In this document: positions 1 to 57,826 of the stretch, one piece after another
How positions within the stretch are numbered: the first letter of the stretch is position 1
Layout: each line of letters begins with the position of its first letter
Assembly: GCF_000337035.1 (NCBI RefSeq)
Contig: NZ_AOJL01000062.1
Coordinates: forward strand, 111,968 to 169,793
Direction of reading: 5' to 3'
Source of the DNA: Halorubrum coriense DSM 10284
GTDB lineage: Archaea > Halobacteriota > Halobacteria > Halobacteriales > Haloferacaceae
DNA length: 57,826 nt
The notes under the pieces: model-generated
Databases searched by the model: none
Told to the model about the DNA's origin: nothing
The model's input: the letters and a program-made list of their open reading frames with translations, nothing else
Made by a program: the position numbers and the translations under genes

Positions 1-2
1 AT

Positions 3-149
3 GACGGCAAGTTCGTTGTCGGTTATCTTCAGATTCAACGACGACACCTCACCATCGATGATCTCGCTCGATACAACGTCTTGAAGATCCGACTCATACA
101 TTATGTAGTCTGTCCTGTCGGTCCCATTTGAAACCGTGTGTATCGTCAT
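3..149 (-). CDS. 5' part of an unrecognised gene cut by the window edge
   Basis: On the minus strand an ATG at 149 opens a frame of 49 codons that runs off the left end of the window without a stop. The peptide begins MTIHTVSNGTDRTDYIMYES and is acidic, as expected for a haloarchaeal protein. No family is recognised from this short N-terminus. It could be the start of a small plasmid or provirus protein; the only support is the open frame and its amino-acid composition. Confidence 0.3.
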   Translation of the reverse strand, partial: MTIHTVSNGTDRTDYIMYESDLQDVVSSEIIDGEVSSLNLKITDNELAV

Positions 150-198
150 GAAGCGGCCGCATCGAGCGGATGCGAAAGAAGAGGAGATAGAGAGTTAG

Positions 199-396
199 TT
201 ATTCAGACTCGTTGTTGTCATTATCCGTTAGGCCTGTTGGAATACCCAACTCGTCGTATCCCTCCTCACCATCTTTGTCGCTGATTCGAGAGTTCCTTCG
301 TTTCAGTTTATGACGGGTCGCACCACCAGTATGCCCATTCCGTCACTCTGAACAGATGTTCGCGGGTGATCGGGGCGCGAGCAGTTCTTCCCTCAC
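199..396 (-). pseudogene. possible broken small zinc-ribbon-like ORF
   Basis: Reading the minus strand, a frame from a GTG at 396 down to a TAA at 199 is interrupted once, by TGA at 343-345. The translation around that stop reads CSE-stop-RNGHTGG and continues into a basic then acidic tail ending DNDNNESE. If the TGA replaced a Cys or Trp codon this would have been one ORF of about 65 residues. The composition is haloarchaeal but the evidence is thin, and chance cannot be excluded. Confidence 0.2.
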
Positions 397-582
397 CGTT
401 CTCAGTTATACCGATCACCACCCTCCAGCGCTTCCCCAATCACCACGAACTGGTTCCGCGACGCAGCCACCTGTAGCCACGCCCGCCTGTACGAACCCGT
501 CGACGCGCTCCTGCTCGTCCGCGACGGTTGGCTCCGAACCGTCCTCATCAACGACGGTCGCCTCGACACGACCGGTATCGTG

Positions 583-708
583 ATGTGCGACGCTTGCGAC
601 GACCTCGTAGACCCGATCACAGACACGCGCTGCCCAACCTGTAAAGAACCGCAACCCGCGGTCCAAACCTGCGGCCAAATCACCGTCATCCGCGGAGGTG
701 ATCGGTGA
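583..708 (+). CDS. small zinc-ribbon protein, possibly truncated at the N-terminus
   Basis: The frame ending in TGA at 706-708 encodes a zinc-ribbon-like peptide with two CxxC knuckles (MCDACDD and RCPTCKE), so four Cys could bind zinc. Usable starts are GTG at 580 or ATG at 583, giving about 41 residues. The same frame stays open upstream to about 370 with coding-like composition (for example NWFRDAATCSHARLYEPVDA) but has no start codon, so the gene may have lost its 5' end. Its stop overlaps the start of the next gene (TGATG), which suggests translational coupling. Similar zinc-ribbon/small-protein pairs are common in haloarchaeal plasmids and proviruses; the function is unknown. Confidence 0.45.
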   Translation: MCDACDDLVDPITDTRCPTCKEPQPAVQTCGQITVIRGGDR

Positions 709-1019
709 TGAGCAACCCACCATTCCTCCACATCGACGAGCTCGACGGCACGAACGGATTCATCAAGACGAAAGCGTTCGTCAACTACACCATCGATCTC
801 AGCAGCCACACCCCGCACCAGAAAGTCATGCTCGGCAACAGCGACCGCGGTGACGTCGAACGCCCCTGCGTCGTGTTCAACGACGACATCACCCTCGACG
901 AAGGGTGCGGGTACGTCTTCGGCGGCTTCGACAACAAGTGGGACGACGGCGAAGAGATCCAGCTGAAGCTCTCAGAAGGCGCGTGGATCCGGAAGATCCA
1001 CGACCCAGACGACCAGTAG
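708..1019 (+). CDS. hypothetical acidic protein, 103 aa
   Basis: An ATG at 708, overlapping the stop of the zinc-ribbon ORF, opens a 103-residue acidic protein starting MSNPPFLHIDELDGTNGF. The track-style alternative GTG at 705 would overlap more and is less likely. No known domain is recognised. There are no membrane segments or signal peptide, and the composition (rich in Asp, Gly and beta-branched residues) suggests a small soluble beta-rich protein. It converges on the transporter operon, whose last gene ends 65 bp downstream. Origin from a provirus or plasmid is plausible given the neighbouring zinc ribbon, but this is inference. Confidence 0.6.
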   Translation: MSNPPFLHIDELDGTNGFIKTKAFVNYTIDLSSHTPHQKVMLGNSDRGDVERPCVVFNDDITLDEGCGYVFGGFDNKWDDGEEIQLKLSEGAWIRKIHDPDDQ

Positions 1020-1084
1020 CACACCGCTCACCACTCTCAACCCGGAACATATCGAACGTGTACCAGAAGACGGAGATTCTGAGG

Positions 1085-1789
1085 TTACCCGCCGAGGAAT
1101 CGTTCGCGGACCTCTTGATCCTGTAGTAACTCGTCACCTGGCCCCTCGTAGGCGTTTTCGCCGTTGACGAGGACGTACCCTCGGTCGCAACGACGTAGTG
1201 CCTTCTTTGCGTTCTGCTCGACCATCAGAACGGCTGTTCCTGACTCATTGATTTCGTCGATCCGGTCGAACATGTCTTCGACGAGCTCAGGTGCGAGTCC
1301 CGCGGACGGCTCGTCCAGTAACAGGACGTCCGGGTCAACCATCAACGCCGATCCCATCGCCAGCATCTGCTGTTGGCCGCCGCTCATGGTCCCGGCGCGT
1401 TGCCGCTGGCGTTCTTTCAGAATCGGGAATCTATCTAGAATCTCTTCCAGTCGGTCTTCGGGGACTTCCGGTAGACTGAACGCACCCATGAGAAGGTTTT
1501 CTCGAACTGTCATCGATGGAAACAGGTTGTTACTCTGTGGCACGTAACTCACTCCTCGCTCGATGACTGCGTTCGTGTCCATCCCCTCGATTGACTCCCC
1601 ATTGAGCGTGATCGACCCGTCCATGTACGTCGTCAATCCGAGAACAGACTTCATCGCCGTAGACTTCCCCGCACCGTTCGGCCCGACGATCGTCACGTAT
1701 TCACCGTTGTCAACGGTCATGTCGACGCTCGATAGGATCTGAAGATCTCCGTACCCCGCATCTAACCCTTCGACTTCAAGCACAGTCAT
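1085..1789 (-). CDS. livF: branched-chain amino-acid-type ABC transporter ATPase, LivF
   Basis: This 234-residue ABC ATPase belongs to the LivF half of the hydrophobic amino-acid transporter family. The Walker A motif GPNGAGKST lies at residues 36-44, the signature MSGGQQQML near 136 and the Walker B/D-loop LLLDEPSAGL near 160. Length matches LivF (about 235). It works at the cytoplasmic face with LivG on the LivH/LivM membrane pair. It is the last gene of the operon and overlaps livG by four bases (ATGA). Context with hydantoinase genes suggests that the substrate is an amino-acid derivative or cyclic amide, not necessarily leucine or isoleucine. Confidence 0.93.
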   Translation of the reverse strand: MTVLEVEGLDAGYGDLQILSSVDMTVDNGEYVTIVGPNGAGKSTAMKSVLGLTTYMDGSITLNGESIEGMDTNAVIERGVSYVPQSNNLFPSMTVRENLLMGAFSLPEVPEDRLEEILDRFPILKERQRQRAGTMSGGQQQMLAMGSALMVDPDVLLLDEPSAGLAPELVEDMFDRIDEINESGTAVLMVEQNAKKALRRCDRGYVLVNGENAYEGPGDELLQDQEVRERFLGG

Positions 1790-2622
1790 ACGTTATCACC
1801 ACCGAGGTACGCCTCGATCACACGCTCGTCTGACTGGACTTCTTCTGGAGGACCCGTCGTTAGCACCGCGCCTTGGTGCATGACTACGACGCGTTCGCAG
1901 TTGTCCATGATGAGATCGATGTCGTGTTCGATAAGAAGAAACGAATAGCCGTCCTCAACGAGGTCTTCGATCCGACTGAGAATCTTCTGTTCGAGTGTTG
2001 GGTTCACCCCGGCCAACGGCTCATCCAACAACACGATATCGGGGTCCGTAAGCAGCGCACGGGCGATTTCGAGAAGTTTTCGCTGGCCCCCCGAAAGGCT
2101 GCCAGCGGGTTCATTGAGTAAGTGATCGAGCTCGAAGAACGCTGCTATTTCGCGTGCGCGGTCTCGGATCGTCTGCTCTTCTTCAACGAACTGCTCTCCG
2201 CGGACCCACGAAGCCAAGAGACGTTCACCGTGTTGGTTCATCGGAGCCAGAAGCAGGTTCTCAAACACGGTCATATCGGCGAGCTCGCGTGGGATTTGGA
2301 ACGTCCGAACCATGCCTTGCTGGGCGATAGTCGGCGGCTCCTTGCCAGTGATATCCGTCTCGTAGAGTGAAATTTGCCCATCATCCGGCTTATGGAACCC
2401 GGTCAGGCAGTTGAACAGAGTCGTTTTCCCAGCACCATTCGGGCCGATGAGTCCGGTGATACCGGGATCGACGGTCAGATCGACGCCGTCAAGGGCAGTG
2501 ATACCGCCGAACTGTTTCGTGACCCCTTGGATTCGAAGAATCGGGTCGCCGCAGCCTCCGGTTGCTCGACTGTTCGTTTCCGTTGCGTCGGGCTTTGAAC
2601 TCGGTGTGTCCTGTTCAGACAT
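1786..2622 (-). CDS. livG: branched-chain amino-acid-type ABC transporter ATPase, LivG
   Basis: A 278-residue ABC ATPase with Walker A GPNGAGKTT at about 60-68, signature LSGGQRKLLE near 177 and LLDEPLAGVNP near 200. The extra loop between Walker A and signature, and the C-terminal end ERVIEAYLGG, are typical of LivG. The first 25 residues are a low-complexity polar extension absent from bacterial LivG. It overlaps livM by eight bases and livF by four, so the four transport genes are probably translated together. It supplies one of the two nucleotide-binding domains of the importer. Confidence 0.93.
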   Translation of the reverse strand: MSEQDTPSSKPDATETNSRATGGCGDPILRIQGVTKQFGGITALDGVDLTVDPGITGLIGPNGAGKTTLFNCLTGFHKPDDGQISLYETDITGKEPPTIAQQGMVRTFQIPRELADMTVFENLLLAPMNQHGERLLASWVRGEQFVEEEQTIRDRAREIAAFFELDHLLNEPAGSLSGGQRKLLEIARALLTDPDIVLLDEPLAGVNPTLEQKILSRIEDLVEDGYSFLLIEHDIDLIMDNCERVVVMHQGAVLTTGPPEEVQSDERVIEAYLGGDNV

Positions 2623-3874
2623 CGTCGGTCCCTCCGGAGGTGTTCCGCGACGGCAGTGGTATGTCGTAGTCCTGTTCGCCGAGGAGCCCCTCGGGCCGGT
2701 AGTACAGAATGAGTATCAACACGAGGCCGATCAGCATGAGACGGGCTGCTGCGAGTTGAATGGAGTACTGAGACGGAACATCGATGAACCGGGTCCCGTT
2801 GCGGATTCCCCAGAAGAATGCGGTGCCGAGGATTACGCCCTTGTTGTTGGCGGTTCCCCCGACGATGACGGCTGTGAAGGCGTAGAACGTGATCGTCGCG
2901 GCGAACTGGTCGGGAGCAATGAATCCGATATTGATCGCCCACAACGCCCCAGCAGCCCCTGCGAGTGCCGACCCGAGCATCAGCGCTTGTAATTTGTACT
3001 GGAATGTCTCTTTCCCGAGCGCTCGCGGGACATCCTCGTCTTCACGGATCGACCGCAGGATCCTGCCGTACGGACTGTTGATCGTTCGCTCGGTGAGCCA
3101 ATACCCGCCGCCGAGCGCCGCGACTGATACCAGTAGAATGAATCGGTCGTAGTCTATCCCGCCGTTGGGGCCCGCCGTTGGGTCGAATAGCCAGAGCGTA
3201 TTCCGGGTGAGTTCGACCATCCCGCCGCTCAGCGTTGGGAGAACGAAGTACCAGACGGCGATGAGCGGGACTAAGACGCCGAGGATAAGTTTTCCGCGGC
3301 GACCCTGGCGTTGGAATACTCTCACGAGCCAGTACCCGGTGAACGCGAACACGGCTATCGACAAGGCTCCGAAGACAACCATGTTCAACGTGAAGCTGCC
3401 TACACTAACCGGAAAGACATCTCGGAGTGGTGAGTGAACCGTGTTAATGCCGAACGGCCCGTTGAATAGCCATTCTTCGTCATTCACCACAGTCGTGAGG
3501 ATAGTGGCGATTCCGAGCGCTGTGATAGCGAGGTAGTCTTCGCGGAGGCGTAGCGTCGGGATCCCCACTGCGAGAGAGACTATGGCAGCGGCGATCATTC
3601 CGCCAAGGACACCGAGTATCCAGCCGAAGAGACTCCCGAGCGGGCCGAGCGCACTGAATATGGCTGGGAGTGCGAATCCACCGATGCCGCTGTACCCAGC
3701 GGCACCGGCGGGCATTGTCAGGACCACGGTCACGTACGCGCCAATCATGAAGTACGCGACGTGGCCGAAGTCGATGAGGCCGGTAAATCCGAATTTGAGG
3801 TTCAGTCCGATGCCGAACAGGCTGTAAATCGAAATGAACGTCAGGAGCGAGATGATGAAGTCAGCGACTGCCAT
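2615..3874 (-). CDS. livM: branched-chain amino-acid-type ABC transporter permease, LivM
   Basis: A 419-residue polytopic membrane protein of the LivM family. The N-terminus has the family motif GLNLKFGFTGLIDFGHVAYF at about residues 23-42, and the EAA-like loop with GRILRSIREDEDVPRALG lies near 270-290. About ten hydrophobic segments are visible. A loop insertion near 200-250 makes it somewhat longer than bacterial LivM. Its ATG overlaps the livH stop (TAATG). It forms the membrane channel with LivH. Substrate range cannot be read from sequence. Confidence 0.92.
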   Translation of the reverse strand: MAVADFIISLLTFISIYSLFGIGLNLKFGFTGLIDFGHVAYFMIGAYVTVVLTMPAGAAGYSGIGGFALPAIFSALGPLGSLFGWILGVLGGMIAAAIVSLAVGIPTLRLREDYLAITALGIATILTTVVNDEEWLFNGPFGINTVHSPLRDVFPVSVGSFTLNMVVFGALSIAVFAFTGYWLVRVFQRQGRRGKLILGVLVPLIAVWYFVLPTLSGGMVELTRNTLWLFDPTAGPNGGIDYDRFILLVSVAALGGGYWLTERTINSPYGRILRSIREDEDVPRALGKETFQYKLQALMLGSALAGAAGALWAINIGFIAPDQFAATITFYAFTAVIVGGTANNKGVILGTAFFWGIRNGTRFIDVPSQYSIQLAAARLMLIGLVLILILYYRPEGLLGEQDYDIPLPSRNTSGGTDDV

Positions 3875-5070
3875 TAGACATCACCCCAGATACCTTCGGG
3901 TTTGACAAGCAGTACGCCGATTAGGATGACGAATGCGATCGCTACCCTGTACGTCGACGAGCCGGGTATCAGGTAGACGCCGACGTCCATGCTCAGCCCG
4001 ATGATCATCGCGCCCGCCACGGCTCCGTACGGGGAGGAGATCCCGCCGAGAATCACGGCTGCGAAAATGGGCAGCAACAACGCAAACCCCATGTTTGGCG
4101 TGAGGTTCGTTGCGAACCACCCGGTGAGGATCCCGGCGAGCGCGGCGAGCATCGCGGCGACGACCCACACAATAAGCTGAACCCTGTCAGCGTTCACGCC
4201 GCGGACCTGCGCGAGATCCATGTTGTCTGCGGTGGCGCGCATCGCACGCCCGAGTTTGGTCGTTTTCAAGATCACGTTCAGGATGAACATCGCCGCGATG
4301 ACCACCGCGAGTATCGTGATGTGCTTGACATTCAGTCCGATCTGCGTGCCGAGAATGTAGTCGGTCCCCTGCGGGTCGAGCCGGGCGAACACGCCGAGGA
4401 GGAGGACGGTAGCGATGCTCCCGGCGGCACCCATGATTTTCGGCGGAATGAGGTGAACCGTAGTGAAATCTTCTTCTTCGCGGTAGAACGCGAAGATCGC
4501 GTACCCGACCGCGACGGCGGCGAGAAGTCCGGCGACGATGAGCCACCACGGGTACCCCCACTCCCCGGTTGTGACGAGTTCACCGGCTTGTCGTTGGGTC
4601 GAGGTGACGGTGAGTCCGCTTTGCGTAACGAGGAAATCGAAGTTCGTGGTGATTACGCGCTGCGTTTGGTACTGGATGTTCTTTGAGCCGACGAGGAACA
4701 GCACAGCGTTCCGTAACACGAGGGCGAGGCCCAGCGACACAATCACCATCGTGATCAGGTCCGCGTCTTTCTCGCGGAATTTCCGGAAGATTGCGAGTTC
4801 GTACACCGCGCCGAGGACGCCAGCTAGTACGACACCGATGACTGCCGCAAGTACGAACGGTGCGGATCCGAAGTTCGGAAGGAACGGGATCTCACCGGGG
4901 TTGTTGAAGACGAGCGCCATGTACGCGCCGATCGTGATCATATCCCCGTGTGCGAAGTTTGGGACCTCCGCGATGTCGTAGATGAGTGAGAGTCCAAGCG
5001 CTCCACCGGCGATTATCGCACCAGTAATTACTCCTTGGACTGTCGCATCTAAGAGTCCGGCACTAACCAT
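3874..5070 (-). CDS. livH: branched-chain amino-acid-type ABC transporter permease, LivH
   Basis: A permease of about 398 residues of the LivH family, recognisable from the N-terminal sequence GLSLIYDIAEVPNFAHGDMI and the cytoplasmic loop KTTKLGRAMRATADNMDLAQ. I chose the ATG at 5070 (MVSAGLLDAT); a GTG at 5079 would add three residues. A large polar insertion around residues 125-165 (rich in Gln and Thr) is longer than in bacterial LivH. It lies 51 bp after the MFS gene, so it is in the same transcription unit as the hydantoinase genes. Confidence 0.91.
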   Translation of the reverse strand: MVSAGLLDATVQGVITGAIIAGGALGLSLIYDIAEVPNFAHGDMITIGAYMALVFNNPGEIPFLPNFGSAPFVLAAVIGVVLAGVLGAVYELAIFRKFREKDADLITMVIVSLGLALVLRNAVLFLVGSKNIQYQTQRVITTNFDFLVTQSGLTVTSTQRQAGELVTTGEWGYPWWLIVAGLLAAVAVGYAIFAFYREEEDFTTVHLIPPKIMGAAGSIATVLLLGVFARLDPQGTDYILGTQIGLNVKHITILAVVIAAMFILNVILKTTKLGRAMRATADNMDLAQVRGVNADRVQLIVWVVAAMLAALAGILTGWFATNLTPNMGFALLLPIFAAVILGGISSPYGAVAGAMIIGLSMDVGVYLIPGSSTYRVAIAFVILIGVLLVKPEGIWGDV

Positions 5071-5121
5071 GGAGCGCACCTCCGCGGGCGGGACGACTCC
5101 GGTGTGACGGCGAGTGTGGTG

Positions 5122-6273
5122 TCATTGGCGTATTCGTGTGATGAGGACCGCTGCTCCGATTGCGAGTGCGTTCAGTCCGACCAGTAGTATAAATGCGCCC
5201 TCGTAGCCCCCGGTTGCGTCCCGGATCGAGCCGGTGATGACCGGTAACACGAGCGCGACGAGGTTGCCGACCGCGATGACCATCGCTAACGCGCTGCCTT
5301 TCGTCGCGGTCGCGTCCGCAGCGACGTTGTATATCGCGCCGAACGGGAGTGACACCGCTAGCATGACTAGCAGTGGCAGCCCGACGCGAAGCGGACCCGC
5401 GGGCGCTGCGGCGAGTGTGCCGAGCCCGAGCACGGCAACCGTCGATGCGCCAGCGATGATCTTCGGGTCTGTCACCGGAAAGCCGACGACGGCGCTGCCG
5501 CCAGCTGCCCGGCCGATGGTTGCGACTCCGAGAACAAGCGCGTTCAACGGACCGAGGATCCCGATGTCCTCGAAGTACGAGGTGATGAATGCCGAAAGCG
5601 TCAGGTACGACCCGATGGCGGCGACGTAGCAGAGTGACGCGAGCACGACCACCGGGTTCGTCAGTACCGATTCGCCGGCGGCGTCGGATGCCGATTCCGA
5701 CGAGATTGTCAGTCGTTCGGCACGATTGCGGTACAAGATCCCGACGGCTGGAATCGCAATGAGCGTGCCGAGCGCGTGAATACCGATCCCGTTCGTCGCA
5801 GTCACCAGTCGCGGCGTGATTAAGAATCCGAACGCCCCGCCGAGCGTCAGCATCCCGCCGTACACGCCTTGCTGCCGGCTCGCGGCGTCCCCACTGTAGA
5901 GGCGAGCGATGTGGGTGGCACCGACACTGAGAACTAGTCCGGCGGCGATCCCCCACAGGAACCGCAGCCCGAGTACTGTGGGAAATGTTGGGGCGAAGTC
6001 CACAGTCGCTGCGAGCCCCGCTTGGACGATCGTCGCAGTGATCAGTAACCTGGTCGTTGTCGTTCGCTCCACGAGTCTGCTCGCCGGCCACTGTACCAAA
6101 ACGAACGGCAGCAGCGTCGCCGAGAGCATGAGCCCGAACGACGCGTAGCTGATGTCGTACTGGTTCAGATAGAAGTCCGGGACACCAGCATACCCGAACA
6201 TCACGTACCCCATGCTCACGACAGCGAGGTGAGGCGCGATCCGCAGGCCAAGCGGGGAGTCGACGCGGCTCAT
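5122..6273 (-). CDS. MFS-type transporter
   Basis: This 383-residue protein has about eleven or twelve hydrophobic segments and the overall pattern of a major facilitator superfamily carrier. The short basic loop with RLVERTTTTRLL after the second segment resembles the conserved MFS loop 2-3. It overlaps hyuB by four bases (ATGA), so it is coupled to the hydantoinase genes. It may import the same substrate as the ABC system or export a product; which of the two cannot be told. Having both an MFS and an ABC carrier in one catabolic operon is unusual and could reflect two substrates or uptake plus efflux. Confidence 0.82.
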   Translation of the reverse strand: MSRVDSPLGLRIAPHLAVVSMGYVMFGYAGVPDFYLNQYDISYASFGLMLSATLLPFVLVQWPASRLVERTTTTRLLITATIVQAGLAATVDFAPTFPTVLGLRFLWGIAAGLVLSVGATHIARLYSGDAASRQQGVYGGMLTLGGAFGFLITPRLVTATNGIGIHALGTLIAIPAVGILYRNRAERLTISSESASDAAGESVLTNPVVVLASLCYVAAIGSYLTLSAFITSYFEDIGILGPLNALVLGVATIGRAAGGSAVVGFPVTDPKIIAGASTVAVLGLGTLAAAPAGPLRVGLPLLVMLAVSLPFGAIYNVAADATATKGSALAMVIAVGNLVALVLPVITGSIRDATGGYEGAFILLVGLNALAIGAAVLITRIRQ

Positions 6274-8009
6274 TCATCGGATTGCCCACCGTCGTTCCCG
6301 GAGTCGATGTCCGATCCAATTATCTTGTCAATCACCGCGTCACCGTATGCGGCTCGTGCTTGTTCGATCGAGAGTTTCTCCGTCCGCAGGTCTCGTTCGA
6401 TGGCAGTCTTCGACCGGGCGGCTGGATCGCCGTATCCACCGGCTCCGGGCGTTCGAATACTCACCGTAGTTCCAGGGCCCAGTGTGTGCGTGGACTTCTG
6501 CGGCAGCCGCTCAGTGTCGCCGTCAGAATCGATGCGCACCGCGCTGCCGGATTCACCATCAGCACCGCCCAGCAACCCGTACGGACGATGGGTTTGCCGG
6601 TCCGCGAGAAGGCTGAACGTCGCTGTATGGTCCCGGATCGTGATATCACGACGCAGTCCAAGCCCGCCACGGAACTCTCCCGCACCGCCCGAATCCTCAC
6701 GAAGCTCGTACTTCGAAACGCGGAGCGGGTACGCGGTTTCGAGTACCTCGGCGGGCGTGTTCATCGTGTTCGACATGTGGACGTGGACGCCATCTAACCC
6801 GTCTTTCCCGGCGCGTCCACCGAACCCACCGCCTTGGGTCTCGTAGAACGCATACGGTTCATCCGACCGAGGATCTTCCCCGCCGAACGTGACATTATTC
6901 ATCGTGCCTTGCGACCCGGCAACGACCTTATCCGGGGCCACTTCGGCAAACGCACCCAACACGACGTCTGTCACGCGCTGCGAGGTCTCAAGATTCCCAC
7001 CGACGACTGCCGCTGGCGGGTCCGGGTTCACGATGCTCTTCTCAGGGGCATCAATCGTAATTGGCCGATAACACCCGTGATTCGGCGGGATATTCGGGTC
7101 TGTCACACAGCGAACTGCGTAGTACGTCGCGGACGCCGTCACGGCGAACACCGCGTTGACCGGACCGGCAGTCTGATCCGCAGTCCCGGTGAAATCGACG
7201 TGGATCTCGTCGCCGTCGATTACCAACGTGACCTCGATCGGTAAATCAACGTTCCCAGCACCGTCATCATCGAGCACGTCCTTGAACGAGTACTCCCCAT
7301 CAGGGAGCGACGCAATCTCCGACCGCATACGGCGTTCAGAGTAGTTTTTGATCTCTTCCAACGCGACTCCAAGCTTGTCAGCCCCGTACCGGTCTGCGAG
7401 CTCGCTGAACCGTCGCCGGCCAGTTTCGTTCGCAGCTTCCTGCGCCCTGAGGTCGCCGCGACGCTCGTCCGGCGTCCGGACATTCGAGAGAATCATCTCG
7501 AAGACAGCGTCGTTCGGCTCTCCTTTCTCAAACAATTTTACCGGCGGGATCCTAAGCCCCTCCTGATAGATCTCGGTTGAATCAGCGGACACGCTCCCAG
7601 CGTGTGACCCGCCGACGTCCGCGTGGTGCGCGCGGTTCGCGGTGAACGCAATAATCTCGCCGTCATGATACACCGGCGTGACAAGCGTGAGATCCGGGAG
7701 ATGCGCCCCGCCGTAAAACGGATCATTGAGCAGTACCGCATCACCGGGATCCAAGGACTCACGCGGGAACCGGTCGATTGCGGCCCGAACTGAGAACGGC
7801 ATCGACCCGAGGTGTACAGGCATGTTCTCTGCCTGCGCGATCATTTCCGCGTCCGCATCGAACAGAGCACACGAACAATCCCGCCGCTCTTTGATGTTCG
7901 GGGAGTACCCCGTTCGAATCAGGTTCGCGTTCATTTCTTCGCAGACCGCCGCGGCCGCGTTCCTGGTCACCTCAAGCGTTACTGAATCGATGCTTAGAGA
8001 CTCGCTCAT
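6270..8009 (-). CDS. hyuB: hydantoinase/oxoprolinase B subunit, HyuB
   Basis: A 579-residue protein of the hydantoinase B/oxoprolinase family. Diagnostic stretches include the N-terminal EVTRNAAAAVCEEMNANLIR, the metal-site-like HLGSMPFSVRAAI, DPFYGGAHLPDLTLVTPVY and a C-terminal GPGTTVSIRTPGAGGYGDP. Length matches the family (550-600). With HyuA it forms the ATP-dependent enzyme that opens five-membered cyclic amides such as hydantoins, 5-oxoproline or N-methylhydantoin; relatives act as acetone or acetophenone carboxylases. It overlaps hyuA by four bases. The exact substrate is inferred only at the family level. Confidence 0.93.
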   Translation of the reverse strand: MSESLSIDSVTLEVTRNAAAAVCEEMNANLIRTGYSPNIKERRDCSCALFDADAEMIAQAENMPVHLGSMPFSVRAAIDRFPRESLDPGDAVLLNDPFYGGAHLPDLTLVTPVYHDGEIIAFTANRAHHADVGGSHAGSVSADSTEIYQEGLRIPPVKLFEKGEPNDAVFEMILSNVRTPDERRGDLRAQEAANETGRRRFSELADRYGADKLGVALEEIKNYSERRMRSEIASLPDGEYSFKDVLDDDGAGNVDLPIEVTLVIDGDEIHVDFTGTADQTAGPVNAVFAVTASATYYAVRCVTDPNIPPNHGCYRPITIDAPEKSIVNPDPPAAVVGGNLETSQRVTDVVLGAFAEVAPDKVVAGSQGTMNNVTFGGEDPRSDEPYAFYETQGGGFGGRAGKDGLDGVHVHMSNTMNTPAEVLETAYPLRVSKYELREDSGGAGEFRGGLGLRRDITIRDHTATFSLLADRQTHRPYGLLGGADGESGSAVRIDSDGDTERLPQKSTHTLGPGTTVSIRTPGAGGYGDPAARSKTAIERDLRTEKLSIEQARAAYGDAVIDKIIGSDIDSGNDGGQSDE

Positions 8010-10057
8010 GATTGAACCTCCACGATGAGACTGCCGTACTCGTCTACCTCGACGGACTGTTCCGGGCGAACGACGACGGTGCTCTCTGCGCCTTCCACAA
8101 TCGCTGGCCCGGTGAACTGGCCAGCGGCCGGTAGCTGCTCCCGCTGGTACACGCGCGTGTCACGAACTTCGCCGTCGAAGTGAACCGGCCGCTCGTCGAC
8201 GATAGCATCCGCAACGTCCCCTGTGTTTGAATCGTGCCGGAGATTCGGCGTTTCGACGACGCCGCGAGCACGCGTCCGAAGCGTAACTAACTCGATTGGT
8301 TCGTCGTCGTACGCGTGCCCGTAGCGTTGCTGGTGTTTTCTATGGAATCGGTCTCGAATCTCAGTCTTCGTCTGTGAATCGATCGGCCCGTCAGGGACCG
8401 GGACAGACAGTTCGAAGGCCTGCCCGGCGTACCGCAGGTCAACTGACCGCTCGAACTGTATCTGTGCCTCCGACAGGTTCTCGTTCGCTAACTGCTCGCG
8501 GCCCTGAGTGACGAACTCGTCGAAAGTTGCTTGAAGATCGCTTGGATCGACGCTCTCCCAGTTTCGAACACGCGAAGTGCTGTAGTCGTACAGGATGTCA
8601 CTGATCAGCAACCCGAGTGCTGAGAGAACACCTGCCGTCCGCGGAATGAGCACCCTCGGAATATCGAGTTCAGCGGCGAGTGTCGTCGCGTGAAGCGGCC
8701 CAGCCCCGCCGAACGCGACGAGCCCGAACTCCCGCGGATCGTATCCGCGTTCGACAGACACCACACGCAACGCCCGTTCCATACTCGCGTTTGCGACATC
8801 AAGCACACCCTGCGCGGCATCCTCAACGGACTTGTCGAGCGGGTCGGCGATCTCACGCTTGAAGATCTCGTCGACGCGATCGACGTCAACCGACAGCTCA
8901 TCGGAGAGGAACGCGTCGGGGTTCAACCGTCCTAACAGAAGTTGCGCGTCCGTGATCGTCGGGTCGGTGCCGCCACGACCGTAACAAATCGGGCCGGGTT
9001 CAGCGCCCGCAGACCGCGGCCCGACACGCAGAGCGTCACCGTCGTCGATCCACGCGATCGACCCGCCGCCAGCACCGACAGTGTGAATATCGATCATCGG
9101 CACGTTGACCGGGTACTCGCCGACTTCCACGTCGGTGGCAACCATTGGGTCGCCGTCTTCGACGAGCGAAACGTCACACGACGTCCCGCCCATATCCATC
9201 GTGATGAGATTCTCGATGCCCGCGAGCCCGGCCACGTAACTCGCTCCCTGTACGCCAGCCGCCGGGCCCGAAAGCAGCGTGTTGACCGGGCGTGTCCGCG
9301 CGACATCAGCGGTGATTATCCCACCGTTCGACTGTATGATCTCAAGATCCGGGCGGACCCCGAGGTCACTGATCTCGGCTTCGAGATTCCCGAGATACCG
9401 GTCCATCACCGGCTTCAGCGCTGCGTTAAGTGCCGTCGTCAGCGTCCGCTCGTACTCCCGAATCTCAGGCAGCACATCACTCGACAGCGAGAACGACGCA
9501 TCAACGCCCTCCGCTTCCAGTATCTCTTTGACACGACGCTCGTGCGAGTTGTTCTCATACGAGAAGAGGAGGCTAACCGCAACGCTTGAAACGTCGGACT
9601 CCACGAGTTGCACTGCGACCTTACGAACAGCTGCTTCATCGAGCGGCGTCGTAACATCGCCCCGCTCGTCTAACCGTTCCGGGATCTCATACCGGAGGTT
9701 TCGCGGAACAACGGTCGCTGGTTTCTCCGTCTGGAAATCGTAAATGTCGGGCCGCGCCTGCCGCCCGATTTCAAGCACATCACGAAATCCACCGGTCGTG
9801 ACTAACGCGGTGTCCGCCCAGTCTTCCTCCAGAACAGCGTTCGTAGCGACCGTCGTCCCGTGCGCGAAGAAATCAACAGCATCGAATCGAACCCCGGTTT
9901 TCTCACGCGTTTTTTCAAGTCCTTCTGTTACCCCATCTTCCGGTGCTTCAGGCGTTGAGGATGTCTTCGTAACATCAAGCGTTCCGTCCGAAACCGTGAC
10001 GAGATCGGTGAAGGTACCTCCGATATCCACACCGACACGGATATCGCTGCTAGTCAT
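8006..10057 (-). CDS. hyuA: hydantoinase/oxoprolinase A subunit, HyuA
   Basis: This is a subunit of about 683 residues with the ASKHA-type nucleotide-binding signature GVDIGGTFTD near the N-terminus, FAHGTTVATNAVLE, MDMGGTSCDVSLV in the second half-domain and FGGAGPLHA, all typical of HyuA. It performs the ATP-dependent step with HyuB. I place the start at ATG 10057, which has a GGAGGG ribosome-binding site at 10062-10067; a GTG at 10069 in the same frame would lie upstream of that site. A strong hairpin at 10140-10160 separates it from the binding-protein gene upstream. Confidence 0.93.
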   Translation of the reverse strand: MTSSDIRVGVDIGGTFTDLVTVSDGTLDVTKTSSTPEAPEDGVTEGLEKTREKTGVRFDAVDFFAHGTTVATNAVLEEDWADTALVTTGGFRDVLEIGRQARPDIYDFQTEKPATVVPRNLRYEIPERLDERGDVTTPLDEAAVRKVAVQLVESDVSSVAVSLLFSYENNSHERRVKEILEAEGVDASFSLSSDVLPEIREYERTLTTALNAALKPVMDRYLGNLEAEISDLGVRPDLEIIQSNGGIITADVARTRPVNTLLSGPAAGVQGASYVAGLAGIENLITMDMGGTSCDVSLVEDGDPMVATDVEVGEYPVNVPMIDIHTVGAGGGSIAWIDDGDALRVGPRSAGAEPGPICYGRGGTDPTITDAQLLLGRLNPDAFLSDELSVDVDRVDEIFKREIADPLDKSVEDAAQGVLDVANASMERALRVVSVERGYDPREFGLVAFGGAGPLHATTLAAELDIPRVLIPRTAGVLSALGLLISDILYDYSTSRVRNWESVDPSDLQATFDEFVTQGREQLANENLSEAQIQFERSVDLRYAGQAFELSVPVPDGPIDSQTKTEIRDRFHRKHQQRYGHAYDDEPIELVTLRTRARGVVETPNLRHDSNTGDVADAIVDERPVHFDGEVRDTRVYQREQLPAAGQFTGPAIVEGAESTVVVRPEQSVEVDEYGSLIVEVQS

Positions 10058-10139
10058 TGATCCCTCCACTGCGGAGAGGCCGATACACCCGTTGAGTGAA
10101 GCTGCTTGTCATGGATACGTCGTTGATAGAGTAGTAATA

Positions 10140-10160
10140 TCCCGTAGCGCGGCTACGGGA
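10140..10160 (-). terminator. hairpin after the binding-protein gene (terminator, attenuator or mRNA stabiliser)
   Basis: Nine-base-pair inverted repeat TCCCGTAGC-GCG-GCTACGGGA, starting 11 bp after the livK-type stop and about 80 bp before hyuA. There is no long T tract after it. In bacteria, such intra-operon hairpins keep binding-protein mRNA in excess over the downstream genes; the role here is inferred. Confidence 0.5.
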
Positions 10161-10171
10161 CTCAACACCGG

Positions 10172-11548
10172 TTAGACCAAGTCACTGGCCGGGATCGTTT
10201 CTTGATCCACGAACTCGCCGTCTTCAACCAGAACGATCGCCATGTCACTGGCGACGTCACCGTTCTCGTCGTAATTCACCTCGCCGCTCGGCCCCGAGTA
10301 ATCGATCGTCGTCCCGTCATCGATCAGGTCGAATCCATCACCGACCTCCGCGTAACTCACAGCTTCACCATCAGGATTCGAGACCGGACGCATGCTTTCT
10401 TTCACCGTATTTGGATCGGTCGTCCCGGCGTGATGGACCGCGAGCGCGTAGGAGACGAGCGCGTCGTACGAGTTCCACGAGTACGGCGAGAACAGGTCGG
10501 CGTCCGGGTACGCGTCGGCGTAATCCTCTTCGAAGCTCCCCGTCGCGTCACCGGTCGGCGGGAGTGTCCGCACGCCGTACATCCCGTTGAGGATATCTGC
10601 GCCGACGTTGTTGAGGAAGTCCTGCGAGAGGAGGCTCGTGTGGAGCACCCAGTTCCCACCATACCCCTCCTCGTTCCACTGATTGAGGATCGTCGTCCCG
10701 CTTTCCGGATACCCGGCGTACGCAATGAACTCCGGATCGTCGGCGTAGAGTTCAGACAACGCCTGCTGGTACGAGGACTGCCCGGATTCGTACCCGACCG
10801 TAGTCGTCGTCGTCCCGCTAAACGTTTCCTCGAATGTGTCCGCGAGCGCGGCCCCGAAGTCGTTGTTAATGTACAGCACCGCTGCAGAATCAGCGCCTTC
10901 GTCTTCAATTATCTGCGCCATGACCTGCGCGACGAACCGGTCGTTCGTCCGCGTCCGAAACACGAAGTCGTTATCGTCCAACGTGCTGATCGTCGGTGAC
11001 GACGACGCGGAGGTGATGTGGAGAATCTCGTTCGGAATACTCACCGACTGCGCGATACTGATCGTCACACCGCTCGAAACCGCCCCGATCAGTCCCGACA
11101 CATTCTGCGTGTTCACCAAAGAATTCGCCGCGTTGACTCCCGCCGTCGAATTCGTCTCAGAATCTTCATCAAACAGTTCGATCTCTCTGCCGAGCGGCCC
11201 ACCAGCAGCGTTGATATCCTCTTGCGCCATCTGTAGGCCGTTCAACATTGGTTGCCCGAAGTCACTCAAATCACCACTGAACGGGATCACAACACCGACT
11301 CCAATCGGGTCACCGCCGCCTGACCCGCCATCATCGCCGCCGTCACCATCATCACCATCACCACCATCACCACCGTCGCCCCCATCAGAAGAACCGTCTC
11401 CACCGTCATCAGAAGAACCGTCTCCACCGTCGCCTTGGAGTTCTTCTTGACTACTACACCCCGCCAAAACTCCGACGCCGGCTGCTCCGCTCAGACGAAC
11501 GAACCGCCGCCGTTTGAGCCGGTCCACGAACGTGTCATCATCTGACAT
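10172..11548 (-). CDS. livK: Tat-exported lipoprotein substrate-binding protein, LivK/Leu-Ile-Val type
   Basis: A receptor of about 458 residues of the periplasmic-binding-fold type I (LivK) family. The N-terminus has a basic run KRRRF, a hydrophobic stretch and the lipobox LAGC, which fits a twin-arginine lipoprotein. A Gly/Asp/Ser linker of about 45 residues follows, then the domain start IGVGVVIPFSGDLSDFGQPM. I chose ATG 11548 because the TATA-like element at 11573-11584 sits about 27 nt before it, fitting a leaderless transcript; ATG 11563 is the alternative. As first gene of the operon, it delivers substrate to LivHMGF. Its link with HyuAB suggests a cyclic amide or amino-acid derivative as ligand. 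Confidence 0.93.
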   Translation of the reverse strand: MSDDDTFVDRLKRRRFVRLSGAAGVGVLAGCSSQEELQGDGGDGSSDDGGDGSSDGGDGGDGGDGDDGDGGDDGGSGGGDPIGVGVVIPFSGDLSDFGQPMLNGLQMAQEDINAAGGPLGREIELFDEDSETNSTAGVNAANSLVNTQNVSGLIGAVSSGVTISIAQSVSIPNEILHITSASSSPTISTLDDNDFVFRTRTNDRFVAQVMAQIIEDEGADSAAVLYINNDFGAALADTFEETFSGTTTTTVGYESGQSSYQQALSELYADDPEFIAYAGYPESGTTILNQWNEEGYGGNWVLHTSLLSQDFLNNVGADILNGMYGVRTLPPTGDATGSFEEDYADAYPDADLFSPYSWNSYDALVSYALAVHHAGTTDPNTVKESMRPVSNPDGEAVSYAEVGDGFDLIDDGTTIDYSGPSGEVNYDENGDVASDMAIVLVEDGEFVDQETIPASDLV

Positions 11549-11572
11549 GGCTACAGGACCCATGTGTATCTC

Positions 11573-11584
11573 AATATAAATATG
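11573..11584 (-). promoter_or_regulatory. TATA-like promoter element of the liv-hyu operon
   Basis: The minus strand reads CATATTTATATT here, an A+T-rich archaeal TATA box in G+C-rich surroundings. Its centre is about 27-30 nt upstream of the ATG at 11548, the usual TATA-to-start spacing, so the operon mRNA is probably leaderless. Confidence 0.55.
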
Positions 11585-11830
11585 TGGTTGTTAGGCACTC
11601 ACACGAAATACGCCAGGCGATGTCACCATATGAACCAGTATGAATGTTACTCGCTGACCGGCCTGCCAACGGGTCCGAGCTTGTCACCTTGTTAGCGCGT
11701 GTGCGGTTTGTTCTCACCGCAGAGAGCCTTGACATCGATGATCCGAGTTTAGAAATCTATCTGAAGGCTCTGTTGAAATCCTATTCTTCAGACAGATTTT
11801 CGCCTGAAACAGCCGGTCGATGAGAGCTGC

Positions 11831-12022
11831 TTATTCTTCACTTGAATTGTCTCTATTGATGAATAGAATAACACCAATAGTGAGAAGAAAGAGACCCAGC
11901 AGAAGGTGGAACCAACCATCCGGAAAGTACCCAGATACATCGAGAAACACATCTACAAAAAGCAGCCCACTGACCGTAGTGAGGGCTATCACTTCGATGT
12001 TATCCGTAATACGCTGATCCAC
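11831..12022 (-). CDS. small two-helix membrane protein, 63 aa
   Basis: Starts with GTG at 12022 and encodes 63 residues with two hydrophobic helices (IEVIALTTVSGLLFVDVFL and FHLLLGLFLLTIGVILFI) joined by a short YFPDGW loop. No family is recognised. Its stop lies exactly 65 bp inside the left GGCTCTGTT repeat, and the transposase gene ends 59 bp upstream of it, so it sits inside the apparent IS. It may be a host gene captured between repeat copies. The start could also be internal, since no ribosome-binding site is visible. Confidence 0.55.
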   Translation of the reverse strand: MDQRITDNIEVIALTTVSGLLFVDVFLDVSGYFPDGWFHLLLGLFLLTIGVILFINRDNSSEE

Positions 12023-12080
12023 AACTATTTATTCAATTGATAGCCCGGTAGATCATAAGCCTACCTGTTGTATTGACCGT

Positions 12081-12902
12081 TTAGAGTGATCGGTCTACAT
12101 TATGAATGAGACAGGCGATGGTGAGTTCACGGAACTGCTTCCACCAGCGTCGTGACCGGACAAACGCACCGTACTTCCGCTTGAGTGTTGAGTTGACAGT
12201 CTCAGACTGGCTCCGCTGGCCGTAGAGGTCAGTATCTAAGCGCGCGTTCCATGCCTTGTGGAGCGATGTGAACTCACGATGCTTGATCAGTGGGCGAGCC
12301 TCGCGTTGCCGGGCTAGTCGCCTGATTTTCTGGTCGTCGTAGCCCTTGTCACCGAGTAGAACGTCAATACTCTCGGGATTGCGCTTGATCAACGACGGAG
12401 CAATCTGGCTATCGTGTTTTCGTGTCGTCGTCACGTGGAGATCGAGGATTGCGTTCACTTTCGTATCGACCAGCAGCGTCACTTTGAGCTGCTGAATCGT
12501 GAGTTCAGTTCGTTTCGTGTAATGTTTTGAGGCGTGACTGCGGTCGAATCCTGACGCATCAACCCCAACAACGCCGCTCGTCGGAAGTAGCGTCGCTGAG
12601 AGAGTCAATAGAACACGCCACACAGCCATATCAAGCCGATTGAACGCCTTACAGAGCGTTGAGGGCGTAGGAAGTTCAGTTAGCCCGAGAACACAACGGA
12701 TGCGTGGCATCTCGATCAGCTCGTCAAGCAGGCCACGATAGGTCGTGTTCTTCCGAACTTTGTGACACAGCAGAACGATGTGCTGAGGAAGTGTATAGCG
12801 GTGTTTAGAGAATTTTGAAGAGTATCGAGAGACAGCTCGACGCGCCAGATAGATCGCTTTCTCAGTAAACCGGAGAATCTGCGACTTCGGGAGGGCATTC
12901 AT
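12081..12902 (-). CDS. IS5-family-like DDE transposase
   Basis: A 273-residue transposase of the haloarchaeal IS5/IS1031-like type. The three catalytic acids can be placed at D115 (VVGVDASGFD), D185 (VLLGDKGYDD) and E234 (GQRSQSETVNS), followed by a Lys-rich KRKYGAFVRSRRWWKQ segment. The frame is intact and of full family length, so the enzyme may be active. The start ATG at 12902 follows the GGCTCTGTTGAAATCC right terminus by 52 bp. It is the likely source of the same terminal sequence scattered through the window. Confidence 0.88.
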   Translation of the reverse strand: MNALPKSQILRFTEKAIYLARRAVSRYSSKFSKHRYTLPQHIVLLCHKVRKNTTYRGLLDELIEMPRIRCVLGLTELPTPSTLCKAFNRLDMAVWRVLLTLSATLLPTSGVVGVDASGFDRSHASKHYTKRTELTIQQLKVTLLVDTKVNAILDLHVTTTRKHDSQIAPSLIKRNPESIDVLLGDKGYDDQKIRRLARQREARPLIKHREFTSLHKAWNARLDTDLYGQRSQSETVNSTLKRKYGAFVRSRRWWKQFRELTIACLIHNVDRSL

Positions 12903-12954
12903 CTCGTCGAATTACAAGCCGGAAATGTAACTCACTGAGGATTTCAACAGAGCC

Positions 12955-13133
12955 AGCAATTCCTAATCCTGTTTCTCTGCGGGTAGACCAGTTGCCGATA
13001 CGCGTGCTGTATTCAGCACGCCTCTCTGGAAATCGACAAAATCTGGCAGGATCTGTAGCGGTGCGTCCGCACACTTCAGCGCCCGGATGTTTCAGACAAT
13101 AATGTGTCTGAAGAATAGGATTTCAACAGAGCC
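12955..13133 (-). repeat. MITE-like copy of the GGCTCTGTTGAAATCC repeat family
   Basis: Read on the minus strand from 13133, it starts with a terminus identical for 26 bp to that at 11766, continues through the conserved 65-bp block (TTCAGACA...CTGAAACA...CCGG.CGCTGAAG) and contains the hairpin CGTGCTG-TATT-CAGCACG at 13003-13020. It abuts the IS right end at 12954 directly, so the IS may have inserted next to or into it. Confidence 0.6.
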
Positions 13134-13170
13134 GATCAGACCAAATCGCTCAATACAGGCCACGGGTCTA

Positions 13171-13350
13171 CTACTCGGTGACTTCCAAGACGAGCGCACT
13201 AGCGAAGATTGTCGCACCGAGGACGGCACCGGCCACTGTGACGGAACTTCGGTACCCCACGGCGCTCGCACCCACAGCAAGCGCGATCAGCCAGAAGCCG
13301 ATCTGGATTGCGATCACACGGCTTGAGTGATCGACGATCTCGGAGGGCAT
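13171..13350 (-). CDS. small membrane protein, 59 aa
   Basis: An ATG at 13350 opens a 59-residue protein beginning MPSEIVDHSSRVIAIQIGFW with two hydrophobic helices and an Asp/Glu-containing C-terminus. Codon use is G+C-rich and haloarchaeal, unlike the A+T-rich surroundings, which supports a real gene. GGAGGG-like bases are not positioned as a ribosome-binding site, so it may be leaderless. The stop faces the outer end of the repeat copy at 13133. No family is recognised. Confidence 0.6.
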   Translation of the reverse strand: MPSEIVDHSSRVIAIQIGFWLIALAVGASAVGYRSSVTVAGAVLGATIFASALVLEVTE

Positions 13351-13503
13351 CGCTGGTAATTATGTAAGAAGGTAGGAATTTACTTTGTTCTTTTAAGATG
13401 AGGTCGCCCGGAGTAACCGTTGTCACCACTGTCGGTCAAGCCGCAGTACTCAGCAACCAGTCGTTTCAGACGGCGATGTGTCTGATGAATACAGATTCCC
13501 GAA

Positions 13504-14052
13504 TCAGCCCGGTTGGGATACGTAGACACCGTCATGTGTCTCCTCGCGAAGAATCTCAGCCGTGAGCTCCTCGGCACGGTACGCATCTGACTCTCTGTTG
13601 AACCACTGGATCGAGAGTAGCCGTGTCGGCGGAAACATCTGGGTGAAGTTCGCCCCGTCTCCCCTGCCGAGAGCATGTTTCCAGAGACGACTGGGAACCG
13701 CTGTTGACACACCAACGTAGAGCAGGCGCTTGTTGCTCTGTGCTTCATCTATCCAAGAAACATTGTTCTGAAGCCGAAGCTCTTCACGAACAACTTTCTG
13801 GGAGACTGTTTTCCACTGACACTCGAGGACATAGACGGCGTTAGTTCTGTCCGTCGATCCATCTGAGAACCCCTTGACCAGTTTTGCGACTCGTTTTCGC
13901 GTAACGTCATGACAGAGGCAGCTGTCCGAGCAGTCACTACTGGGTTGATCTTGGAGGGCAGTGTTGACTCGTTCGGGGACGATATCGTGGACACGCCGAG
14001 CAAGCTCCTTATCGCTCCGGTACCGGGGCTTGGACTTGCTGTGTCCGAACAT
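13504..14052 (-). CDS. GIY-YIG-like nuclease-fold protein
   Basis: A 182-residue protein whose central part fits a GIY-YIG endonuclease fold: a first strand NAVYVLEC at 72-79, the YIG-equivalent LLYVGVS at 110-116, then a helix with R122 and H126 and a late Glu-rich helix (YRAEELTAEILREE). The N-terminal 70 residues hold four Cys (around 41-47) and many basic residues and may bind zinc or nucleic acid. GIY-YIG proteins act as homing nucleases, repair or restriction enzymes; the motif here is loose, so activity is uncertain. It lies alone in the accessory island between repeat copies. Confidence 0.55.
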   Translation of the reverse strand: MFGHSKSKPRYRSDKELARRVHDIVPERVNTALQDQPSSDCSDSCLCHDVTRKRVAKLVKGFSDGSTDRTNAVYVLECQWKTVSQKVVREELRLQNNVSWIDEAQSNKRLLYVGVSTAVPSRLWKHALGRGDGANFTQMFPPTRLLSIQWFNRESDAYRAEELTAEILREETHDGVYVSQPG

Positions 14053-14104
14053 ACTGGAGATGTCCTGTCACACTACAAAAAGGTTAGTCGATATGTGGCC
14101 TAAC

Positions 14105-14169
14105 GGCTTTGTTGAAATCCTCTTCTTTAGACGGGGTCCTTACTGAAACAACTGGTCACTGAAGGGTAC
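14105..14169 (+). repeat. solo copy of the 65-bp terminal repeat block
   Basis: Starts GGCTTTGTTGAAATCC and continues TCTTCTTTAGAC...TACTGAAACA...CACTGAAGGG, matching the block at 11766-11830 with scattered changes. The inner edge touches the stop codon of a small membrane protein at 14170, the same geometry as at 11831. Confidence 0.6.
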
Positions 14170-14334
14170 TTACTGATACGTCCGTTCGAATACAGATTGT
14201 GTGACAAATATGACGACGACGATGATTAGAAACCTCGACGACACCCCAAGATTCGTTAATTCCCGCAGGGAAACAAGAGCAGCGAGGGCAACCACAGCAG
14301 AGACGGCTAATTTCTGATTCTCGTGGGAGATCAT
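14170..14334 (-). CDS. small membrane protein, 54 aa
   Basis: An ATG at 14334 opens 54 codons to TAA at 14170, encoding MISHENQKLAVSAVVALAAL and then a second hydrophobic helix FLIIVVVIFVTQSVF. Two transmembrane segments with a short loop are predicted by eye. It is too short for ordinary ORF cut-offs. The stop directly abuts the repeat block at 14105-14169. No family is recognised, and no ribosome-binding site is evident. Confidence 0.5.
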   Translation of the reverse strand: MISHENQKLAVSAVVALAALVSLRELTNLGVSSRFLIIVVVIFVTQSVFERTYQ

Positions 14335-14448
14335 ATCGCAAATCAAGACGGTTGAAGCAAGTAGCTACCGGAGAATGGTATCCCTAGGTCACGCATGGCG
14401 ATACCGAGTGTAGATACACTTATCTTGTGATAGAGATTACACGAACCA

Positions 14449-14655
14449 ATGGTAAGTATGGGCAAAGCGCTAAGCGATCTGTACGATCCGGATGCCCGAG
14501 CAATGACTATCGTTGCCCTTGGGTCGGCGTTCGTGCTGATGCTTTTCATCGCCAACCCGGATCGCTCAAACCCGGTGTATCTGGCTGGGCTTTTGACGAC
14601 AGGATTGGTGCTAGTAGTAGCAGTCGGAATCCTCGTGTCCTTGCGAGAACGCTAG
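14449..14655 (+). CDS. small two-helix membrane protein, 68 aa
   Basis: This 68-residue protein (or 65 from ATG 14458, MGKALSDLYDPDARA) has a polar N-terminus with an acidic DLYDPDARA stretch and two hydrophobic segments, TIVALGSAFVLMLFIAN and LAGLLTTGLVLVVAVGILVS, ending in a basic LRER. Composition and codon use look coding. It is transcribed divergently from the 54-residue gene and converges on the next gene. Function is unknown. Confidence 0.6.
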   Translation: MVSMGKALSDLYDPDARAMTIVALGSAFVLMLFIANPDRSNPVYLAGLLTTGLVLVVAVGILVSLRER

Positions 14656-14706
14656 CAGCTTCTGAAAAGTAGCGTCAATAAAACTGGTCAGACTTTCATG
14701 ACCAGG

Positions 14707-15042
14707 TTAGCCATCGGCCGCAGGCTGTATGTCTTCATCCCAATACAGGTAGTGGACGGCCAGCGCGGGCAGCCCGGTCACGACGGCCAAACCAAGGACG
14801 CCCGGGTGAAACTCCGGCATGAAATATTCGGAGAACTGTCCGGGCTTGAACATTTTCGGGTCAACTAGAGAAGTGCCGACAAGCCACGCCCAAAAGCAGG
14901 CCGCCAGCACGGATGTGAGCGCGGAGGCTACTTGTACGGCGATCAGTAGGGACTCAAAGAGTCGCTTAATCTGTCCGGCTTCCAACCAGAACTTCACCGT
15001 ATATCCCTCTGATCGATCGTCACACGTGTCTGTCAGTAGCAA
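14707..15042 (-). CDS. hypothetical membrane protein, 111 aa
   Basis: A 111-residue protein, or about 97 residues from an internal start, with two clear hydrophobic regions (LLIAVQVASALTSVLAACFW and VLGLAVVTGLPALAVHYLYW), separated by a Pro/Phe-rich loop. The acidic end DEDIQPAADG is haloarchaeal in style. It converges on the 68-residue membrane protein, with about 50 bp between stops. No family is recognised; it may be the small subunit of an unidentified membrane complex. Confidence 0.55.
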   Translation of the reverse strand: MLLTDTCDDRSEGYTVKFWLEAGQIKRLFESLLIAVQVASALTSVLAACFWAWLVGTSLVDPKMFKPGQFSEYFMPEFHPGVLGLAVVTGLPALAVHYLYWDEDIQPAADG

Positions 15043-15104
15043 TCTGTATTAAATCTTGACAGGCTAGGAGTCGTAGCGTTCAAACAAGCTGATTCGGCTC
15101 TGTT

Positions 15105-15170
15105 GGCTCTGTCGAAATTCTATTCTTCATATAGGTTCTTGTCTGAAACAGAGACAATATGCTGTAGATG
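15105..15170 (+). repeat. degenerate copy of the 65-bp terminal repeat block
   Basis: GGCTCTGTCGAAATTCTATTCTTCA is followed by TTGTCTGAAACA, a diverged copy of the block at 11766. Nine bases of the terminus (GGCTCTGTT) are repeated directly in front at 15096-15104, as if two ends were joined. It lies 110 bp upstream of a toxin-antitoxin locus. Confidence 0.5.
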
Positions 15171-15230
15171 AGTGATATATAACTATTGGAGATTCTTCAA
15201 CTTCTCCCAACTGATCTTATGTGACTCAAT

Positions 15231-15246
15231 AGTGTGGCGACACACT
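15231..15246 (+). promoter_or_regulatory. candidate operator of the vapB-vapC locus
   Basis: AGTGTGGCGACACACT is an almost perfect inverted repeat 34 bp before the antitoxin start. Antitoxins of the VapB/AbrB type commonly autorepress through such palindromes. No other role is obvious. Confidence 0.4.
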
Positions 15247-15279
15247 AAGATTTTCACGGCCGGTCACACACGGGAAGGT

Positions 15280-15530
15280 ATGAGTAGCGACAGAATCGAT
15301 GCCGAAAACAAAGTGTCTGGGAATCAAGCAAACATCCTGCCCGAATACGGCATGAACTCGATATTGACGACGGTGATCACCTCCGCTGGCATCTCGAAGA
15401 TGACGAGAGTATCCAGGTACAAGTCATCCAACAGCAGACGGGCACATTCACCAATTTCGACGGCTACGTTGGTGAGGAGGCAACCGATGTGACCAGCGAT
15501 CACGACGCTTAGGGCGTCGACGTCGAGTAA
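15280..15530 (+). pseudogene. vapB: VapB/AbrB-type antitoxin, frameshifted and with an early stop
   Basis: The frame from ATG 15280 reads MSSDRIDAENKVSGNQANI, the swapped-hairpin start of an AbrB-like antitoxin. At 15337-15338 one base is missing from what should be a Pro codon, after which the correct sequence continues one frame over as ARIRHELDIDDGDHLRWHL and on to TSDHDA. There a TAG at 15510-15512 stands where I would expect a Trp codon, followed by GVDVE and TAA directly before the toxin ATG. The one-base deletion alone destroys the protein. The neighbouring PIN toxin is intact. The family consensus used here is from memory, so alignment to homologues would settle both lesions. Confidence 0.7.
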
Positions 15531-15965
15531 ATGCTCCGCGCACTCATTGATACATCGGTCCTGTTTACAGCCGCGTACAAGCGAGATAATTCACACGACA
15601 CCGCGCTCCCGGTGCTCCACGGCATCGATAATGGAACGCTCTCGGAAGCAGCCGTCCTTGACTACACTCTCGCCGAGACGTTTAACGGTCTCACGACCCG
15701 CGCCGGACACGACGCAGCCGTCGGTCTCCCCGATCGCATCGAAGAAACCGCCTGCTCCCACATGAACTCACTCACCATCGATGCCTTCGCGACAGGGAAA
15801 TCTCTCTTTCGCCAACACAAACCCCTCTCCGTCGTCGATGCCTGTATTATCGCGTATATACAAACGGAAGGGCTCGGCTGCTTGTATGCATTTGATGATG
15901 ATTTTGACGCTGTTGAGGATGTGTATCGGTTGGATACAGCTACGAATCAATACGATCCGAGCTGA
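15531..15965 (+). CDS. vapC: PIN-domain ribonuclease toxin, VapC-like
   Basis: This 144-residue protein has the PIN-domain acidic set: D7 in ALIDTSVLF, E49 in YTLAETFNGL, D103 in SVVDACIIAY and D122-D124 in AFDDDFD. Its full length and intact active site imply a competent Mg-dependent RNase. The ATG follows immediately after the antitoxin TAA. Because the antitoxin gene upstream is frameshifted, the toxin is either poorly translated, inactive for a reason not visible, or neutralised in trans by another antitoxin. Confidence 0.82.
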   Translation: MLRALIDTSVLFTAAYKRDNSHDTALPVLHGIDNGTLSEAAVLDYTLAETFNGLTTRAGHDAAVGLPDRIEETACSHMNSLTIDAFATGKSLFRQHKPLSVVDACIIAYIQTEGLGCLYAFDDDFDAVEDVYRLDTATNQYDPS

Positions 15966-16057
15966 CGCTAGCAGGCGCTACGATTGGCGGCGCTGTTTGG
16001 TCTCGGAATGGTCGCACTTCGCAATGGGTGAGCATGTGACTCCAGAACACCGCTGTT

Positions 16058-16555
16058 TCAGGTACTATTCTTCCTGTCTGAATGTCTGGAACGCTCGAAC
16101 GCGTTTCGAAGAATGCTCTTATCTAACTCATTTTCTTCAATACCATTGTTAGTTGCGAGAAATGTGATTTCTTCGTCATTCAGAAAACCAACAATGAGTG
16201 GGTATAGTTCCTGTTTATCCCTTTCTGTGTCCTGAATCTCATCCGGCACTTCGATCATATCGTACGATACCTCACCGCTATCGACTTTTTCTGGGTCTAG
16301 GCCGATCCATGTAGCAATCGCTTGGTTGTCATCACTAGCGTAGCGGCGTATGACTTGGTAGAGGTCAAATGGATCCTCCGAACGTATACCGCGCTGAACA
16401 ATAGATTCAGTCTCTTTGTATCCTCGTTCGCGTATTCTTTGATCGATATCTGCGAATTTTGTGGTATTACAGGCACTCTCCAGGAACATATCCCGTTTCT
16501 GTCCAACCACCTGCTCCCGCGAATTTTCACGACTCTTTTCGTTATCTTCACTCAT
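16058..16555 (-). CDS. hypothetical charged protein, 165 aa
   Basis: An ATG at 16555 opens a 165-residue soluble protein beginning MSEDNEKSRENSREQVVGQ. It is rich in charged residues, contains a CNTTKFADIDQRIRERGY segment and appears mostly helical. No family is recognised. The coding frame is A+T-richer than the transporter and cobamide operons, which fits acquisition with the island. The 3' end (16058-16090) carries a TATTCTTCCTGTCTGAATGT stretch that loosely resembles the repeat family, so the C-terminus may have been replaced by repeat sequence. Confidence 0.5.
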   Translation of the reverse strand: MSEDNEKSRENSREQVVGQKRDMFLESACNTTKFADIDQRIRERGYKETESIVQRGIRSEDPFDLYQVIRRYASDDNQAIATWIGLDPEKVDSGEVSYDMIEVPDEIQDTERDKQELYPLIVGFLNDEEITFLATNNGIEENELDKSILRNAFERSRHSDRKNST

Positions 16556-16737
16556 TTTCTATTATTATGTCATTACGTATTGTATTTAGTTATTTGCCAA
16601 TAATCTTCGAACAGTTTGTAATTGCTGAGTGAGTTCCCGGTTTCGCTGTCGACCTGCTCTTGCTTCATACATGGTCAGAAGGTGAACGCCAGACCCAACG
16701 AGGGTACATGACGGGCAACGACGCCGATAGAGAGGAT

Positions 16738-16830
16738 CTACGCCCCGACAGCCACCACTACGTCAACCGCAACACAGAGTGGCACTACGTCGACATCGAA
16801 CAGATACAGGCCAGTAGCCTCAGTTATTAC
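16738..16830 (-). pseudogene. 5' remnant of a VapC-like toxin gene
   Basis: Downstream of the antitoxin gene on the minus strand, a frame reads GLYLFDVDVVPLCVAVDVVV before stopping at 16738. The LYLFDVDVV part resembles the first strand of PIN toxins paired with this antitoxin type (a strand ending in the first catalytic Asp). No start codon survives and the rest of the gene is absent. The call is based on similarity remembered from the family, so it is tentative. Confidence 0.4.
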
Positions 16831-17104
16831 AGGGATTGTCTGCGCCTCGTCGAATGGCATCGCTATGCTTTCGAGCGATTGGACCCACTTCTTCAGTAAT
16901 CGGGTTTGTTTCGCTTTCCTTTGAAGATGTGTTCTCAATGAGTTGTTCCATCCGCTCAATCACTTCGTCGGGGGTGGGTTTAGGCCGAACAATCGCCTTC
17001 CCGTCTTCTTCGTGGATCTCAACTTCTGTACCCGGAGTGATGTTGAGACCTTCGCGCACCTCCTGTGGGAGAACGATTCGTCCCCTAGAATCGACCTTAG
17101 CCAT
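16820..17104 (-). CDS. AbrB/SpoVT-domain antitoxin-like regulator
   Basis: The 94-residue protein from ATG 17104 starts MAKVDSRGRIVLPQEVREGL and continues NITPGTEVEIHEEDGKAIVR, the standard AbrB/SpoVT swapped-hairpin DNA-binding domain. A helical C-terminus follows, the usual toxin-binding part (DEVIERMEQL, GPIARKHSDAIRRGAD). A longer frame to 17188 exists, but the domain begins at the chosen Met. Only a decayed toxin fragment follows, so it is an orphan antitoxin that may still regulate or neutralise another VapC. Confidence 0.8.
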   Translation of the reverse strand: MAKVDSRGRIVLPQEVREGLNITPGTEVEIHEEDGKAIVRPKPTPDEVIERMEQLIENTSSKESETNPITEEVGPIARKHSDAIRRGADNPCNN

Positions 17105-17232
17105 ATTCACACATTGGTCGAGAGATAGTATAGTTACTTTGTTGATTTCCTCAGCGATTGATGAGTTTTGACTGCTCTCTACAAGCAAGTGACGGAGACA
17201 GCCAATATCTCAAATAGCTGCCAGAAACCGGC

Positions 17233-17260
17233 TGCTGAATATAGAGGAGTGTATTCAGCA
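17233..17260. repeat. inverted repeat TGCTGAATA/TATTCAGCA
   Basis: Perfect nine-base-pair inverted repeat with a ten-base spacer, lying between the AbrB gene and the amphi-Trp gene. The same TGCTGAATA motif forms the internal hairpin of the MITE-like repeats at 13003-13020 and about 21615-21637, so this is probably a further repeat scar. Confidence 0.45.
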
Positions 17261-17378
17261 ACCTATCGTCATCGTTCCTGTGTGTTGGCGATAGTACTGC
17301 TATTAGATGGGTGCGACAACCGTATCACGGGTTGTCCAGATACGCACAGTCAATATCCTGTCTACCGTAGGTAGTGGC

Positions 17379-17657
17379 ATGCCCGAAGAGACACTGTTCG
17401 AATTCGAGCGGGACATGGACACAAGTGAAGTCGCACAGTACCTTCGAACGGTCGCAGACCACATGGAGTCCGGTGACGAATTCACGCTTGAATCCGGTAC
17501 CGAGTCGGTGACGCTCACCCCACCGGGACGCGTTGAGTTCGAGGTCGAGGTCGAACGCGAAACGTCGAAGTCCGAGGGTTCAGCGGAGATAGAACTCGAG
17601 TTCGAGTTGGAGTGGGACGAAGACGGAACTGGTACTGGAGACCTCAACATCGAGTGA
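17379..17657 (+). CDS. amphi-Trp domain protein
   Basis: A 92-residue protein from ATG 17379 (MPEETLFEFERDMDTSEVAQ). The alternating hydrophobic and acidic strands, the conserved helix TSEVAQYLRTVADHMESGD and the long Glu-rich strand end match the haloarchaeal amphi-Trp family, small acidic proteins of unknown role. The start at 17307 in the same frame lacks this pattern and would begin inside the intergenic region. It converges on ppk2, with about 140 bp between stops. No operon partner is seen. Confidence 0.75.
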   Translation: MPEETLFEFERDMDTSEVAQYLRTVADHMESGDEFTLESGTESVTLTPPGRVEFEVEVERETSKSEGSAEIELEFELEWDEDGTGTGDLNIE

Positions 17658-17801
17658 GGAATCTCTGACAAGCCGAAATCGGTACGATATCGAACACGTG
17701 GTACAGCGCATCGAAAACGAAGAGATGATCTGAGTCTGAGCAAACCCCGCCCGAATCGGACGAAGGTACACAGCGGCAACCGCACGGCAAGAGCGGGGCG
17801 A

Positions 17802-18692
17802 TCAGGATTGTTCGACGTCGGTCGTCGGTGGGTTCGACCCATACAGCGCAGGCACCCAGTTCTGGCCGTCAATCGCCGGGCGCTCGTAGTTGGGATCCTG
17901 CTGTCGGTCCGGTAACTCGGTCGGTCCAGGCATGATGTCCTTGTAGTCGATCTGTGAGAGGAGGTGACTGATACAGTTGAGTCGGGCGTGTTTCTTGACG
18001 TCGGCGTTGATCACGTGCCACGGCGAATTACTTGTATCCGTGTAGGTGAACATCGCGTCCTTCGCTCGCGAGTACTCGACCCATCGCTCCTGGGCTTCGA
18101 GGTCGATCGGGCTGAGCTTCCAGCGCCGTTTCGGGTCGTCGCTGCGCTGCTGGAAGCGTCGTTCCTGTTCCTCGTCGCTAACCGAGAACCAGTACTTGAC
18201 GAGGATAATCCCTGAGCGCATAAGCATCCGCTCGAACTCGGGGGCTGACCGGAGGAAATCCTGGTACTCCTCGTCAGTACAGAAGTCCATCACGCGCTCG
18301 ACGGTCGCGCGGTTGTACCAGCTCCGGTCGAACAGGACCATCTCACCGGCCGCCGGGAGGTGTTCGACGTACCGCTGGAAGTACCACTGACTCTGTTCGC
18401 GTTCGGTGGGTTTACCGAGCGCGACAACTTTTACTACCCGTGAACTCGTCCGGCGAGTAATTCGGTGGATCGTTCCACCTTTGCCGGCCGCATCCCGACC
18501 GTCGAAGAGGACGACGACCCGGAGCCCCTGCTCTTTGACCCACATCTGGAGTCTGACGAGCTCTTCCTGGAGGCGCTCGAGTTCCCGCTTGTAGTGTTTC
18601 TTCTTGATTTTGCCGCTGCTCTTGTACAGGTCCCCTTCGTCGACGGTGGTCAATACAGACTCCTCGGCCGGTAACACCGGATGTTCGGTCAT
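17802..18692 (-). CDS. ppk2: polyphosphate kinase 2
   Basis: A 296-residue PPK2-family enzyme. The Walker A-like GRDAAGKGGT lies at 65-74, the family motif FDRSWYNRA at 121-129, the lid-like Arg segment QERRFQQRSDDPKRRWKLSP near 175-195 and the C-terminal NSPWHVINADVKKHARLN. These residues bind the nucleotide and polyphosphate. PPK2 enzymes use polyphosphate to phosphorylate nucleotides (GDP or ADP) or run in reverse. It is divergent from ppk1, so polyphosphate synthesis and use are probably coordinated from the shared 460-bp region. Confidence 0.95.
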   Translation of the reverse strand: MTEHPVLPAEESVLTTVDEGDLYKSSGKIKKKHYKRELERLQEELVRLQMWVKEQGLRVVVLFDGRDAAGKGGTIHRITRRTSSRVVKVVALGKPTEREQSQWYFQRYVEHLPAAGEMVLFDRSWYNRATVERVMDFCTDEEYQDFLRSAPEFERMLMRSGIILVKYWFSVSDEEQERRFQQRSDDPKRRWKLSPIDLEAQERWVEYSRAKDAMFTYTDTSNSPWHVINADVKKHARLNCISHLLSQIDYKDIMPGPTELPDRQQDPNYERPAIDGQNWVPALYGSNPPTTDVEQS

Positions 18693-19153
18693 TAGAACTT
18701 TCGCTCCTCGCCTCGGCCACTGGTCATCGAAATGTACATTCGTAACTATCGACGATGAGAGTACTTAGCTCTCGCCCCCACGAAACGGCTAGCCACTTCC
18801 CCGAGCGCGCGGAGAGAGTATCAACTTTCTAATACTTCGGTCCGGCGTAAACGCCGACCCGCCGGCGAAATATTCGTCCCGAGGTACGGCCCCACCTCCC
18901 GGGAACCAGGGGAACGATACTGACCCGATGACAGAGACGCATTTTCCACGTAGTAGAATCGGAACAGACCGTCAAGTTCCTGCCGGAGCTGGAGTGCCGC
19001 ATGGCGAAAGATATGCAGCGGTCCGGCTCTGCGTGCGCAGACCCCCGCTCCCTGCGAGTTCTCATTCGGGGGGGTCGTCTCTCACCACGAAAGTGACTGC
19101 TTCCCAGTCGGGAGCAGAAAACACTACCAGTGTAGGTGTGGTACTTGGAAACA
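18693..19153. promoter_or_regulatory. divergent intergenic region between ppk2 and ppk1
   Basis: No convincing gene is seen in these 461 bp; open frames here have shadow-like, Arg/Ser-rich compositions. It must hold the promoters for ppk2 (leftward) and ppk1 (rightward). I could not identify a clear TATA box or a pho-type operator by eye. Confidence 0.4.
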
Positions 19154-21562
19154 ATGAACGAGCCAAAGGAGAACATGAGCGAACCGGATCTGACGAATCC
19201 ACAGTATTATCTCAATCGGGAGCTTTCGGAACTCGCCTATCAGGAGCGTGTTCTCAGTGAGGGGACGGACGAGCGCAACCCACCACTCGAGCGCCTCCGG
19301 TTTCTCGCGTTCTTCACCAAGAACACCGACGAGTTCTTCATGAAACGCGTAGGCGGGCTCAAACAACAGATCACTGCCGGCGTTACCGTGACGACATCCG
19401 ACGGCCGCACGCCCCGCGAGCAGTTACACGACATCATCGACGCCGCACGACCGCTCTTCCATCGCCAAGACACCTACTGGCAGACCGAACTCAAACCAGA
19501 ACTCGCGGACGTCGGTATCGCGATCCGTGAGTACGCCGACCTGAGCGGAGCACAGCGCGACCAACTACGGACGTACTTCGAGCAGTCCGTTCTTCCCACC
19601 CTCACGCCGCTCGCCTTCGACCCCGCCCACCCATTTCCGTTCATCTCGAACCTCTCCCTCTCGCTCGCCGTCCTCTCGACGAAGGCGGGCGAGGGCACGA
19701 CATTCACGCGGATCAAGATTCCGTCGAATCAGCCGCGTCTCGTCGACGTTCCGGACACCTCCGAACAGTACGTCCTGATCGAGGATCTCATTGAGGCCAA
19801 CATCGACATGCTCCTCCCCGGTCTCGACATCCTCGACATCTCGAAGTTCAGGGTGACGCGGAACGCCGAGGTGCGGCGCAACGAAGAGGTCGCCGAAGAC
19901 CTCGTCGACATCATCGAGGACGTCCTCGAGCAGCGGCGGTTCGCGACAGTCGTCCGCATCGAAGTCGACGCCGATATGCCCGATGAATCAGTCGCGATTC
20001 TAACGGAGCATCTTGACGTCGACGACCGCGAGGTCTTCCATCGAGAGGGGCCGATCGACTACGAGGATTTCTTTGCTCTCCTCGAGTTGGAGCGACCGGA
20101 CCTCAAACTCCAATCGTGGACGCCACAGACACACCCGCGGCTACTGCCGAAAGCTGGCGACACCCGAAACGAGACGACGATTTTCGACGAAATCCGCGAG
20201 GACGACATCCTCGTCCATCACCCCTATCACGCCTTCGAGACCACGGTACAGCGGTTCCTCGACGCGGCCGCGAATGACCCGAACGTACTCGCGGTGAAGG
20301 CTGCGATCTATCGGACGGCGAGCGACTCGAAGGTGATTCAGAGCCTCATCGACGCTGCGGACAACGGTAAACAGGTGGCCGTGATGGTCGAACTCAAGGC
20401 TCGCTTCGACGAGAAGAACAACCTCGAATGGGTGCGCCGCCTCGAAGAGGAGGGCATTCACGTCGCCTACGGAACCGTCGGGCTGAAGACGCACACGAAG
20501 ACGGCACTCGTCGTCCGTCAAGAGGCAGATGGAGTCCAACTCTACTCACACGTTGGCACCGGCAACTATCACTCCGAGACTGCCAAAGGATACTCCGATC
20601 TGGGGTTGCTGACCGCTGATCGCGACGTCGGTCAAGACCTCACGAAGGTCTTCAACTTCTTCACCGGGCCGACCCTCGATGACCGCTTCCGGAAGCTCCT
20701 CATCGCACCGGTGACGATGCGTGAGCGCTTCACGGAGATGGTTCGTCGCGAAGTCGAGCACGCTCGTGCTGGCCGACGCGCGCGAATCGTCGTGAAGGTG
20801 AACGGCCTCGAGGACCCGACGATGGTCGAAGAGCTCTATCGGGCCTCGACGGCCGGCGTCGAAATAGACCTCATCGTCCGCGACATCTGCCGGCTCCGTC
20901 CCGGCCTTGAGGCGGTCAGCGAGAACATCACCGTACACTCGATTGTCGGACGATTCCTCGAGCACGCCCGGATCTTCTACTTCGAGAACGCCGGCGACCC
21001 CGGCTGGTACATCGGCTCCGCGGACTGGATGATGCGCAACCTCGACCACCGCGTCGAGGCCGTCAGCCCCGTCGAGGAAACGCGACTGCGTGAGCAACTC
21101 CGCTTCATCCTGGAGGCCTCGCTCACCGACAACCGCCGCCGGTGGGTGATGCAGAGCGACGGGAGCTACGAGCGTGTCACACCGGACGACGAGCCAGTAC
21201 GGGACATCCAAGAGATGCTGATGGCGGCTACGGAGGCCGCCCTCGAACGCGGCTACGGACCGGGTATGGACGTCGACACGGACCTGATCGAAGAGAGTCT
21301 TCTCGTCGAGGCCGCCTCCGACGGGGGTGTCGACGGTGGCCGTGACTCCTCAGCCACCATCGACGACTCCGATGGCGACGAAGAGGGCCGCTCGGACGGC
21401 GGGACTGTGTCGTTTTTCGACAGATACGCTGAGCACTGGTATCATCCCGACAGCGAGACGTACGAATGGGCGGTTCGAACGGGGGACGGCGACCGTCGGT
21501 ACTTCAAGACGCGTGACGGGGCCCGCACCCGGCTTCGTGCTGAGTACGAGACGTCCTCGTAG
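19154..21562 (+). CDS. ppk1: polyphosphate kinase 1 with a C-terminal extension
   Basis: A PPK1 of about 802 residues. The N-terminal domain has YLNRELSELAYQERVL and FFTKNTDEFFMKRVGGL. The catalytic phospholipase-D-like domains contain the phosphorylated-His region GLKTHTKTALV and YSHVGTGNYHSETAKGYSDL, and the DICRLRPGLEAVSENITVHS loop. It makes long-chain polyphosphate from ATP. Start choices are ATG 19154 and ATG 19175; GTG 19136 is less likely. Compared with bacterial PPK1 (about 690) it carries roughly 100 extra C-terminal residues: an acidic Asp/Gly/Ser linker and a Tyr/Trp-rich end (FFDRYAEHWYHPDSETYEW). Confidence 0.95.
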   Translation: MNEPKENMSEPDLTNPQYYLNRELSELAYQERVLSEGTDERNPPLERLRFLAFFTKNTDEFFMKRVGGLKQQITAGVTVTTSDGRTPREQLHDIIDAARPLFHRQDTYWQTELKPELADVGIAIREYADLSGAQRDQLRTYFEQSVLPTLTPLAFDPAHPFPFISNLSLSLAVLSTKAGEGTTFTRIKIPSNQPRLVDVPDTSEQYVLIEDLIEANIDMLLPGLDILDISKFRVTRNAEVRRNEEVAEDLVDIIEDVLEQRRFATVVRIEVDADMPDESVAILTEHLDVDDREVFHREGPIDYEDFFALLELERPDLKLQSWTPQTHPRLLPKAGDTRNETTIFDEIREDDILVHHPYHAFETTVQRFLDAAANDPNVLAVKAAIYRTASDSKVIQSLIDAADNGKQVAVMVELKARFDEKNNLEWVRRLEEEGIHVAYGTVGLKTHTKTALVVRQEADGVQLYSHVGTGNYHSETAKGYSDLGLLTADRDVGQDLTKVFNFFTGPTLDDRFRKLLIAPVTMRERFTEMVRREVEHARAGRRARIVVKVNGLEDPTMVEELYRASTAGVEIDLIVRDICRLRPGLEAVSENITVHSIVGRFLEHARIFYFENAGDPGWYIGSADWMMRNLDHRVEAVSPVEETRLREQLRFILEASLTDNRRRWVMQSDGSYERVTPDDEPVRDIQEMLMAATEAALERGYGPGMDVDTDLIEESLLVEAASDGGVDGGRDSSATIDDSDGDEEGRSDGGTVSFFDRYAEHWYHPDSETYEWAVRTGDGDRRYFKTRDGARTRLRAEYETSS

Positions 21563-21600
21563 CCGAAGAGTACTCCCGCCGTTGAGTTCTCTGACCTCGA

Positions 21601-21680
21601 CATTGGTTAGTCATCGATACGCGCTCTGTATTCAGCAAGACTGCTGGAACATATCACCGGTTGTGGATTTTAATAGAGCC
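21601..21680 (-). repeat. short copy of the MITE-like repeat family
   Basis: Read on the minus strand, it starts GGCTCTATTAAAATCC at 21680 and reaches CTTGCTGAATACAGAGCGCG by 21616, the same internal motif as the copy at 12955-13133. The middle is shorter, so this is an internally deleted or diverged copy. Confidence 0.5.
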
Positions 21681-21737
21681 AATTCTAGAGAATGTCCTAG
21701 CCGAGACATTTACCGAAAACTGGTTCAGAAAGACGGG

Positions 21738-21907
21738 TTATACGTCCTTGACGGCCTCCTCTAGGCGCTCGACCCGCTCTTGGAGCCGGCCGAACTCGGT
21801 GCCCTCGGCTCGAAGGTCCTCAACTGGCCGGAGCTCGTCGAGCGCGGCGTTGACGCGACTGTCGTCGGCGTCGGCGGCTTCAGGGACACCGGTGATTGCC
21901 TCGTCTT
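21738..21907 (-). pseudogene. 3' fragment of a coiled-coil protein gene
   Basis: A minus-strand frame encodes DEAITGVPEAADADDSRVNA and on to ERLEEAVKDV before TAA. It is acidic, G+C-rich and ends in a heptad-like RLQERVERLEEAV segment, typical of the C-terminus of a haloarchaeal regulator or chaperone. The frame is closed by a TAA exactly at its left border with a 14-bp inverted repeat, so it looks cut by an insertion or deletion. The parent family is not identified. Confidence 0.5.
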
Positions 21908-21949
21908 AACCAACAATATGTCCACCAGCATAGCTTTGTTGGTTAAGAC
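21903..21949. repeat. 14-bp perfect inverted repeat with 19-bp spacer
   Basis: GTCTTAACCAACAA at 21903-21916 is matched by TTGTTGGTTAAGAC at 21936-21949. It sits where the coiled-coil gene is cut, so it may be a minimal insertion-sequence scar (two joined ends) or a strong hairpin. Confidence 0.55.
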
Positions 21950-22096
21950 TTCAGACGACCCCTCCTTACCTACAGTCAATCCGGCTTCAACCTCAAGAAA
22001 GCGAGCGGTCGGACAAAACTGTACACAGTCTCGGAGGTTGTGTTTGATGCGTGACTTCTATTCGACACCTTTTTTCTGAATAAATAGGGTCGATAT

Positions 22097-22615
22097 CTAC
22101 GAATTTTGCCCCCTTCTCGAGTCAGAGCGACGAAGACGGTATCGACGTATCGCTCCGTGTATTCCATAGCCGATTGTCACAATCATCGGAACAACTACAA
22201 CATCGGTGAGAAACGCCTCTATTCCATAAAAGTGCCAAACAATAAGAGGAAGTCCAAGGATGACAATCGGAGTTACGACTATTCGTGTTAGAATTGGGTC
22301 GACCGGAGTCAATCGGGGTGTAATTTCATGAATAGACACATCAAGGTCCATCTGCTCAAGTTGTGACTTGACTTCGCTGATCTGTGCTGAGGCAATCGGT
22401 GTATCCGGTGGATGAGGGAATATCTTCTCAAAGTATTGTAGTTTTATCAGAGCAACGTTAGAAAATCGGATAATTAAGACGTGATCAACATTATCAATAT
22501 CAACTGGTGAATAGTGATCATCATCATATGATTTCGATCGTACCAACGTTCGATTCTCTGTATCGATCCGTAATTGAGAATTCACAAACTGATGATTCAA
22601 CCACAAGAGCCACAA
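22097..22615 (-). CDS. membrane protein, about 172 aa or longer, start uncertain
   Basis: The frame ends at 22097 and has a TTG start at 22615; it stays open upstream to about 22738 with a hydrophobic stretch (WFGLIIGLPLVFLLLSPVHK) but no ATG or GTG. Two membrane segments at the front, a beta-rich middle (RIDTENRTLVRSKSYDD, VDHVLIIRFSNVALIKLQYF) and two more helices near the C-terminus suggest a PH-like domain between membrane helices. It could be truncated at the 5' end. Base composition is markedly A+T-rich compared with the cobamide operon, which suggests foreign origin. Confidence 0.5.
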   Translation of the reverse strand: MWLLWLNHQFVNSQLRIDTENRTLVRSKSYDDDHYSPVDIDNVDHVLIIRFSNVALIKLQYFEKIFPHPPDTPIASAQISEVKSQLEQMDLDVSIHEITPRLTPVDPILTRIVVTPIVILGLPLIVWHFYGIEAFLTDVVVVPMIVTIGYGIHGAIRRYRLRRSDSRRGQNS

Positions 22616-22828
22616 AGCAATACCAAACGGTAGCCCAGCAGTTAGCGAGACAAATACCTTGTGAACGGGAGACAGAAGGAGAAAAACGAGCGGAAGCCCA
22701 ATAATAAGACCAAACCAGAACCAATTATTTTCAGGAAGTGATATATTCTAACCGGGATATGGTCAGTACAGAGAACTCACGTACCGCTCAATCGCGGCCA
22801 CAAACGTTTCGTACGGTCGAAATCAAAG

Positions 22829-23242
22829 ATGCGTATGGCCACCGCCGAGCGGGAATTTGACTCGTGGCTGTCAGCGACACTCGATTTTCTCTTTTCTGCT
22901 TTCGGACTTGTCCTCGTCTGGTATCCGATGGTCTCGCTCGGTAATGCGGTTCTCGGGTTCCCGGTTTCAGCTTCGACGAGAAACCTGCTTGTTGGTGTGT
23001 TAGCATTCGGCGGCTCGTACCCTGTCGTTGCGGGTGACTGGTCACTTGGACGGTTGGGTGAGTACGTTTTCGTCCTACTCGCGTCTGTACTCGCGTGGGG
23101 ATTTGTCGGGACGGTAGCTGTCCTTGCGTGGGAGGCGTCTTTTTCGGGTAGTAATCCCGCACCGCAAGCGGCGGTTTGGGCCGCCGCCTATCTGACTGCC
23201 TATTTTGTCGTTTACAGAACCCAGTGGTCGATTTTTCGCTAA
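22829..23242 (+). CDS. membrane protein with four helices, 137 aa
   Basis: A 137-residue protein with a polar N-terminus (MRMATAEREFDSWLS) and four hydrophobic segments, ending YFVVYRTQWSIFR. Starts at ATG 22829 or 22835. Codon use is G+C-richer than in the gene to its left. It resembles the many small haloarchaeal membrane proteins with no assigned role. Its stop faces the inner edge of the repeat copy ending at 23352. No family is recognised. Confidence 0.6.
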   Translation: MRMATAEREFDSWLSATLDFLFSAFGLVLVWYPMVSLGNAVLGFPVSASTRNLLVGVLAFGGSYPVVAGDWSLGRLGEYVFVLLASVLAWGFVGTVAVLAWEASFSGSNPAPQAAVWAAAYLTAYFVVYRTQWSIFR

Positions 23243-23287
23243 CACCAATCAGACACTTCCAACAACCGAGCCGGGAACGGGTGAGAC

Positions 23288-23352
23288 GCAGCCTTCAGCG
23301 ACCGGACTTTTCATTCCAATTTATGTCTGAATAATAGGATTTCAACAGAGCC
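23288..23352 (-). repeat. solo copy of the 65-bp terminal repeat block
   Basis: On the minus strand from 23352: GGCTCTGTTGAAATCC, then TATTATTCAGACATAAATTG and CCGGTCGCTGAAGGC, matching the block at 11766 over its whole length. It lies just beyond the 3' end of the 137-residue membrane protein gene. Confidence 0.6.
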
Positions 23353-23460
23353 CTTTTTTAACATCTATTGCCGTCTGACCTATCTTGTCGCTAAGGAGGG
23401 CTTTTGTTGAGAAAATGGCCGACAATGGGCCATACCACGGCAAACCGAGCCGAAGATCCT

Positions 23461-23500
23461 CCTCGCACTAGAGCGCGAGGCTTTCTCCTCAATTTCCATA
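23461..23500 (-). mobile_element. IS200/IS605-type end scar
   Basis: The hairpin CCTCGC-ACTAGAGC-GCGAGG at 23461-23480, with GAGGAGGATC adjacent when read on the minus strand, resembles the 3' ends of haloarchaeal tnpB elements. No coding part is left. It precedes the promoter of the importer operon. Confidence 0.4.
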
Positions 23501-23570
23501 TTGTGGGCTATAGTATTCTATGTTGACAACATACCAGCGCATTTAATATTCTGTTCATACACCTAACATG

Positions 23571-24713
23571 ATGTCGAAAGGTCATTCGACGAGGCGGCGT
23601 CAGGTCCTCGTAGGAAGTGGAGCGGTACTGGGCAGTACACTCGCAGGGTGCCTTGGCGGTGGCGACGGCAACAGCGGTGGATCTGAGGAGTATGAGGTTG
23701 GCCATGGTGACTTTCAGGCCACAATCAGCGCCTCAGAATTCCCGAGTGAAGAGCAGTTGTATATCTATTGTGTTCAATCGGGCTGGATGAACTGGCCATC
23801 GGTCATGGAGGCATTCAATGACCAGTACGGTGTTGAGCTGAACGACAACGACCGGTCGTCAGGTGAAGCACTTCAGGACGCGCGTTCAAACGCCCAGAAC
23901 CCGACACATTCTGCGTTTAATGGTGGCTACAGCTACGCGCTCCAGGCGATGAATGATGGGCTTACACAGGCCTACAAACCGGAGAACTGGGATAAAGTGC
24001 CTGACGCAGCGAAAACACAAGATGGGCACTGTACTGGAACGCGAAAGGTGACAACGGCACTCACCTATCGAAAGGATCTCTTTGAGGAGCGCGGGCTTGA
24101 TGAACCTGAGACGTGGGAGGATCTGCTCCACCCCGATATCATGCAAGATCTCGCGCTTCAGACCCCACAGGCTGCGGTCGGGCTCGCTGCGGCGTTGTCG
24201 ATCAACAATGCTCGGGGTGGTTCATTAGGTGATGTTCAGCCGGTTGTTGACTACTACAACGAGATCCAAGAGGGTGGCGCGGAGTTCACCGATAATTTTC
24301 TTGCGCAGTTTTCGCGTGGTGAGTACGGATCGTTCATCCGCTATGACTACTCGGGTCTCGATTTGAAGTACAACAATGACGACCTCGCCGAAGAGAACGT
24401 CGGCGTCGCTCTGCTTGGCGGCGAGAATGGAAAGGCTGGCGCATTTAATGCGTTGTACGGGTACGCGCTATTAGCGAACGCACCAAACCCGGAGGCGGCA
24501 AAATTATTCATGGACTATGTCCTCTCAATTGAGGGACAACAGCATTTCACCGACGCATACGTCCGCCCGATCCGCGCACCAGAGATGGATCTTCCTGATG
24601 AGTTCCCGCCGCAGAGCCGGTATGACGAGACCGAGTTTACTATCGATCAACAAACACTCGTTGAGCAACAAGAGGATATCATCCAAAAGATCACGCGCGG
24701 CGCTGGGCTGTAA
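23571..24713 (+). CDS. Tat lipoprotein substrate-binding protein of an Fe3+/thiamine/polyamine-type ABC importer
   Basis: A protein of about 380 residues with an N-terminal STRRRQVLVGS twin-arginine motif and the lipobox LAGC, followed by a Gly-rich linker and a type II periplasmic-binding fold. The features TYRKDLFEERGLDEPETWED and the C-terminal PEAAKLFMDYVLSIEGQQHF are typical of the family binding iron, thiamine, putrescine/spermidine or 2-aminoethylphosphonate. The ligand cannot be told from sequence alone. ATG at 23568 and 23571 are equivalent choices. It starts the four-gene operon that runs to 27499, with three bases between it and the next gene. Confidence 0.88.
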   Translation: MSKGHSTRRRQVLVGSGAVLGSTLAGCLGGGDGNSGGSEEYEVGHGDFQATISASEFPSEEQLYIYCVQSGWMNWPSVMEAFNDQYGVELNDNDRSSGEALQDARSNAQNPTHSAFNGGYSYALQAMNDGLTQAYKPENWDKVPDAAKTQDGHCTGTRKVTTALTYRKDLFEERGLDEPETWEDLLHPDIMQDLALQTPQAAVGLAAALSINNARGGSLGDVQPVVDYYNEIQEGGAEFTDNFLAQFSRGEYGSFIRYDYSGLDLKYNNDDLAEENVGVALLGGENGKAGAFNALYGYALLANAPNPEAAKLFMDYVLSIEGQQHFTDAYVRPIRAPEMDLPDEFPPQSRYDETEFTIDQQTLVEQQEDIIQKITRGAGL

Positions 24714-24716
24714 GCG

Positions 24717-25640
24717 ATGGCAACTGATATGGAGTCTGTCAGTGCGGGGTTGTCTCGGCGCCTCCCTGATACCCTTTCAGCGATTTTTTGGCCACAATCC
24801 GAACAGGAGCGTGAGCGCCGTCGTATCGTCGGCTTGTGTCTGCCGTTTTTATCACTACTGCTGTTTTCAGGAGTCGTTCCACTAGCCGAGATGGCCCGCA
24901 TTAGCTTCTCAGAAGCACGGCTTGTCACGGAAGGGTTCACTCTTGAGTACTACGAGCAGTTGATCGTCGACCCCTATTACCGAACGATTGCGATCAACAC
25001 GCTGTGGTTTGGGTTAGCCACCACAATTGTCTCGATTACTATTGCCGTGCCAGTCGCTCATGCGCTTGCGAAATACGACCTACGGGGCGAATCGCTCATT
25101 CTTACAGTGCTGTCATTTCCGAACAGCCTCCCCGGTATTGTTGCGGCGTTTATGATCATTGTCTTGTTCGGGAACACAGGCCTCATTACGAACATCGTTG
25201 CTGCGTTCTCAGGCCGGTCGCCCATTGATCTCGCTATTGCGACCAGCGTTGGTGGATTATTTTTCGCTTATCTGTACTCGATGATTCCGCGCGCGCTGTT
25301 GTTACTCCGTGGGACGTACGCAGAAGTCAATACTGACGCTGAAGAAGCCGCGCGAAGCCTTGGTGCAACCCCGCTCCAGACGTTCCGGTACGTCACACTG
25401 CCACAGATTAAACCCGGCCTAATCGGAGCGTTCGTCCTCGTTTTTCGGACCGCACTGGCCATCTTCGGGACAATCCTCATTCTGAAGAGCCTTCTTGTGT
25501 GGACGCTCCAGATTGACAGAGAGATTGCTCAAGGGTTCAATATCGCACAGGCGTCAGCGATGGCGACTATTTGGTTCGGCTTCGTATTCTTGTTTACTCT
25601 GCTTGCGTTGCGATACACGAGCGCCGAGGTGAGTCTCTAA
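24717..25640 (+). CDS. ABC importer permease 1
   Basis: A 307-residue permease with about six membrane helices and the EAA loop EEAARSLGATPLQTFRYVTL near residues 205-224, the contact site for the ATPase. It belongs to the BPD_transp_1 type used by iron, thiamine, polyamine and phosphonate importers. An extended basic cytoplasmic N-terminus precedes the first helix. Its stop overlaps the next permease start (TAATG). Confidence 0.9.
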   Translation: MATDMESVSAGLSRRLPDTLSAIFWPQSEQERERRRIVGLCLPFLSLLLFSGVVPLAEMARISFSEARLVTEGFTLEYYEQLIVDPYYRTIAINTLWFGLATTIVSITIAVPVAHALAKYDLRGESLILTVLSFPNSLPGIVAAFMIIVLFGNTGLITNIVAAFSGRSPIDLAIATSVGGLFFAYLYSMIPRALLLLRGTYAEVNTDAEEAARSLGATPLQTFRYVTLPQIKPGLIGAFVLVFRTALAIFGTILILKSLLVWTLQIDREIAQGFNIAQASAMATIWFGFVFLFTLLALRYTSAEVSL

Positions 25641-26470
25641 TGGCGACATACGACACTGGAAGCCTCTCGGCGCGGTTCGGCCGCCAGTTTGTCAAGCTCA
25701 TCTTGGTGACAACAGTCATCTTTCTGTCCTTGCCCGTCTTGTTGACATTCGTCAGCTCGTTTGCTGCGCAGTGGGTCGGACCGCTGCCTAGCGGCTTTCT
25801 CACGTTCACTAACTGGGGAGATGTCATTGGCGGCACGGGTGTCGGTGCTGATGTCTCTGTCGGCTCGTCGCTGTTGTACAGTGCTGGGCTTGCTGTGGCT
25901 GGCGTCGTAATAAACATCTGTGTCGGCGTGCCAATCGCCTACGCAGTCGCCCGCTACGACTTCTGGGGGCGAAGCTGGGTTAACGTGTTCGCGATCCTCC
26001 CGCTGGCTCCAGGAATTATCTTGGGGATCGCGTTTCTCCGCGCGTACCCGGACCTTTCAACATCCGGGATCGCACTGGTGATCGGCTACTCACTACTCAA
26101 AGCCCCGTACATGGTGATGGCCGTTCAATCTAGTTTCCAATCAATGGAGCTCCGGCGGATCGAAGAGAGCTCACGCTCGTTAGGCGCCTCTTGGTTGCGG
26201 ACATTTCTGACAGTAATCGTCCCCAATGCGAAAGAAGGGATCGTCGCCGGCTCAATCATCTGTTGGACACTCGCTGCTGCGGAGTTTAATTTCTCGTATA
26301 TCGTGTATTCACGTGGAACGCCACCGCTGTCGATCTTCCTCTATAACAACATCACGAACGCGTCGTTTCTTAATGCCGCAGCGGCAGTCTCAGTGTTTTT
26401 CTTGTTAATCGCACTCGTGACCATCGCGCTCCAGTTGGTCGGTAACCAAGCTGCCGTACGGAGGCTCTAG
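25640..26470 (+). CDS. ABC importer permease 2
   Basis: A 276-residue permease starting at ATG 25640 (MATYDTGSLSARF); a longer frame from 25571 exists but overlaps the previous gene. It has six hydrophobic segments and an EAA loop, RRIEESSRSLGASWLRTFLT, near residues 172-191. With permease 1 it makes the heterodimeric channel. The overlap with the previous gene and the three-base gap to the ATPase show a tight operon. Confidence 0.9.
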   Translation: MATYDTGSLSARFGRQFVKLILVTTVIFLSLPVLLTFVSSFAAQWVGPLPSGFLTFTNWGDVIGGTGVGADVSVGSSLLYSAGLAVAGVVINICVGVPIAYAVARYDFWGRSWVNVFAILPLAPGIILGIAFLRAYPDLSTSGIALVIGYSLLKAPYMVMAVQSSFQSMELRRIEESSRSLGASWLRTFLTVIVPNAKEGIVAGSIICWTLAAAEFNFSYIVYSRGTPPLSIFLYNNITNASFLNAAAAVSVFFLLIALVTIALQLVGNQAAVRRL

Positions 26471-26473
26471 CCC

Positions 26474-27499
26474 ATGGCAACCATTACACTCGAGACACTC
26501 ACAAAACAGTTTGATTCAACCACGGCTGTCGATGCGGTGTCGCTTACAATCAACGACGGCGAGGTGCTGGGGATTGTGGGGCCGTCAGGCTGTGGCAAGA
26601 CCACCACACTACGTCTCATCGCCGGCTTCGAGACGGCCACCGAGGGAACAATCCAGTACGATGATGAGGATATGACACACGTCCCCCCGGAGAATCGGAA
26701 CGTTGGACTGGTGTTTCAGGGCTATGCGCTGTTTAACAATATGACCGTCCGACAGAATGTCACCTTCGGGCCGAAGATGCACGGCGTCAGAAAACAAGAA
26801 CGCCGTGAGCGGGCCAACGAACTGCTTGAGTTATTAGACATTAGAGAGTTGGCTGACCGTGCCCCACAGACGCTTTCAGGGGGACAGCAACAGCGGGTTG
26901 GCCTCGCACGGGCGCTTGCGATCGAGCCCCGAATTCTCTTGTTGGACGAACCGATGACTGGTCTCGACGCACAACTCAAACGGTCGCTCCGCCGGGAACT
27001 CGGCGAACTATTAGATGAGCTTGATGTGACAACGCTGTATGTCACTCACGATCAGGAGCAGGCAATGGCCATGTGTGACCGTATCGCTGTCATGAACGAC
27101 GGTCATGTCGAGCAAGTTAGCACTCCAGCAGACATCTACGAATCACCAGCTAACGAGTTCGTTGCCAACTTCATCGGGACCACAAACATCGTGGCTACTA
27201 ATACATTAGCCGGCGCGGTTGACACAGAGACAGCCCCAGATCAAGGCTCAACGCAAAATGGACACCGACAACTTGCGGTCCGACCAGACGACTTTGTCGT
27301 TGGATCAGGACCAATTGAGGCACAAATCGCGAATCTGTTCTATCTCGGCGAGCAAGTTCAGTTAATCGTCACTACTGGTGACGGAACAGAACTTACTGTC
27401 CATTGCGACCGGTTTGATGCCGACGGTCTCTCTGTTGGTGATCAGATCACTATGGACGTTGAGACAAGCCGAATCCACGCGGTGAACGAGACTCAGTAA
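26474..27499 (+). CDS. ABC importer ATPase with a TOBE-like C-terminal domain
   Basis: A 341-residue ATPase: Walker A GPSGCGKTT near 35-43, signature LSGGQQQRVGLARAL near 135, Walker B LLLDEPMTGLDAQ near 157 and switch His in LYVTHDQEQAM near 193. The residues after about 240 form a TOBE-like regulatory domain (QLAVRPDDFVVGSG, LGEQVQLIVTTGDG). This is the CUT1/POTD-type ATPase found with iron, thiamine and polyamine importers. It ends the operon. Confidence 0.93.
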   Translation: MATITLETLTKQFDSTTAVDAVSLTINDGEVLGIVGPSGCGKTTTLRLIAGFETATEGTIQYDDEDMTHVPPENRNVGLVFQGYALFNNMTVRQNVTFGPKMHGVRKQERRERANELLELLDIRELADRAPQTLSGGQQQRVGLARALAIEPRILLLDEPMTGLDAQLKRSLRRELGELLDELDVTTLYVTHDQEQAMAMCDRIAVMNDGHVEQVSTPADIYESPANEFVANFIGTTNIVATNTLAGAVDTETAPDQGSTQNGHRQLAVRPDDFVVGSGPIEAQIANLFYLGEQVQLIVTTGDGTELTVHCDRFDADGLSVGDQITMDVETSRIHAVNETQ

Positions 27500-27613
27500 G
27501 ATCAAGAGTGTTCTTAGCGATTCAGCGCTGTCAAAATCTGCCAGACCGAGCACGAAGTACGTGTTGTCCAGAGAGTACGGGTGTCATAGGAGGAATAACT
27601 TAATCTCGGTTTG

Positions 27614-28066
27614 TCATGCTGCTTGATCGACTCCAGAGTCGGCGACAGTGTTTGCCACCCAGCCACCGATCCGGCCAAAAATTAGACCGAACACCGGTGT
27701 GAAACTCAGAACCATCACGATAGCAATAGCGAAGAACACGCTCGTATTGAGAGACCACACCACAGTCGTGCCTTCTCTGATCAGAAATACAGCAACTGCA
27801 GTGGCTCCGCCTAGAAACCCAGCGCGGAGTCCAGCAGCACTCGGCTCTACCGAGCGACGAGTTGCGATGGCTCCTGCGATAAGTGCTCCAACAATCATCA
27901 CTCCTCCACCGACAGTCGCCTCGGAGTTTGGAAGCCAATTTAGAATGACTGTGGCAGGGAGTGCGGCTAGTGCTCCAAGGATCGCAACGCGCCAGACCTG
28001 CGGAATTCGACGGGTTCGGGCATTTGCGAGCATACGTCGTGTTTGGGAACTGGATATAAAGTCCAT
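27614..28066 (-). CDS. DUF5518-like membrane protein
   Basis: A 150-residue protein with four hydrophobic segments. The pattern WRVAILGALAALPATVILNW, GGVMIVGALIAGAIATRRS, AAGLRAGFLGG and a C-terminal FGLIFGRIGGWVANTV is that of the haloarchaeal DUF5518 family of small membrane proteins. Its role is unknown. It is transcribed toward the importer operon, with 114 bp between stops. No ribosome-binding site is obvious, so a leaderless mRNA is possible. Confidence 0.65.
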   Translation of the reverse strand: MDFISSSQTRRMLANARTRRIPQVWRVAILGALAALPATVILNWLPNSEATVGGGVMIVGALIAGAIATRRSVEPSAAGLRAGFLGGATAVAVFLIREGTTVVWSLNTSVFFAIAIVMVLSFTPVFGLIFGRIGGWVANTVADSGVDQAA

Positions 28067-28692
28067 TTCCCGTGTTGCTGGCTCTGAAGACGATACAGTG
28101 GAGGTGTTTGTTGCGCGGACGTGGTGAAAGTGTGCGGAATGCGCTGGTGTCGATGGATACAGGTCTTTCGTCTGCTCCGCTCATGCCGATTCCTTTCCGT
28201 ACAAGGATTTATCGACGCTCTCAGACACGTCTGATTCGCCCGATGCGTCTAGGTTGGACCCCCAGAGCGAATCTTCCGGGGTAACGCGTTGTGCGGGCCC
28301 TTATCTAGCTGTTTTAGCAGACCTTCTGTACATTCAGCAGTGAGAACTTGCCACGCTCGGTCGTAGTGTGGGACGTGCCGGCATCGGGTCCGTCATCCCT
28401 GTCGCTGATGACCCTTCGAGTGGCTGGAACATCACGCGTAGCAAAGCTTGGACAAAATGGGAGGCATCAACGAGCGGCCTAGCGATCCCACCACCCACCC
28501 GGGCGCGCCACTCTTGTGACCGTCTGTTTGGGTTCGCATCTAGACGCGGAATATCGGGCAAAGTCGATCCTCCGCACAATCTAGAAGCGAACTCGTTGCC
28601 ATCTCCAACGAGGCACGTGGATAAGTTATTTACCTGAAGCCCGATATCTGTATGGCAAGTCCAGTTGTAGTAGGACAAAATAATTTGTTCAC
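28067..28692. other. 626-bp stretch without a convincing gene
   Basis: Open frames here lack haloarchaeal acidic composition and are interrupted or Arg/Ser-rich. The right end must hold the promoter of the cbiX-like gene; A+T-rich AGGACAAAATAATTTGTT lies at about 28671-28688. A GATAAGTTATTTACC stretch near 28621-28635 resembles one half of the GTAAATT palindrome seen before cbiT. Confidence 0.35.
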
Positions 28693-29442
28693 ATGCCACG
28701 AGAAACAATCGTCCTCGTCGGGCGGAATGAGGTACAATCCGTCGCGGAGCAACACGCCGACCGATTACGGAACGCTGGTATCGTTGACACGGTCACCACT
28801 GCAACGTATGAGTTAGAACCAGAGTCGGAACTCATAGAGACACTATCGGACGTTCGTGGAGACCAGATTTATGCGGTTCCGATGTGCTTTGCACACACTC
28901 ACGAGACGCTGAAAGACATTCCCAGAGCCTTGAAGCGACTTTCCGGTGAGGTACAATATTGCGACCCAATCGGGAAGCACCAAGCTGTGACCGAAGCGAT
29001 TAGGAGCCGAGCAGTTGCGGCGAGCGACGCCAACGCACTCGTGCTCGTTGCCCTGGGGAACAGTCGTGACAGCCACGCGAGAACGGCTGCTACGTCCCAT
29101 GCGGCCCGTCTACGGGCCAGTTTCGACGAAGTTCGGACCACATATCTTCTCCAAAGTCCGGCCGTCGAATGCGCGCGGTACACGCTCAAGGCCGATCATG
29201 CGGTGGCGTGTCCACTATTCGTCAGCGAGTGCGAGGCGACACGGGACCGAATTCCCGAACAGCTCGAGTTACATCGCGGCGGTATCGACTACGCCGAGCC
29301 GTTCGGGGCGCACGATGCTGTCACCGACGCGATCGCTGTCGCGGTCAAGCGTGCTCGAGCGAACTCCAAGCCCTCGACGCCGAGTCCCGATCTCGTTGCT
29401 GACGCCGACCCCGTGGCCACGGACGGGCGCGGACGGGATTGA
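28693..29442 (+). CDS. CbiX-like two-domain protein lacking the N-terminal catalytic His
   Basis: A 249-residue protein made of two chelatase-like halves (about 1-115 and 116-230) in the CbiX/CbiK/HemH fold. Half 1 keeps the second His (VPMCFAHTHETLKDI), but the first motif reads IVLVGRNE where CbiX has GHGS. Half 2 reads VALGNSRDSH and CPLFVSECEATRD, also without the canonical pair. Family members insert Co2+ into sirohydrochlorin. Missing residues suggest altered activity, perhaps metal delivery. It converges on cbiE and sits at the edge of the cobamide locus, which supports a pathway role. Confidence 0.75.
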   Translation: MPRETIVLVGRNEVQSVAEQHADRLRNAGIVDTVTTATYELEPESELIETLSDVRGDQIYAVPMCFAHTHETLKDIPRALKRLSGEVQYCDPIGKHQAVTEAIRSRAVAASDANALVLVALGNSRDSHARTAATSHAARLRASFDEVRTTYLLQSPAVECARYTLKADHAVACPLFVSECEATRDRIPEQLELHRGGIDYAEPFGAHDAVTDAIAVAVKRARANSKPSTPSPDLVADADPVATDGRGRD

Positions 29443-29454
29443 TGCGCCTCATAG

Positions 29455-29460
29455 TTTTTT
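29455..29460 (+). terminator. T-tract terminator candidate after the cbiX-like gene
   Basis: A run of six T (ATAGTTTTTTCTC) starts 12 bp after the stop, in the 69-bp gap between convergent genes. Archaeal termination commonly uses such U-rich ends without a hairpin. Confidence 0.4.
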
Positions 29461-29511
29461 CTCATCCTCGGGATCGATCGCGAGCGGGGTTGGTTCCCCT
29501 AAAACAGTTTG

Positions 29512-30294
29512 CTAGCGGCGAACGATCAACACTGACAGGTCCGAAAACGGCGAGTCAGCGGGCTCATCACCGCCTTCGTGTCCGGCAAGATCGCGAAGCG
29601 TCGTTCGGGTAATCTGTTCGTCGTCGTGGGTAAGTCGCTCACAGACGAGCGCGTCTGCTCCTGGAGCGCCACCGTGCTTGAGCAGATCGGCGGCGATGTC
29701 GCCGGGCATCCAATCGAAGGGACGAGGTAACACGAGCAAGTGGCGCTCGCCAACATCGCGACGAAGCCGATTGATACCATCATCGAGATCGCCGCTCTTG
29801 TGTAGCGTGACGAAGGTCGCGTCCTCCATCGGGGTCCGTGACCGACTGGCTGCTATCTGTAGCGACGAGATCCCAGGGATAACATGTACGTCGATTGATT
29901 CTCCAGCCGCGTCGTCGACCGCTCGCTCGACCTTCCCGACAAACTGATAGCCAGAGTGGTTCGGATCGCCCATCAGGACCGCAGTGCCCCGCTCCCCGCG
30001 AGCCACACGGTCGGCGAACGTCGTCAGCGCCTCCGTCTCGTCGCGGTATCCGCACGTCAGACACTCTGCGTCGGTGCGGTCGCGGACGAACTCGACGACC
30101 GTCTCAAACCCTACGACCACGTCGGCCTCTCGAATCGCGCGCTCTGCTCGCGGCACGAGATACTCGGGGTTGCCCGGCCCGATTCCGACCGCGTGGACGC
30201 TCGCCGCCGAGCCGGTCGTGCGGTCGGGCTCCGGCCGCGCCGCGGCGTACGCCGCTGGGTCCGGACCCGAATCGAGGTCGTAGCTGTCCGTCAC
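29512..30294 (-). CDS. cbiE: cobalt-precorrin-7 C5-methyltransferase, CbiE
   Basis: A 260-residue SAM-dependent methyltransferase of the tetrapyrrole family. The N-terminal glycine loop VHAVGIGPGNPEYLVPRAER lies near 34-53, followed by GDPNHSGYQFVGK and VIPGISSLQIAASR. These features, and the pairing with a separate CbiT, mark CbiE, which methylates C5 late in corrin-ring synthesis. The first 30 residues are an acidic extension. It overlaps cbiC by four bases and is the last gene of the cobN-cbiC-cbiE unit. Confidence 0.9.
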   Translation of the reverse strand: MTDSYDLDSGPDPAAYAAARPEPDRTTGSAASVHAVGIGPGNPEYLVPRAERAIREADVVVGFETVVEFVRDRTDAECLTCGYRDETEALTTFADRVARGERGTAVLMGDPNHSGYQFVGKVERAVDDAAGESIDVHVIPGISSLQIAASRSRTPMEDATFVTLHKSGDLDDGINRLRRDVGERHLLVLPRPFDWMPGDIAADLLKHGGAPGADALVCERLTHDDEQITRTTLRDLAGHEGGDEPADSPFSDLSVLIVRR

Positions 30295-30998
30295 GGGCGC
30301 TCACCTCGGAGGGTCGCAAGCGACGTCTCGTTGTTCCGGACGTCGCTCGCGGCGTGGACCAACTCGTTCGTGAGGCCGGCGGCCAGCCCGGAGCCGCCGC
30401 GTCGACCGACGTTCGTGACCGCGGGCACGCCGTGCGCCGCGGCGACCTCCCGGATCCGCTTCCGGCTCTCCGTGGCCTTCACGAACCCGACCGGCGTCGC
30501 GACGACGACCGCCGGCCGTGTTCCCTGTTCGATACAGTCGGCGAGCGCAAGCGCGGCTGTCGGCGCGTTACCGACGACGGCTATCGCGTCGTCGTAGACA
30601 CCGCGCTCGTCGAGTTCAAGTACGCTCGCCGCGGTGCGGGTCATGCCGGTCTCTGCGGCGAGGTCCGCGCCGTTGCCGATCGCCTTTCTAACCTCACAGT
30701 TGTGACCGCGTCCCGTCACTCCGGACTTAACCATCGTGATGTCGGTCACGATCGGTCGCTCGTCAAGCACGGCTTCGGCTCCGGCCGCGACCGGGGCGTT
30801 CGCGAACCGCATCAGGTGCGCGAATTCGGGATCGCCGGTGGCGTGAACCGCCTTCGCGCACAGCCGGTCGGCCGGCGTCTCCTGCGGCACGATCTCGTGG
30901 ACGCGGTCCATGCTCGTCTCGGCGATGGCCATCGCGTCCTCAGTCGTCGCACCGAGGTCGGCGTACGCGTCAGTCTCTCCCTCCTCAGTCGTCATCAC
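30291..30998 (-). CDS. cbiC: cobalt-precorrin-8 methylmutase, CbiC
   Basis: A 235-residue protein of the precorrin-8X methylmutase family, which moves the C11 methyl to C12 to give cobyrinate. The catalytic His may be in VVKSG-like or GRGHNCEVRKAIGN context; the family segments PVAAGAEAVLDERPIVTDI, TRTAASVLELDE, AVVGNAPTAALALADCIEQG and ATPVGFVKATESRK are clear. It overlaps the end of cobN by 14 bp. ATG 30998 and 30995 are equivalent starts. Confidence 0.92.
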   Translation of the reverse strand: MMTTEEGETDAYADLGATTEDAMAIAETSMDRVHEIVPQETPADRLCAKAVHATGDPEFAHLMRFANAPVAAGAEAVLDERPIVTDITMVKSGVTGRGHNCEVRKAIGNGADLAAETGMTRTAASVLELDERGVYDDAIAVVGNAPTAALALADCIEQGTRPAVVVATPVGFVKATESRKRIREVAAAHGVPAVTNVGRRGGSGLAAGLTNELVHAASDVRNNETSLATLRGERP

Positions 30999-33900
30999 CG
31001 GTCACCTCCATCGGGTCCCGCGACGCGCGCTCCTCGATGTCGCCGTCGACGGTGAGGTTACGGTCTTGCAGCTCCCTGACGGTGTCCTCGTCGGCGTCCC
31101 AGAGCCCGCGGTCGATCGCCTCCAGCAGGGTATCCGTGATCGACTCCAGCGCCCACGGGTTGACATCACGCATCCAGTCGGCGCGATCGTTGTCGAGGGC
31201 GTACTTCTCTGCCACGTCACTCCAGAGTCGGTCAGAGACGACGCCGGTCGTCGCGTCCCATCCGAGCGCCACGTCGACCGTCTTCGAGAGGTCGCCCGCG
31301 CCCTTGTAGCCGTGTTCCTCCATCGAGTCGAGCCAGTCGGGATTGAGAACTCGCGCGCGCATGGCCTTCCGGACCTTCTCCTCGTTCGTGTAGACATCGA
31401 CGTTGTCCGGGTCAGAGGAATCGCCCACGTACGACGCCGGTTCCTCGCCGGCCACCTCGGTGACGGCGGTGATGAACCCTCCGTGGAACGCGTACCAGTC
31501 GGAAGAGTCGAACTCATCCTGTTCCATCGTGTCCTCGATCTTCACCGTCGCCTCGACGCTCCCCAGACGCCGCTCGAACGCGTCGTGCGCCGCGGAGGCG
31601 GTGCCGCGGGAGCCGAGGGCGTAGCCGCCCCACTGTACGTACACCTCCGCTAGGTCTGCGGCGTCGTCCCAGTTCCCCTCGTCGACGGCCTTGTTGGTTC
31701 CCGCGCCGTAGCCGCCGGGACGCGTCGTGAACACGCGGTGTCTCGCGGCCGCCTCAGGATCGTCGTGGCCGTCGGCGTCCAGCGCCTCGGCCTCCTCCTC
31801 GACATGTTTCTTCACGTAGTTCATCTCGTGCGGCTCGTCGAGATCGACCACCGCGTCGACCGCGTCGTGAATGACACTCGCCGCCTGCGGAAACGCGTCC
31901 CTGAAGAGGCCGGAGACGCGGGTCGTGGCGTCGATTCGGGGGCGGTCCAGCTCGTCGAGCGGGATCGGATCTACGTCGTCTATCCGCCCCGCGTCGGTCC
32001 AGACGGGTTCGACGCCCATCGTGGCGAGCACCTGCGCGATTGTCTCACCGCGAGTCCGAACGGTCGGCGTCCCCCACGCGACGACGCCAATCTCTTCAGG
32101 ATATTCGCCCTCCTCGTCATGATGGCGGGCGAGCGTGTCGGCAGCGATCTCGCGGCCGACATCCCACGCGGCCTTGGCAGGTACCTTCCGCGGGTCGAGG
32201 GTGTAGAAGTTCCGCCCGGTCGGAAGCAGGTCGACGCCCCCGCGAGTGGGTGCGCCGGAGCCGCCCGGCGAGACGTACTCGCCGGCCAGCGCGTCGGCCG
32301 TGCGCGGGATCTCCGCTTCGGCACCACGAACGCGAGGCGCCGCTTCCTCAGCGATGAACTGAAGCGCGTCCCGGAGCTCGTCGTGGGCGCCCCCCCGAAC
32401 GCGAGCGTCGCCCAGCGGGTCGATACCGACGATCAGCAGGTTGATCGTCGTCTCGTCGTCCGCGTCGGCGTCTGATTCCGACTCGGGCACGTCGAAGCCG
32501 TGGGCGGCCAGCGTCCGGACAAGCTCTTTGCTCGTTTCGTACACCTCGTCGGCGGCCTCCCCGTATGTCATGCCCAGCGTCTCGTCGTACTCGCCGGGGG
32601 CGTCGAGCATTCGCTCATAATCGACGCCGAGCACGCCGGCGACCGACTTCCGGAGGCTCGGCCCGCCGGGGTTCTCCAGGCGGGTGAGCGCGACGAGGTA
32701 CTCCACCAGGCGGTCGTCGACGGGCGGCTCGCCCATCGTGTGGAGGCCCAACCGAATCTGGGTGTTCTTCACGTCGGTCAGGTACGCGTGGATCCGCTCA
32801 ACGAGCTCCTTGACGGGCACCTCGTCGCCTTCGATGTCCCCCTCTGCGAGCGTCGTTCCGGCCGCGTCCGGCCCGCGAACGTCTGCTTGTTCGTCGACGT
32901 CGCCCGCGATCCCGAGCTCAACGGCGAGATCGAGGTCGTCGACCGTCTCGCGGATGAGAGCTTCGAGTCCGGCTCCCTCGTCGGTGCGGACCTCGGTGCC
33001 GCCGGCCTCGCGGTACCGCCGGGCGAGATCCTCCAGCTCGGTCAGCTCGTCGTAGCTGCCGGCGCGACGCATCACCGGGGTCAGGTAGTCCACGACGGCG
33101 GCGTACGAGCGGCGCTTCGCCTGGGTCCCCTCGCCGGGGTTGTTCACGATGTACGGGTAGACGTTCGGGAGGTCGTCGATCAGCCCGTCCGGGGCCGAAC
33201 CAGAGCCGAGCCCGACCGTCTTGCCCGGCAACCACTCCAACGAGCCGTGGGTGCCGAGGTGGACGACGGCGTCGGCGTCGAACTCGTTCCGGAGCCACCC
33301 GTAGAAGGCGACGTAGTCGTGTGGCGGCCACAGATCGGAGTCGTGGTACACCTTCTCCGGGTCCATGCCGAACCCGCGCGGCGGTTGGACGGTGACGAGG
33401 ACGTTCCCGAACTCGACGCCCGGGATCGCGAACGGTCGGTCGGGTGGGTCGCCCCACTCGTCGAGGACGCCGTCACGGAACCGGTCGCTTGCCGCGTTGA
33501 ACCACTCGGCGTACCGCGTCGGCGACACCGTGTCGACGCTGCGGTCGCGCACGTCGCCCGGCGCGACCCACCGGTCGTCGAGCGTGAGCTGGCCGGTGAG
33601 GACGTCGATTAGTTCCTCGCCGTCGGCGATCGGGCCGGCTGTCGTCCCGGCGCTCGCGGCCCCGTCGACTCCGGGTTTCGACCCGAGGTCGTACCCGCGA
33701 CCGTCGAGTTCATCCAGCAGGTTGACGGTCGATTCGGGTGAGTCGAGACCGAATGCGGTCCCGATCCCGTCATCGCTCGGTGGGTAGTTGTGTAGTACGA
33801 CCGCGATTTTCTTCTCGTCGTTCGGCGTGTGTCTGAGCCTCGCCCAGTTGACCGCGAGCCGTGCGGCGTGGTCGACGCGGTCCTCGATCGGGAAGTGCTG

Positions 33901-34917
33901 CTTGGGCGCGGAGCCGATGCCCGCGCTGTCGTCTGTGCGCTCTTTCCCCGAGATCGGGTGGGTGATGACGTTCCCGTCGAACTCGGGGAGCGCGACAGAG
34001 AGCGCGAGCTCGAAGCCCATCACGCCGGTGTCGCTCGACTCGTACCGGGAGCGCGAACGCATCGTCGTCACGGTCTGGATCACCGGGACGCCGAGTTCGT
34101 CGAGGAACACGCCCTCTGCGTCGGCGCCCTCGTCGGCCGCGTCGCGCCCGCGCTCGCTCATCGACAGCGAGAACATGAACGACGAGAGGACGGCATCGAC
34201 GACCGGCTCGTCTCGACCGTCGGTGAAGTAGTTCGTGGCCGTCCACTTCGCGTCCTCTTGATTCGCCTCGTCGCTGACCGGATTACAGAACACGGGCAGC
34301 ACGTTCGCCCCGAGGGCTTCCAGTCGGCGGACCTGCGCGTCGACGTACCGGACGTTCTCGTGCGTCCAGTGCGACTCGTAGAACCAGACGCCGACCGTCG
34401 GTGCGTCCGTGTCGAATGTCGCGATCAGCTCCTCGTAGTCTTCGCCGGGGTAATCGGGGTGGTAGACGCCCTCCGTCGGGAGTTCGATCGGATCGTCGAT
34501 CTCACCCGCGACTTCGCCGTCACCGTACTCCCGAGCGAGGAATCGCATCCCGTTCGAGATGTTGACCGTCCCCCCGTAGTCGAGGTACTCGGAGACAGTC
34601 GCCCGATCGGTCGGTGCAACGGTGGTGTCCTCCAGCGCGAAGGCGTCGCCCGTCGCTTTGACGACGAGCGGTACGTCAGCGTCGCGGAGCTCATCGACCG
34701 CGAACTCGTACGCCGGCATGCTGTCTTGTCCGCCGTGGAGCCAGAGGACGACCGCCGCCGCGTCTCTGAGCTCGTCCACGAAAGACGCCACGTCGCGCTG
34801 CTCGTCGAGGTCGCTTTCAGACCGAACGACGAGATCGATACCCGAGAGTTGCCCTGCGGCCGTCTGGACTGCTCCCAGCTCGTTCTCCGTCGCGGTGTAG
34901 AGGCCGATTTTTGTCAC
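30985..34917 (-). CDS. cobN: cobaltochelatase large subunit, CobN
   Basis: A 1310-residue protein of the CobN/BchH family. Recognisable parts include YIVNNPGEGTQAKRRSYAAV, VHLGTHGSLEWLPGKTVGLG and RVFTTRPGGYGAGTNKAVDE with WGGYALGSRGTASAAHDAFE. It inserts cobalt into hydrogenobyrinate a,c-diamide in the late (aerobic-type) route, with an ATPase partner. Start is GTG 34917, supported by an AGAGGAGG site 11 bp upstream. It is divergent from the ChlI/ChlD fusion, its probable ATPase, across only 33 bp. Two acidic insertions (near 660-700 and 1080-1100) fit a halophilic protein. Confidence 0.95.
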   Translation of the reverse strand: MTKIGLYTATENELGAVQTAAGQLSGIDLVVRSESDLDEQRDVASFVDELRDAAAVVLWLHGGQDSMPAYEFAVDELRDADVPLVVKATGDAFALEDTTVAPTDRATVSEYLDYGGTVNISNGMRFLAREYGDGEVAGEIDDPIELPTEGVYHPDYPGEDYEELIATFDTDAPTVGVWFYESHWTHENVRYVDAQVRRLEALGANVLPVFCNPVSDEANQEDAKWTATNYFTDGRDEPVVDAVLSSFMFSLSMSERGRDAADEGADAEGVFLDELGVPVIQTVTTMRSRSRYESSDTGVMGFELALSVALPEFDGNVITHPISGKERTDDSAGIGSAPKQHFPIEDRVDHAARLAVNWARLRHTPNDEKKIAVVLHNYPPSDDGIGTAFGLDSPESTVNLLDELDGRGYDLGSKPGVDGAASAGTTAGPIADGEELIDVLTGQLTLDDRWVAPGDVRDRSVDTVSPTRYAEWFNAASDRFRDGVLDEWGDPPDRPFAIPGVEFGNVLVTVQPPRGFGMDPEKVYHDSDLWPPHDYVAFYGWLRNEFDADAVVHLGTHGSLEWLPGKTVGLGSGSAPDGLIDDLPNVYPYIVNNPGEGTQAKRRSYAAVVDYLTPVMRRAGSYDELTELEDLARRYREAGGTEVRTDEGAGLEALIRETVDDLDLAVELGIAGDVDEQADVRGPDAAGTTLAEGDIEGDEVPVKELVERIHAYLTDVKNTQIRLGLHTMGEPPVDDRLVEYLVALTRLENPGGPSLRKSVAGVLGVDYERMLDAPGEYDETLGMTYGEAADEVYETSKELVRTLAAHGFDVPESESDADADDETTINLLIVGIDPLGDARVRGGAHDELRDALQFIAEEAAPRVRGAEAEIPRTADALAGEYVSPGGSGAPTRGGVDLLPTGRNFYTLDPRKVPAKAAWDVGREIAADTLARHHDEEGEYPEEIGVVAWGTPTVRTRGETIAQVLATMGVEPVWTDAGRIDDVDPIPLDELDRPRIDATTRVSGLFRDAFPQAASVIHDAVDAVVDLDEPHEMNYVKKHVEEEAEALDADGHDDPEAAARHRVFTTRPGGYGAGTNKAVDEGNWDDAADLAEVYVQWGGYALGSRGTASAAHDAFERRLGSVEATVKIEDTMEQDEFDSSDWYAFHGGFITAVTEVAGEEPASYVGDSSDPDNVDVYTNEEKVRKAMRARVLNPDWLDSMEEHGYKGAGDLSKTVDVALGWDATTGVVSDRLWSDVAEKYALDNDRADWMRDVNPWALESITDTLLEAIDRGLWDADEDTVRELQDRNLTVDGDIEERASRDPMEVTGDDD

Positions 34918-34928
34918 AAGATATTAAA

Positions 34929-34936
34929 CCTCCTCT
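34929..34936 (-). promoter_or_regulatory. ribosome-binding site of cobN
   Basis: The minus strand reads AGAGGAGG 11 nt before GTG 34917. This decides the GTG start and shows that the cobN mRNA has a leader that overlaps the divergent gene's start region. Confidence 0.6.
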
Positions 34937-34950
34937 GTAATAACACAATT

Positions 34951-37146
34951 ATGGTTGATTTGGGGACAAACAAAAAAGTTTCCACCCCCCTGCCGGCGGT
35001 CGTCGGCCAAGCGGATCTCAAGCGAGTGCTTCTCGCGTTAGCGGTCGAACCGAGTCTCAGCGGCGCCCTCCTCAGGGGAGAAAAGGGGACTGCCAAATCG
35101 ACGTCTGTCAGGGCGCTGACGGACCTGTTGCCCGAACAGACGGTCGTCGCCGATTGCCCGTACGGCTGTCCGCCAACGGACGCAACCGGGACTACCGCCG
35201 ACTATTCTGCGAGCGACCAGTGTGCGTCATGCTGCGATCGCGAGGATCCGCCAGTGGAAACGAGACCGGCCCCGCTCGTGACGCTCCCGCTCGGGGCGAC
35301 CCGCGACCGAGTGGTAGGGACGCTCTCCGTCTCCGACGCGCTCAACGGCGACGCCGAGTTCGACCCGGGACTGCTCGCCCGCGCCAACCGCGGCGTCCTC
35401 TACGTCGACGAGGTCAACCTGCTTCCGGACCATCTGATCGACGTGCTGCTGGACGCCGCCGCGATGGGGACGAACCGGGTGGAGCGCGATGGCGTCAGCG
35501 TCACACACCCGGCCGACTTCACGCTGATCGGGACGATGAACCCGGAAGAAGGGGAGCTTCGACCCCAGCTGCGCGACCGCTTCGACCTCTGCGTCGACGT
35601 CACGGGGAGCGACGAGATCGACGATCGCGTCGAAATTCTGGACAGGGTCGTTACCGAGGACGACAGTGGTCGGGACCTACGCGCGGAGTTCGCGGCGGAG
35701 ACGACGGCCCTCCGGGAGCGAGTACACGAAGCGCGTGACCGCCGACCCGTGATTCCCGAAGAGTTCAAACGCGACATCGCCGAACTCTGCCGCGACGCCG
35801 GCGTCGACGGCCACCGGGCCGATTTCGCCGCCGCTCGCGGGGCCCGGGCGTTCGCGGCACTCGACGGGCGGCCAAAGGTGATCGAGTCTGACGTGGCGGA
35901 CGCCGCCGAGTACGCGCTGAGCCATCGGTTACAGAGCCGCCCCTTCGACGAGGCGGCTGACCCGGAGGAGGTGGTTGACGATCACTTCGGTGACGACCCT
36001 GCCGAGGGCGACCGCGGTCCAGAGGGTGACACCGACCAGGTGGAAGACGTCGGGGAGAGTAATACCAAGGACCCCGATCCGGACGAGGCCGACCCGAACA
36101 AGAATGACCCGGATGAGGCCGACACGGACGGGAGCGGTCCGGACGAGAATGATCCCGACAGGAGCGACTCAGACGGGAGCGGCTCGGATCGAGCGGCGGA
36201 CACCGAGGGCTCCGACCGCGATCGGTCCGACGCTCCCGCTGGCTCCGGCTCAGGGGACGCCGACGACGCCGATCGATCGCCGAGTGACGCGGGGGCCGTA
36301 GACCACGGCGACAGAGCGGACGAGGAGGCGCCCGACTCAGACGGCGACGACGACTTCGCACCGATCCCCCCCGGAGGCGCTCGCGCGGGAATCGCCGACG
36401 CAACGGCTCCAGAAGTCCCGTCGCCCGGGAGTCGCAGTGACGCGACGGGTGAGGGCGACGGGCGACACGCGGCGGCGCCGTCTCCTGAAGGTCGCGGGCC
36501 GACAGTGCGAACGGAACGCGCAGCGGGGACAGAGTCCATGGATCCGGTAGCAACCGTCCGGGCGGCGGCGCGGAACGGCCGATCACGACCGGCCAGTACC
36601 GACCTCCGACAGGCGGTTCGAGCGGAAGACGCCGATACGCTCACGGTGTTCGTCGCGGACGCCAGCGCGTCGATGGCGCCCGCGATGCGCGCCGCGAAGG
36701 GCGTAGCGTTGGAACTGTTACGCGACGCGTACACCGAGCGAGACGAGGTGGCGCTGGTCTCGTTCGGCGGCGACGGGGCCGAGGTGCTCCTCCCGCCGAC
36801 GACGAGCGTCTCGCTGGCCGCGCGTCAGTTGAAGGAGCTCCCGACGGCGGATCGGACGCCGCTCCCGGACGGTCTGAACAAAGCCGCGACGCTTATCGAG
36901 CAGAAAGAACCGGCCGCAGCGACAGTCGTACTCGTCTCTGACGGTCGCGCGAACGTCGCGAGGGGCAGTCCGACGACTGCGACCCGGCAGGCGGCCGAAC
37001 GGGTCGCGGAAACGGATGCGTCGGTTCTCGTCGTCGACGCGGGTGAGTCGAGGGCCGGCGTCCTCGACATCGTGTGCGAGACGACAGACGGGAGGCGGAC
37101 CCCGCTCACCGCGCTCTCACCGGAGTCGGTGATCGGGGACCACTAG
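34951..37146 (+). CDS. ChlI/ChlD fusion ATPase, cobaltochelatase partner of CobN
   Basis: A 731-residue protein with an N-terminal AAA+ domain: Walker A GEKGTAKST at 43-51, Walker B GVLYVDEVNLL near 148, sensor FTLIGTMNPEEGELRPQLRD. A highly acidic linker with Asp-Pro-Asp repeats (about 345-475) leads to a von Willebrand A domain with a MIDAS DASAS at 570-574. Five Cys at 69, 73, 91, 94 and 95 lie in an insertion after Walker A and may bind a metal. Start is ATG 34951; the longer open frame upstream is the shadow of cobN. It probably replaces CobS and CobT as the CobN motor. Confidence 0.93.
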   Translation: MVDLGTNKKVSTPLPAVVGQADLKRVLLALAVEPSLSGALLRGEKGTAKSTSVRALTDLLPEQTVVADCPYGCPPTDATGTTADYSASDQCASCCDREDPPVETRPAPLVTLPLGATRDRVVGTLSVSDALNGDAEFDPGLLARANRGVLYVDEVNLLPDHLIDVLLDAAAMGTNRVERDGVSVTHPADFTLIGTMNPEEGELRPQLRDRFDLCVDVTGSDEIDDRVEILDRVVTEDDSGRDLRAEFAAETTALRERVHEARDRRPVIPEEFKRDIAELCRDAGVDGHRADFAAARGARAFAALDGRPKVIESDVADAAEYALSHRLQSRPFDEAADPEEVVDDHFGDDPAEGDRGPEGDTDQVEDVGESNTKDPDPDEADPNKNDPDEADTDGSGPDENDPDRSDSDGSGSDRAADTEGSDRDRSDAPAGSGSGDADDADRSPSDAGAVDHGDRADEEAPDSDGDDDFAPIPPGGARAGIADATAPEVPSPGSRSDATGEGDGRHAAAPSPEGRGPTVRTERAAGTESMDPVATVRAAARNGRSRPASTDLRQAVRAEDADTLTVFVADASASMAPAMRAAKGVALELLRDAYTERDEVALVSFGGDGAEVLLPPTTSVSLAARQLKELPTADRTPLPDGLNKAATLIEQKEPAAATVVLVSDGRANVARGSPTTATRQAAERVAETDASVLVVDAGESRAGVLDIVCETTDGRRTPLTALSPESVIGDH

Positions 37147-37160
37147 CATTTCCGAGGAGC

Positions 37161-37184
37161 GTAAGTTTTACAATCTAACTTTAC
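37161..37184 (+). promoter_or_regulatory. inverted-repeat candidate operator before cbtB
   Basis: GTAAGTT at 37161-37167 and AACTTTAC at 37177-37184 are near-inverted copies in an A+T-rich patch 20-40 bp before the cbtB start. The half-sites resemble GTAAATT/AATTTAC before cbiT, so a shared regulator is possible. Confidence 0.35.
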
Positions 37185-37202
37185 TTTCTCCAAATTGGAT
37201 TT

Positions 37203-37391
37203 ATGTCGACGAATACCGACACCGTTGCCGACCGGTTCGCTACGGCAGGGGCACAGATCGATCCGATAACTGCACTTACCGCTCTGGCGCTCGTCGCGGC
37301 GCTGGGGTTCACGCTCTTGTTCTTACAGGAACCACTCGCCCACGACGCGTTACACGACTTCAGACACGGGGCCGGGATCATCTGCCACTGA
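37203..37391 (+). CDS. cbtB: cobalt transporter small subunit, CbtB
   Basis: A 62-residue protein with one membrane helix (ITALTALALVAALGFTLLFL) and a His-rich C-terminal end (HDALHDFRHGAGIICH), the signature of CbtB. CbtB and CbtA are thought to form a cobalt uptake system in prokaryotes with cobamide genes. Its stop overlaps the start of cbtA by one base (TGATGATC). Length matches the family (about 60). Confidence 0.9.
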   Translation: MSTNTDTVADRFATAGAQIDPITALTALALVAALGFTLLFLQEPLAHDALHDFRHGAGIICH

Positions 37392-38110
37392 TGATCGATC
37401 GGCTCCGCTCCGGCGTTGCAGCCGGAGCTATCGCCGGGCTGGCGTACGGGCTGTTCACGTGGCTGGTCGTCTCCCCGGTTGTCCGCCATCTAGAGCACCT
37501 CGCGTCTCACGGCGGCGATCACGGACACGACGCAGCCCACACCGTGGGCGAAACCACGACGGCGGTCGTCAGCGCCGGCGGCGGCGTCCTGTGGGGAATC
37601 CTGTTGGGGGCCGCGTTCGGAGTCGCGTATCACTTGTTCGAGCCGGGGCTTCCTAGCGGAACACTAAGACCGTACGTCCTCGCAGGGGCCGGATTCCTGG
37701 CGGTCTCCGTCTCCCCGTGGACCGTTCTTCCGCCGGCTACGCCAGGCATGGAACCGCTGTACGGGTCGACGCTTCGCGTTCCGCTCTACCTCGGCCTAGT
37801 CGTTGTCGGTGGTATCGTCGCGGCGACGAGCATCTTCGGGTACACCCGCATGAGTCGCACTCGCGGTCGTGGCGTCGGTGTGTTCGTCGCGTTGCTTCCG
37901 CTGGTAGCGCTCGGACTTCTCTCGATCATCGCTCCGCCGACACTGACCGGCGGCGCTTCCGCCGGGCTATCGGCCGCGTTCCGATGGCTCGTCGGCTTCT
38001 CGCAGGCCGGCCTCTGGGGGCTGATCGCCGTCGTCTTTCGCCGTTTCGACCGACGGGTCGATCGGCGTGGCACAAATTCGCCGACAGCGACCGCGAGGGG
38101 AACCGACTGA
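37391..38110 (+). CDS. cbtA: cobalt transporter subunit, CbtA
   Basis: A 239-residue membrane protein with about six helices and a His-rich loop after the first (HLEHLASHGGDHGHDAAH), characteristic of CbtA. It is predicted to carry Co2+ across the membrane together with CbtB. Later features are GVLWGILLGAAFGVAYHLFE and TPGMEPLYGST. It overlaps cbtB by one base and the next gene by one base (TGATG). The placement next to CobN suggests direct supply of metal to the late chelatase. Confidence 0.9.
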   Translation: MIDRLRSGVAAGAIAGLAYGLFTWLVVSPVVRHLEHLASHGGDHGHDAAHTVGETTTAVVSAGGGVLWGILLGAAFGVAYHLFEPGLPSGTLRPYVLAGAGFLAVSVSPWTVLPPATPGMEPLYGSTLRVPLYLGLVVVGGIVAATSIFGYTRMSRTRGRGVGVFVALLPLVALGLLSIIAPPTLTGGASAGLSAAFRWLVGFSQAGLWGLIAVVFRRFDRRVDRRGTNSPTATARGTD

Positions 38111-38457
38111 TGGAACGACGGACGGAACAGATGCACGAGCGCGGGGTGAGCGCGACCGTGTTCGTCTGTACCAATGAACGAACGGAGTACGCCGCCTGTG
38201 CCGCCGTCGACGGCGGCGATATCGCTGACTGCGTCCGCGACTGGCTTCGCGAACGCGACCGCTACTGGTCGGAAGTCGCCGTCGCGGAGACATCCTGCCT
38301 CGGGATGTGTAGCGAAGACGGTGTCGCCGTCGTCGTCCAACCGCACGACGAGTGGTTCGCGGAGGTAACGGTGGACGACGTGCCGACACTCATGACCAAG
38401 TTGTTCGGCGCCGCCGAAGACGATACTACCGCGACGGAACCGACGACGACCGGCTGA
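38110..38457 (+). CDS. 2Fe-2S thioredoxin-like ferredoxin
   Basis: A 115-residue protein starting at ATG 38110. Cys20 (VFVCTN), Cys30, Cys63 and Cys67 (TSCLGMC) follow the spacing of thioredoxin-fold 2Fe-2S ferredoxins; Cys41 is an extra. The same domain is fused to the C-terminus of the CbiX at 45667. It overlaps cbtA by one base, so it belongs to the cbtBA unit. It might reduce cobalt or supply electrons for a corrin-ring step; this is inferred from the context. Confidence 0.8.
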   Translation: MERRTEQMHERGVSATVFVCTNERTEYAACAAVDGGDIADCVRDWLRERDRYWSEVAVAETSCLGMCSEDGVAVVVQPHDEWFAEVTVDDVPTLMTKLFGAAEDDTTATEPTTTG

Positions 38458-38473
38458 AAAACCCGCAGAGAAG

Positions 38474-39298
38474 CTAGAACGCGTCCGAATCGAGCACCCG
38501 GTGAGGCACGTTCCTATCCCGGAGCTTGGAGGTGTGTCGCGGGATCTCGTCGGTCACCGCGACCAAGAGAACGTCGAGGCCGAGCATCCCTGCCTCGGCG
38601 ACGCCCTCTGCGGTCCCGAATCTAATGTCCGGGTCGACGTCGCTCTGAGAAACGAGCGAATAAGCCTCCGTCCCGGCGACCGCAACGAGTCCCTCGTCCG
38701 GAACGTGTGTCGAGACCATGTCTGGACTCAAGCGGTCGTCATCGGTGACAGTCGGGACGGGCAATACCGACACGTTGCCTGTGTCGTAGTCCACGACGCC
38801 CTCGAAGTCGGCGACACCAACGGCCTCGCCTTCTTTGGCGCTCGTGACGGTAACCGCGGTCGCGGTCCCACCGGCAGGGTTGGCGTGGAGCACGCCGTCT
38901 CGCATCACCAGTCCGACCTCCGTTCCTTCTGCTACGTTGTTGAGCGCGATAGCAGCGTCAACCTCAACGCTCCCAAGCACGTCGGAGTTCACGTGGTCAA
39001 GATACGCCTCCAAATCATCAGTCCGAGAAATGAGCCAATCGACCCCCTCCTTCGTCACTTCGTACCGGCCGCGACCACCCTTCTCAACGTAGCCGGACTC
39101 AACTAGATCGCGAACGTAATCACTAACAGCCTGCGAGGTCACGCCGATCGTCTCCGCAATTTCGCTTTGACTCACGGCCGGCTGGCGGGAAGCGATTTCC
39201 ACGAGCACTTGATAGCGCGTGGCGCTTCGCTTGTTCTCGAGGACGTCCGGCGATCCTCCACTCGTTGAGTCATCCATCACAGGACTTTCAGATGCCAT
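38474..39298 (-). CDS. winged-helix transcriptional regulator
   Basis: A 274-residue protein with an N-terminal winged helix (ATRYQVLVEIASRQPAVSQS, then EIAETIGVTSQAVSDYVRDL at about 46-65 and the wing GGRGRYEVTKEGVDW). The C-terminal part (about 95-274) is a beta-rich, Val-rich ligand-like domain with GEAVGVADFEGVVDYDTGNV. It converges on the cbtBA unit and is divergent from the cbiT operon, 129 bp away. By position, it is the best candidate for a cobalt- or cobamide-responsive regulator of this locus. ATG 39298 and 39277 are both possible. Confidence 0.82.
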   Translation of the reverse strand: MASESPVMDDSTSGGSPDVLENKRSATRYQVLVEIASRQPAVSQSEIAETIGVTSQAVSDYVRDLVESGYVEKGGRGRYEVTKEGVDWLISRTDDLEAYLDHVNSDVLGSVEVDAAIALNNVAEGTEVGLVMRDGVLHANPAGGTATAVTVTSAKEGEAVGVADFEGVVDYDTGNVSVLPVPTVTDDDRLSPDMVSTHVPDEGLVAVAGTEAYSLVSQSDVDPDIRFGTAEGVAEAGMLGLDVLLVAVTDEIPRHTSKLRDRNVPHRVLDSDAF

Positions 39299-39362
39299 AG
39301 ATAAAGTCTTGTTGTCTATTTTACGGTGTACTTGTGCTGAAAGCGGTTCTCAGACGCACTTT

Positions 39363-39378
39363 GTAAATTGGAATTTAC
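39363..39378. promoter_or_regulatory. palindromic candidate operator GTAAATT-GG-AATTTAC
   Basis: Perfect 7-bp inverted repeat with a two-base spacer, 50 bp before cbiT and 65 bp before the regulator gene. It lies in the divergent promoter region, so the winged-helix protein could bind it to control itself and the cbi operon. Confidence 0.5.
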
Positions 39379-39427
39379 TTATTACAACCAAAATTGTTTT
39401 GTGGTGCGATTCACTTGTGCGTAGTGA

Positions 39428-39997
39428 ATGCAGGCGACAAAGCTACCGAACGATGCGAAAGCGGGGCCGACCAAGCCCGAGGTCCGTGCGGTGTTGGCGC
39501 GAAAGCTCGCGCTCGGTCCCGACGACCACTTCGTTGAGGTCGGCTCTTGTACCGGCGCGGTAACGATCGAGGCCGCTCGACGCGCGGGGCGGGTGACAGC
39601 ACTCGAACGGAGAGGGGAACGGCTCGAAGCCACTCGAGCGAACCTCGCCGCGAACGAGTACGACGCCGACGTACAGCTCATCAACGCCGAGGCGCCGGAA
39701 CAGCTTCCGGAGGACGGTGACGTGGTTTTCCTCGGCGGATCGCGAAACTACGAGTGCGTTCTCGACGCCGCTGTCGCCGCCGGCTACGATCGGATCGTTA
39801 TGAACGTCTCCCGTCTCGAGGTCGCGGGAGAGGCGGCTCGGGCGTTCCGCGACCGCGACCTCCTCGACGAAGTGCTCTGCCTCCAGATGGCGACCGGTTA
39901 CGACCTCGCGGGCGCGACGAGCTTCGACGCCGACAACCCGGTGTACATGCTCGTCGGCGAGCCGGGCTCTAACAACGATCTGGGTGGCACCGCATGA
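39428..39997 (+). CDS. cbiT: cobalt-precorrin-6B C15-methyltransferase (decarboxylating), CbiT
   Basis: A 189-residue class I methyltransferase. The SAM-binding strand and loop read HFVEVGSCTGAVTIEAARR at about 37-55, where Ser-Cys replaces the usual Gly, followed by VTALERRGERLEATRANL and DGDVVFLGGSRN. It is CbiT, which methylates C15 and decarboxylates the C12 acetate. It is the first gene of a plus-strand operon to about 47.3 kb and overlaps cbiL by four bases. Confidence 0.9.
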   Translation: MQATKLPNDAKAGPTKPEVRAVLARKLALGPDDHFVEVGSCTGAVTIEAARRAGRVTALERRGERLEATRANLAANEYDADVQLINAEAPEQLPEDGDVVFLGGSRNYECVLDAAVAAGYDRIVMNVSRLEVAGEAARAFRDRDLLDEVLCLQMATGYDLAGATSFDADNPVYMLVGEPGSNNDLGGTA

Positions 39998-40737
39998 CCC
40001 TGTACGGCGTTGGACTCGGTCCCGGCGCTTCCGACCTGATCTCCGTTCGCGGCCGGGAGATCCTCGACGGCGTCGACGTGGTGTACTCTCCGGGTCGACT
40101 CTCGCGTGCGGTCGCAACCGAACACGTTCCAGAGAGCCGGATCGGGGACCTCGATTTCCCGATGACGAGCGACGAGGACCGGCTGCGCGAGGCGTGGAAG
40201 GAGGCTGCGGCCGAGATCGCCCCCGAAGCGCGCGACGGCGACGTCGCGTTCGTTACGCTCGGCGACCCGAACGTGTACTCCACGTTCGGACACCTCAGAC
40301 GGACGCTCGATGCGTTCCATCCCGACATCGGCGTGGAGATCGTACCTGGGATCAGCGCGATGACGGCGTTCGCGACGGCGCTCGACGTCGAGGTGGAAGC
40401 CGGCGCCGGACTCGCGCTCCGCGAGGCCGCCGGCGGGCGCGCGCCCACCGGGCCCGACAGGATGGTCCTATTCAAAGTGACTGACGCCCCCGAGACGGCC
40501 CGCAAACTCGACCAGGCGGGATACGACGTGCGGTTCGGGCGGCGGCTGTTCATGGAAGCGGGCGAGACGGTCGTCACCGCAGACGCAGAAAGGGTCGCGG
40601 ACCGCGACTACTACACGCTCGCGTACGCCGAGCGACGCGGCCTCGAGACGTCGCGGGCGACCGACGAATTCGCGGCCGACGCGGACGCGAACAGCCGCGT
40701 CTCCGCGACCGCTGACCCGGAGGTGAGCGATGACTGA
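39994..40737 (+). CDS. cbiL: cobalt-precorrin-2 C20-methyltransferase, CbiL
   Basis: A 247-residue tetrapyrrole methylase. The glycine loop TLYGVGLGPGASDLISVRG is at 2-20 and the substrate loops are FVTLGDPNVYSTFGHLRR and VEIVPGISAMTAFATAL, which match CbiL/CobI. It adds the C20 methyl, an early ring step. The C-terminal 30 residues are an acidic tail. It overlaps cbiT by four and cbiF by eight bases. Confidence 0.92.
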   Translation: MTLYGVGLGPGASDLISVRGREILDGVDVVYSPGRLSRAVATEHVPESRIGDLDFPMTSDEDRLREAWKEAAAEIAPEARDGDVAFVTLGDPNVYSTFGHLRRTLDAFHPDIGVEIVPGISAMTAFATALDVEVEAGAGLALREAAGGRAPTGPDRMVLFKVTDAPETARKLDQAGYDVRFGRRLFMEAGETVVTADAERVADRDYYTLAYAERRGLETSRATDEFAADADANSRVSATADPEVSDD

Positions 40738-41662
40738 CGAACCGGTTGATTCGCAGGCGGTCATCAACGCCGTCGGCGACCGGACAGCAGACGACCTCGA
40801 CCCGCGAGTCCACGAGTACACCGCGGGCGAAGGTCAAGAGGGAATTCCGTTTATCGGTGCCGGGCCAGGCGATCCCGGTCTCCTCACCGTGCGTGGCAAG
40901 GAACTGGTCGACGACGCCGACCTCGTCGTCCACGCCGGGTCGCTGGTCTCTAGCGCGCTCTTAGAGGAACACTGCGCGGACGCGGAACTGGTGAACTCCG
41001 TAGGGAAGGATCTTGAAGAGCTGATCCCGCTGATGCGAGACGCCCACAAGAGCGGACGCACCGTTGTCAGACTCCACAGCGGTGACCCCGCGGTGTACGG
41101 CGCCGCACTCGAGCAGATCGATGCGCTCGAACGCGAGGGCGTCCCGGCGTACATCGTCCCCGGTGTCACGTCGTCATTCGCGGCGGCGGCGACGCTGCGC
41201 ACCCAACTCACGCTGAACGGCGTGGCGAACCACGTTGCGTTCACGCGTCCGCGCGGAAAAACGCTTGATGCCGAGGACGACCACGTCGCCGAATTTGTCG
41301 AGATGGGGGACGTGACGACCTGTATCTACCTCGGCACCCACGCGGTGAGCGACACAATGGACCGCCTGCTTGACCGTGACGGTGTCGACCCGGAGACGCC
41401 GGTCGCGGTCGTCTATCACGCCTCGTGGGACGACGAGGACGTGATCACCGGATCGATCGCCGACATCGGCGAGAAGGTAGAGTCGGCCGGCTACCGTGCG
41501 TCCGCGATGGTCCTCATCGGCGAGGCCGCGACGGGTGCGGGGTACGAGCGGTCGTTCCTCTACGGCGACTGGGCGAACAGCGGAGCAACGGACGCGGCAA
41601 GCGGCGAACCGGACGACGCAGCGGACGCCGCGGAGACGACCGAAACGGAGGCTGACGACTGA
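40730..41662 (+). CDS. cbiF: cobalt-precorrin-4 C11-methyltransferase, CbiF
   Basis: A 310-residue tetrapyrrole methylase. IPFIGAGPGDPGLLTVRGKE at about 39-58, VVRLHSGDPAVYGAALEQID and AYIVPGVTSSFAAAATLRTQ, with FTRPRGKT, are CbiF/CobM features. It transfers the C11 methyl. The acidic N-terminal 35 and C-terminal 30 residues (TDAASGEPDDAADAAETTET) are haloarchaeal additions. It overlaps cbiG by one base (TGATG). Confidence 0.92.
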   Translation: MTDEPVDSQAVINAVGDRTADDLDPRVHEYTAGEGQEGIPFIGAGPGDPGLLTVRGKELVDDADLVVHAGSLVSSALLEEHCADAELVNSVGKDLEELIPLMRDAHKSGRTVVRLHSGDPAVYGAALEQIDALEREGVPAYIVPGVTSSFAAAATLRTQLTLNGVANHVAFTRPRGKTLDAEDDHVAEFVEMGDVTTCIYLGTHAVSDTMDRLLDRDGVDPETPVAVVYHASWDDEDVITGSIADIGEKVESAGYRASAMVLIGEAATGAGYERSFLYGDWANSGATDAASGEPDDAADAAETTETEADD

Positions 41663-42666
41663 TGAGCACCGACAGCGATGACGGGACGAACGCGAGTAGC
41701 ACCGACACGACCGACGACTCCGGCGGGGGGCACTGTTCGACTGCGGACTCGGACGGCGAAGTGGCGGAGGAGATAGCAGTCATCAGCTTCGAGCGAAAGC
41801 TCGACACCGCCACAGAGATCGTCGAGGGGATCGGCGACCGCTACGAGTCAATCGACGTGATCGAGTACCACGGCGATGTGTTCGCCGAGCATTGGGGCGA
41901 GTACGACTGCTTCGTCGGACTGATGGCCTCTGGAATCGCCATGCGGAAGACCGCGCCGCTGCTCGACGACAAGTGGGACGACCCCGCGATCGTCGTGGTC
42001 GACGAGGAGCTCACGTGGGCGATCCCGATCACCGGCGGTCACCACGGCGCTAATCAAGTGGCGGATGACCTCGCGACGCTCGGCGCCGTGCCGGCGATGA
42101 CCACCGCTTCGGAGGCGGCGGACAAACAGGGCGTCGAGAAGCAGGCGAAGGCACTGTCCTCACACGTCGTTAACGGCGATTCCACGGTCGCGACGAACTT
42201 GGCCGTCCTTGACGACGAACTCGGCCCGGTCGAACGGCTCGACGGGCCGCGGGCGGTGGTAGTCGACGACGACGTGACGGTCCTCAAACGAAACCTCAAC
42301 GACGGGATTGTGCTCGGCACAGGCTCCGTCTCGGGTGCGGACGAAGACCGGTTCCTTGGCGCGTGGGACCGCGCCCTCGACGAGCTCGACCGCGACTGGG
42401 CTGACGTCGAGTTCGTCGCCACCGCGACGCGAAAAGCCGATGAAGAGGGGCTTCTCTCCGCGGCGGCGACGCGTGACGTTGGCGTCGTCGCGTTCGACAA
42501 GGAGACCCTGCTTGAGTTTGAGGGACCGACGCCCTCGAAGGCGAAAGAACTCATCGGCTGGCCAGGTGTTGCTGAGGCGAGCGCTATCGCCGGCGGCGCC
42601 GACCACGAACTCGTCACAGAGAAGACCAGATACGAAAACGAAGTGACCGTGGCGGTGGGGCAATGA
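41662..42666 (+). CDS. cbiG: cobalt-precorrin-5A hydrolase, CbiG
   Basis: A 334-residue protein with a Ser/Asp-rich front followed by the CbiG N-terminal domain (CFVGLMASGIAMRKTAPLL, IPITGGHHGANQVADDL), a mid region and the CbiG C-terminal domain (LLSAAATRDVGVVAFDKETL, ELIGWPGVAEASAI). CbiG opens the delta-lactone and releases the two-carbon C20 unit as acetaldehyde, a step of the anaerobic (early-cobalt) route. It overlaps cbiH by four bases. Its presence supports early cobalt insertion. Confidence 0.92.
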   Translation: MSTDSDDGTNASSTDTTDDSGGGHCSTADSDGEVAEEIAVISFERKLDTATEIVEGIGDRYESIDVIEYHGDVFAEHWGEYDCFVGLMASGIAMRKTAPLLDDKWDDPAIVVVDEELTWAIPITGGHHGANQVADDLATLGAVPAMTTASEAADKQGVEKQAKALSSHVVNGDSTVATNLAVLDDELGPVERLDGPRAVVVDDDVTVLKRNLNDGIVLGTGSVSGADEDRFLGAWDRALDELDRDWADVEFVATATRKADEEGLLSAAATRDVGVVAFDKETLLEFEGPTPSKAKELIGWPGVAEASAIAGGADHELVTEKTRYENEVTVAVGQ

Positions 42667-43613
42667 CCGGGAACGGCTCGGTGCCCGGCGGTGCGGACGA
42701 CGCGCCGAACGACATGGGAACGCTGTACGTCGTCGGTATCGGTCCGGGACTCCCGCACGCGATGACGCAGCGTGCCCGCGACGTGATACGCCACGCCGAC
42801 TGCGTGATCGCGTCGAACCTCTACCAAGAGTTCCTCCGTCGGGACGGGACTATTCCCCCCGAATCGCAGATAGAGGACGCCGCCGCCACAGACGGCGGTG
42901 CCGCGGTCAACACGGCCGACTCGACCGACAACGCTGGCTGGACGGCCGGAAACATCGGCACCCATCCCGACGGCGAGACCGTCGAGATCGTACGGTCCTC
43001 GATGGGGCAGCAGATCGAACTCGCCCGTGAGGCGTTCGAGCGCGTCCGCGCCGGACAGGACGTGGCACACGTCTCTGGCGGCGATCCCAACGTGTACGGG
43101 AAGTCCGACCTCGTCTACCTGATGGCCGACGAGGACGACGCCGACGACGTCCCGATCGAGATCGTGCCCGGCGTGACGGCCGCGCTCGGCGGGGCCGCGA
43201 TGGTCGGCGCGCCGCTCTCGAACGACTTCTGTACGATCTCATTATCAGACAAGTGGCGCGGATGGGAGGAGATCGCGGAGAAGCTCCGTGCCGCCGCAGT
43301 GTCGGGGTTCACAATCGTCCTCTACAACTGCTGGCGCGACTACGAGCGCGCGATCGAGGTGCTCCGGGAACATCGCACCGACGACGCCTCGGTCGCGATC
43401 GTCAACGACGCCGGTCGGGGTGAGGCCGGCCGCAACCTCGACGACGAGACGTACACGCTGACGACGCTGGGCGAGGCGACCGACCACGGCGACGAGGTCG
43501 GCGGCATGGGTACGTCCCTGATCGTCGGCACCCACGAGACGGAAGTCTGGGAGAACGACTACGACCGGTTCCTCGTCACCCCACGTGGCGGGCGAGATGT
43601 CGATGACTTCTGA
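42663..43613 (+). CDS. cbiH: precorrin-3B C17-methyltransferase-like protein 1, CbiH type
   Basis: A 316-residue tetrapyrrole methylase. TLYVVGIGPGLPHAMTQRAR at about 20-39, VAHVSGGDPNVYGKSDLVYL and IEIVPGVTAALGGAAMVGAP are CbiH/CobJ features. A 60-residue acidic insertion near 60-100 (with DGGAAVNTADSTDNAGW) separates the first two blocks. CbiH methylates C17 and contracts the ring. A second CbiH-like gene follows two bases downstream, and one of them may have taken a different methylation. Confidence 0.88.
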   Translation: MTGNGSVPGGADDAPNDMGTLYVVGIGPGLPHAMTQRARDVIRHADCVIASNLYQEFLRRDGTIPPESQIEDAAATDGGAAVNTADSTDNAGWTAGNIGTHPDGETVEIVRSSMGQQIELAREAFERVRAGQDVAHVSGGDPNVYGKSDLVYLMADEDDADDVPIEIVPGVTAALGGAAMVGAPLSNDFCTISLSDKWRGWEEIAEKLRAAAVSGFTIVLYNCWRDYERAIEVLREHRTDDASVAIVNDAGRGEAGRNLDDETYTLTTLGEATDHGDEVGGMGTSLIVGTHETEVWENDYDRFLVTPRGGRDVDDF

Positions 43614-43615
43614 TA

Positions 43616-44659
43616 ATGAGTGACACAACCTGCGGATCGACGGACGAATCGAGCTCTAATTGTGGCGGCAACGATCCCGAGACAGCAATTGACGACAACG
43701 CGGCGAGCGATGGGGGCTGCGCAGCGAACGACGCGGCCACCGATGGCGGAGCAGCGACGGAGAACAAGAATGCGTCGTCGCCGTCGTGCGGCGCGAGCGA
43801 CTCCAGCGGCTCCTCCTCGTGCGGTACATCGAAATCGGCGGCGACGGACGAGAAGGTCGGATCGACTGCTGACGACTTCGACGCGGACCCGGGGCGGCTG
43901 TTCGCCGTCGGACTCGGTCCCGGGCAACCGGAGGGGATGACTCAACGCGCCCGGGCGACGCTGCTGGAGGCGGAACACATCGTCGGGTACACGACGTACA
44001 TCGACCTGATTCCGGACGACGTCACCGAGGCCGCCGACGAGCTGTACGACACGCCGATGTGCGGCGAGGTCTCCCGGACCGAAGAAGCGGTCGACCGGGC
44101 GCTCGCGGGTAACGACGTCGCCATCGTCGGCTCCGGTGACCCGAACGTGTACGCGCTCGGTGGGCTCGCCCTTGAGATCATCGAGTCGAAGGGCGCGACG
44201 GCCTCGGCGCTCGACTTCGAGGTCGTCCCCGGCGTCCCGGCCGCGCAGTCGTGTGCCGCTCGCGTCGGCGCGCCGCTCGTCAACGACTCGGTGTCGATCT
44301 CGCTGTCGGACCACCTCACGCCGATGGCGGACATCGAGTCGCGACTCCACGCGGTCGCGGCCGAGGGATTCACGATCGCGATATACAACCCGTGGAGTCG
44401 GAAGCGACGCGAGAACTTCGAGACAGCCTGCGAGATCCTCTTGGAACACCGGCCGGCCGACACGCCGGTGGGCGTCGTCCATGGTGCCGGGCGCGACGAC
44501 GAGGCCGTCGAAATCGTCGAACTCGGCGAACTGAAGTCCCTCGGCGAGACCGACCTTATCGACATGACGACCACCCTGCTCGTCGGCAACGAGGAGACGT
44601 ACGTCTGGGACGGCCAGATGATCACCCCGCGCGGCTACGAGAGCAAGTATGACTACTGA
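43616..44659 (+). CDS. cbiH: precorrin-3B C17-methyltransferase-like protein 2 with a Cys-rich N-terminus
   Basis: A 347-residue protein. Residues 90-347 are a tetrapyrrole methylase (LFAVGLGPGQPEGMTQRARA, VAIVGSGDPNVYALGGLALE, VVPGVPAAQSCAARVGAPLV, IAIYNPWSRKRRENF), closest to CbiH by motif. Residues 1-88 are low in hydrophobics and contain Cys6, Cys16, Cys35, Cys58 and Cys69, mostly in SxCG context, a possible metal-binding tail. It overlaps the ferredoxin-like gene by 11 bases. This copy has the more classical YNPWSRKR segment and is the better candidate for the true C17 enzyme. Confidence 0.88.
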   Translation: MSDTTCGSTDESSSNCGGNDPETAIDDNAASDGGCAANDAATDGGAATENKNASSPSCGASDSSGSSSCGTSKSAATDEKVGSTADDFDADPGRLFAVGLGPGQPEGMTQRARATLLEAEHIVGYTTYIDLIPDDVTEAADELYDTPMCGEVSRTEEAVDRALAGNDVAIVGSGDPNVYALGGLALEIIESKGATASALDFEVVPGVPAAQSCAARVGAPLVNDSVSISLSDHLTPMADIESRLHAVAAEGFTIAIYNPWSRKRRENFETACEILLEHRPADTPVGVVHGAGRDDEAVEIVELGELKSLGETDLIDMTTTLLVGNEETYVWDGQMITPRGYESKYDY

Positions 44660-44960
44660 GCGGGTGGACGCCAAGCAAGGGGAAGCCAAGCGTGTCGACA
44701 CCGAGGCGACGTACCGCGTTTCCGTCGATCTAAGCGCCTGCGACGGCGTTTTCGCCTGCCTCGTCCGTGACGACCGATTCGTCGAGGCAGACGGCGGGCT
44801 CGTCGGCTTCGACCCCGCAGACGCTGTGGCCCCGATCGAACGCACCGCCGACGAGGTTGCCGCAACGTTTCGTGACGAGCGTATCGACGAGGCGCAGGCG
44901 GCCGCGGCGGCCTGTCCGCTGGACGCGATTACCGTCGAGGAACACGAGGGGAAGACATGA
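44649..44960 (+). CDS. ferredoxin-like protein, three Cys
   Basis: A 103-residue protein with Cys31 and Cys37 (SACDGVFACLV) and Cys89 in AAAACPLDAITVEE. The CPLDAI end and the short beta strands match ferredoxin folds, but only three Cys are visible instead of four or eight, so a 3Fe-4S or incomplete 4Fe-4S cluster is possible. It lies inside the cobamide operon with four- and 11-base overlaps. A role as electron donor for cobalt reduction or a ring reductase step is inferred from context. Confidence 0.72.
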   Translation: MTTERVDAKQGEAKRVDTEATYRVSVDLSACDGVFACLVRDDRFVEADGGLVGFDPADAVAPIERTADEVAATFRDERIDEAQAAAAACPLDAITVEEHEGKT

Positions 44961-45670
44961 GCGCCGCCGAGACGACGCCGGACGATATGCTCGCTCGACA
45001 CCCGGAGATAGCGTACTTCTGGGGCCACGTCGCGGGCGGCGGCCAAGTGACCGAGAAAGGGATTGAGATCGAAGTCGCGGACGAAGACGCCGCACGCCGG
45101 CTGTCCGCGATCGCTGGCGGCGGGACGGTCGATCATCGAATCGCCGAACGCGACTTCGCACACGACACGGCAGTCACCCGCCAGGCCGACGAGTACACAG
45201 TTCAGATCATCGATCCGACGCTGGCTGCGAACGCCGCCGCGGCGCTCGGATTGCCGGTGGGATCGGACCGCGGCGGGTATCGGTTCGACGCCCTCCGTGA
45301 CCACCGTCGAGAGCTGCTTCGCGGGCTGTTGGAGGCGTGCGGCGTCGTCTGCTTCCGCGAGTCGAGCGCCGCGGTCGGCATCTCGTTCGTCCACGATGAC
45401 GCTCGACTGCTAGAGCGGATCCGAACGACGCTCGACGCGACGGGATTTGACGCCGAGGAACCGCAACCGTCGTCGTCGGGTGGCCACTGGTTCGGTGTCG
45501 CGGACACCGACACGACCGCCTTCGCCGAGTGGGTCTACGAGGGGGCCGGCGATAGCGGGCTGTTCGCGACGAACCGTCGCCGAAAGACGCTCCGAAGCGT
45601 CGAGCGGGCCGCGGGTCTCGATGTCGGAAGCCTCATCGAACCGACCGACACAGACGGAGGAGACTCATGA
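44957..45670 (+). CDS. operon protein with a degenerate LAGLIDADG-like fold
   Basis: A 237-residue protein with two similar halves. Residues 19-29 (AYFWGHVAGGG) and 120-131 (LLRGLLEACGVV) are placed and spaced like the two LAGLIDADG helices of homing endonucleases and WhiA, each followed by a beta-hairpin (GIEIEVADEDAARRLSA; GISFVHDDARLLERI). The catalytic acid position is Gly or Cys, so nuclease activity is unlikely. It is locked in the operon by four-base overlaps on both sides. It may bind nucleic acid, or use the fold for a cobamide step. The assignment is from pattern only. Confidence 0.55.
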   Translation: MSAAETTPDDMLARHPEIAYFWGHVAGGGQVTEKGIEIEVADEDAARRLSAIAGGGTVDHRIAERDFAHDTAVTRQADEYTVQIIDPTLAANAAAALGLPVGSDRGGYRFDALRDHRRELLRGLLEACGVVCFRESSAAVGISFVHDDARLLERIRTTLDATGFDAEEPQPSSSGGHWFGVADTDTTAFAEWVYEGAGDSGLFATNRRRKTLRSVERAAGLDVGSLIEPTDTDGGDS

Positions 45671-46884
45671 GCCGGGCGGCAGATGCCGTCGGAATCGGTG
45701 ACGAAGAGACCGCGCTGCTCGTCGGCCACGGCTCTCGTCGCGACAAGTCGAACGAGGCGGTACGCGAGCTCGCGGCTGGTCTTGAGGACCGTCTCGGCGT
45801 TTCGACCGACGCCGCCTTCCTCGAACTCGCGGAACCGTCAATCCCCGAAGCCATCGGCACACTCGCGCACAGTTCGTCACGGATAACGATGGTGCCGTTG
45901 TCGCTTTTCGCGGCCAGTCACGTCAAAAACGACCTCCCACTCGCTGTTGAGCGAGCGCGGAGTGAACACCCGGGCGTTACCTTTCACGCGGGCGCGCACC
46001 TCGGTATCCATCCGGCGATACTCGATCTCCTCGACGACCGAGCGCGGGATGTGGAGGCGGAGCTAGGCGTCGGCCGCGATGAAGATGATGTCGCCGTCGT
46101 GGTTTGTGCCCGCGGCTCGTCGGACCCGGACTCAAACGCCGACGTACACAAACTCGCCAGGCTCCTGTACGAGGGCCGCTCGTTCAATCGGGTGGAAGCC
46201 GGGTTCATCGGTGTCACCGAACCGCTCCTCGACAAGGTGCTCCACGACGTCGCGAAGACGCGACCGGACGCGATCGTCGTGTTGCCGTACATGCTCGGTG
46301 ACGGCGTCTTGACTGGTCGAATCCGCGACGGGGCCGCAGAGTTCGACGCGGGGTACCCCTACGTCGACGCCGCGGCCGGCGACCCGCTCGGAACGGACAC
46401 CCGACTGCTGGACGTTCTCTCAGACCGGTGGCAGGAGGCGCGGACCGACTCGGTCGACATGTCGTGTGACACGTGTAAGTACAAAGTCGAACTCGACGGG
46501 TACGAAGAAGACGAGGGCGGGGCACGCGCGATGCTCCGTGCACTGACCCACCAGCAGGCACACGAAGACCGCGACGATGTCGCCGACGAACCGCACGCCC
46601 ACGATGCTCCCGAGACACACCTCGCCGTCTGTACGAATCAGACCTGCGCGGCGGACGGCTCTCCCGCCGTTCTGGAAAACCTTCGTCAGGCCGCCCGAGA
46701 CGCCGACATGGACGTACACGTCACGCGCTCGTCGTGTTTCGATCAGTGCGGCGACGGCCCGATCGTCGCGCAGTATCCCGATGGGGTATGGTACGGCAAC
46801 TGCGACGACGAAGACGCCGACCGAATTGTCTCCGCCGTCGAGCGGGAACGAATCGTTAGCGACCTTGTTCACCAAACGCTATAA
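45667..46884 (+). CDS. cbiX: sirohydrochlorin cobaltochelatase CbiX with a C-terminal 2Fe-2S domain
   Basis: A 405-residue protein. The first half has the canonical CbiX pair: H21 in LLVGHGSRRDKSNE and a His in MVPLSLFAASHVKNDLP. A second half (about 135-265) has VVVCARGSSDPDSNADVHKL and IVVLPYMLGDGVLTGRIRDG. A Cys-containing linker (SCDTCKYK) follows, then a thioredoxin-like 2Fe-2S domain with AVCTNQTCAADG and SSCFDQCGDGP. It inserts Co2+ into sirohydrochlorin, the early route. The ferredoxin domain may supply or sense electrons. It overlaps the previous gene by four bases. Confidence 0.9.
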   Translation: MSRAADAVGIGDEETALLVGHGSRRDKSNEAVRELAAGLEDRLGVSTDAAFLELAEPSIPEAIGTLAHSSSRITMVPLSLFAASHVKNDLPLAVERARSEHPGVTFHAGAHLGIHPAILDLLDDRARDVEAELGVGRDEDDVAVVVCARGSSDPDSNADVHKLARLLYEGRSFNRVEAGFIGVTEPLLDKVLHDVAKTRPDAIVVLPYMLGDGVLTGRIRDGAAEFDAGYPYVDAAAGDPLGTDTRLLDVLSDRWQEARTDSVDMSCDTCKYKVELDGYEEDEGGARAMLRALTHQQAHEDRDDVADEPHAHDAPETHLAVCTNQTCAADGSPAVLENLRQAARDADMDVHVTRSSCFDQCGDGPIVAQYPDGVWYGNCDDEDADRIVSAVERERIVSDLVHQTL

Positions 46885-46908
46885 TGTACAAGCAGACTTC
46901 GACCCACG

Positions 46909-47286
46909 ATGAGCTGTGACGAAATTGAGGCCCTGCGGCTCGGGCTTATGAACACCCTCGGAACCTCGGATGACGCCGTTCGACGCCACGCAGAGCAGGA
47001 ACTCGGCGATAAACTGAACGAAGATACACCGATCGCCGCGCTCGCGGGAGCCGAATCCGTAGCTGAACTCCAACGCCATCTCGACGCTACACTCGTCGGC
47101 TTGGAGGAAGAAGTGGCAACCCTCGACTCGGACGATCCAGAATACGCGTACACTCGAGGCCGCCTCGTGGCCGTTCGAGACGCCGAGAGATCGCTGGCTC
47201 GACTCGCCGACGCGGGCGAGTCGTTCCTCGACGACCTCGGGGATTCCCATCACACGCTTCACGAGGTGTTCCCTACCGAGGAGTGA
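46909..47286 (+). CDS. DUF3209-like protein
   Basis: A 125-residue acidic, all-helical protein beginning MSCDEIEALRLGLMNTLGTS, with DRAR-like RGRLVAVRDAERSLARLADA and a C-terminal HHTLHEVFPTEE. It matches the DUF3209 family, found beside cobamide genes. The His pair near the end could bind metal. It starts 24 bp after cbiX2 and ends the operon. Function is unknown. Confidence 0.75.
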   Translation: MSCDEIEALRLGLMNTLGTSDDAVRRHAEQELGDKLNEDTPIAALAGAESVAELQRHLDATLVGLEEEVATLDSDDPEYAYTRGRLVAVRDAERSLARLADAGESFLDDLGDSHHTLHEVFPTEE

Positions 47287-47374
47287 ATTTACTGGAGAGA
47301 ATTATACGGCAGATACCTTCACTCAAACTACATTCCGATCGGTCACCGGTGACCCCGCGCCATCCTAGAGATGT

Positions 47375-47391
47375 AGGATCTCAACAGCGCT
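47375..47391 (-). repeat. weak remnant of the GGCTCTGTTGAAATCC repeat
   Basis: The minus strand reads AGCGCTGTTGAGATCCT, a diverged copy of the repeat terminus, in the gap between the cobamide operon and the exporter. Only the terminus is recognisable. Confidence 0.3.
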
Positions 47392-47486
47392 TTACCGATG
47401 GGACCTTCTTCGTCTCACACGGTCGAACTTGACGGCAAGGGTATGCTTGACCGAGCGGTCATCCGAAACAACCTAGCGCAGCGTGA

Positions 47487-49097
47487 TCACGCCAGTGTAT
47501 AGCGTCGGTGTCGCCGAAGCGCATAGCGGTACGAGCCATATGAAACGCCGACCGTCAACAGCAGATACGTGCCGAAAAACACGTTGAATACGGGCGTCAA
47601 CACGATGTTTCCCGTGAGCGCGAACCACGTCACGAACAGCCCGAGAACTGTTCCACCACCCACGACGAACAGGAACACCATCATGACGAGCGTTGACGGG
47701 ACAACGGTTTCTGTTCCCCAGAACTTTCGCTCCTCGTAGATTGGATACGCCGAGCCGATGCCGACCGCGAACATCGCCGCAGTGAGACACATCGTCGCAC
47801 CGACAGCGGCAGTCACCGACGCCTGAGGCACTGTCATTCCGAATCCGATAGAAACAAGCGAGCCAACAAGGGCGACCGGCGCTCCGATCGCAATGCCGGC
47901 GAGGAGCCGTCCGCGGACGAGAGTCGCAGCTGGGGCCTCAATAAGAAGCAGGAGCGGGAGTTGCGGCCGCTCGTCACCGAGTGGGTTCAATCCAAAGGTT
48001 GCACCAGAGAGGTATGGCGCGAGGACGACACCGGCCCCAGCTATGAGGGGTCCAATGGCGTCGGCCGAGAACTCAACCAGCAGCGTCCCGAACGGTGCGA
48101 TAAAGAAGACAACGATCAGAAGATGACTCAACTCCGCCGGATCACGACGAGCACGCACGAGGATTCCCCACGCAATACGACCGGCTTTGGTCCACGCGAA
48201 CGGTCGTGGGACAGAGAATCCGCCACTCGAACGTCGCACCTGTGTCGATGTGTTCTCGTCGACTGGGTCAGTAAACCAGAGCGTAGACACCTGTTTGGTC
48301 GAGACAGCAAGACCGATCGGTATGAGTGCGATCAACGCCGCAAGCACCCCCACCGCCGCAAGTGAGATCGGCTGAGAGACCGGCGTTCCAACAAAGGTGA
48401 GCCCAACGTATTCGACGAGGGGGTCGAACGCAAACGTCGAGAACAGCGGTCGCGCTGAGATATCGGACTCGACAAGCAATTGCCCAGCGAGCTGCGACGC
48501 GACAACGAGTCCGACCATCGCGAAGATACCGACCGGCTTCAGGAGACGGCGAAGCCTAGGGGCCTGCCGCAAGAGTCGTAACACCGCAATTCCCGCAGCG
48601 TGTCCCCAAACAGCGACACAACAGATGAGCGGCAACGCGACCACCCCGCCCGAAGCGACGAGCAGTGGTGCGCCCAATCCGAACGCGAACGTGATGACCA
48701 CCGCCCCAACCGGGATCCCGAACCACAGAGAGAGCCGTCCCATCTCTGCCGTGATGAGCCCGATAACAACAGCTCGGGGGTGAACCGCCAGCAAAACGAA
48801 CTCCGAGGCGTCGATGTGTCCGAGTCGTTCGAGGGTCCGGAACACGGATGTTGAGAAGAGTCCGAGGGTAGCAAGCGTCACAGCAGGCGCAAAGAATGGA
48901 ATCGCCGTCACGGAACGTGCGGTTTGCCCGAGGACATACGCCGCTGGCAGCGCAAACAAGAGCGCGCCGCCAAAGACGAGCGCTGTAATCAGGAGTCCAA
49001 AGACCCGACGCGGGTTTCCGAGGTACCTGCGGAGGCTTCGGATAAATTCTGCCCGCCCGATTCGGAGTCCGTAGCGAACGTCCTGTCGGAGACTCAT
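47487..49097 (-). CDS. ABC-2-type exporter permease
   Basis: A 536-residue protein with about twelve hydrophobic segments. The organisation (IGRAEFIRSLRRYLGNPRRV at the front, then paired helices and DEVRPQLPLLL-like cytosolic loops) matches haloarchaeal ABC-2 membrane subunits. It overlaps the ATPase by four bases, so together they form an exporter. Substrate is unknown; similar pairs export lipids, antibiotics or drive membrane remodelling. No accessory gene nearby indicates which. Confidence 0.8.
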   Translation of the reverse strand: MSLRQDVRYGLRIGRAEFIRSLRRYLGNPRRVFGLLITALVFGGALLFALPAAYVLGQTARSVTAIPFFAPAVTLATLGLFSTSVFRTLERLGHIDASEFVLLAVHPRAVVIGLITAEMGRLSLWFGIPVGAVVITFAFGLGAPLLVASGGVVALPLICCVAVWGHAAGIAVLRLLRQAPRLRRLLKPVGIFAMVGLVVASQLAGQLLVESDISARPLFSTFAFDPLVEYVGLTFVGTPVSQPISLAAVGVLAALIALIPIGLAVSTKQVSTLWFTDPVDENTSTQVRRSSGGFSVPRPFAWTKAGRIAWGILVRARRDPAELSHLLIVVFFIAPFGTLLVEFSADAIGPLIAGAGVVLAPYLSGATFGLNPLGDERPQLPLLLLIEAPAATLVRGRLLAGIAIGAPVALVGSLVSIGFGMTVPQASVTAAVGATMCLTAAMFAVGIGSAYPIYEERKFWGTETVVPSTLVMMVFLFVVGGGTVLGLFVTWFALTGNIVLTPVFNVFFGTYLLLTVGVSYGSYRYALRRHRRYTLA

Positions 49098-49870
49098 TCG
49101 CTTTGAGACATCATACCCGTTTCAGGTTCGCTCGTGACGGCAAGGAACGCGTCTTCAAGCGATCCGGTCTCGTCAGTCTCCGCACGAGCTTGTACTTCAG
49201 TGGGCGTCCCTTCGGCGACGAGTCTCCCGTCGAACAACACCCCGATCTCGTCGGCGACGGCTTCAACGACCGGGAGAATATGTGTTGAAAGGAACACTGT
49301 GGTCCCTGCGTCGGCGAACGCGGTGATCGACTCGCGGATGGTGCGCGCCGCCCGGGGGTCAAGCCCCGACGTCGGCTCGTCTAAATACAGGACGTCGGGG
49401 TCATGGAGGACGCTCTGGATGAACGCGGTCTTTTGTTTCATTCCCTTCGAGTACCCGTCGATCCGCTTGTCCGCGTCGTCGGCTAACTCGAACTGGTCGA
49501 GGTACTCGTCGATACGCTCGCGGGCATCGGACCGCGAAATGTCGCGAAGGTCAGCGACGTACTCAAGCTGCTCGCGGGCGCTGAACTCATCGTACAACGG
49601 TGGCGTCTCGGGGAGATAGCCAACCCGACCGGCGATCGCACGCCGGTCGCTTGCCTCGACGCCACAGACGCGTACCGACCCGCGGTCCGGATCGCTAAGA
49701 CCAGTCAGAAGCCGCATCGTCGTCGTCTTCCCCGCGCCGTTCGGGCCGAGAAAGCCGTAGACGGTACCATGTGGAATGTCGAGCGTCAGGCTGTCGAGAG
49801 CAACCTCCGAGCCGTAGCTCTTCTGGAGATCGGTTGCCAGAATGGCAGATTCGTTGTCGATGGAGGGCAT
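49094..49870 (-). CDS. ABC-2-type exporter ATPase
   Basis: An ABC ATPase of about 258 residues with Walker A GPNGAGKTT near 42-50, the exporter-type signature GYSKGMKQK near 143 and Walker B LYLDEPTSGLDPRAA near 162. The C-terminal FDGRLVAEGTPTEVQARAET fits the CcmA/NodI-like ABC-2 family. Starts at ATG 49876 or 49870 (MPSIDNES). It is the first gene of the two-gene exporter operon. Confidence 0.92.
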   Translation of the reverse strand: MPSIDNESAILATDLQKSYGSEVALDSLTLDIPHGTVYGFLGPNGAGKTTTMRLLTGLSDPDRGSVRVCGVEASDRRAIAGRVGYLPETPPLYDEFSAREQLEYVADLRDISRSDARERIDEYLDQFELADDADKRIDGYSKGMKQKTAFIQSVLHDPDVLYLDEPTSGLDPRAARTIRESITAFADAGTTVFLSTHILPVVEAVADEIGVLFDGRLVAEGTPTEVQARAETDETGSLEDAFLAVTSEPETGMMSQSE

Positions 49871-49983
49871 ACGCAACGGGTGTCAATTCGGGGACCGGTC
49901 GTCTATGCGTTTCGGAATCAGTAGATTTGGTTACCTGAATCAGCTGTACTGACCACAGCCGGTCAGAATGTACCACACCTGAA

Positions 49984-49999
49984 GGATTTCAACAGGGCC
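49984..49999 (-). repeat. copy of the repeat terminus
   Basis: The minus strand reads GGCCCTGTTGAAATCC, then CTTCAGGTGTGG and CCGGCTGTGG, a diverged copy of the 65-bp block. It lies about 100 bp upstream of the transducer pair. Confidence 0.45.
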
Positions 50000-50099
50000 T
50001 CTTTGCCTCTGAGACGCAATGTCAAACGCTACAATTCTAATTATCATATATGAGTTCTCTGGGGGAGGTGTTATAATTGCCGTAGTAGGGTGAATAATT

Positions 50100-50399
50100 A
50101 TGGCAGGAATTGGTCCGTTCGCAGTCTTAGAGCTAGTCGGGTTAACCGTCTCACTACTGGGGCTGTTCCCGGTACTGCGTCAGCATCGCTCAGATACAAA
50201 ATGGTTCACCGTCGGGTACCTGCTGTTGGTTATTGGAATGTTCGCCACTAACCTGGAGGCAGTGGTCTTTCCGGTACTATTGAACTTCACCGAGCATGTC
50301 GTGGGAATCGGCCTCGCAGGCTTGGTGTTTCTATTCGCGGCCTACGACCGGCGTAGTGAGGTCGCTCAGAAGACAGAGGGGGTGAATACACATGAATGA
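50100..50399 (+). CDS. small three-helix membrane protein coupled to a transducer
   Basis: A 99-residue protein with three hydrophobic segments ([38 protein letters not shown] and [17 protein letters not shown]) and a polar C-terminus. It overlaps the transducer gene by eight bases, so the two are translated together. Its three helices and the transducer's three would make six. No family is recognised. It may be the sensing or assembly partner of the transducer, in the manner of separate receptor/transducer pairs such as sensory rhodopsins and Htr proteins, but it lacks the size or retinal Lys pattern of a rhodopsin. Confidence 0.6.
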
Positions 50400-51987
50400 G
50401 GTCACACTTATTATTGATAGCGTTGTGGCACCGGCTGGCGACGCGATTGGAGCGCTCGGCTTCATCGGCGCAACAATCCTCGGGTACAAGAACCAGCGTG
50501 ACAGTGACGCTGAGTCGGCGTTCTGGATGGCGTTCAGCTTTGCCTCGACTCTCGGCATTGTGTGGACCGCAAGCCTCATGCTTGAAAAAGCAGGAATTGC
50601 TCCAGAGGTATTTGATCCGACGACTGGTGCGTTGATGACCTCAACCGTTGCGGTATTCGCTATCGGCGGGACAGCGACGCTAGCAATCGTTCAAGACATG
50701 CAGACGCTCGCTGATGATAGGGCACAGCAGCGAGAGGCTGCCGAACAAAAGCGCCGTGAGGCTGAGCAACTTAAATCCGAGGCCGAAGAGCAGCAGAAAG
50801 AGGTTGCGGCGCTGAACGCTCATCTTGAAACGAAAGCGCAGGACTACCAACAAGCCATGGAGCGGGCTGCCAGCGGTGACCTCACGGCACGCGTCGATAC
50901 GAATAGCCAGAACGACTCGATGGTAGAGATTGCTGAGGCGTTCAACACCATGATGGCTGAGCTCGAAGACACAATCATCCAAGTCCGGACGTTTGCTGAA
51001 GAAGTGTCTACCTCAAGTGAGGAGACATCTATCAACGCTGAAGAAGCCCAGACAGCCAGCAAAGAGGTCAACAACTCCATTCAGGACATTACCACCGACG
51101 CTGAGAACCAGTCTGAAAGTCTCCAGCAAGTCACGGGAGAGATGCAGAGCCTCTCCGGCACTGTTGAGGAGATTGCGTCGTCAGCTAACGAGATCGCAGA
51201 ACGGTCGCGCGCAACGGCAGAACTTGGACAAGATGGCCAACAGGCGGCGGTGGAGGCGATGGCCGAAATGGAGTCTCTCGAAGAGAAGTCTACCACCACA
51301 ATTACGGAAGTTGAGTCACTCGCGACCGAAGTGGGCAAGATCAGTGAAGTTGTCGAACTGATTGACGACATTGCTGAGCAGACCAATATGTTGGCGTTGA
51401 ACGCCTCTATCGAGGCAGCACGCGCTGGCAAGGCAGGCGAAGGGTTCGGTGTCGTGGCTGATGAGATTAAAGACTTAGCAGAGGAGGTCTCTGATGCGAC
51501 GGACGAGGTTGAATCCCGTATCGAAGAGATTCAGTCGTCCGCTGACACCACAGTCGGGGGCATCCGCGAGATGGGAGAGCGCGTGGATTCGGGAACGGAA
51601 ACCATTCAGGAAGCTCTTGAGTCGCTAGAAGAGATGGCACAGAACGTTGAAGAGTCTGACAACAGCATCCAAGAGATCAGCGCTGCTACCGATGACCAAG
51701 CAGCCTCGACCGAAGAAGTCGCCAGCATGGTAGAAGAGGTGGCAAAGGCCGCAGATCAGGTGAATCAAAAATCTGAAACAGTTGCGACCACCGCGGAGGA
51801 ACAGACTTCATCGATGGTAGAGATATCTCAGCAAACAGGTAACCTAGCTAATCAGGCAGACGAATTACAGACACTCATCTCGGAATTTACTGTTGGATCC
51901 GCACAGCCGGAGATGACCGGTGCCACCGGCCAAAGTCCCCAGCCAGTATCGACGGATGGTGGAATGTCTGACCGCAAATCCTCGTGA
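50392..51987 (+). CDS. methyl-accepting transducer (Htr-like) with an N-terminal membrane domain
   Basis: A 531-residue chemotaxis-type transducer. Three hydrophobic segments (about 16-32, 44-65 and 82-103) lead to a long coiled coil and a HAMP-like region ([20 protein letters not shown]). The signalling tip [20 protein letters not shown] at about 323-342, with [20 protein letters not shown] following, binds CheA/CheW in the family. There is no large extracellular ligand domain. Methylation helices with Glu/Gln pairs flank the tip. It is co-translated with the 99-residue membrane protein. The stimulus is unknown. Confidence 0.9.
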
Positions 51988-52048
51988 ACTGCCCCAGCCT
52001 ACTCGCTCACGGCTGAGGTTGTTCGTTATAACCAGCAAGGAGAATACC

Positions 52049-52064
52049 TGCGGCTTTAGTCGCA
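52049..52064 (+). mobile_element. IS200/IS605-type hairpin scar
   Basis: TGCGGCTTTAGTCGCA, preceded by GAATACC and followed by AGATGAATCCGAC, has the form of the 3' end of haloarchaeal tnpB elements (CTTTAG hairpin). Only the end remains. Confidence 0.45.
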
Positions 52065-52091
52065 AGATGAATCCGACAATACTTCTCACCA

Positions 52092-52545
52092 CCGCCGTTC
52101 GATAGCACTACCGAGCTTCCAATCCGTCTCTTGAAGTGCCAACAATTACTGTACTGTAGTCAGGTCAGGTCGGAACAGAGCGATTCCGAACGACCTTCGG
52201 AGGCGCCCCTGCCGCCACCAATGAGACAGTATCCGGAACGCCAACTCGGTGAACGCGAATGCTAGAAGTGTTCGTCTGTACCGGTTGGTCTGAGCAAGCC
52301 TCAAAGGTAACTCCGAGTCTGTTGACGCGGCGTTGGCTCCCTGCTGGCACAAACAACAGATGGGAGCCATCGACACCGAGGATAGGAGTAACGGCGGTTT
52401 GGCACCGCCAGTCAGCCACCGGTTCGCGATGGGTTGAACGAGTTCCCGAAGAAGAAACCGGAATCCCTGGTTGCGAACCTGAAACTCCCACCGCTCGGGA
52501 TTCCTCCGTCTTTAGCCGGAGAAGAATGTCAATCAGGCGCCGCCT
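52092..52545 (+). mobile_element. remnant of IS200/IS605 (tnpB) or a neighbouring transposase
   Basis: This segment ends in GATTCCTCCGTCTTTAGCCG with hairpin CTCCG-TCTTTAGC-CGGAG at 52504-52521, then AAGAATGTCAA, the usual haloarchaeal tnpB 3' end. Upstream, plus-strand codons read VERVPEEETGIPGCEPETPT, a plausible TnpB C-terminus. The part around 52150-52370 is not recognised, and overlapping frames on both strands are not convincing genes. The whole 51988-52620 interval looks like stacked scars. Confidence 0.45.
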
Positions 52546-52620
52546 CGTAGCCACATGTATAAAGAGTACAAGTGGGGTTTTAATAGCAACATTTATTTTG
52601 GGAAGTCCCCGCGTAAGTAC

Positions 52621-54942
52621 GTGAAGAAATCGCGAGCAATCCTGCTAGCGGTAGTTGTCGTAACAGCATTTATTGGCGCCCCTGGAACCGCTGCTGGAGC
52701 AGAATTCAACAGTGGTGAGTTTGAACAGCCAATCAGTAGCGTATCGCTATCTGATACCGGTGGGGCCGAATCATCACCCAGAACAAATACTGCTACCTGT
52801 GATTTTCCTCTTAACCTGACAGATGCAACAGGGACGAATATCTCGCTTGACGAGCGTCCGGATAGGATCACAACGACGAACCCATCAGCTGCTCAGACGC
52901 TCTGGGAAATTGGTGCGCAAGACCGGGTTGTTGGCGTAACGCAATTCGCAGGGTATCTGAATGGGACAGACAACAAAACAGATGTCTCGGCGGAATTCGG
53001 TGTGAGCGTTGAGAAAGTGGTCGCAACAGATCCCGATCTTGTGCTGGCACCGAACGCGTCGGCTGGTCAGGTTGCGGACCTCCGAGCACAGAACCTTACA
53101 GTCTATCATTTCCCGGCAGCAACTGACATTGAGGACATCGCAGCGAAAACAAAACGAACGGGTCGTCTTGTTGGAAATTGCGGAGCGGCCAGTGATGTTA
53201 ACGATGAGATGAACGAAGCTGTGGCTAATGTTGAGAACCAAACCGCTGATTTCACCCGTCCTAGCACACTTTACCCGCTAGGTGGCGGCTATGTTGCTGC
53301 CAACAATACCTTCATCAACGAGCTCATGAAGATTGCTGGGACTTCTAATGTAGCTGCTTCAGAGGGAGATGGATATCCACAACTCTCTGATGAGGTAGTT
53401 CTTGAGACGGATCCTGAACTTATACTGGTAACTGATTCACAGGCCTCAATTCTTGAACAGGAGCCATATGCGAGTACCACAGCCGGTAGTGAGGAGAATT
53501 ACGTAGTTATGAACAGGAACTACCTCAACCAGCCCGCTCCTCGCAGTGTAATCGAGTCGACAAAAAGACTTGCAACTGCTGTCGAAGAACTCCAAACAGA
53601 AGACAAAAATCAGGATGAATCCAATAATACTGATACTTGTGGGTTCCCAGCTAACTTGACAGACGCGACGGGAACGAAAATTTCGCTTGACGAGCGTCCA
53701 GATAGGATCACAACGACGAACCCATCAGCTGCTCAGACGCTCTGGGAAATTGGTGCGCAAGACCGGGTTGTTGGCGTAACGCAATTCGCAGGGTATCTGA
53801 ATGGGACAGACAACAAAACAGATGTCTCAGCGGAATTCGGTGTAAGCGTTGAGAAAGTTGTTGCGACAAACCCTGATCTCGTGCTGGCACCGAACGCGTC
53901 GGCTGGTCAGGTTGCGGACCTCCGAGCACAGAACCTTACGGTCTATCATTTCCCGGCAGCAACTGACGTTGAGGACATCGCAGCGAAAACAAAACGAACG
54001 GGTCGTCTTGTTGGAAACTGCGGAGCGGCTGGTGATATCAACAATGAGATGAACCAAACCGTGGCTGATGTTAAAAATCAGACTTCCGACATAGATCGAG
54101 TAGACGCACTTTACCCGCTTGGCGGAGGCTACGTGGCTGCTGATAAGACATTTATTAACGAAATCATGAGAATAGGTGGCATGAATAACGTTGCTGCTAC
54201 AGAGGGTGAAGGCTATCCACAACTCTCGGATGAAGTCGTTCTCCGGGCAAATCCAGATTTGATTATCGCAACGAATTCTAATCCGCCGATCCTTGATCAG
54301 GAGCCATATGCCAGCACAAGCGCTGGAACGTCTGATTCCTATGTGGTATTGAATAATAACTATCTGAATCAGCCCGCACCTCGCAGCGTTATTGAATCAA
54401 CCAAAGCGCTTGCTGCCGGTGTTGAAAAATTCCAAGCTGAGAGCGGAACTGATGATGAAGATGACGATGGTACAGCCAGTGGCGGCAGCGATGATAGTGA
54501 CAGCAGCGATGATAGTGACAGCAGCGATAGTAGTGAGGACAGTGGCAGTGGAGACAACAGTGCTGACAGTGGGAAAACGGACATAGAGGAGAATCAAACG
54601 TCTACCGACGGCAACGGAACCTCACTCAACAACGTAACAACTCCCGAGGAAAATAGAACCTCTGTTAACAACACGACAGGTGTAGATGACAACGCAACAT
54701 CCCTCAATCAGAGTCAAACGACTGAAAACACATCTAGTGAACAAGATTCCACAGCAGTGGGATCTGACGAGGGGACTACAGAAACGAGTAGCCCTAATGG
54801 AACATCTGATCAAGCGGATAAAGAAGATGACACGTCCGCTAACACGACAGCTGATCAGACAGGATCAGAGACTCCAGGTTTCGGATTTATTGTGACCGCA
54901 CTAGCTATCCTTGCGTTTGTGTACGTGCCATTACGCAGGTAG
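52621..54942 (+). CDS. surface protein with two BtuF/FecB-like domains and a PGF-CTERM anchor
   Basis: A protein of about 773 residues from GTG 52621 (KKSRAILLAVVVVTAFIGAP signal peptide). Two binding domains of the BtuF/FecB type follow: one from Cys60 (DATGTNISLDERPDRITTTN, VVGVTQFAGYL, DPDLVLAPNASAGQVADLRA) and one from Cys340, with a period of 280 residues and long identical stretches. An Asp/Ser then Asn/Thr-rich stalk (605-745) and PGFGFIVTALAILAFVYVPL at the end are PGF-CTERM features (archaeosortase anchoring). Ligands in the family are cobamides, hemes or siderophores. It lies near the cobamide locus, but no permease or ATPase is adjacent. Confidence 0.85.
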   Translation: MKKSRAILLAVVVVTAFIGAPGTAAGAEFNSGEFEQPISSVSLSDTGGAESSPRTNTATCDFPLNLTDATGTNISLDERPDRITTTNPSAAQTLWEIGAQDRVVGVTQFAGYLNGTDNKTDVSAEFGVSVEKVVATDPDLVLAPNASAGQVADLRAQNLTVYHFPAATDIEDIAAKTKRTGRLVGNCGAASDVNDEMNEAVANVENQTADFTRPSTLYPLGGGYVAANNTFINELMKIAGTSNVAASEGDGYPQLSDEVVLETDPELILVTDSQASILEQEPYASTTAGSEENYVVMNRNYLNQPAPRSVIESTKRLATAVEELQTEDKNQDESNNTDTCGFPANLTDATGTKISLDERPDRITTTNPSAAQTLWEIGAQDRVVGVTQFAGYLNGTDNKTDVSAEFGVSVEKVVATNPDLVLAPNASAGQVADLRAQNLTVYHFPAATDVEDIAAKTKRTGRLVGNCGAAGDINNEMNQTVADVKNQTSDIDRVDALYPLGGGYVAADKTFINEIMRIGGMNNVAATEGEGYPQLSDEVVLRANPDLIIATNSNPPILDQEPYASTSAGTSDSYVVLNNNYLNQPAPRSVIESTKALAAGVEKFQAESGTDDEDDDGTASGGSDDSDSSDDSDSSDSSEDSGSGDNSADSGKTDIEENQTSTDGNGTSLNNVTTPEENRTSVNNTTGVDDNATSLNQSQTTENTSSEQDSTAVGSDEGTTETSSPNGTSDQADKEDDTSANTTADQTGSETPGFGFIVTALAILAFVYVPLRR

Positions 54943-55070
54943 AAATTCTAATTGAGAATCTACGACGCAGACCGGCTTTTCACAATATCGTAGAGTAAAG
55001 CAACTCCTCGAGTCAGAGGTAGAATAAAAATGATTCACCAACCGATACACCTTATTCACGAGGCTCTCGG

Positions 55071-55844
55071 CTAGAGTCTCTGTGTCTGTGTGGCATCAAC
55101 AGGACCAGTTGTCGGCCGACCTGGCCTGGACTGCTCATCACACAACTGGCGGTATGCCGCGGCGATGATCGCGTAGTAGGGCAACAAAAAGGCTGCCGTG
55201 AAGACGATAATGGCAATATCAGTTACAACAGGGAGGCCCGCGAGAGTTAACAGGGGTGCGATGGCACCAATGAACCCGCCGAACAGCACAGACAACAGCA
55301 AGAGGACCCCGAGCTTAAGCCGAGAACCGCGAGCTAATGCCCAACTTCGCTTCAGGGAACCAATCACCCCTCTGTCTTCGACTGCGACAGCAAAGATGAA
55401 AAACAGGAATGAGACGGCAAAGAATAACCCTGGGATCACGAAAAGGACTGAGCCAATCATGATCGAAATCATGACAACCACTCCACCGACGAGTGCGATA
55501 AGAGAAGCGCGACCGAGTCGGTCTGTCACCGAGGTAGGAAACGACCCGACCTCGCTGAGTGGTTGCGAAAGCGTTCGCGACAAAATCACGAAGTACGTCG
55601 AGCTCAGCAGTACAAGTACACTCAGCGCTGCGAGTGCGACATTACCTGAAATCGGAAGTGAAACCCCAACAGCGCTGCTGTACCCTGTTGCTACCTCAGG
55701 AGGGAGGTAACTCAGGGCAGCTGTATTAACCAGTGTTTGTGTTCCAAACTGGATCGCGAGGAGCCCGAGGAAAAGGACCCCACCAGTCCAGGTGAAGATG
55801 CGCCGAATACCGTCGCTAACCGCATGGCTAAGTTGGAGGGCCAT
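55071..55844 (-). CDS. membrane protein with about six helices
   Basis: A 257-residue protein with hydrophobic segments around 15-35, 65-85, 110-130, 130-155, 175-200 and 205-225, and the motif VEDRGVIGSLKRSWALARGS in the middle, typical of the haloarchaeal family of DUF4013/DUF7847-like membrane proteins. Function is unknown. ATG 55844 is preceded by A+T-rich sequence. It converges on the surface-protein gene, with about 130 bp between stops. Confidence 0.7.
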   Translation of the reverse strand: MALQLSHAVSDGIRRIFTWTGGVLFLGLLAIQFGTQTLVNTAALSYLPPEVATGYSSAVGVSLPISGNVALAALSVLVLLSSTYFVILSRTLSQPLSEVGSFPTSVTDRLGRASLIALVGGVVVMISIMIGSVLFVIPGLFFAVSFLFFIFAVAVEDRGVIGSLKRSWALARGSRLKLGVLLLLSVLFGGFIGAIAPLLTLAGLPVVTDIAIIVFTAAFLLPYYAIIAAAYRQLCDEQSRPGRPTTGPVDATQTQRL

Positions 55845-56212
55845 ACATGACTATTTATTCTCGGCCGACTAATAAAATCCTCGAAACAGGCGTTTGAGCT
55901 ACGATACGAACCATTCAGCGGAGTGGCGTGAGGTGACACAGCAATCAAAATGGACCCTCATTCAATTGCGCCAGTCCATGTGGCACTGAACACGGGCAGG
56001 AGGATAACACGTCTGTGCCTGGACACGAGAAAACCAACTATCGGGGGCATCTCTACGGCCTCTTCAAGACGATCAAGCTGGACAGCATAAGCGGATACCG
56101 TGTCCAGATGGACGCCAAATGCGTCACACCTCTCGGTGGACCGACATCCTGCGCACAGGCTCTGTACCACCCCGCTAGTCGCACCCAGCAGACGAGAAGT
56201 TGCCAGTGAACC

Positions 56213-56235
56213 GCCTCGGGGTCAAGCCCCGAGGC
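56213..56235 (+). mobile_element. IS200/IS605-type end hairpin
   Basis: A perfect nine-base-pair stem, GCCTCGGGG at 56213-56221 and CCCCGAGGC at 56227-56235 with loop TCAAG, resembles the 3' ends of haloarchaeal tnpB elements. The preceding 55900-56210 holds no convincing gene and may be a decayed tnpB or guide-RNA segment. Confidence 0.4.
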
Positions 56236-56286
56236 ACTCGCCTTGTTTTCTCTGTAGAATCCTCGCGATTCAACGCCGGGAAGAGA

Positions 56287-56503
56287 TCAACTGTGGAGAG
56301 AAACCTCTAATGACTCATCGACCAACTTCTCACCGGCCGCAAGTTCGAATTTTTCCTCATATGTGTTTTCAGTCTCGAGCATCGCAATTAGCGTCCGGGC
56401 GACATCTTCTCGGGGGATCTCAATTACGTCTCTATCAAGCGCAGTCCCAGTTTTGTTCCCTCCGGAACCATCCTCGTTTGTCAACAGCCCAGGTTGAACA
56501 GTT
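56287..56503 (-). pseudogene. 3' fragment of an NAD(P)-binding SDR-like gene
   Basis: The minus strand encodes VQPGLLTNEDGSGGNKTGTA and then DVIEIPREDVARTLIAMLET and FELAAGEKLVDESL before the stop at 56287. This resembles the C-terminal part of NAD(P)H-binding SDR-family proteins (RPGxLTNE, then the IPREDVARTL block). The frame is cut at 56504, exactly at the outer edge of the repeat copy at 56505. Either the repeat inserted and the 5' part was lost, or the repeat marks a deletion junction. Confidence 0.65.
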
Positions 56504-56504
56504 G

Positions 56505-56660
56505 TGGCTCTGTTGAAGACCTATTCTTCAGATACATTACTGTCTGGAACGGCCGCTCGCTGAAGGGTCCCTACCGGCGGAAAAGATTCCTGCCAATTTC
56601 TGGTGGCATCCATAGCCTCGTGCTGAGTATACAGCGCGAGTGTAGTACGAACCGAGGCCG
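56505..56660 (+). repeat. MITE-like copy of the repeat family
   Basis: Starts GGCTCTGTTGAAGACC, continues TATTCTTCAGATACATTAC, GGCCGCTCGCTGAAGGGTCC and later CTCGTGCTGAGTATACAGCG at 56621-56640. The order and spacing match the copy at 12955-13133 read on the minus strand, including a GATTCCTGCCAATTTCTG segment between block and hairpin motif. Confidence 0.6.
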
Positions 56661-56785
56661 ATTTTCGTGAGAGTGATCGGTCAGTACAGACTGCCGGACA
56701 AACACACTGGGCCCATTACAAGGTAACCGAATTTATTACTAAATAATTTCTCTGAAATATAGGGTGCTCGATAAGGCATGTATCC

Positions 56786-56962
56786 ATGAGGATTTATCAA
56801 GACAGATTGTTAGACAGTCTTATGAGGGTTTTAGATGCGCTTGAAGGAGAAATGAGTATGAAACAAATGGGGATCATTATGATTCTCTACATGGCGGGGA
56901 CGGCGGCTTTTGGGGTGTTGGCTGTTATTGTGATACACGGTCTTGGATGGCAGTGGCTATAG
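56786..56962 (+). CDS. small single-helix membrane protein, 58 aa
   Basis: ATG 56786 opens 58 codons to TAG at 56960-56962: an amphipathic start MRIYQDRLLDSLMRVLDALE, then a hydrophobic helix (MILYMAGTAAFGVLAVIVIH) ending GLGWQWL. ATG 56822 is an alternative (46 residues). Composition is A+T-rich. No family is recognised. It stands alone between scars. Confidence 0.45.
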   Translation: MRIYQDRLLDSLMRVLDALEGEMSMKQMGIIMILYMAGTAAFGVLAVIVIHGLGWQWL

Positions 56963-57540
56963 ATAATTGCTGTAAGGCATTGACGGATAATTGTTAAATC
57001 AAAATACAAATACGGGATCTGCGTTACCCCGTATTGAATCCATGACAGTCAATGGTCGGGCACGTTCTATTAGTTGATTCAGGATTCGGATACAGAATAT
57101 AACGGGGTCGCGGTGTTGGTTAAGTACTCTGTATCTGTCACAGATATTCTGATAGAAAGTGAATAGGTCAGACACGACCTTGCGAGATACAGGGCGCGAG
57201 TCGGTCACAGACAAGTGGCCGCTTCTGATGTGGTCGGCTAGCACAATACAGAGATTTCCATCAACAAATCGTCATAAAAGAGGCTCACAGGTAGTTCAGA
57301 TGATGAGACTTATTATGTTCCATTTACAAATTTCGATCGGAACGTGGGGAAGAGTTGTGCCTCTGACTGACCCAGTTCTTCCCCGCGTGCCAACTTTCGG
57401 TTGGCAAGTAGACGGTAGAATTGAGTTTACTTAAATCATATTACTGCCAATGGCCCCGTAGTGTGTAGACAGGTCTCGGTAGCATACTCACGCTCGTATT
57501 AATTAATAAATTAGTTTGAGTATGAGAGGAAATTGACCTC
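56963..57540. other. gene-poor A+T-rich stretch with one hairpin
   Basis: No convincing gene is seen here; the minus-strand frame at 56999-57244 has no family features. A hairpin GCCAAC-TTTCG-GTTGGC at 57389-57405 resembles IS200/IS605 end structures. Confidence 0.35.
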
Positions 57541-57826
57541 TTCTCCCGCGTGAACGCGGAGGAATCCGCCCATCGGATTCGGGCAGCCGATGCCCTTTGG
57601 TTCCAAACCCGCACTCGGGAGGAACCGACGACGCACCGGGGGAACTCTCATTTGTCTCCCTCGCAGGGCTGTGGCCTGGCCAATGAGGCCCCATCGGATT
57701 CCATGTCATCGCCGTGCGAACCACCGCTAGTTCGCCGCCCCTTGTGGTTCGGGGACGGCATCTCACCGAATCCGTAGCGTCCGTATGGGCAGGGCCACGA
57801 GTTTCAATCTATCGGGACAAACGGAC
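57541..57826 (-). mobile_element. IS200/IS605-type 3' end, cut by the window edge
   Basis: On the minus strand, GGATTCCTCCGCGTTCACGC, with a stem at 57543-57561, then GAGAAGAGGTCAA is the typical end of a haloarchaeal tnpB element. The sequence to the right (57566-57826) is G+C-rich, without a clear reading frame, and may be the tnpB tail with its overlapping guide RNA. It could be decayed. Confidence 0.4.

Follow-up and report, generated by a model that had tools for sequence, protein, structure and literature searches.

Here, we report that a vapBC toxin-antitoxin locus in a Halorubrum draft genome (3.65 Mb, 69 contigs) is most probably a pseudogenised pair in decay, with a toxin made inactive by missense change. 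The locus lies at 15280–15965 of the window, by which we mean the whole stretch of DNA that was analysed (57,826 nucleotides), and judging from its sequence it is to be read as a vapBC remnant, not as a functional pair. A sequence-only reading of the same DNA had described it as an intact VapC-like toxin behind a frameshifted antitoxin, a state that should be lethal unless the toxin is held in check in some way. The observation is true and its explanation is ordinary: the locus is a copy, in decay, of a haloarchaeal vapBC family that is known and mobile. Since the toxin is probably silenced, the seeming paradox of a toxin living without its antidote probably dissolves here.

Two lesions in the antitoxin frame

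The vapB antitoxin pseudogene spans 15280..15530 on the + strand. Its frame is opened by the ATG at 15280, reads MSSDRIDAENKVSGNQANI and departs after codon 19 (ATC, 15334–15336). One base is missing at about 15336–15338, and the homologous reading resumes one frame over as ARIRHELDIDDGD...SDHDA (15339–15509). In frame after SDHDA stands a TAG (15510–15512), which replaces a tryptophan codon conserved among the homologues, and then come GVDVE, the TAA at 15528 and the vapC ATG at 15531. Intact homologues read MSSDRIDAESKVSGNQANIPARIRRELDIDDGDQLRWHLEDDG...SDHDAWGVDVE-stop-ATG in a single frame; both lesions in the window are thus real departures and not the mark of two natural proteins. A tblastn search with an intact homologue as the query returned the identical two pieces and the TAG. 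The base loss (earlier placed at 15337–15338) with resumption in the next frame, as well as the TAG near the end of the antitoxin, are confirmed. The alignment to haloarchaeal VapB homologues that had been proposed as a check covered 48 pairs: vapB is continuous and directly upstream of vapC in all of the loci read, and the two lesions of the window compare with none in these 48. A naturally split antitoxin was therefore rejected.

The start-frame product is 70 amino acids long, of which the first 19 are VapB and the remaining 51 are unrelated. We also considered an internal start that would give a C-terminal antitoxin fragment and rejected it, as the second frame holds no ATG, GTG, or TTG start before the GTG at 15489. 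Nor is there an X XXY YYZ slippery heptamer at the site, and with neither of these a truncated or frameshifted antitoxin is not expected. Programmed frameshifting combined with stop readthrough, which would yield a working antitoxin, is hardly credible: the downstream frame still matches an intact VapB at 84% identity over 64 residues (tblastn), but slippery heptamer and homopolymer are both absent, the TAG would be a second barrier before the conserved tail, and no homologue needs such a device. A sequencing or assembly error in front of an intact antitoxin and a functional pair is very unlikely. The genome is a draft and single-base loss is a typical error type; however, the two lesions are separate and of different kinds (one lost base, one nonsense codon), the missing base does not lie at a homopolymer of four or more, and the gene-wide acceleration of the neighbouring vapC (see below) is beyond the reach of a single error. 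Two independent lesions together with this acceleration make a single assembly error a poor explanation.

Operator and TATA-like box are intact

Upstream of vapB lies a palindromic operator, TAGTGTG-GCGA-CACACTA (15230..15247, + strand). In the 28 homologous loci that were aligned, TAGTGTG-NNNN-CACACTA recurs at the corresponding position 5' of vapB, with small variations, and is accompanied by a TTTTCAC-like element. The operator is intact in the window, and a copy with one mismatch to this exact one stands upstream of a paralogous pair in the same genome. The TATA-like element TTTTCACGG (15251..15259, + strand) is conserved in the homologues, intact in the window and begins 29 nt before the vapB ATG, where we infer it to be the TATA box of a leaderless archaeal transcript. 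With operator and TATA-like box both intact, survival is not explained by promoter loss, which we rejected as the silencer, and the silence of the locus probably lies in the activity of the protein instead. Measured against the features of a VapBC module, the locus has the predicted autoregulatory palindrome at its promoter and an upstream antitoxin gene in place, yet the frameshift and the TAG leave that gene short of a full protein.

The toxin frame is open, the toxin probably inactive

The vapC frame (15531..15965, + strand) is open, has the usual stop-ATG junction with vapB and encodes a PIN domain (PF01850, E 1.3e-12) whose fold matches VapC. D7, E49, D122, D124, and D126 are invariant in the 48 homologues and D103 is found in 47 of them; the window VapC keeps all of these, including the acidic set (D7, E49, D103, D122/D124) expected of a PIN toxin. 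What had been said of the open frame and of D7, E49, D103 and the late aspartates therefore holds. Against the NCBIfam VapC equivalog NF047959 the protein scores 17.3 bits (E 0.0038), below the curated cut-off of 80 bits; the scoring covered the window copy, and its result is no sign of damage.

The description of VapC as intact stands for the reading frame and the catalytic acids and fails for the rest of the protein. The window VapC departs eleven times (P2L, A13T, P38S, V41A, L51F, H57R, D65G, L67P, N73T, Y117C, and P140Q) from columns that are invariant among the other 48 sequences or vary in just one of them; the paralogue in its own genome comes next with five departures, followed by two others with three (n = 49). 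Its leave-one-out HMM score is the lowest of the 49 (248 versus a median of 296 bits), and its nearest relative is 81% identical, the lowest nearest-relative value in the set. AlphaFold, given the same 30 sequences, returned a mean pLDDT of 88.8 for the window VapC and 95.8 for an intact homologue, a difference that is no more than suggestive, since AlphaFold was not designed to judge point changes. The drop is largest at residues 61–80 (82 versus 96–97), the site of D65G, L67P, N73T, and F76S, and L67P places a proline inside a predicted helix. Taken together, conservation, codon tests, and models point to a toxin that is probably inactive. The open frame and the complete active site are not evidence of a live toxin, and this caution is worth keeping in mind for other loci.

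Relaxed selection on both genes

Branch omega values were obtained with a codon model written for this analysis, and vapB was tested with its two lesion codons masked. The vapC branch has an omega of 0.38 versus 0.087 elsewhere (LRT 18.4, p 1.8e-5) and the vapB branch 0.235 versus 0.077 (p 0.046). Over the whole branch, omega of the window vapC is significantly below 1 (p 0.008), indicating that part of the branch was under selection. In a two-phase model, roughly 35% of the vapC branch was without constraint, with a support interval from about 0.12 to 0.75, as was 15–20% of the vapB branch; the unconstrained fractions compared (0.37 for vapC, 0.14 for vapB) do not differ significantly (LRT about 3.3, p about 0.07). 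Relative to the nearest sister sequences, the changes tend towards G:C->A:T transitions (22/39 in vapC, 9/11 in vapB). Disabling lesions and selection relaxed relative to the homologues, as expected of a pseudogene or decaying toxin-antitoxin module, are thus both present, and the claim that the toxin is live is not supported by a sequence that shows relaxed constraint. Among the ways out that had been offered earlier, i.e., that the toxin is silent, neutralised in trans or inactivated in a way not visible, the last is the most likely, the inactivation then being one that the active-site residues do not show.

What speaks against decay is that the vapC frame is still open with all catalytic acids kept. 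For the estimated neutral time, the probability of no stop in vapC is about 0.5–0.6 when only stops are counted, so the open frame is not strong evidence against decay; it falls to about 0.07–0.15 once indels are allowed for, at a rate assumed to be 5% of substitutions.

We consider the following course of events to fit best. A normal mobile haloarchaeal vapBC operon would be the starting point of what is now decaying. Missense mutations would have inactivated its toxin earlier than, or at about the time of, the break in the antitoxin, since antitoxin-null cells would otherwise have been removed by selection, and once the toxin was inactive both vapB and vapC would drift. Thanks to an intact paralogous pair that the genome holds elsewhere, the loss may have been tolerable. 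Decay of chromosomal type II pairs has been described (PMC7167474, PMC10305079). Comparing constraint branch by branch across a deep set of homologues is a cheap way to resolve a paradox of toxin without antitoxin such as this one.

An intact paralogous pair and possible trans-immunity

The paralogous vapBC lies on contig C48 at 39842–40522 (L002 and L131), with a toxin 62% and an antitoxin 61% identical to those of the window, and its VapB carries the conserved DAWGVD-E tail. From sequence comparison, this VapB is a better candidate rescuer of the window VapC than the AbrB-type antitoxin near 17104. The window VapC could then be active, with C48 VapB neutralising it and repressing its operator in trans, and the local antitoxin would have become dispensable. 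We regard this as unlikely, with some small chance of being true. The intact pair in the same genome, the tail of its antitoxin, the palindrome shared with one mismatch, and the intact operator and TATA-like box of the window are all in its favour, and so is the fact that homologous toxin-antitoxin pairs can in principle cross-interact (PMC7354431, PMC10305079). Against it, no other sequence of the 49 is as aberrant as the window VapC, which has structural positions changed, and an active toxin is not expected to show relaxed constraint. Moreover, specificity often differs at about 60% identity. The paralogue toxin, too, has a raised omega. Slightly less probable again is a version in which the window VapC is toxic under C48 VapB bound to the intact operator, a single antitoxin guards two toxins and the fast evolution of both toxins (omega 0.38 and 0.7–0.9) is a sign of insulation or cross-talk.

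In one-by-one branch tests, only the C48 paralogue shows a rise comparable to that of the window vapC. The branch omega of this VapC is 0.73–0.9 (p about 2e-5 to 6e-5), and the protein has an intact antitoxin and an intact active site. Its raised omega may reflect relaxed constraint, insulation, or diversification.

The AbrB-type antitoxin near 17104 and other neighbours

An orphan AbrB/MazE-type antitoxin 1 kb away had been noticed earlier and is indeed there: the frame runs on the - strand from an ATG near 17104 down to 16820 (16820..17104) and matches PF04014 (E 1.7e-14). It is the antitoxin of another VapBC family: at seven other Halorubrum loci, a homologue of it stands directly 5' of a different PIN toxin, GGPYLFDVGVIALAH..., which makes rescue of the window VapC by this protein unlikely. 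Neither this second-family toxin nor a remnant of it was found in the window, and the toxin was not found in a genome search, which ran without a positive control. The nearest relatives of the antitoxin (67–68%; L090 and L091, in G026 and G012) are also orphans, each upstream of a ParA-like frame, and the three possibly form a lineage of solitary antitoxins. Neutralisation of the window VapC from here, for which the common broad fold family (PF04014) and the 1 kb distance may be cited, is accordingly rejected as highly improbable, in view of the other partner of its homologues, the orphan state of its nearest relatives and the missing second-family toxin.

Several other elements were seen in the window. 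A 23-bp motif resembling an insertion sequence end, CTCTGTTGAAATCCTATTCTTCA, has six sites within three mismatches (11768, 13109, 14107, 15107, 23328, and 56508; 0 expected), and similar ends occur in many other Halorubrum genomes. There is also a 46-nt inverted pair (13088–13133 and 15105–15150). The motifs look like remnants of insertion sequence ends or MITEs. At 16058–16555 (- strand) lies a 165-amino acid frame whose homologues (69–76%) occur in six further genomes of Halorubrum, one of which (G045) has three copies; the frame matched no Pfam or NCBIfam family above cut-off. A 126-bp stretch (16669–16794) is apparently a gene fragment; its conservation is about 72–79% across at least eight further genomes of the genus.

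The family across haloarchaea

The intact VapB of this family is of AbrB/MazE type (PF04014, E 5.8e-7) and ends with the conserved DAWGVD-E tail in most of the 48 loci, the tail being longer in two (L043 and L053). Close homologues span many haloarchaeal genera and several are plasmid-borne, indicating that the family is mobile. A literature search on vapBC in Halorubrum returned nothing on it. We surveyed 212 haloarchaeal genomes and counted open full-length vapC genes of the subfamily by hand: 75 of 77 have an adjacent continuous vapB, giving a base rate of 2/77 for orphan toxins among open copies. The exceptions are the window and one other genome, G224. In the latter, vapB is apparently cut by an insertion element, with its halves at two contig ends (L133 1–772 and L147 1–900) that carry matching inverted repeats (GGCTCTGGTGAATC and GATTCACCACGGCC) and a short duplication; we infer that the two ends belong together. 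Constraint on the G224 vapC is normal (omega 0.13), and G224 is a better test case than the window for a toxin without antitoxin.

Broken vapC genes beside a continuous vapB were found in G143 (TAG), G060, G219 (two), G166, and G133, and lone or near-lone vapB genes in G017, G051, G037, G028, G221, G189, G082, and others, so toxin-first loss appears to be the commoner route. G010 has a vapB with stops and lacks vapC, and other Halorubrum carry operon remnants as well (a vapB with stops where vapC is gone, a vapB alone, or a truncated vapC). Degenerate copies of the family with a truncated, frameshifted, or internally duplicated vapC are many (L128, L130, L136, L137, L138, L139, L140, and L141); they are ready data for asking which of toxin and antitoxin is lost first.

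Comparison with known systems

The closest solved structure by sequence is Mycobacterium tuberculosis VapC20, a 23S rRNA-specific endonuclease (PDB 5wzf/5wz4; E 4e-6 with an intact homologue as the query), which is also closest by fold (TM 0.77–0.84, 26% identity) and shares the FVDA...YAFDxDF motif with haloarchaeal VapC. It is nevertheless distant from the haloarchaeal family, of which the window holds a copy that is probably degenerate. According to reports cited in PMC7354431, M. tuberculosis has orphan VapC toxins whose active sites are altered. Much nearer are haloarchaeal pairs, chromosomal and plasmid-borne, of an AbrB/MazE-type VapB with a PIN VapC, such as those of Natrarchaeobius chitinivorans (L040) and Haloarchaeobius iranensis (L039). 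Gene order, stop-ATG junction, operator palindrome, and PIN acids are alike, and VapC identity is 81%; vapB is continuous and vapC conserved in these pairs, whereas the window has two vapB lesions and eleven vapC departures. Among decaying chromosomal type II systems, ccdO157 of E. coli, as cited in PMC7167474 and PMC10305079, resembles the window in loss of selection, in nonsense and missense changes and in remnants across related genomes. Unlike such systems, so far as these sources describe them, the window has its nonsense codon and frameshift in the antitoxin while the toxin frame is open, and in our survey it is toxin-first loss that is the commoner.

Follow-up and report, generated by a model that had tools for sequence, protein, structure and literature searches.

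A LAGLIDADG-fold protein encoded in a haloarchaeal cobalamin operon: a probable non-nuclease accessory and possible cobalt-handling partner of CbiX

The window analyzed, a stretch of 57,826 nucleotides from Halorubrum coriense DSM 10284, carries a cobalamin biosynthesis operon in which one gene, termed P0001, encodes a protein that almost certainly adopts the LAGLIDADG fold and very probably serves as a non-nuclease accessory in cobalt-early B12 synthesis. As deduced from its sequence and genomic context, P0001 might act as a cobalt-handling partner of the cobaltochelatase CbiX, a role that is put forward tentatively and is considered to fall somewhat short of probable. LAGLIDADG proteins whose function does not involve DNA or RNA would be unusual, and in the literature searched, as far as its accessible text reached, no paper was found that ties the P0001 gene family to the LAGLIDADG fold.

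The operon run consists of cbiT, cbiL, cbiF, cbiG, cbiH1 and cbiH2, followed by the genes for a ferredoxin (Fer4_15), P0001, CbiX with a 2Fe-2S domain and a DUF3209 protein:

39428–39997, forward strand: cbiT-like methyltransferase, starting the run; the name cbiT is derived from its position and from the gene list of PMC8305020 (HVO_B0062)
39994–40737, forward strand: cbiL (NF004063, over cut-off)
40730–41662, forward strand: cbiF (best match TIGR01465, below cut-off)
41662–42666, forward strand: cbiG (NF004465, over cut-off)
42663–43613, forward strand: cbiH1, paralogue (TIGR01466, below cut-off)
43616–44659, forward strand: cbiH2, ring-contraction C17-methyltransferase (TIGR01466, over cut-off)
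44649–44960, forward strand: small Fe-S ferredoxin, Fer4_15 (Pfam PF13459, E 6e-10)
44957–45670, forward strand: P0001, LAGLIDADG-fold cobalamin-operon protein, 237 aa, ATG to TGA
45667–46884, forward strand: cobaltochelatase CbiX with a C-terminal thioredoxin-like 2Fe-2S domain (Pfam PF01903, E 1.1e-48; PF01257, E 7.8e-6)
46909–47286, forward strand: DUF3209 protein, belonging to the module shared with P0001 (Pfam PF11483, E 1.1e-51)

The initial annotation had described the gene as being locked into the cbi operon by four-base overlaps, and this description was confirmed: ATGA is shared on both sides of P0001 (ferredoxin end at 44960, cbiX start at 45667), and the order cbiH2-Fer4_15-P0001-CbiX on one strand was found at 44 of the 45 loci of relatives, locus L029 of genome G044 being the exception. 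The gene is under purifying selection, with dN/dS values between 0.09 and 0.22 against seven relatives, which lies within the range of its operon neighbors. The closest named locus originates from Halorubrum californiense (96% protein identity), and several relatives are named ‘cobalamin biosynthesis protein’ in plasmid annotation.

Two further genes of the window touch on cobalamin synthesis. An HTH protein encoded on the reverse strand (38474–39298; MarR_2, E 2.2e-9; DUF7839, E 2.2e-28), its gene being oriented divergently to the operon at the cbiT side, is a likely regulator of the operon. A second, distant CbiX-like protein (28693–29442, forward strand; PF01903, E 2.5e-16) adjoins divergent cobN, cbiC and methylase genes at 29512–34917. 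In genome G044, a diverged P0001 relative (31%) is located outside of the operon (L057, 6826–7422) and adjoins a rhodanese-like gene and two cation-diffusion-facilitator-like genes, these names being read from the translations. The same locus also features an ORF of 693 aa (10362–12443) resembling a dCTP deaminase, which, as read from its translation, apparently harbors an intein bearing a LAGLIDADG motif.

Taken by itself, the P0001 protein of the window yielded no LAGLIDADG match in Pfam, NCBIfam, PHROGs or the PDB; matches to Pfam and NCBIfam were absent at E-values up to 10, PHROGs likewise contained no match, the comparison with PDB sequences returned one chance match (E 0.47), and a profile search of PDB sequences likewise returned chance matches only (best E 0.23). 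At the level of the family, Pfam PF14528 (LAGLIDADG_3) matched 13 of 21 diverse relatives (best E 2.7e-5). When ten relatives were scanned singly, eight matched PF14528 around motif 2, the best of them with 21.9 bits, which is under the curated cut-off of 22.5. Profile comparison by means of hhalign related the C half of the family to 28 haloarchaeal intein LAGLIDADG_3 repeats (taken from 30 loci, L084 and L109 being excluded as cut short) with a probability of 93.8 and an E-value of 1.8e-7 over 73 columns, as compared with 0.0081 for the reversed C-half profile and 0.016 for the best among 20 column shuffles. The N half achieved an E-value of 7.5e-4 over 75 columns against the intein repeats, and between the N and C halves of P0001 themselves hhalign detected no repeat similarity (probability 0.6).

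Structure prediction with AlphaFold2 on 11 sequences provided two low-confidence models with mean pLDDT values of 54 and 52, the second one being a trimmed version of no higher confidence. The predicted order of elements, at this low confidence, is alpha-beta-beta-alpha-beta-beta-alpha, occurring twice, and each motif ends a helix that is followed by a pair of beta strands, in agreement with the earlier description of two helices, each with a beta-hairpin, at the places of the LAGLIDADG motifs. The fold comparison that had been called for placed LAGLIDADG nucleases and WhiA at the top of the Foldseek results: for both low-confidence models, the best 50 listed matches all belonged to these two groups, with best E-values of 8.4e-5 and 5.4e-5 and TM-scores of approximately 0.3, which are low because the two halves of P0001 are packed unlike those of known structures. 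In the VIA alignment, the N repeat of the low-confidence model superimposed on I-DmoI with a Z-score of 7.1 and an rmsd of 2.9 over 75 residues, and the placement of the halves relative to each other was not reproduced by the model (rmsd approximately 13); the best Z-scores of 7.1 and 7.7 lie below the safe level of the tool, unrelated structures beginning at 5.6 and 5.5. The features that characterize the LAGLIDADG superfamily, namely the repeat topology, in which the first helix terminates in the motif, and a sequence relation to known families, were thus both encountered, and the fold relation is well supported by the profiles and the structure models jointly.

The motifs and the conserved cysteine and histidine residues are located as follows:

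45011–45043, forward strand: first LAGLIDADG-like motif, AYFWGHVAGGG, residues 19–29, position 8 being G28
45161–45163, forward strand: codon of H69, conserved in 68 of 68 relatives
45314–45349, forward strand: second LAGLIDADG-like motif, LLRGLLEACGVV, residues 120–131, position 6 being E126 and position 8 being C128
45338–45340, forward strand: codon of C128, site of the catalytic acid, conserved in 66 of 68
45350–45352, forward strand: codon of C132, conserved in 68 of 68
45392–45394, forward strand: codon of H146, conserved in 64 of 68

G28 and C128 are indeed the glycine and the cysteine that had been noted at the catalytic places of the window protein. The further statement that the protein is catalytically dead holds in part: both position-8 acids are lost in the window protein, and motif 2 features a cysteine at position 128 in 66 of 68 distinct relatives (one alanine, one threonine, an acid in none), but the glycine of motif 1 is not characteristic of the family, since position 28 is occupied by Asp in 30, Gly in 14, Ser in 13, Ala in 8 and Asn in 3 of these relatives, and motif 2 retains its other acid, E126, in all 68. 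Catalytic acids at position 8 of both motifs, as expected for LAGLIDADG homing endonucleases, were therefore not found in the P0001 family. Nor does the gene reside inside an intron or intein or show a scattered occurrence; it is free-standing and fixed in operon order, and no relative of P0001 was found in the viral contigs scanned. The fold and the motif relation would also be accounted for if the gene were an active homing endonuclease, or one in decay, that had inserted into the operon; the cysteine in place of the motif-2 acid, the selection on the gene, which is as strict as in the cbi genes, and its conserved place leave this explanation with a practically negligible probability.

The initial annotation had also considered a regulatory function. 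According to such a reading, P0001 would regulate transcription of the cobalamin operon in the manner of WhiA, with the LAGLIDADG saddle as its DNA-binding part. WhiA was among the Foldseek matches, the LAGLIDADG domain of Mycoplasma gallisepticum WhiA can, according to the accessible text of PMC11701221, bind DNA and ATP, and the C-terminal helix of P0001 is basic, with R207 and K210 being present in all 68 relatives. However, the net charge per 100 residues amounts to −11.6 for the C repeat and −7.8 for the N repeat, as compared with an average of −0.1 for the 28 haloarchaeal intein repeats; the repeats are thus unlike an expected DNA-binding saddle, even though the C-terminal helix is basic. 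Moreover, no HTH occurred among the Pfam matches listed for 21 members, P0001 stops 19 residues past its last predicted helix and thereby lacks the C-terminal HTH of WhiA, and the separate divergent MarR/DUF7839 gene adjoins the operon. Regulation by DNA binding is accordingly disfavored and appears unlikely.

To follow up the proposed co-occurrence with cbi genes, 293 Halobacteriales genomes were searched. P0001 was detected in 149 and CbiG in 152 of them; as determined by comparing the two match lists by eye, 147 genomes contained both, 5 CbiG only, 2 P0001 only and 139 neither, which substantiates the association. Among 246 genomes from the phylum, all 21 that matched P0001 belong to the order of the window. 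The CbiG-only genomes are G043, G045, G068, G134 and G280. As for the P0001-only genomes, the match in G133 lies at a contig start, and the one in G303 (E 1.4e-4), which lacks CbiG and CbiX, is probably an unrelated LAGLIDADG protein, albeit counted among the 149. Loci L009 and L019 apparently represent one species. Four of the CbiG-only genomes (G043, G045, G068, and G280) possess minimal operons, within whose 16-kb regions no ferredoxin, P0001 or DUF3209 is encoded and CbiX is devoid of the 2Fe-2S part; DUF3209, absent there, accompanies P0001 in L116–L118. These minimal operons form one group in the trees (support 94/97 for CbiG and 91/98 for CbiH2). G134 lacks no part of the module other than P0001, retaining the ferredoxin, CbiX-2Fe2S and DUF3209.

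This distribution bears on the suggestion that P0001 performs one of the steps with no assigned enzyme, i.e., that it fills the gap left by CbiD (C1 methylation) or CbiJ (reduction). Both families were absent from all 293 Halobacteriales genomes, with the positive controls being matched in other genomes, and the accessible text of PMC8305020 calls four unassigned genes of the cluster, HVO_B0055 included, obvious candidates. However, cbiL, F, G, H1, H2 and X are kept in 5 of the 152 CbiG-positive genomes, namely those with the minimal operons and G134, although none of the five possesses P0001, CbiD or CbiJ. Because all three are missing from these CbiG genomes, it is improbable that P0001 is the enzyme in question. 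Furthermore, no cofactor-binding family was recognized in P0001 by Pfam or NCBIfam, and CbiH1, present in all of those genomes, is the better candidate for the methylation. The suggestion is hence disfavored and regarded as highly improbable. The list of open candidates in haloarchaeal B12 synthesis is narrowed by this result, since HVO_B0055, the ferredoxin and DUF3209 are argued not to be the missing CbiD or CbiJ, and CbiH1 is left as a shared candidate for the methylation.

The proposal of a cobalt-handling partner is derived from the tail of CbiX. A His-rich tail with 9–12 His in 25 residues was found on CbiX in all five CbiG-only genomes and in a sixth genome, G523, in which P0001 is not near that CbiX. 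CbiX lacks such a tail at all 49 P0001-positive loci examined, featuring 3–6 His in 25 residues. In G134, an extra, His-tailed CbiX (L113, 10703–11644) occupies the slot of P0001 between the ferredoxin and the usual CbiX-2Fe2S. This copy is most similar to its own CbiX neighbor (63%), which suggests a separate origin of its tail, and four congeners of G134 possess P0001 and one CbiX without a His tail. Since the four minimal operons group together, the replacement pattern corresponds to about two independent events, that group and G134, and because the minimal operons miss the entire module along with P0001, G134 is the one case in which P0001 can be told apart from the remainder of the module. 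In tblastn, CbiX of G195 and G181 was split across frames (L036, L137–L141), possibly due to frameshifts or assembly errors. According to the accessible text of PMC7689651, insertion does not require the extension of Bacillus CbiX-L that is rich in His and bears Fe-S; metal storage and delivery were proposed as the function of this extension. In light of this published role and of the alternation between P0001 and the His tail, P0001 is proposed for the same job.

The absence of Fer4_15, P0001, CbiX-2Fe2S and DUF3209 as a unit from the four minimal operon regions would also fit a redox or scaffold function, in which P0001, jointly with the ferredoxin and the 2Fe-2S domain of CbiX, would let the cobalt-early, anaerobic-type pathway run in oxygen by shielding cobalt-corrinoids, or channelling them, in the vicinity of CbiH2 and CbiX, with P0001 itself carrying no cobalt. 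COX1 (heme-copper oxidase subunit I) was detected in 65 of 68 genomes selected from the 154 that were positive for P0001 or CbiG, and the three without it (G043, G045, and G068) all belong to the four genomes with minimal operons, so that the module (ferredoxin, P0001, CbiX-2Fe2S, and DUF3209) seems to suit the cobalt-early pathway to oxygen-respiring cells. This idea is weakened by G280, which lacks the module and yet has COX1, by the bd oxidase present in two of the three COX1-less genomes (G045 and G068), and by the grouping of the four minimal operons, which reduces them to a single contrast. In addition, the idea does not account for G134, where a His-tailed CbiX takes the place of P0001. 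A redox or scaffold function without cobalt binding is therefore considered rather unlikely.

Returning to the role as a cobalt-handling partner, P0001 would be built of two LAGLIDADG-fold repeats, would no longer function as a nuclease and would partner the early cobaltochelatase CbiX. H69, C128, C132 and H146, the only Cys and His residues conserved in more than 80% of the 68 relatives, could form a putative metal site, with C128 occupying the once catalytic position of motif 2 and C132 following closely behind. Such a Cys/His site may hold Co(II) and hand it to CbiX, which would amount to the function that the literature suggests for the His-rich CbiX-L tail, and the ferredoxin together with the 2Fe-2S domain of CbiX might keep the hand-over of cobalt reduced in oxygen-respiring cells. 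Against the Cys/His site count the 4 of 68 relatives without H146 and the 2 of 68 without C128. Against the partnership counts the diverged copy of G044 outside of the operon. In favor of the replacement pattern, CbiX of this genome, in which P0001 lies away from the operon, features the 2Fe-2S domain and no His tail. The wider evolutionary scenario, namely that a homing-endonuclease fold became a cobalt metallochaperone, its DNA-cutting metal site being turned into a Cys/His cobalt site that feeds CbiX and, in haloarchaea that respire oxygen, takes over from the His-rich chelatase tail, is speculative and remains doubtful.

Compared with known systems, P0001 corresponds to HVO_B0055 of Haloferax volcanii, which occupies the same slot between the ferredoxin gene and cbiX, as matched by gene order and not by sequence. 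The accessible text of PMC8305020 leaves the function of HVO_B0055 in the cobalamin cluster unassigned and mentions neither a LAGLIDADG relation nor a metal role. WhiA (DUF199), a transcription factor composed of LAGLIDADG and HTH parts, shares with P0001 the LAGLIDADG fold without nuclease activity (Foldseek matches 8dy9, 8dy7, and 3hyi), whereas P0001 has no HTH, possesses acidic repeats and resides in a vitamin operon. The repeat topology is common to P0001, the haloarchaeal intein LAGLIDADG_3 (PF14528) repeats, I-DmoI and I-Tsp061I, and the likeness extends to the motif, as illustrated by FLRGLFDADG of intein locus L103 and LLRGLLEACG of P0001, within the same hhalign relation; unlike the intein repeats, P0001 features Cys in place of the motif-2 catalytic acid, is a fixed operon gene and is net acidic. 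CobW, which chaperones Co(II) for the late cobaltochelatase CobNST, resembles P0001 in the job proposed and in its gene adjoining a cobaltochelatase, and has a Cys-based Co(II) site according to the accessible text of PMC7689651. However, CobW is a GTPase with a CxCC motif, and P0001, being without a Pfam or NCBIfam match, does not show the G3E GTPase relation of COG0523/CobW. Finally, CbiX-L of Bacillus megaterium, with its MXCXXC 4Fe-4S site and His-rich tail, matches the layout of CbiX in the minimal haloarchaeal operons (MSCDxC plus His tail), whereas CbiX of the P0001-bearing genomes carries the 2Fe-2S domain where the tail would be.
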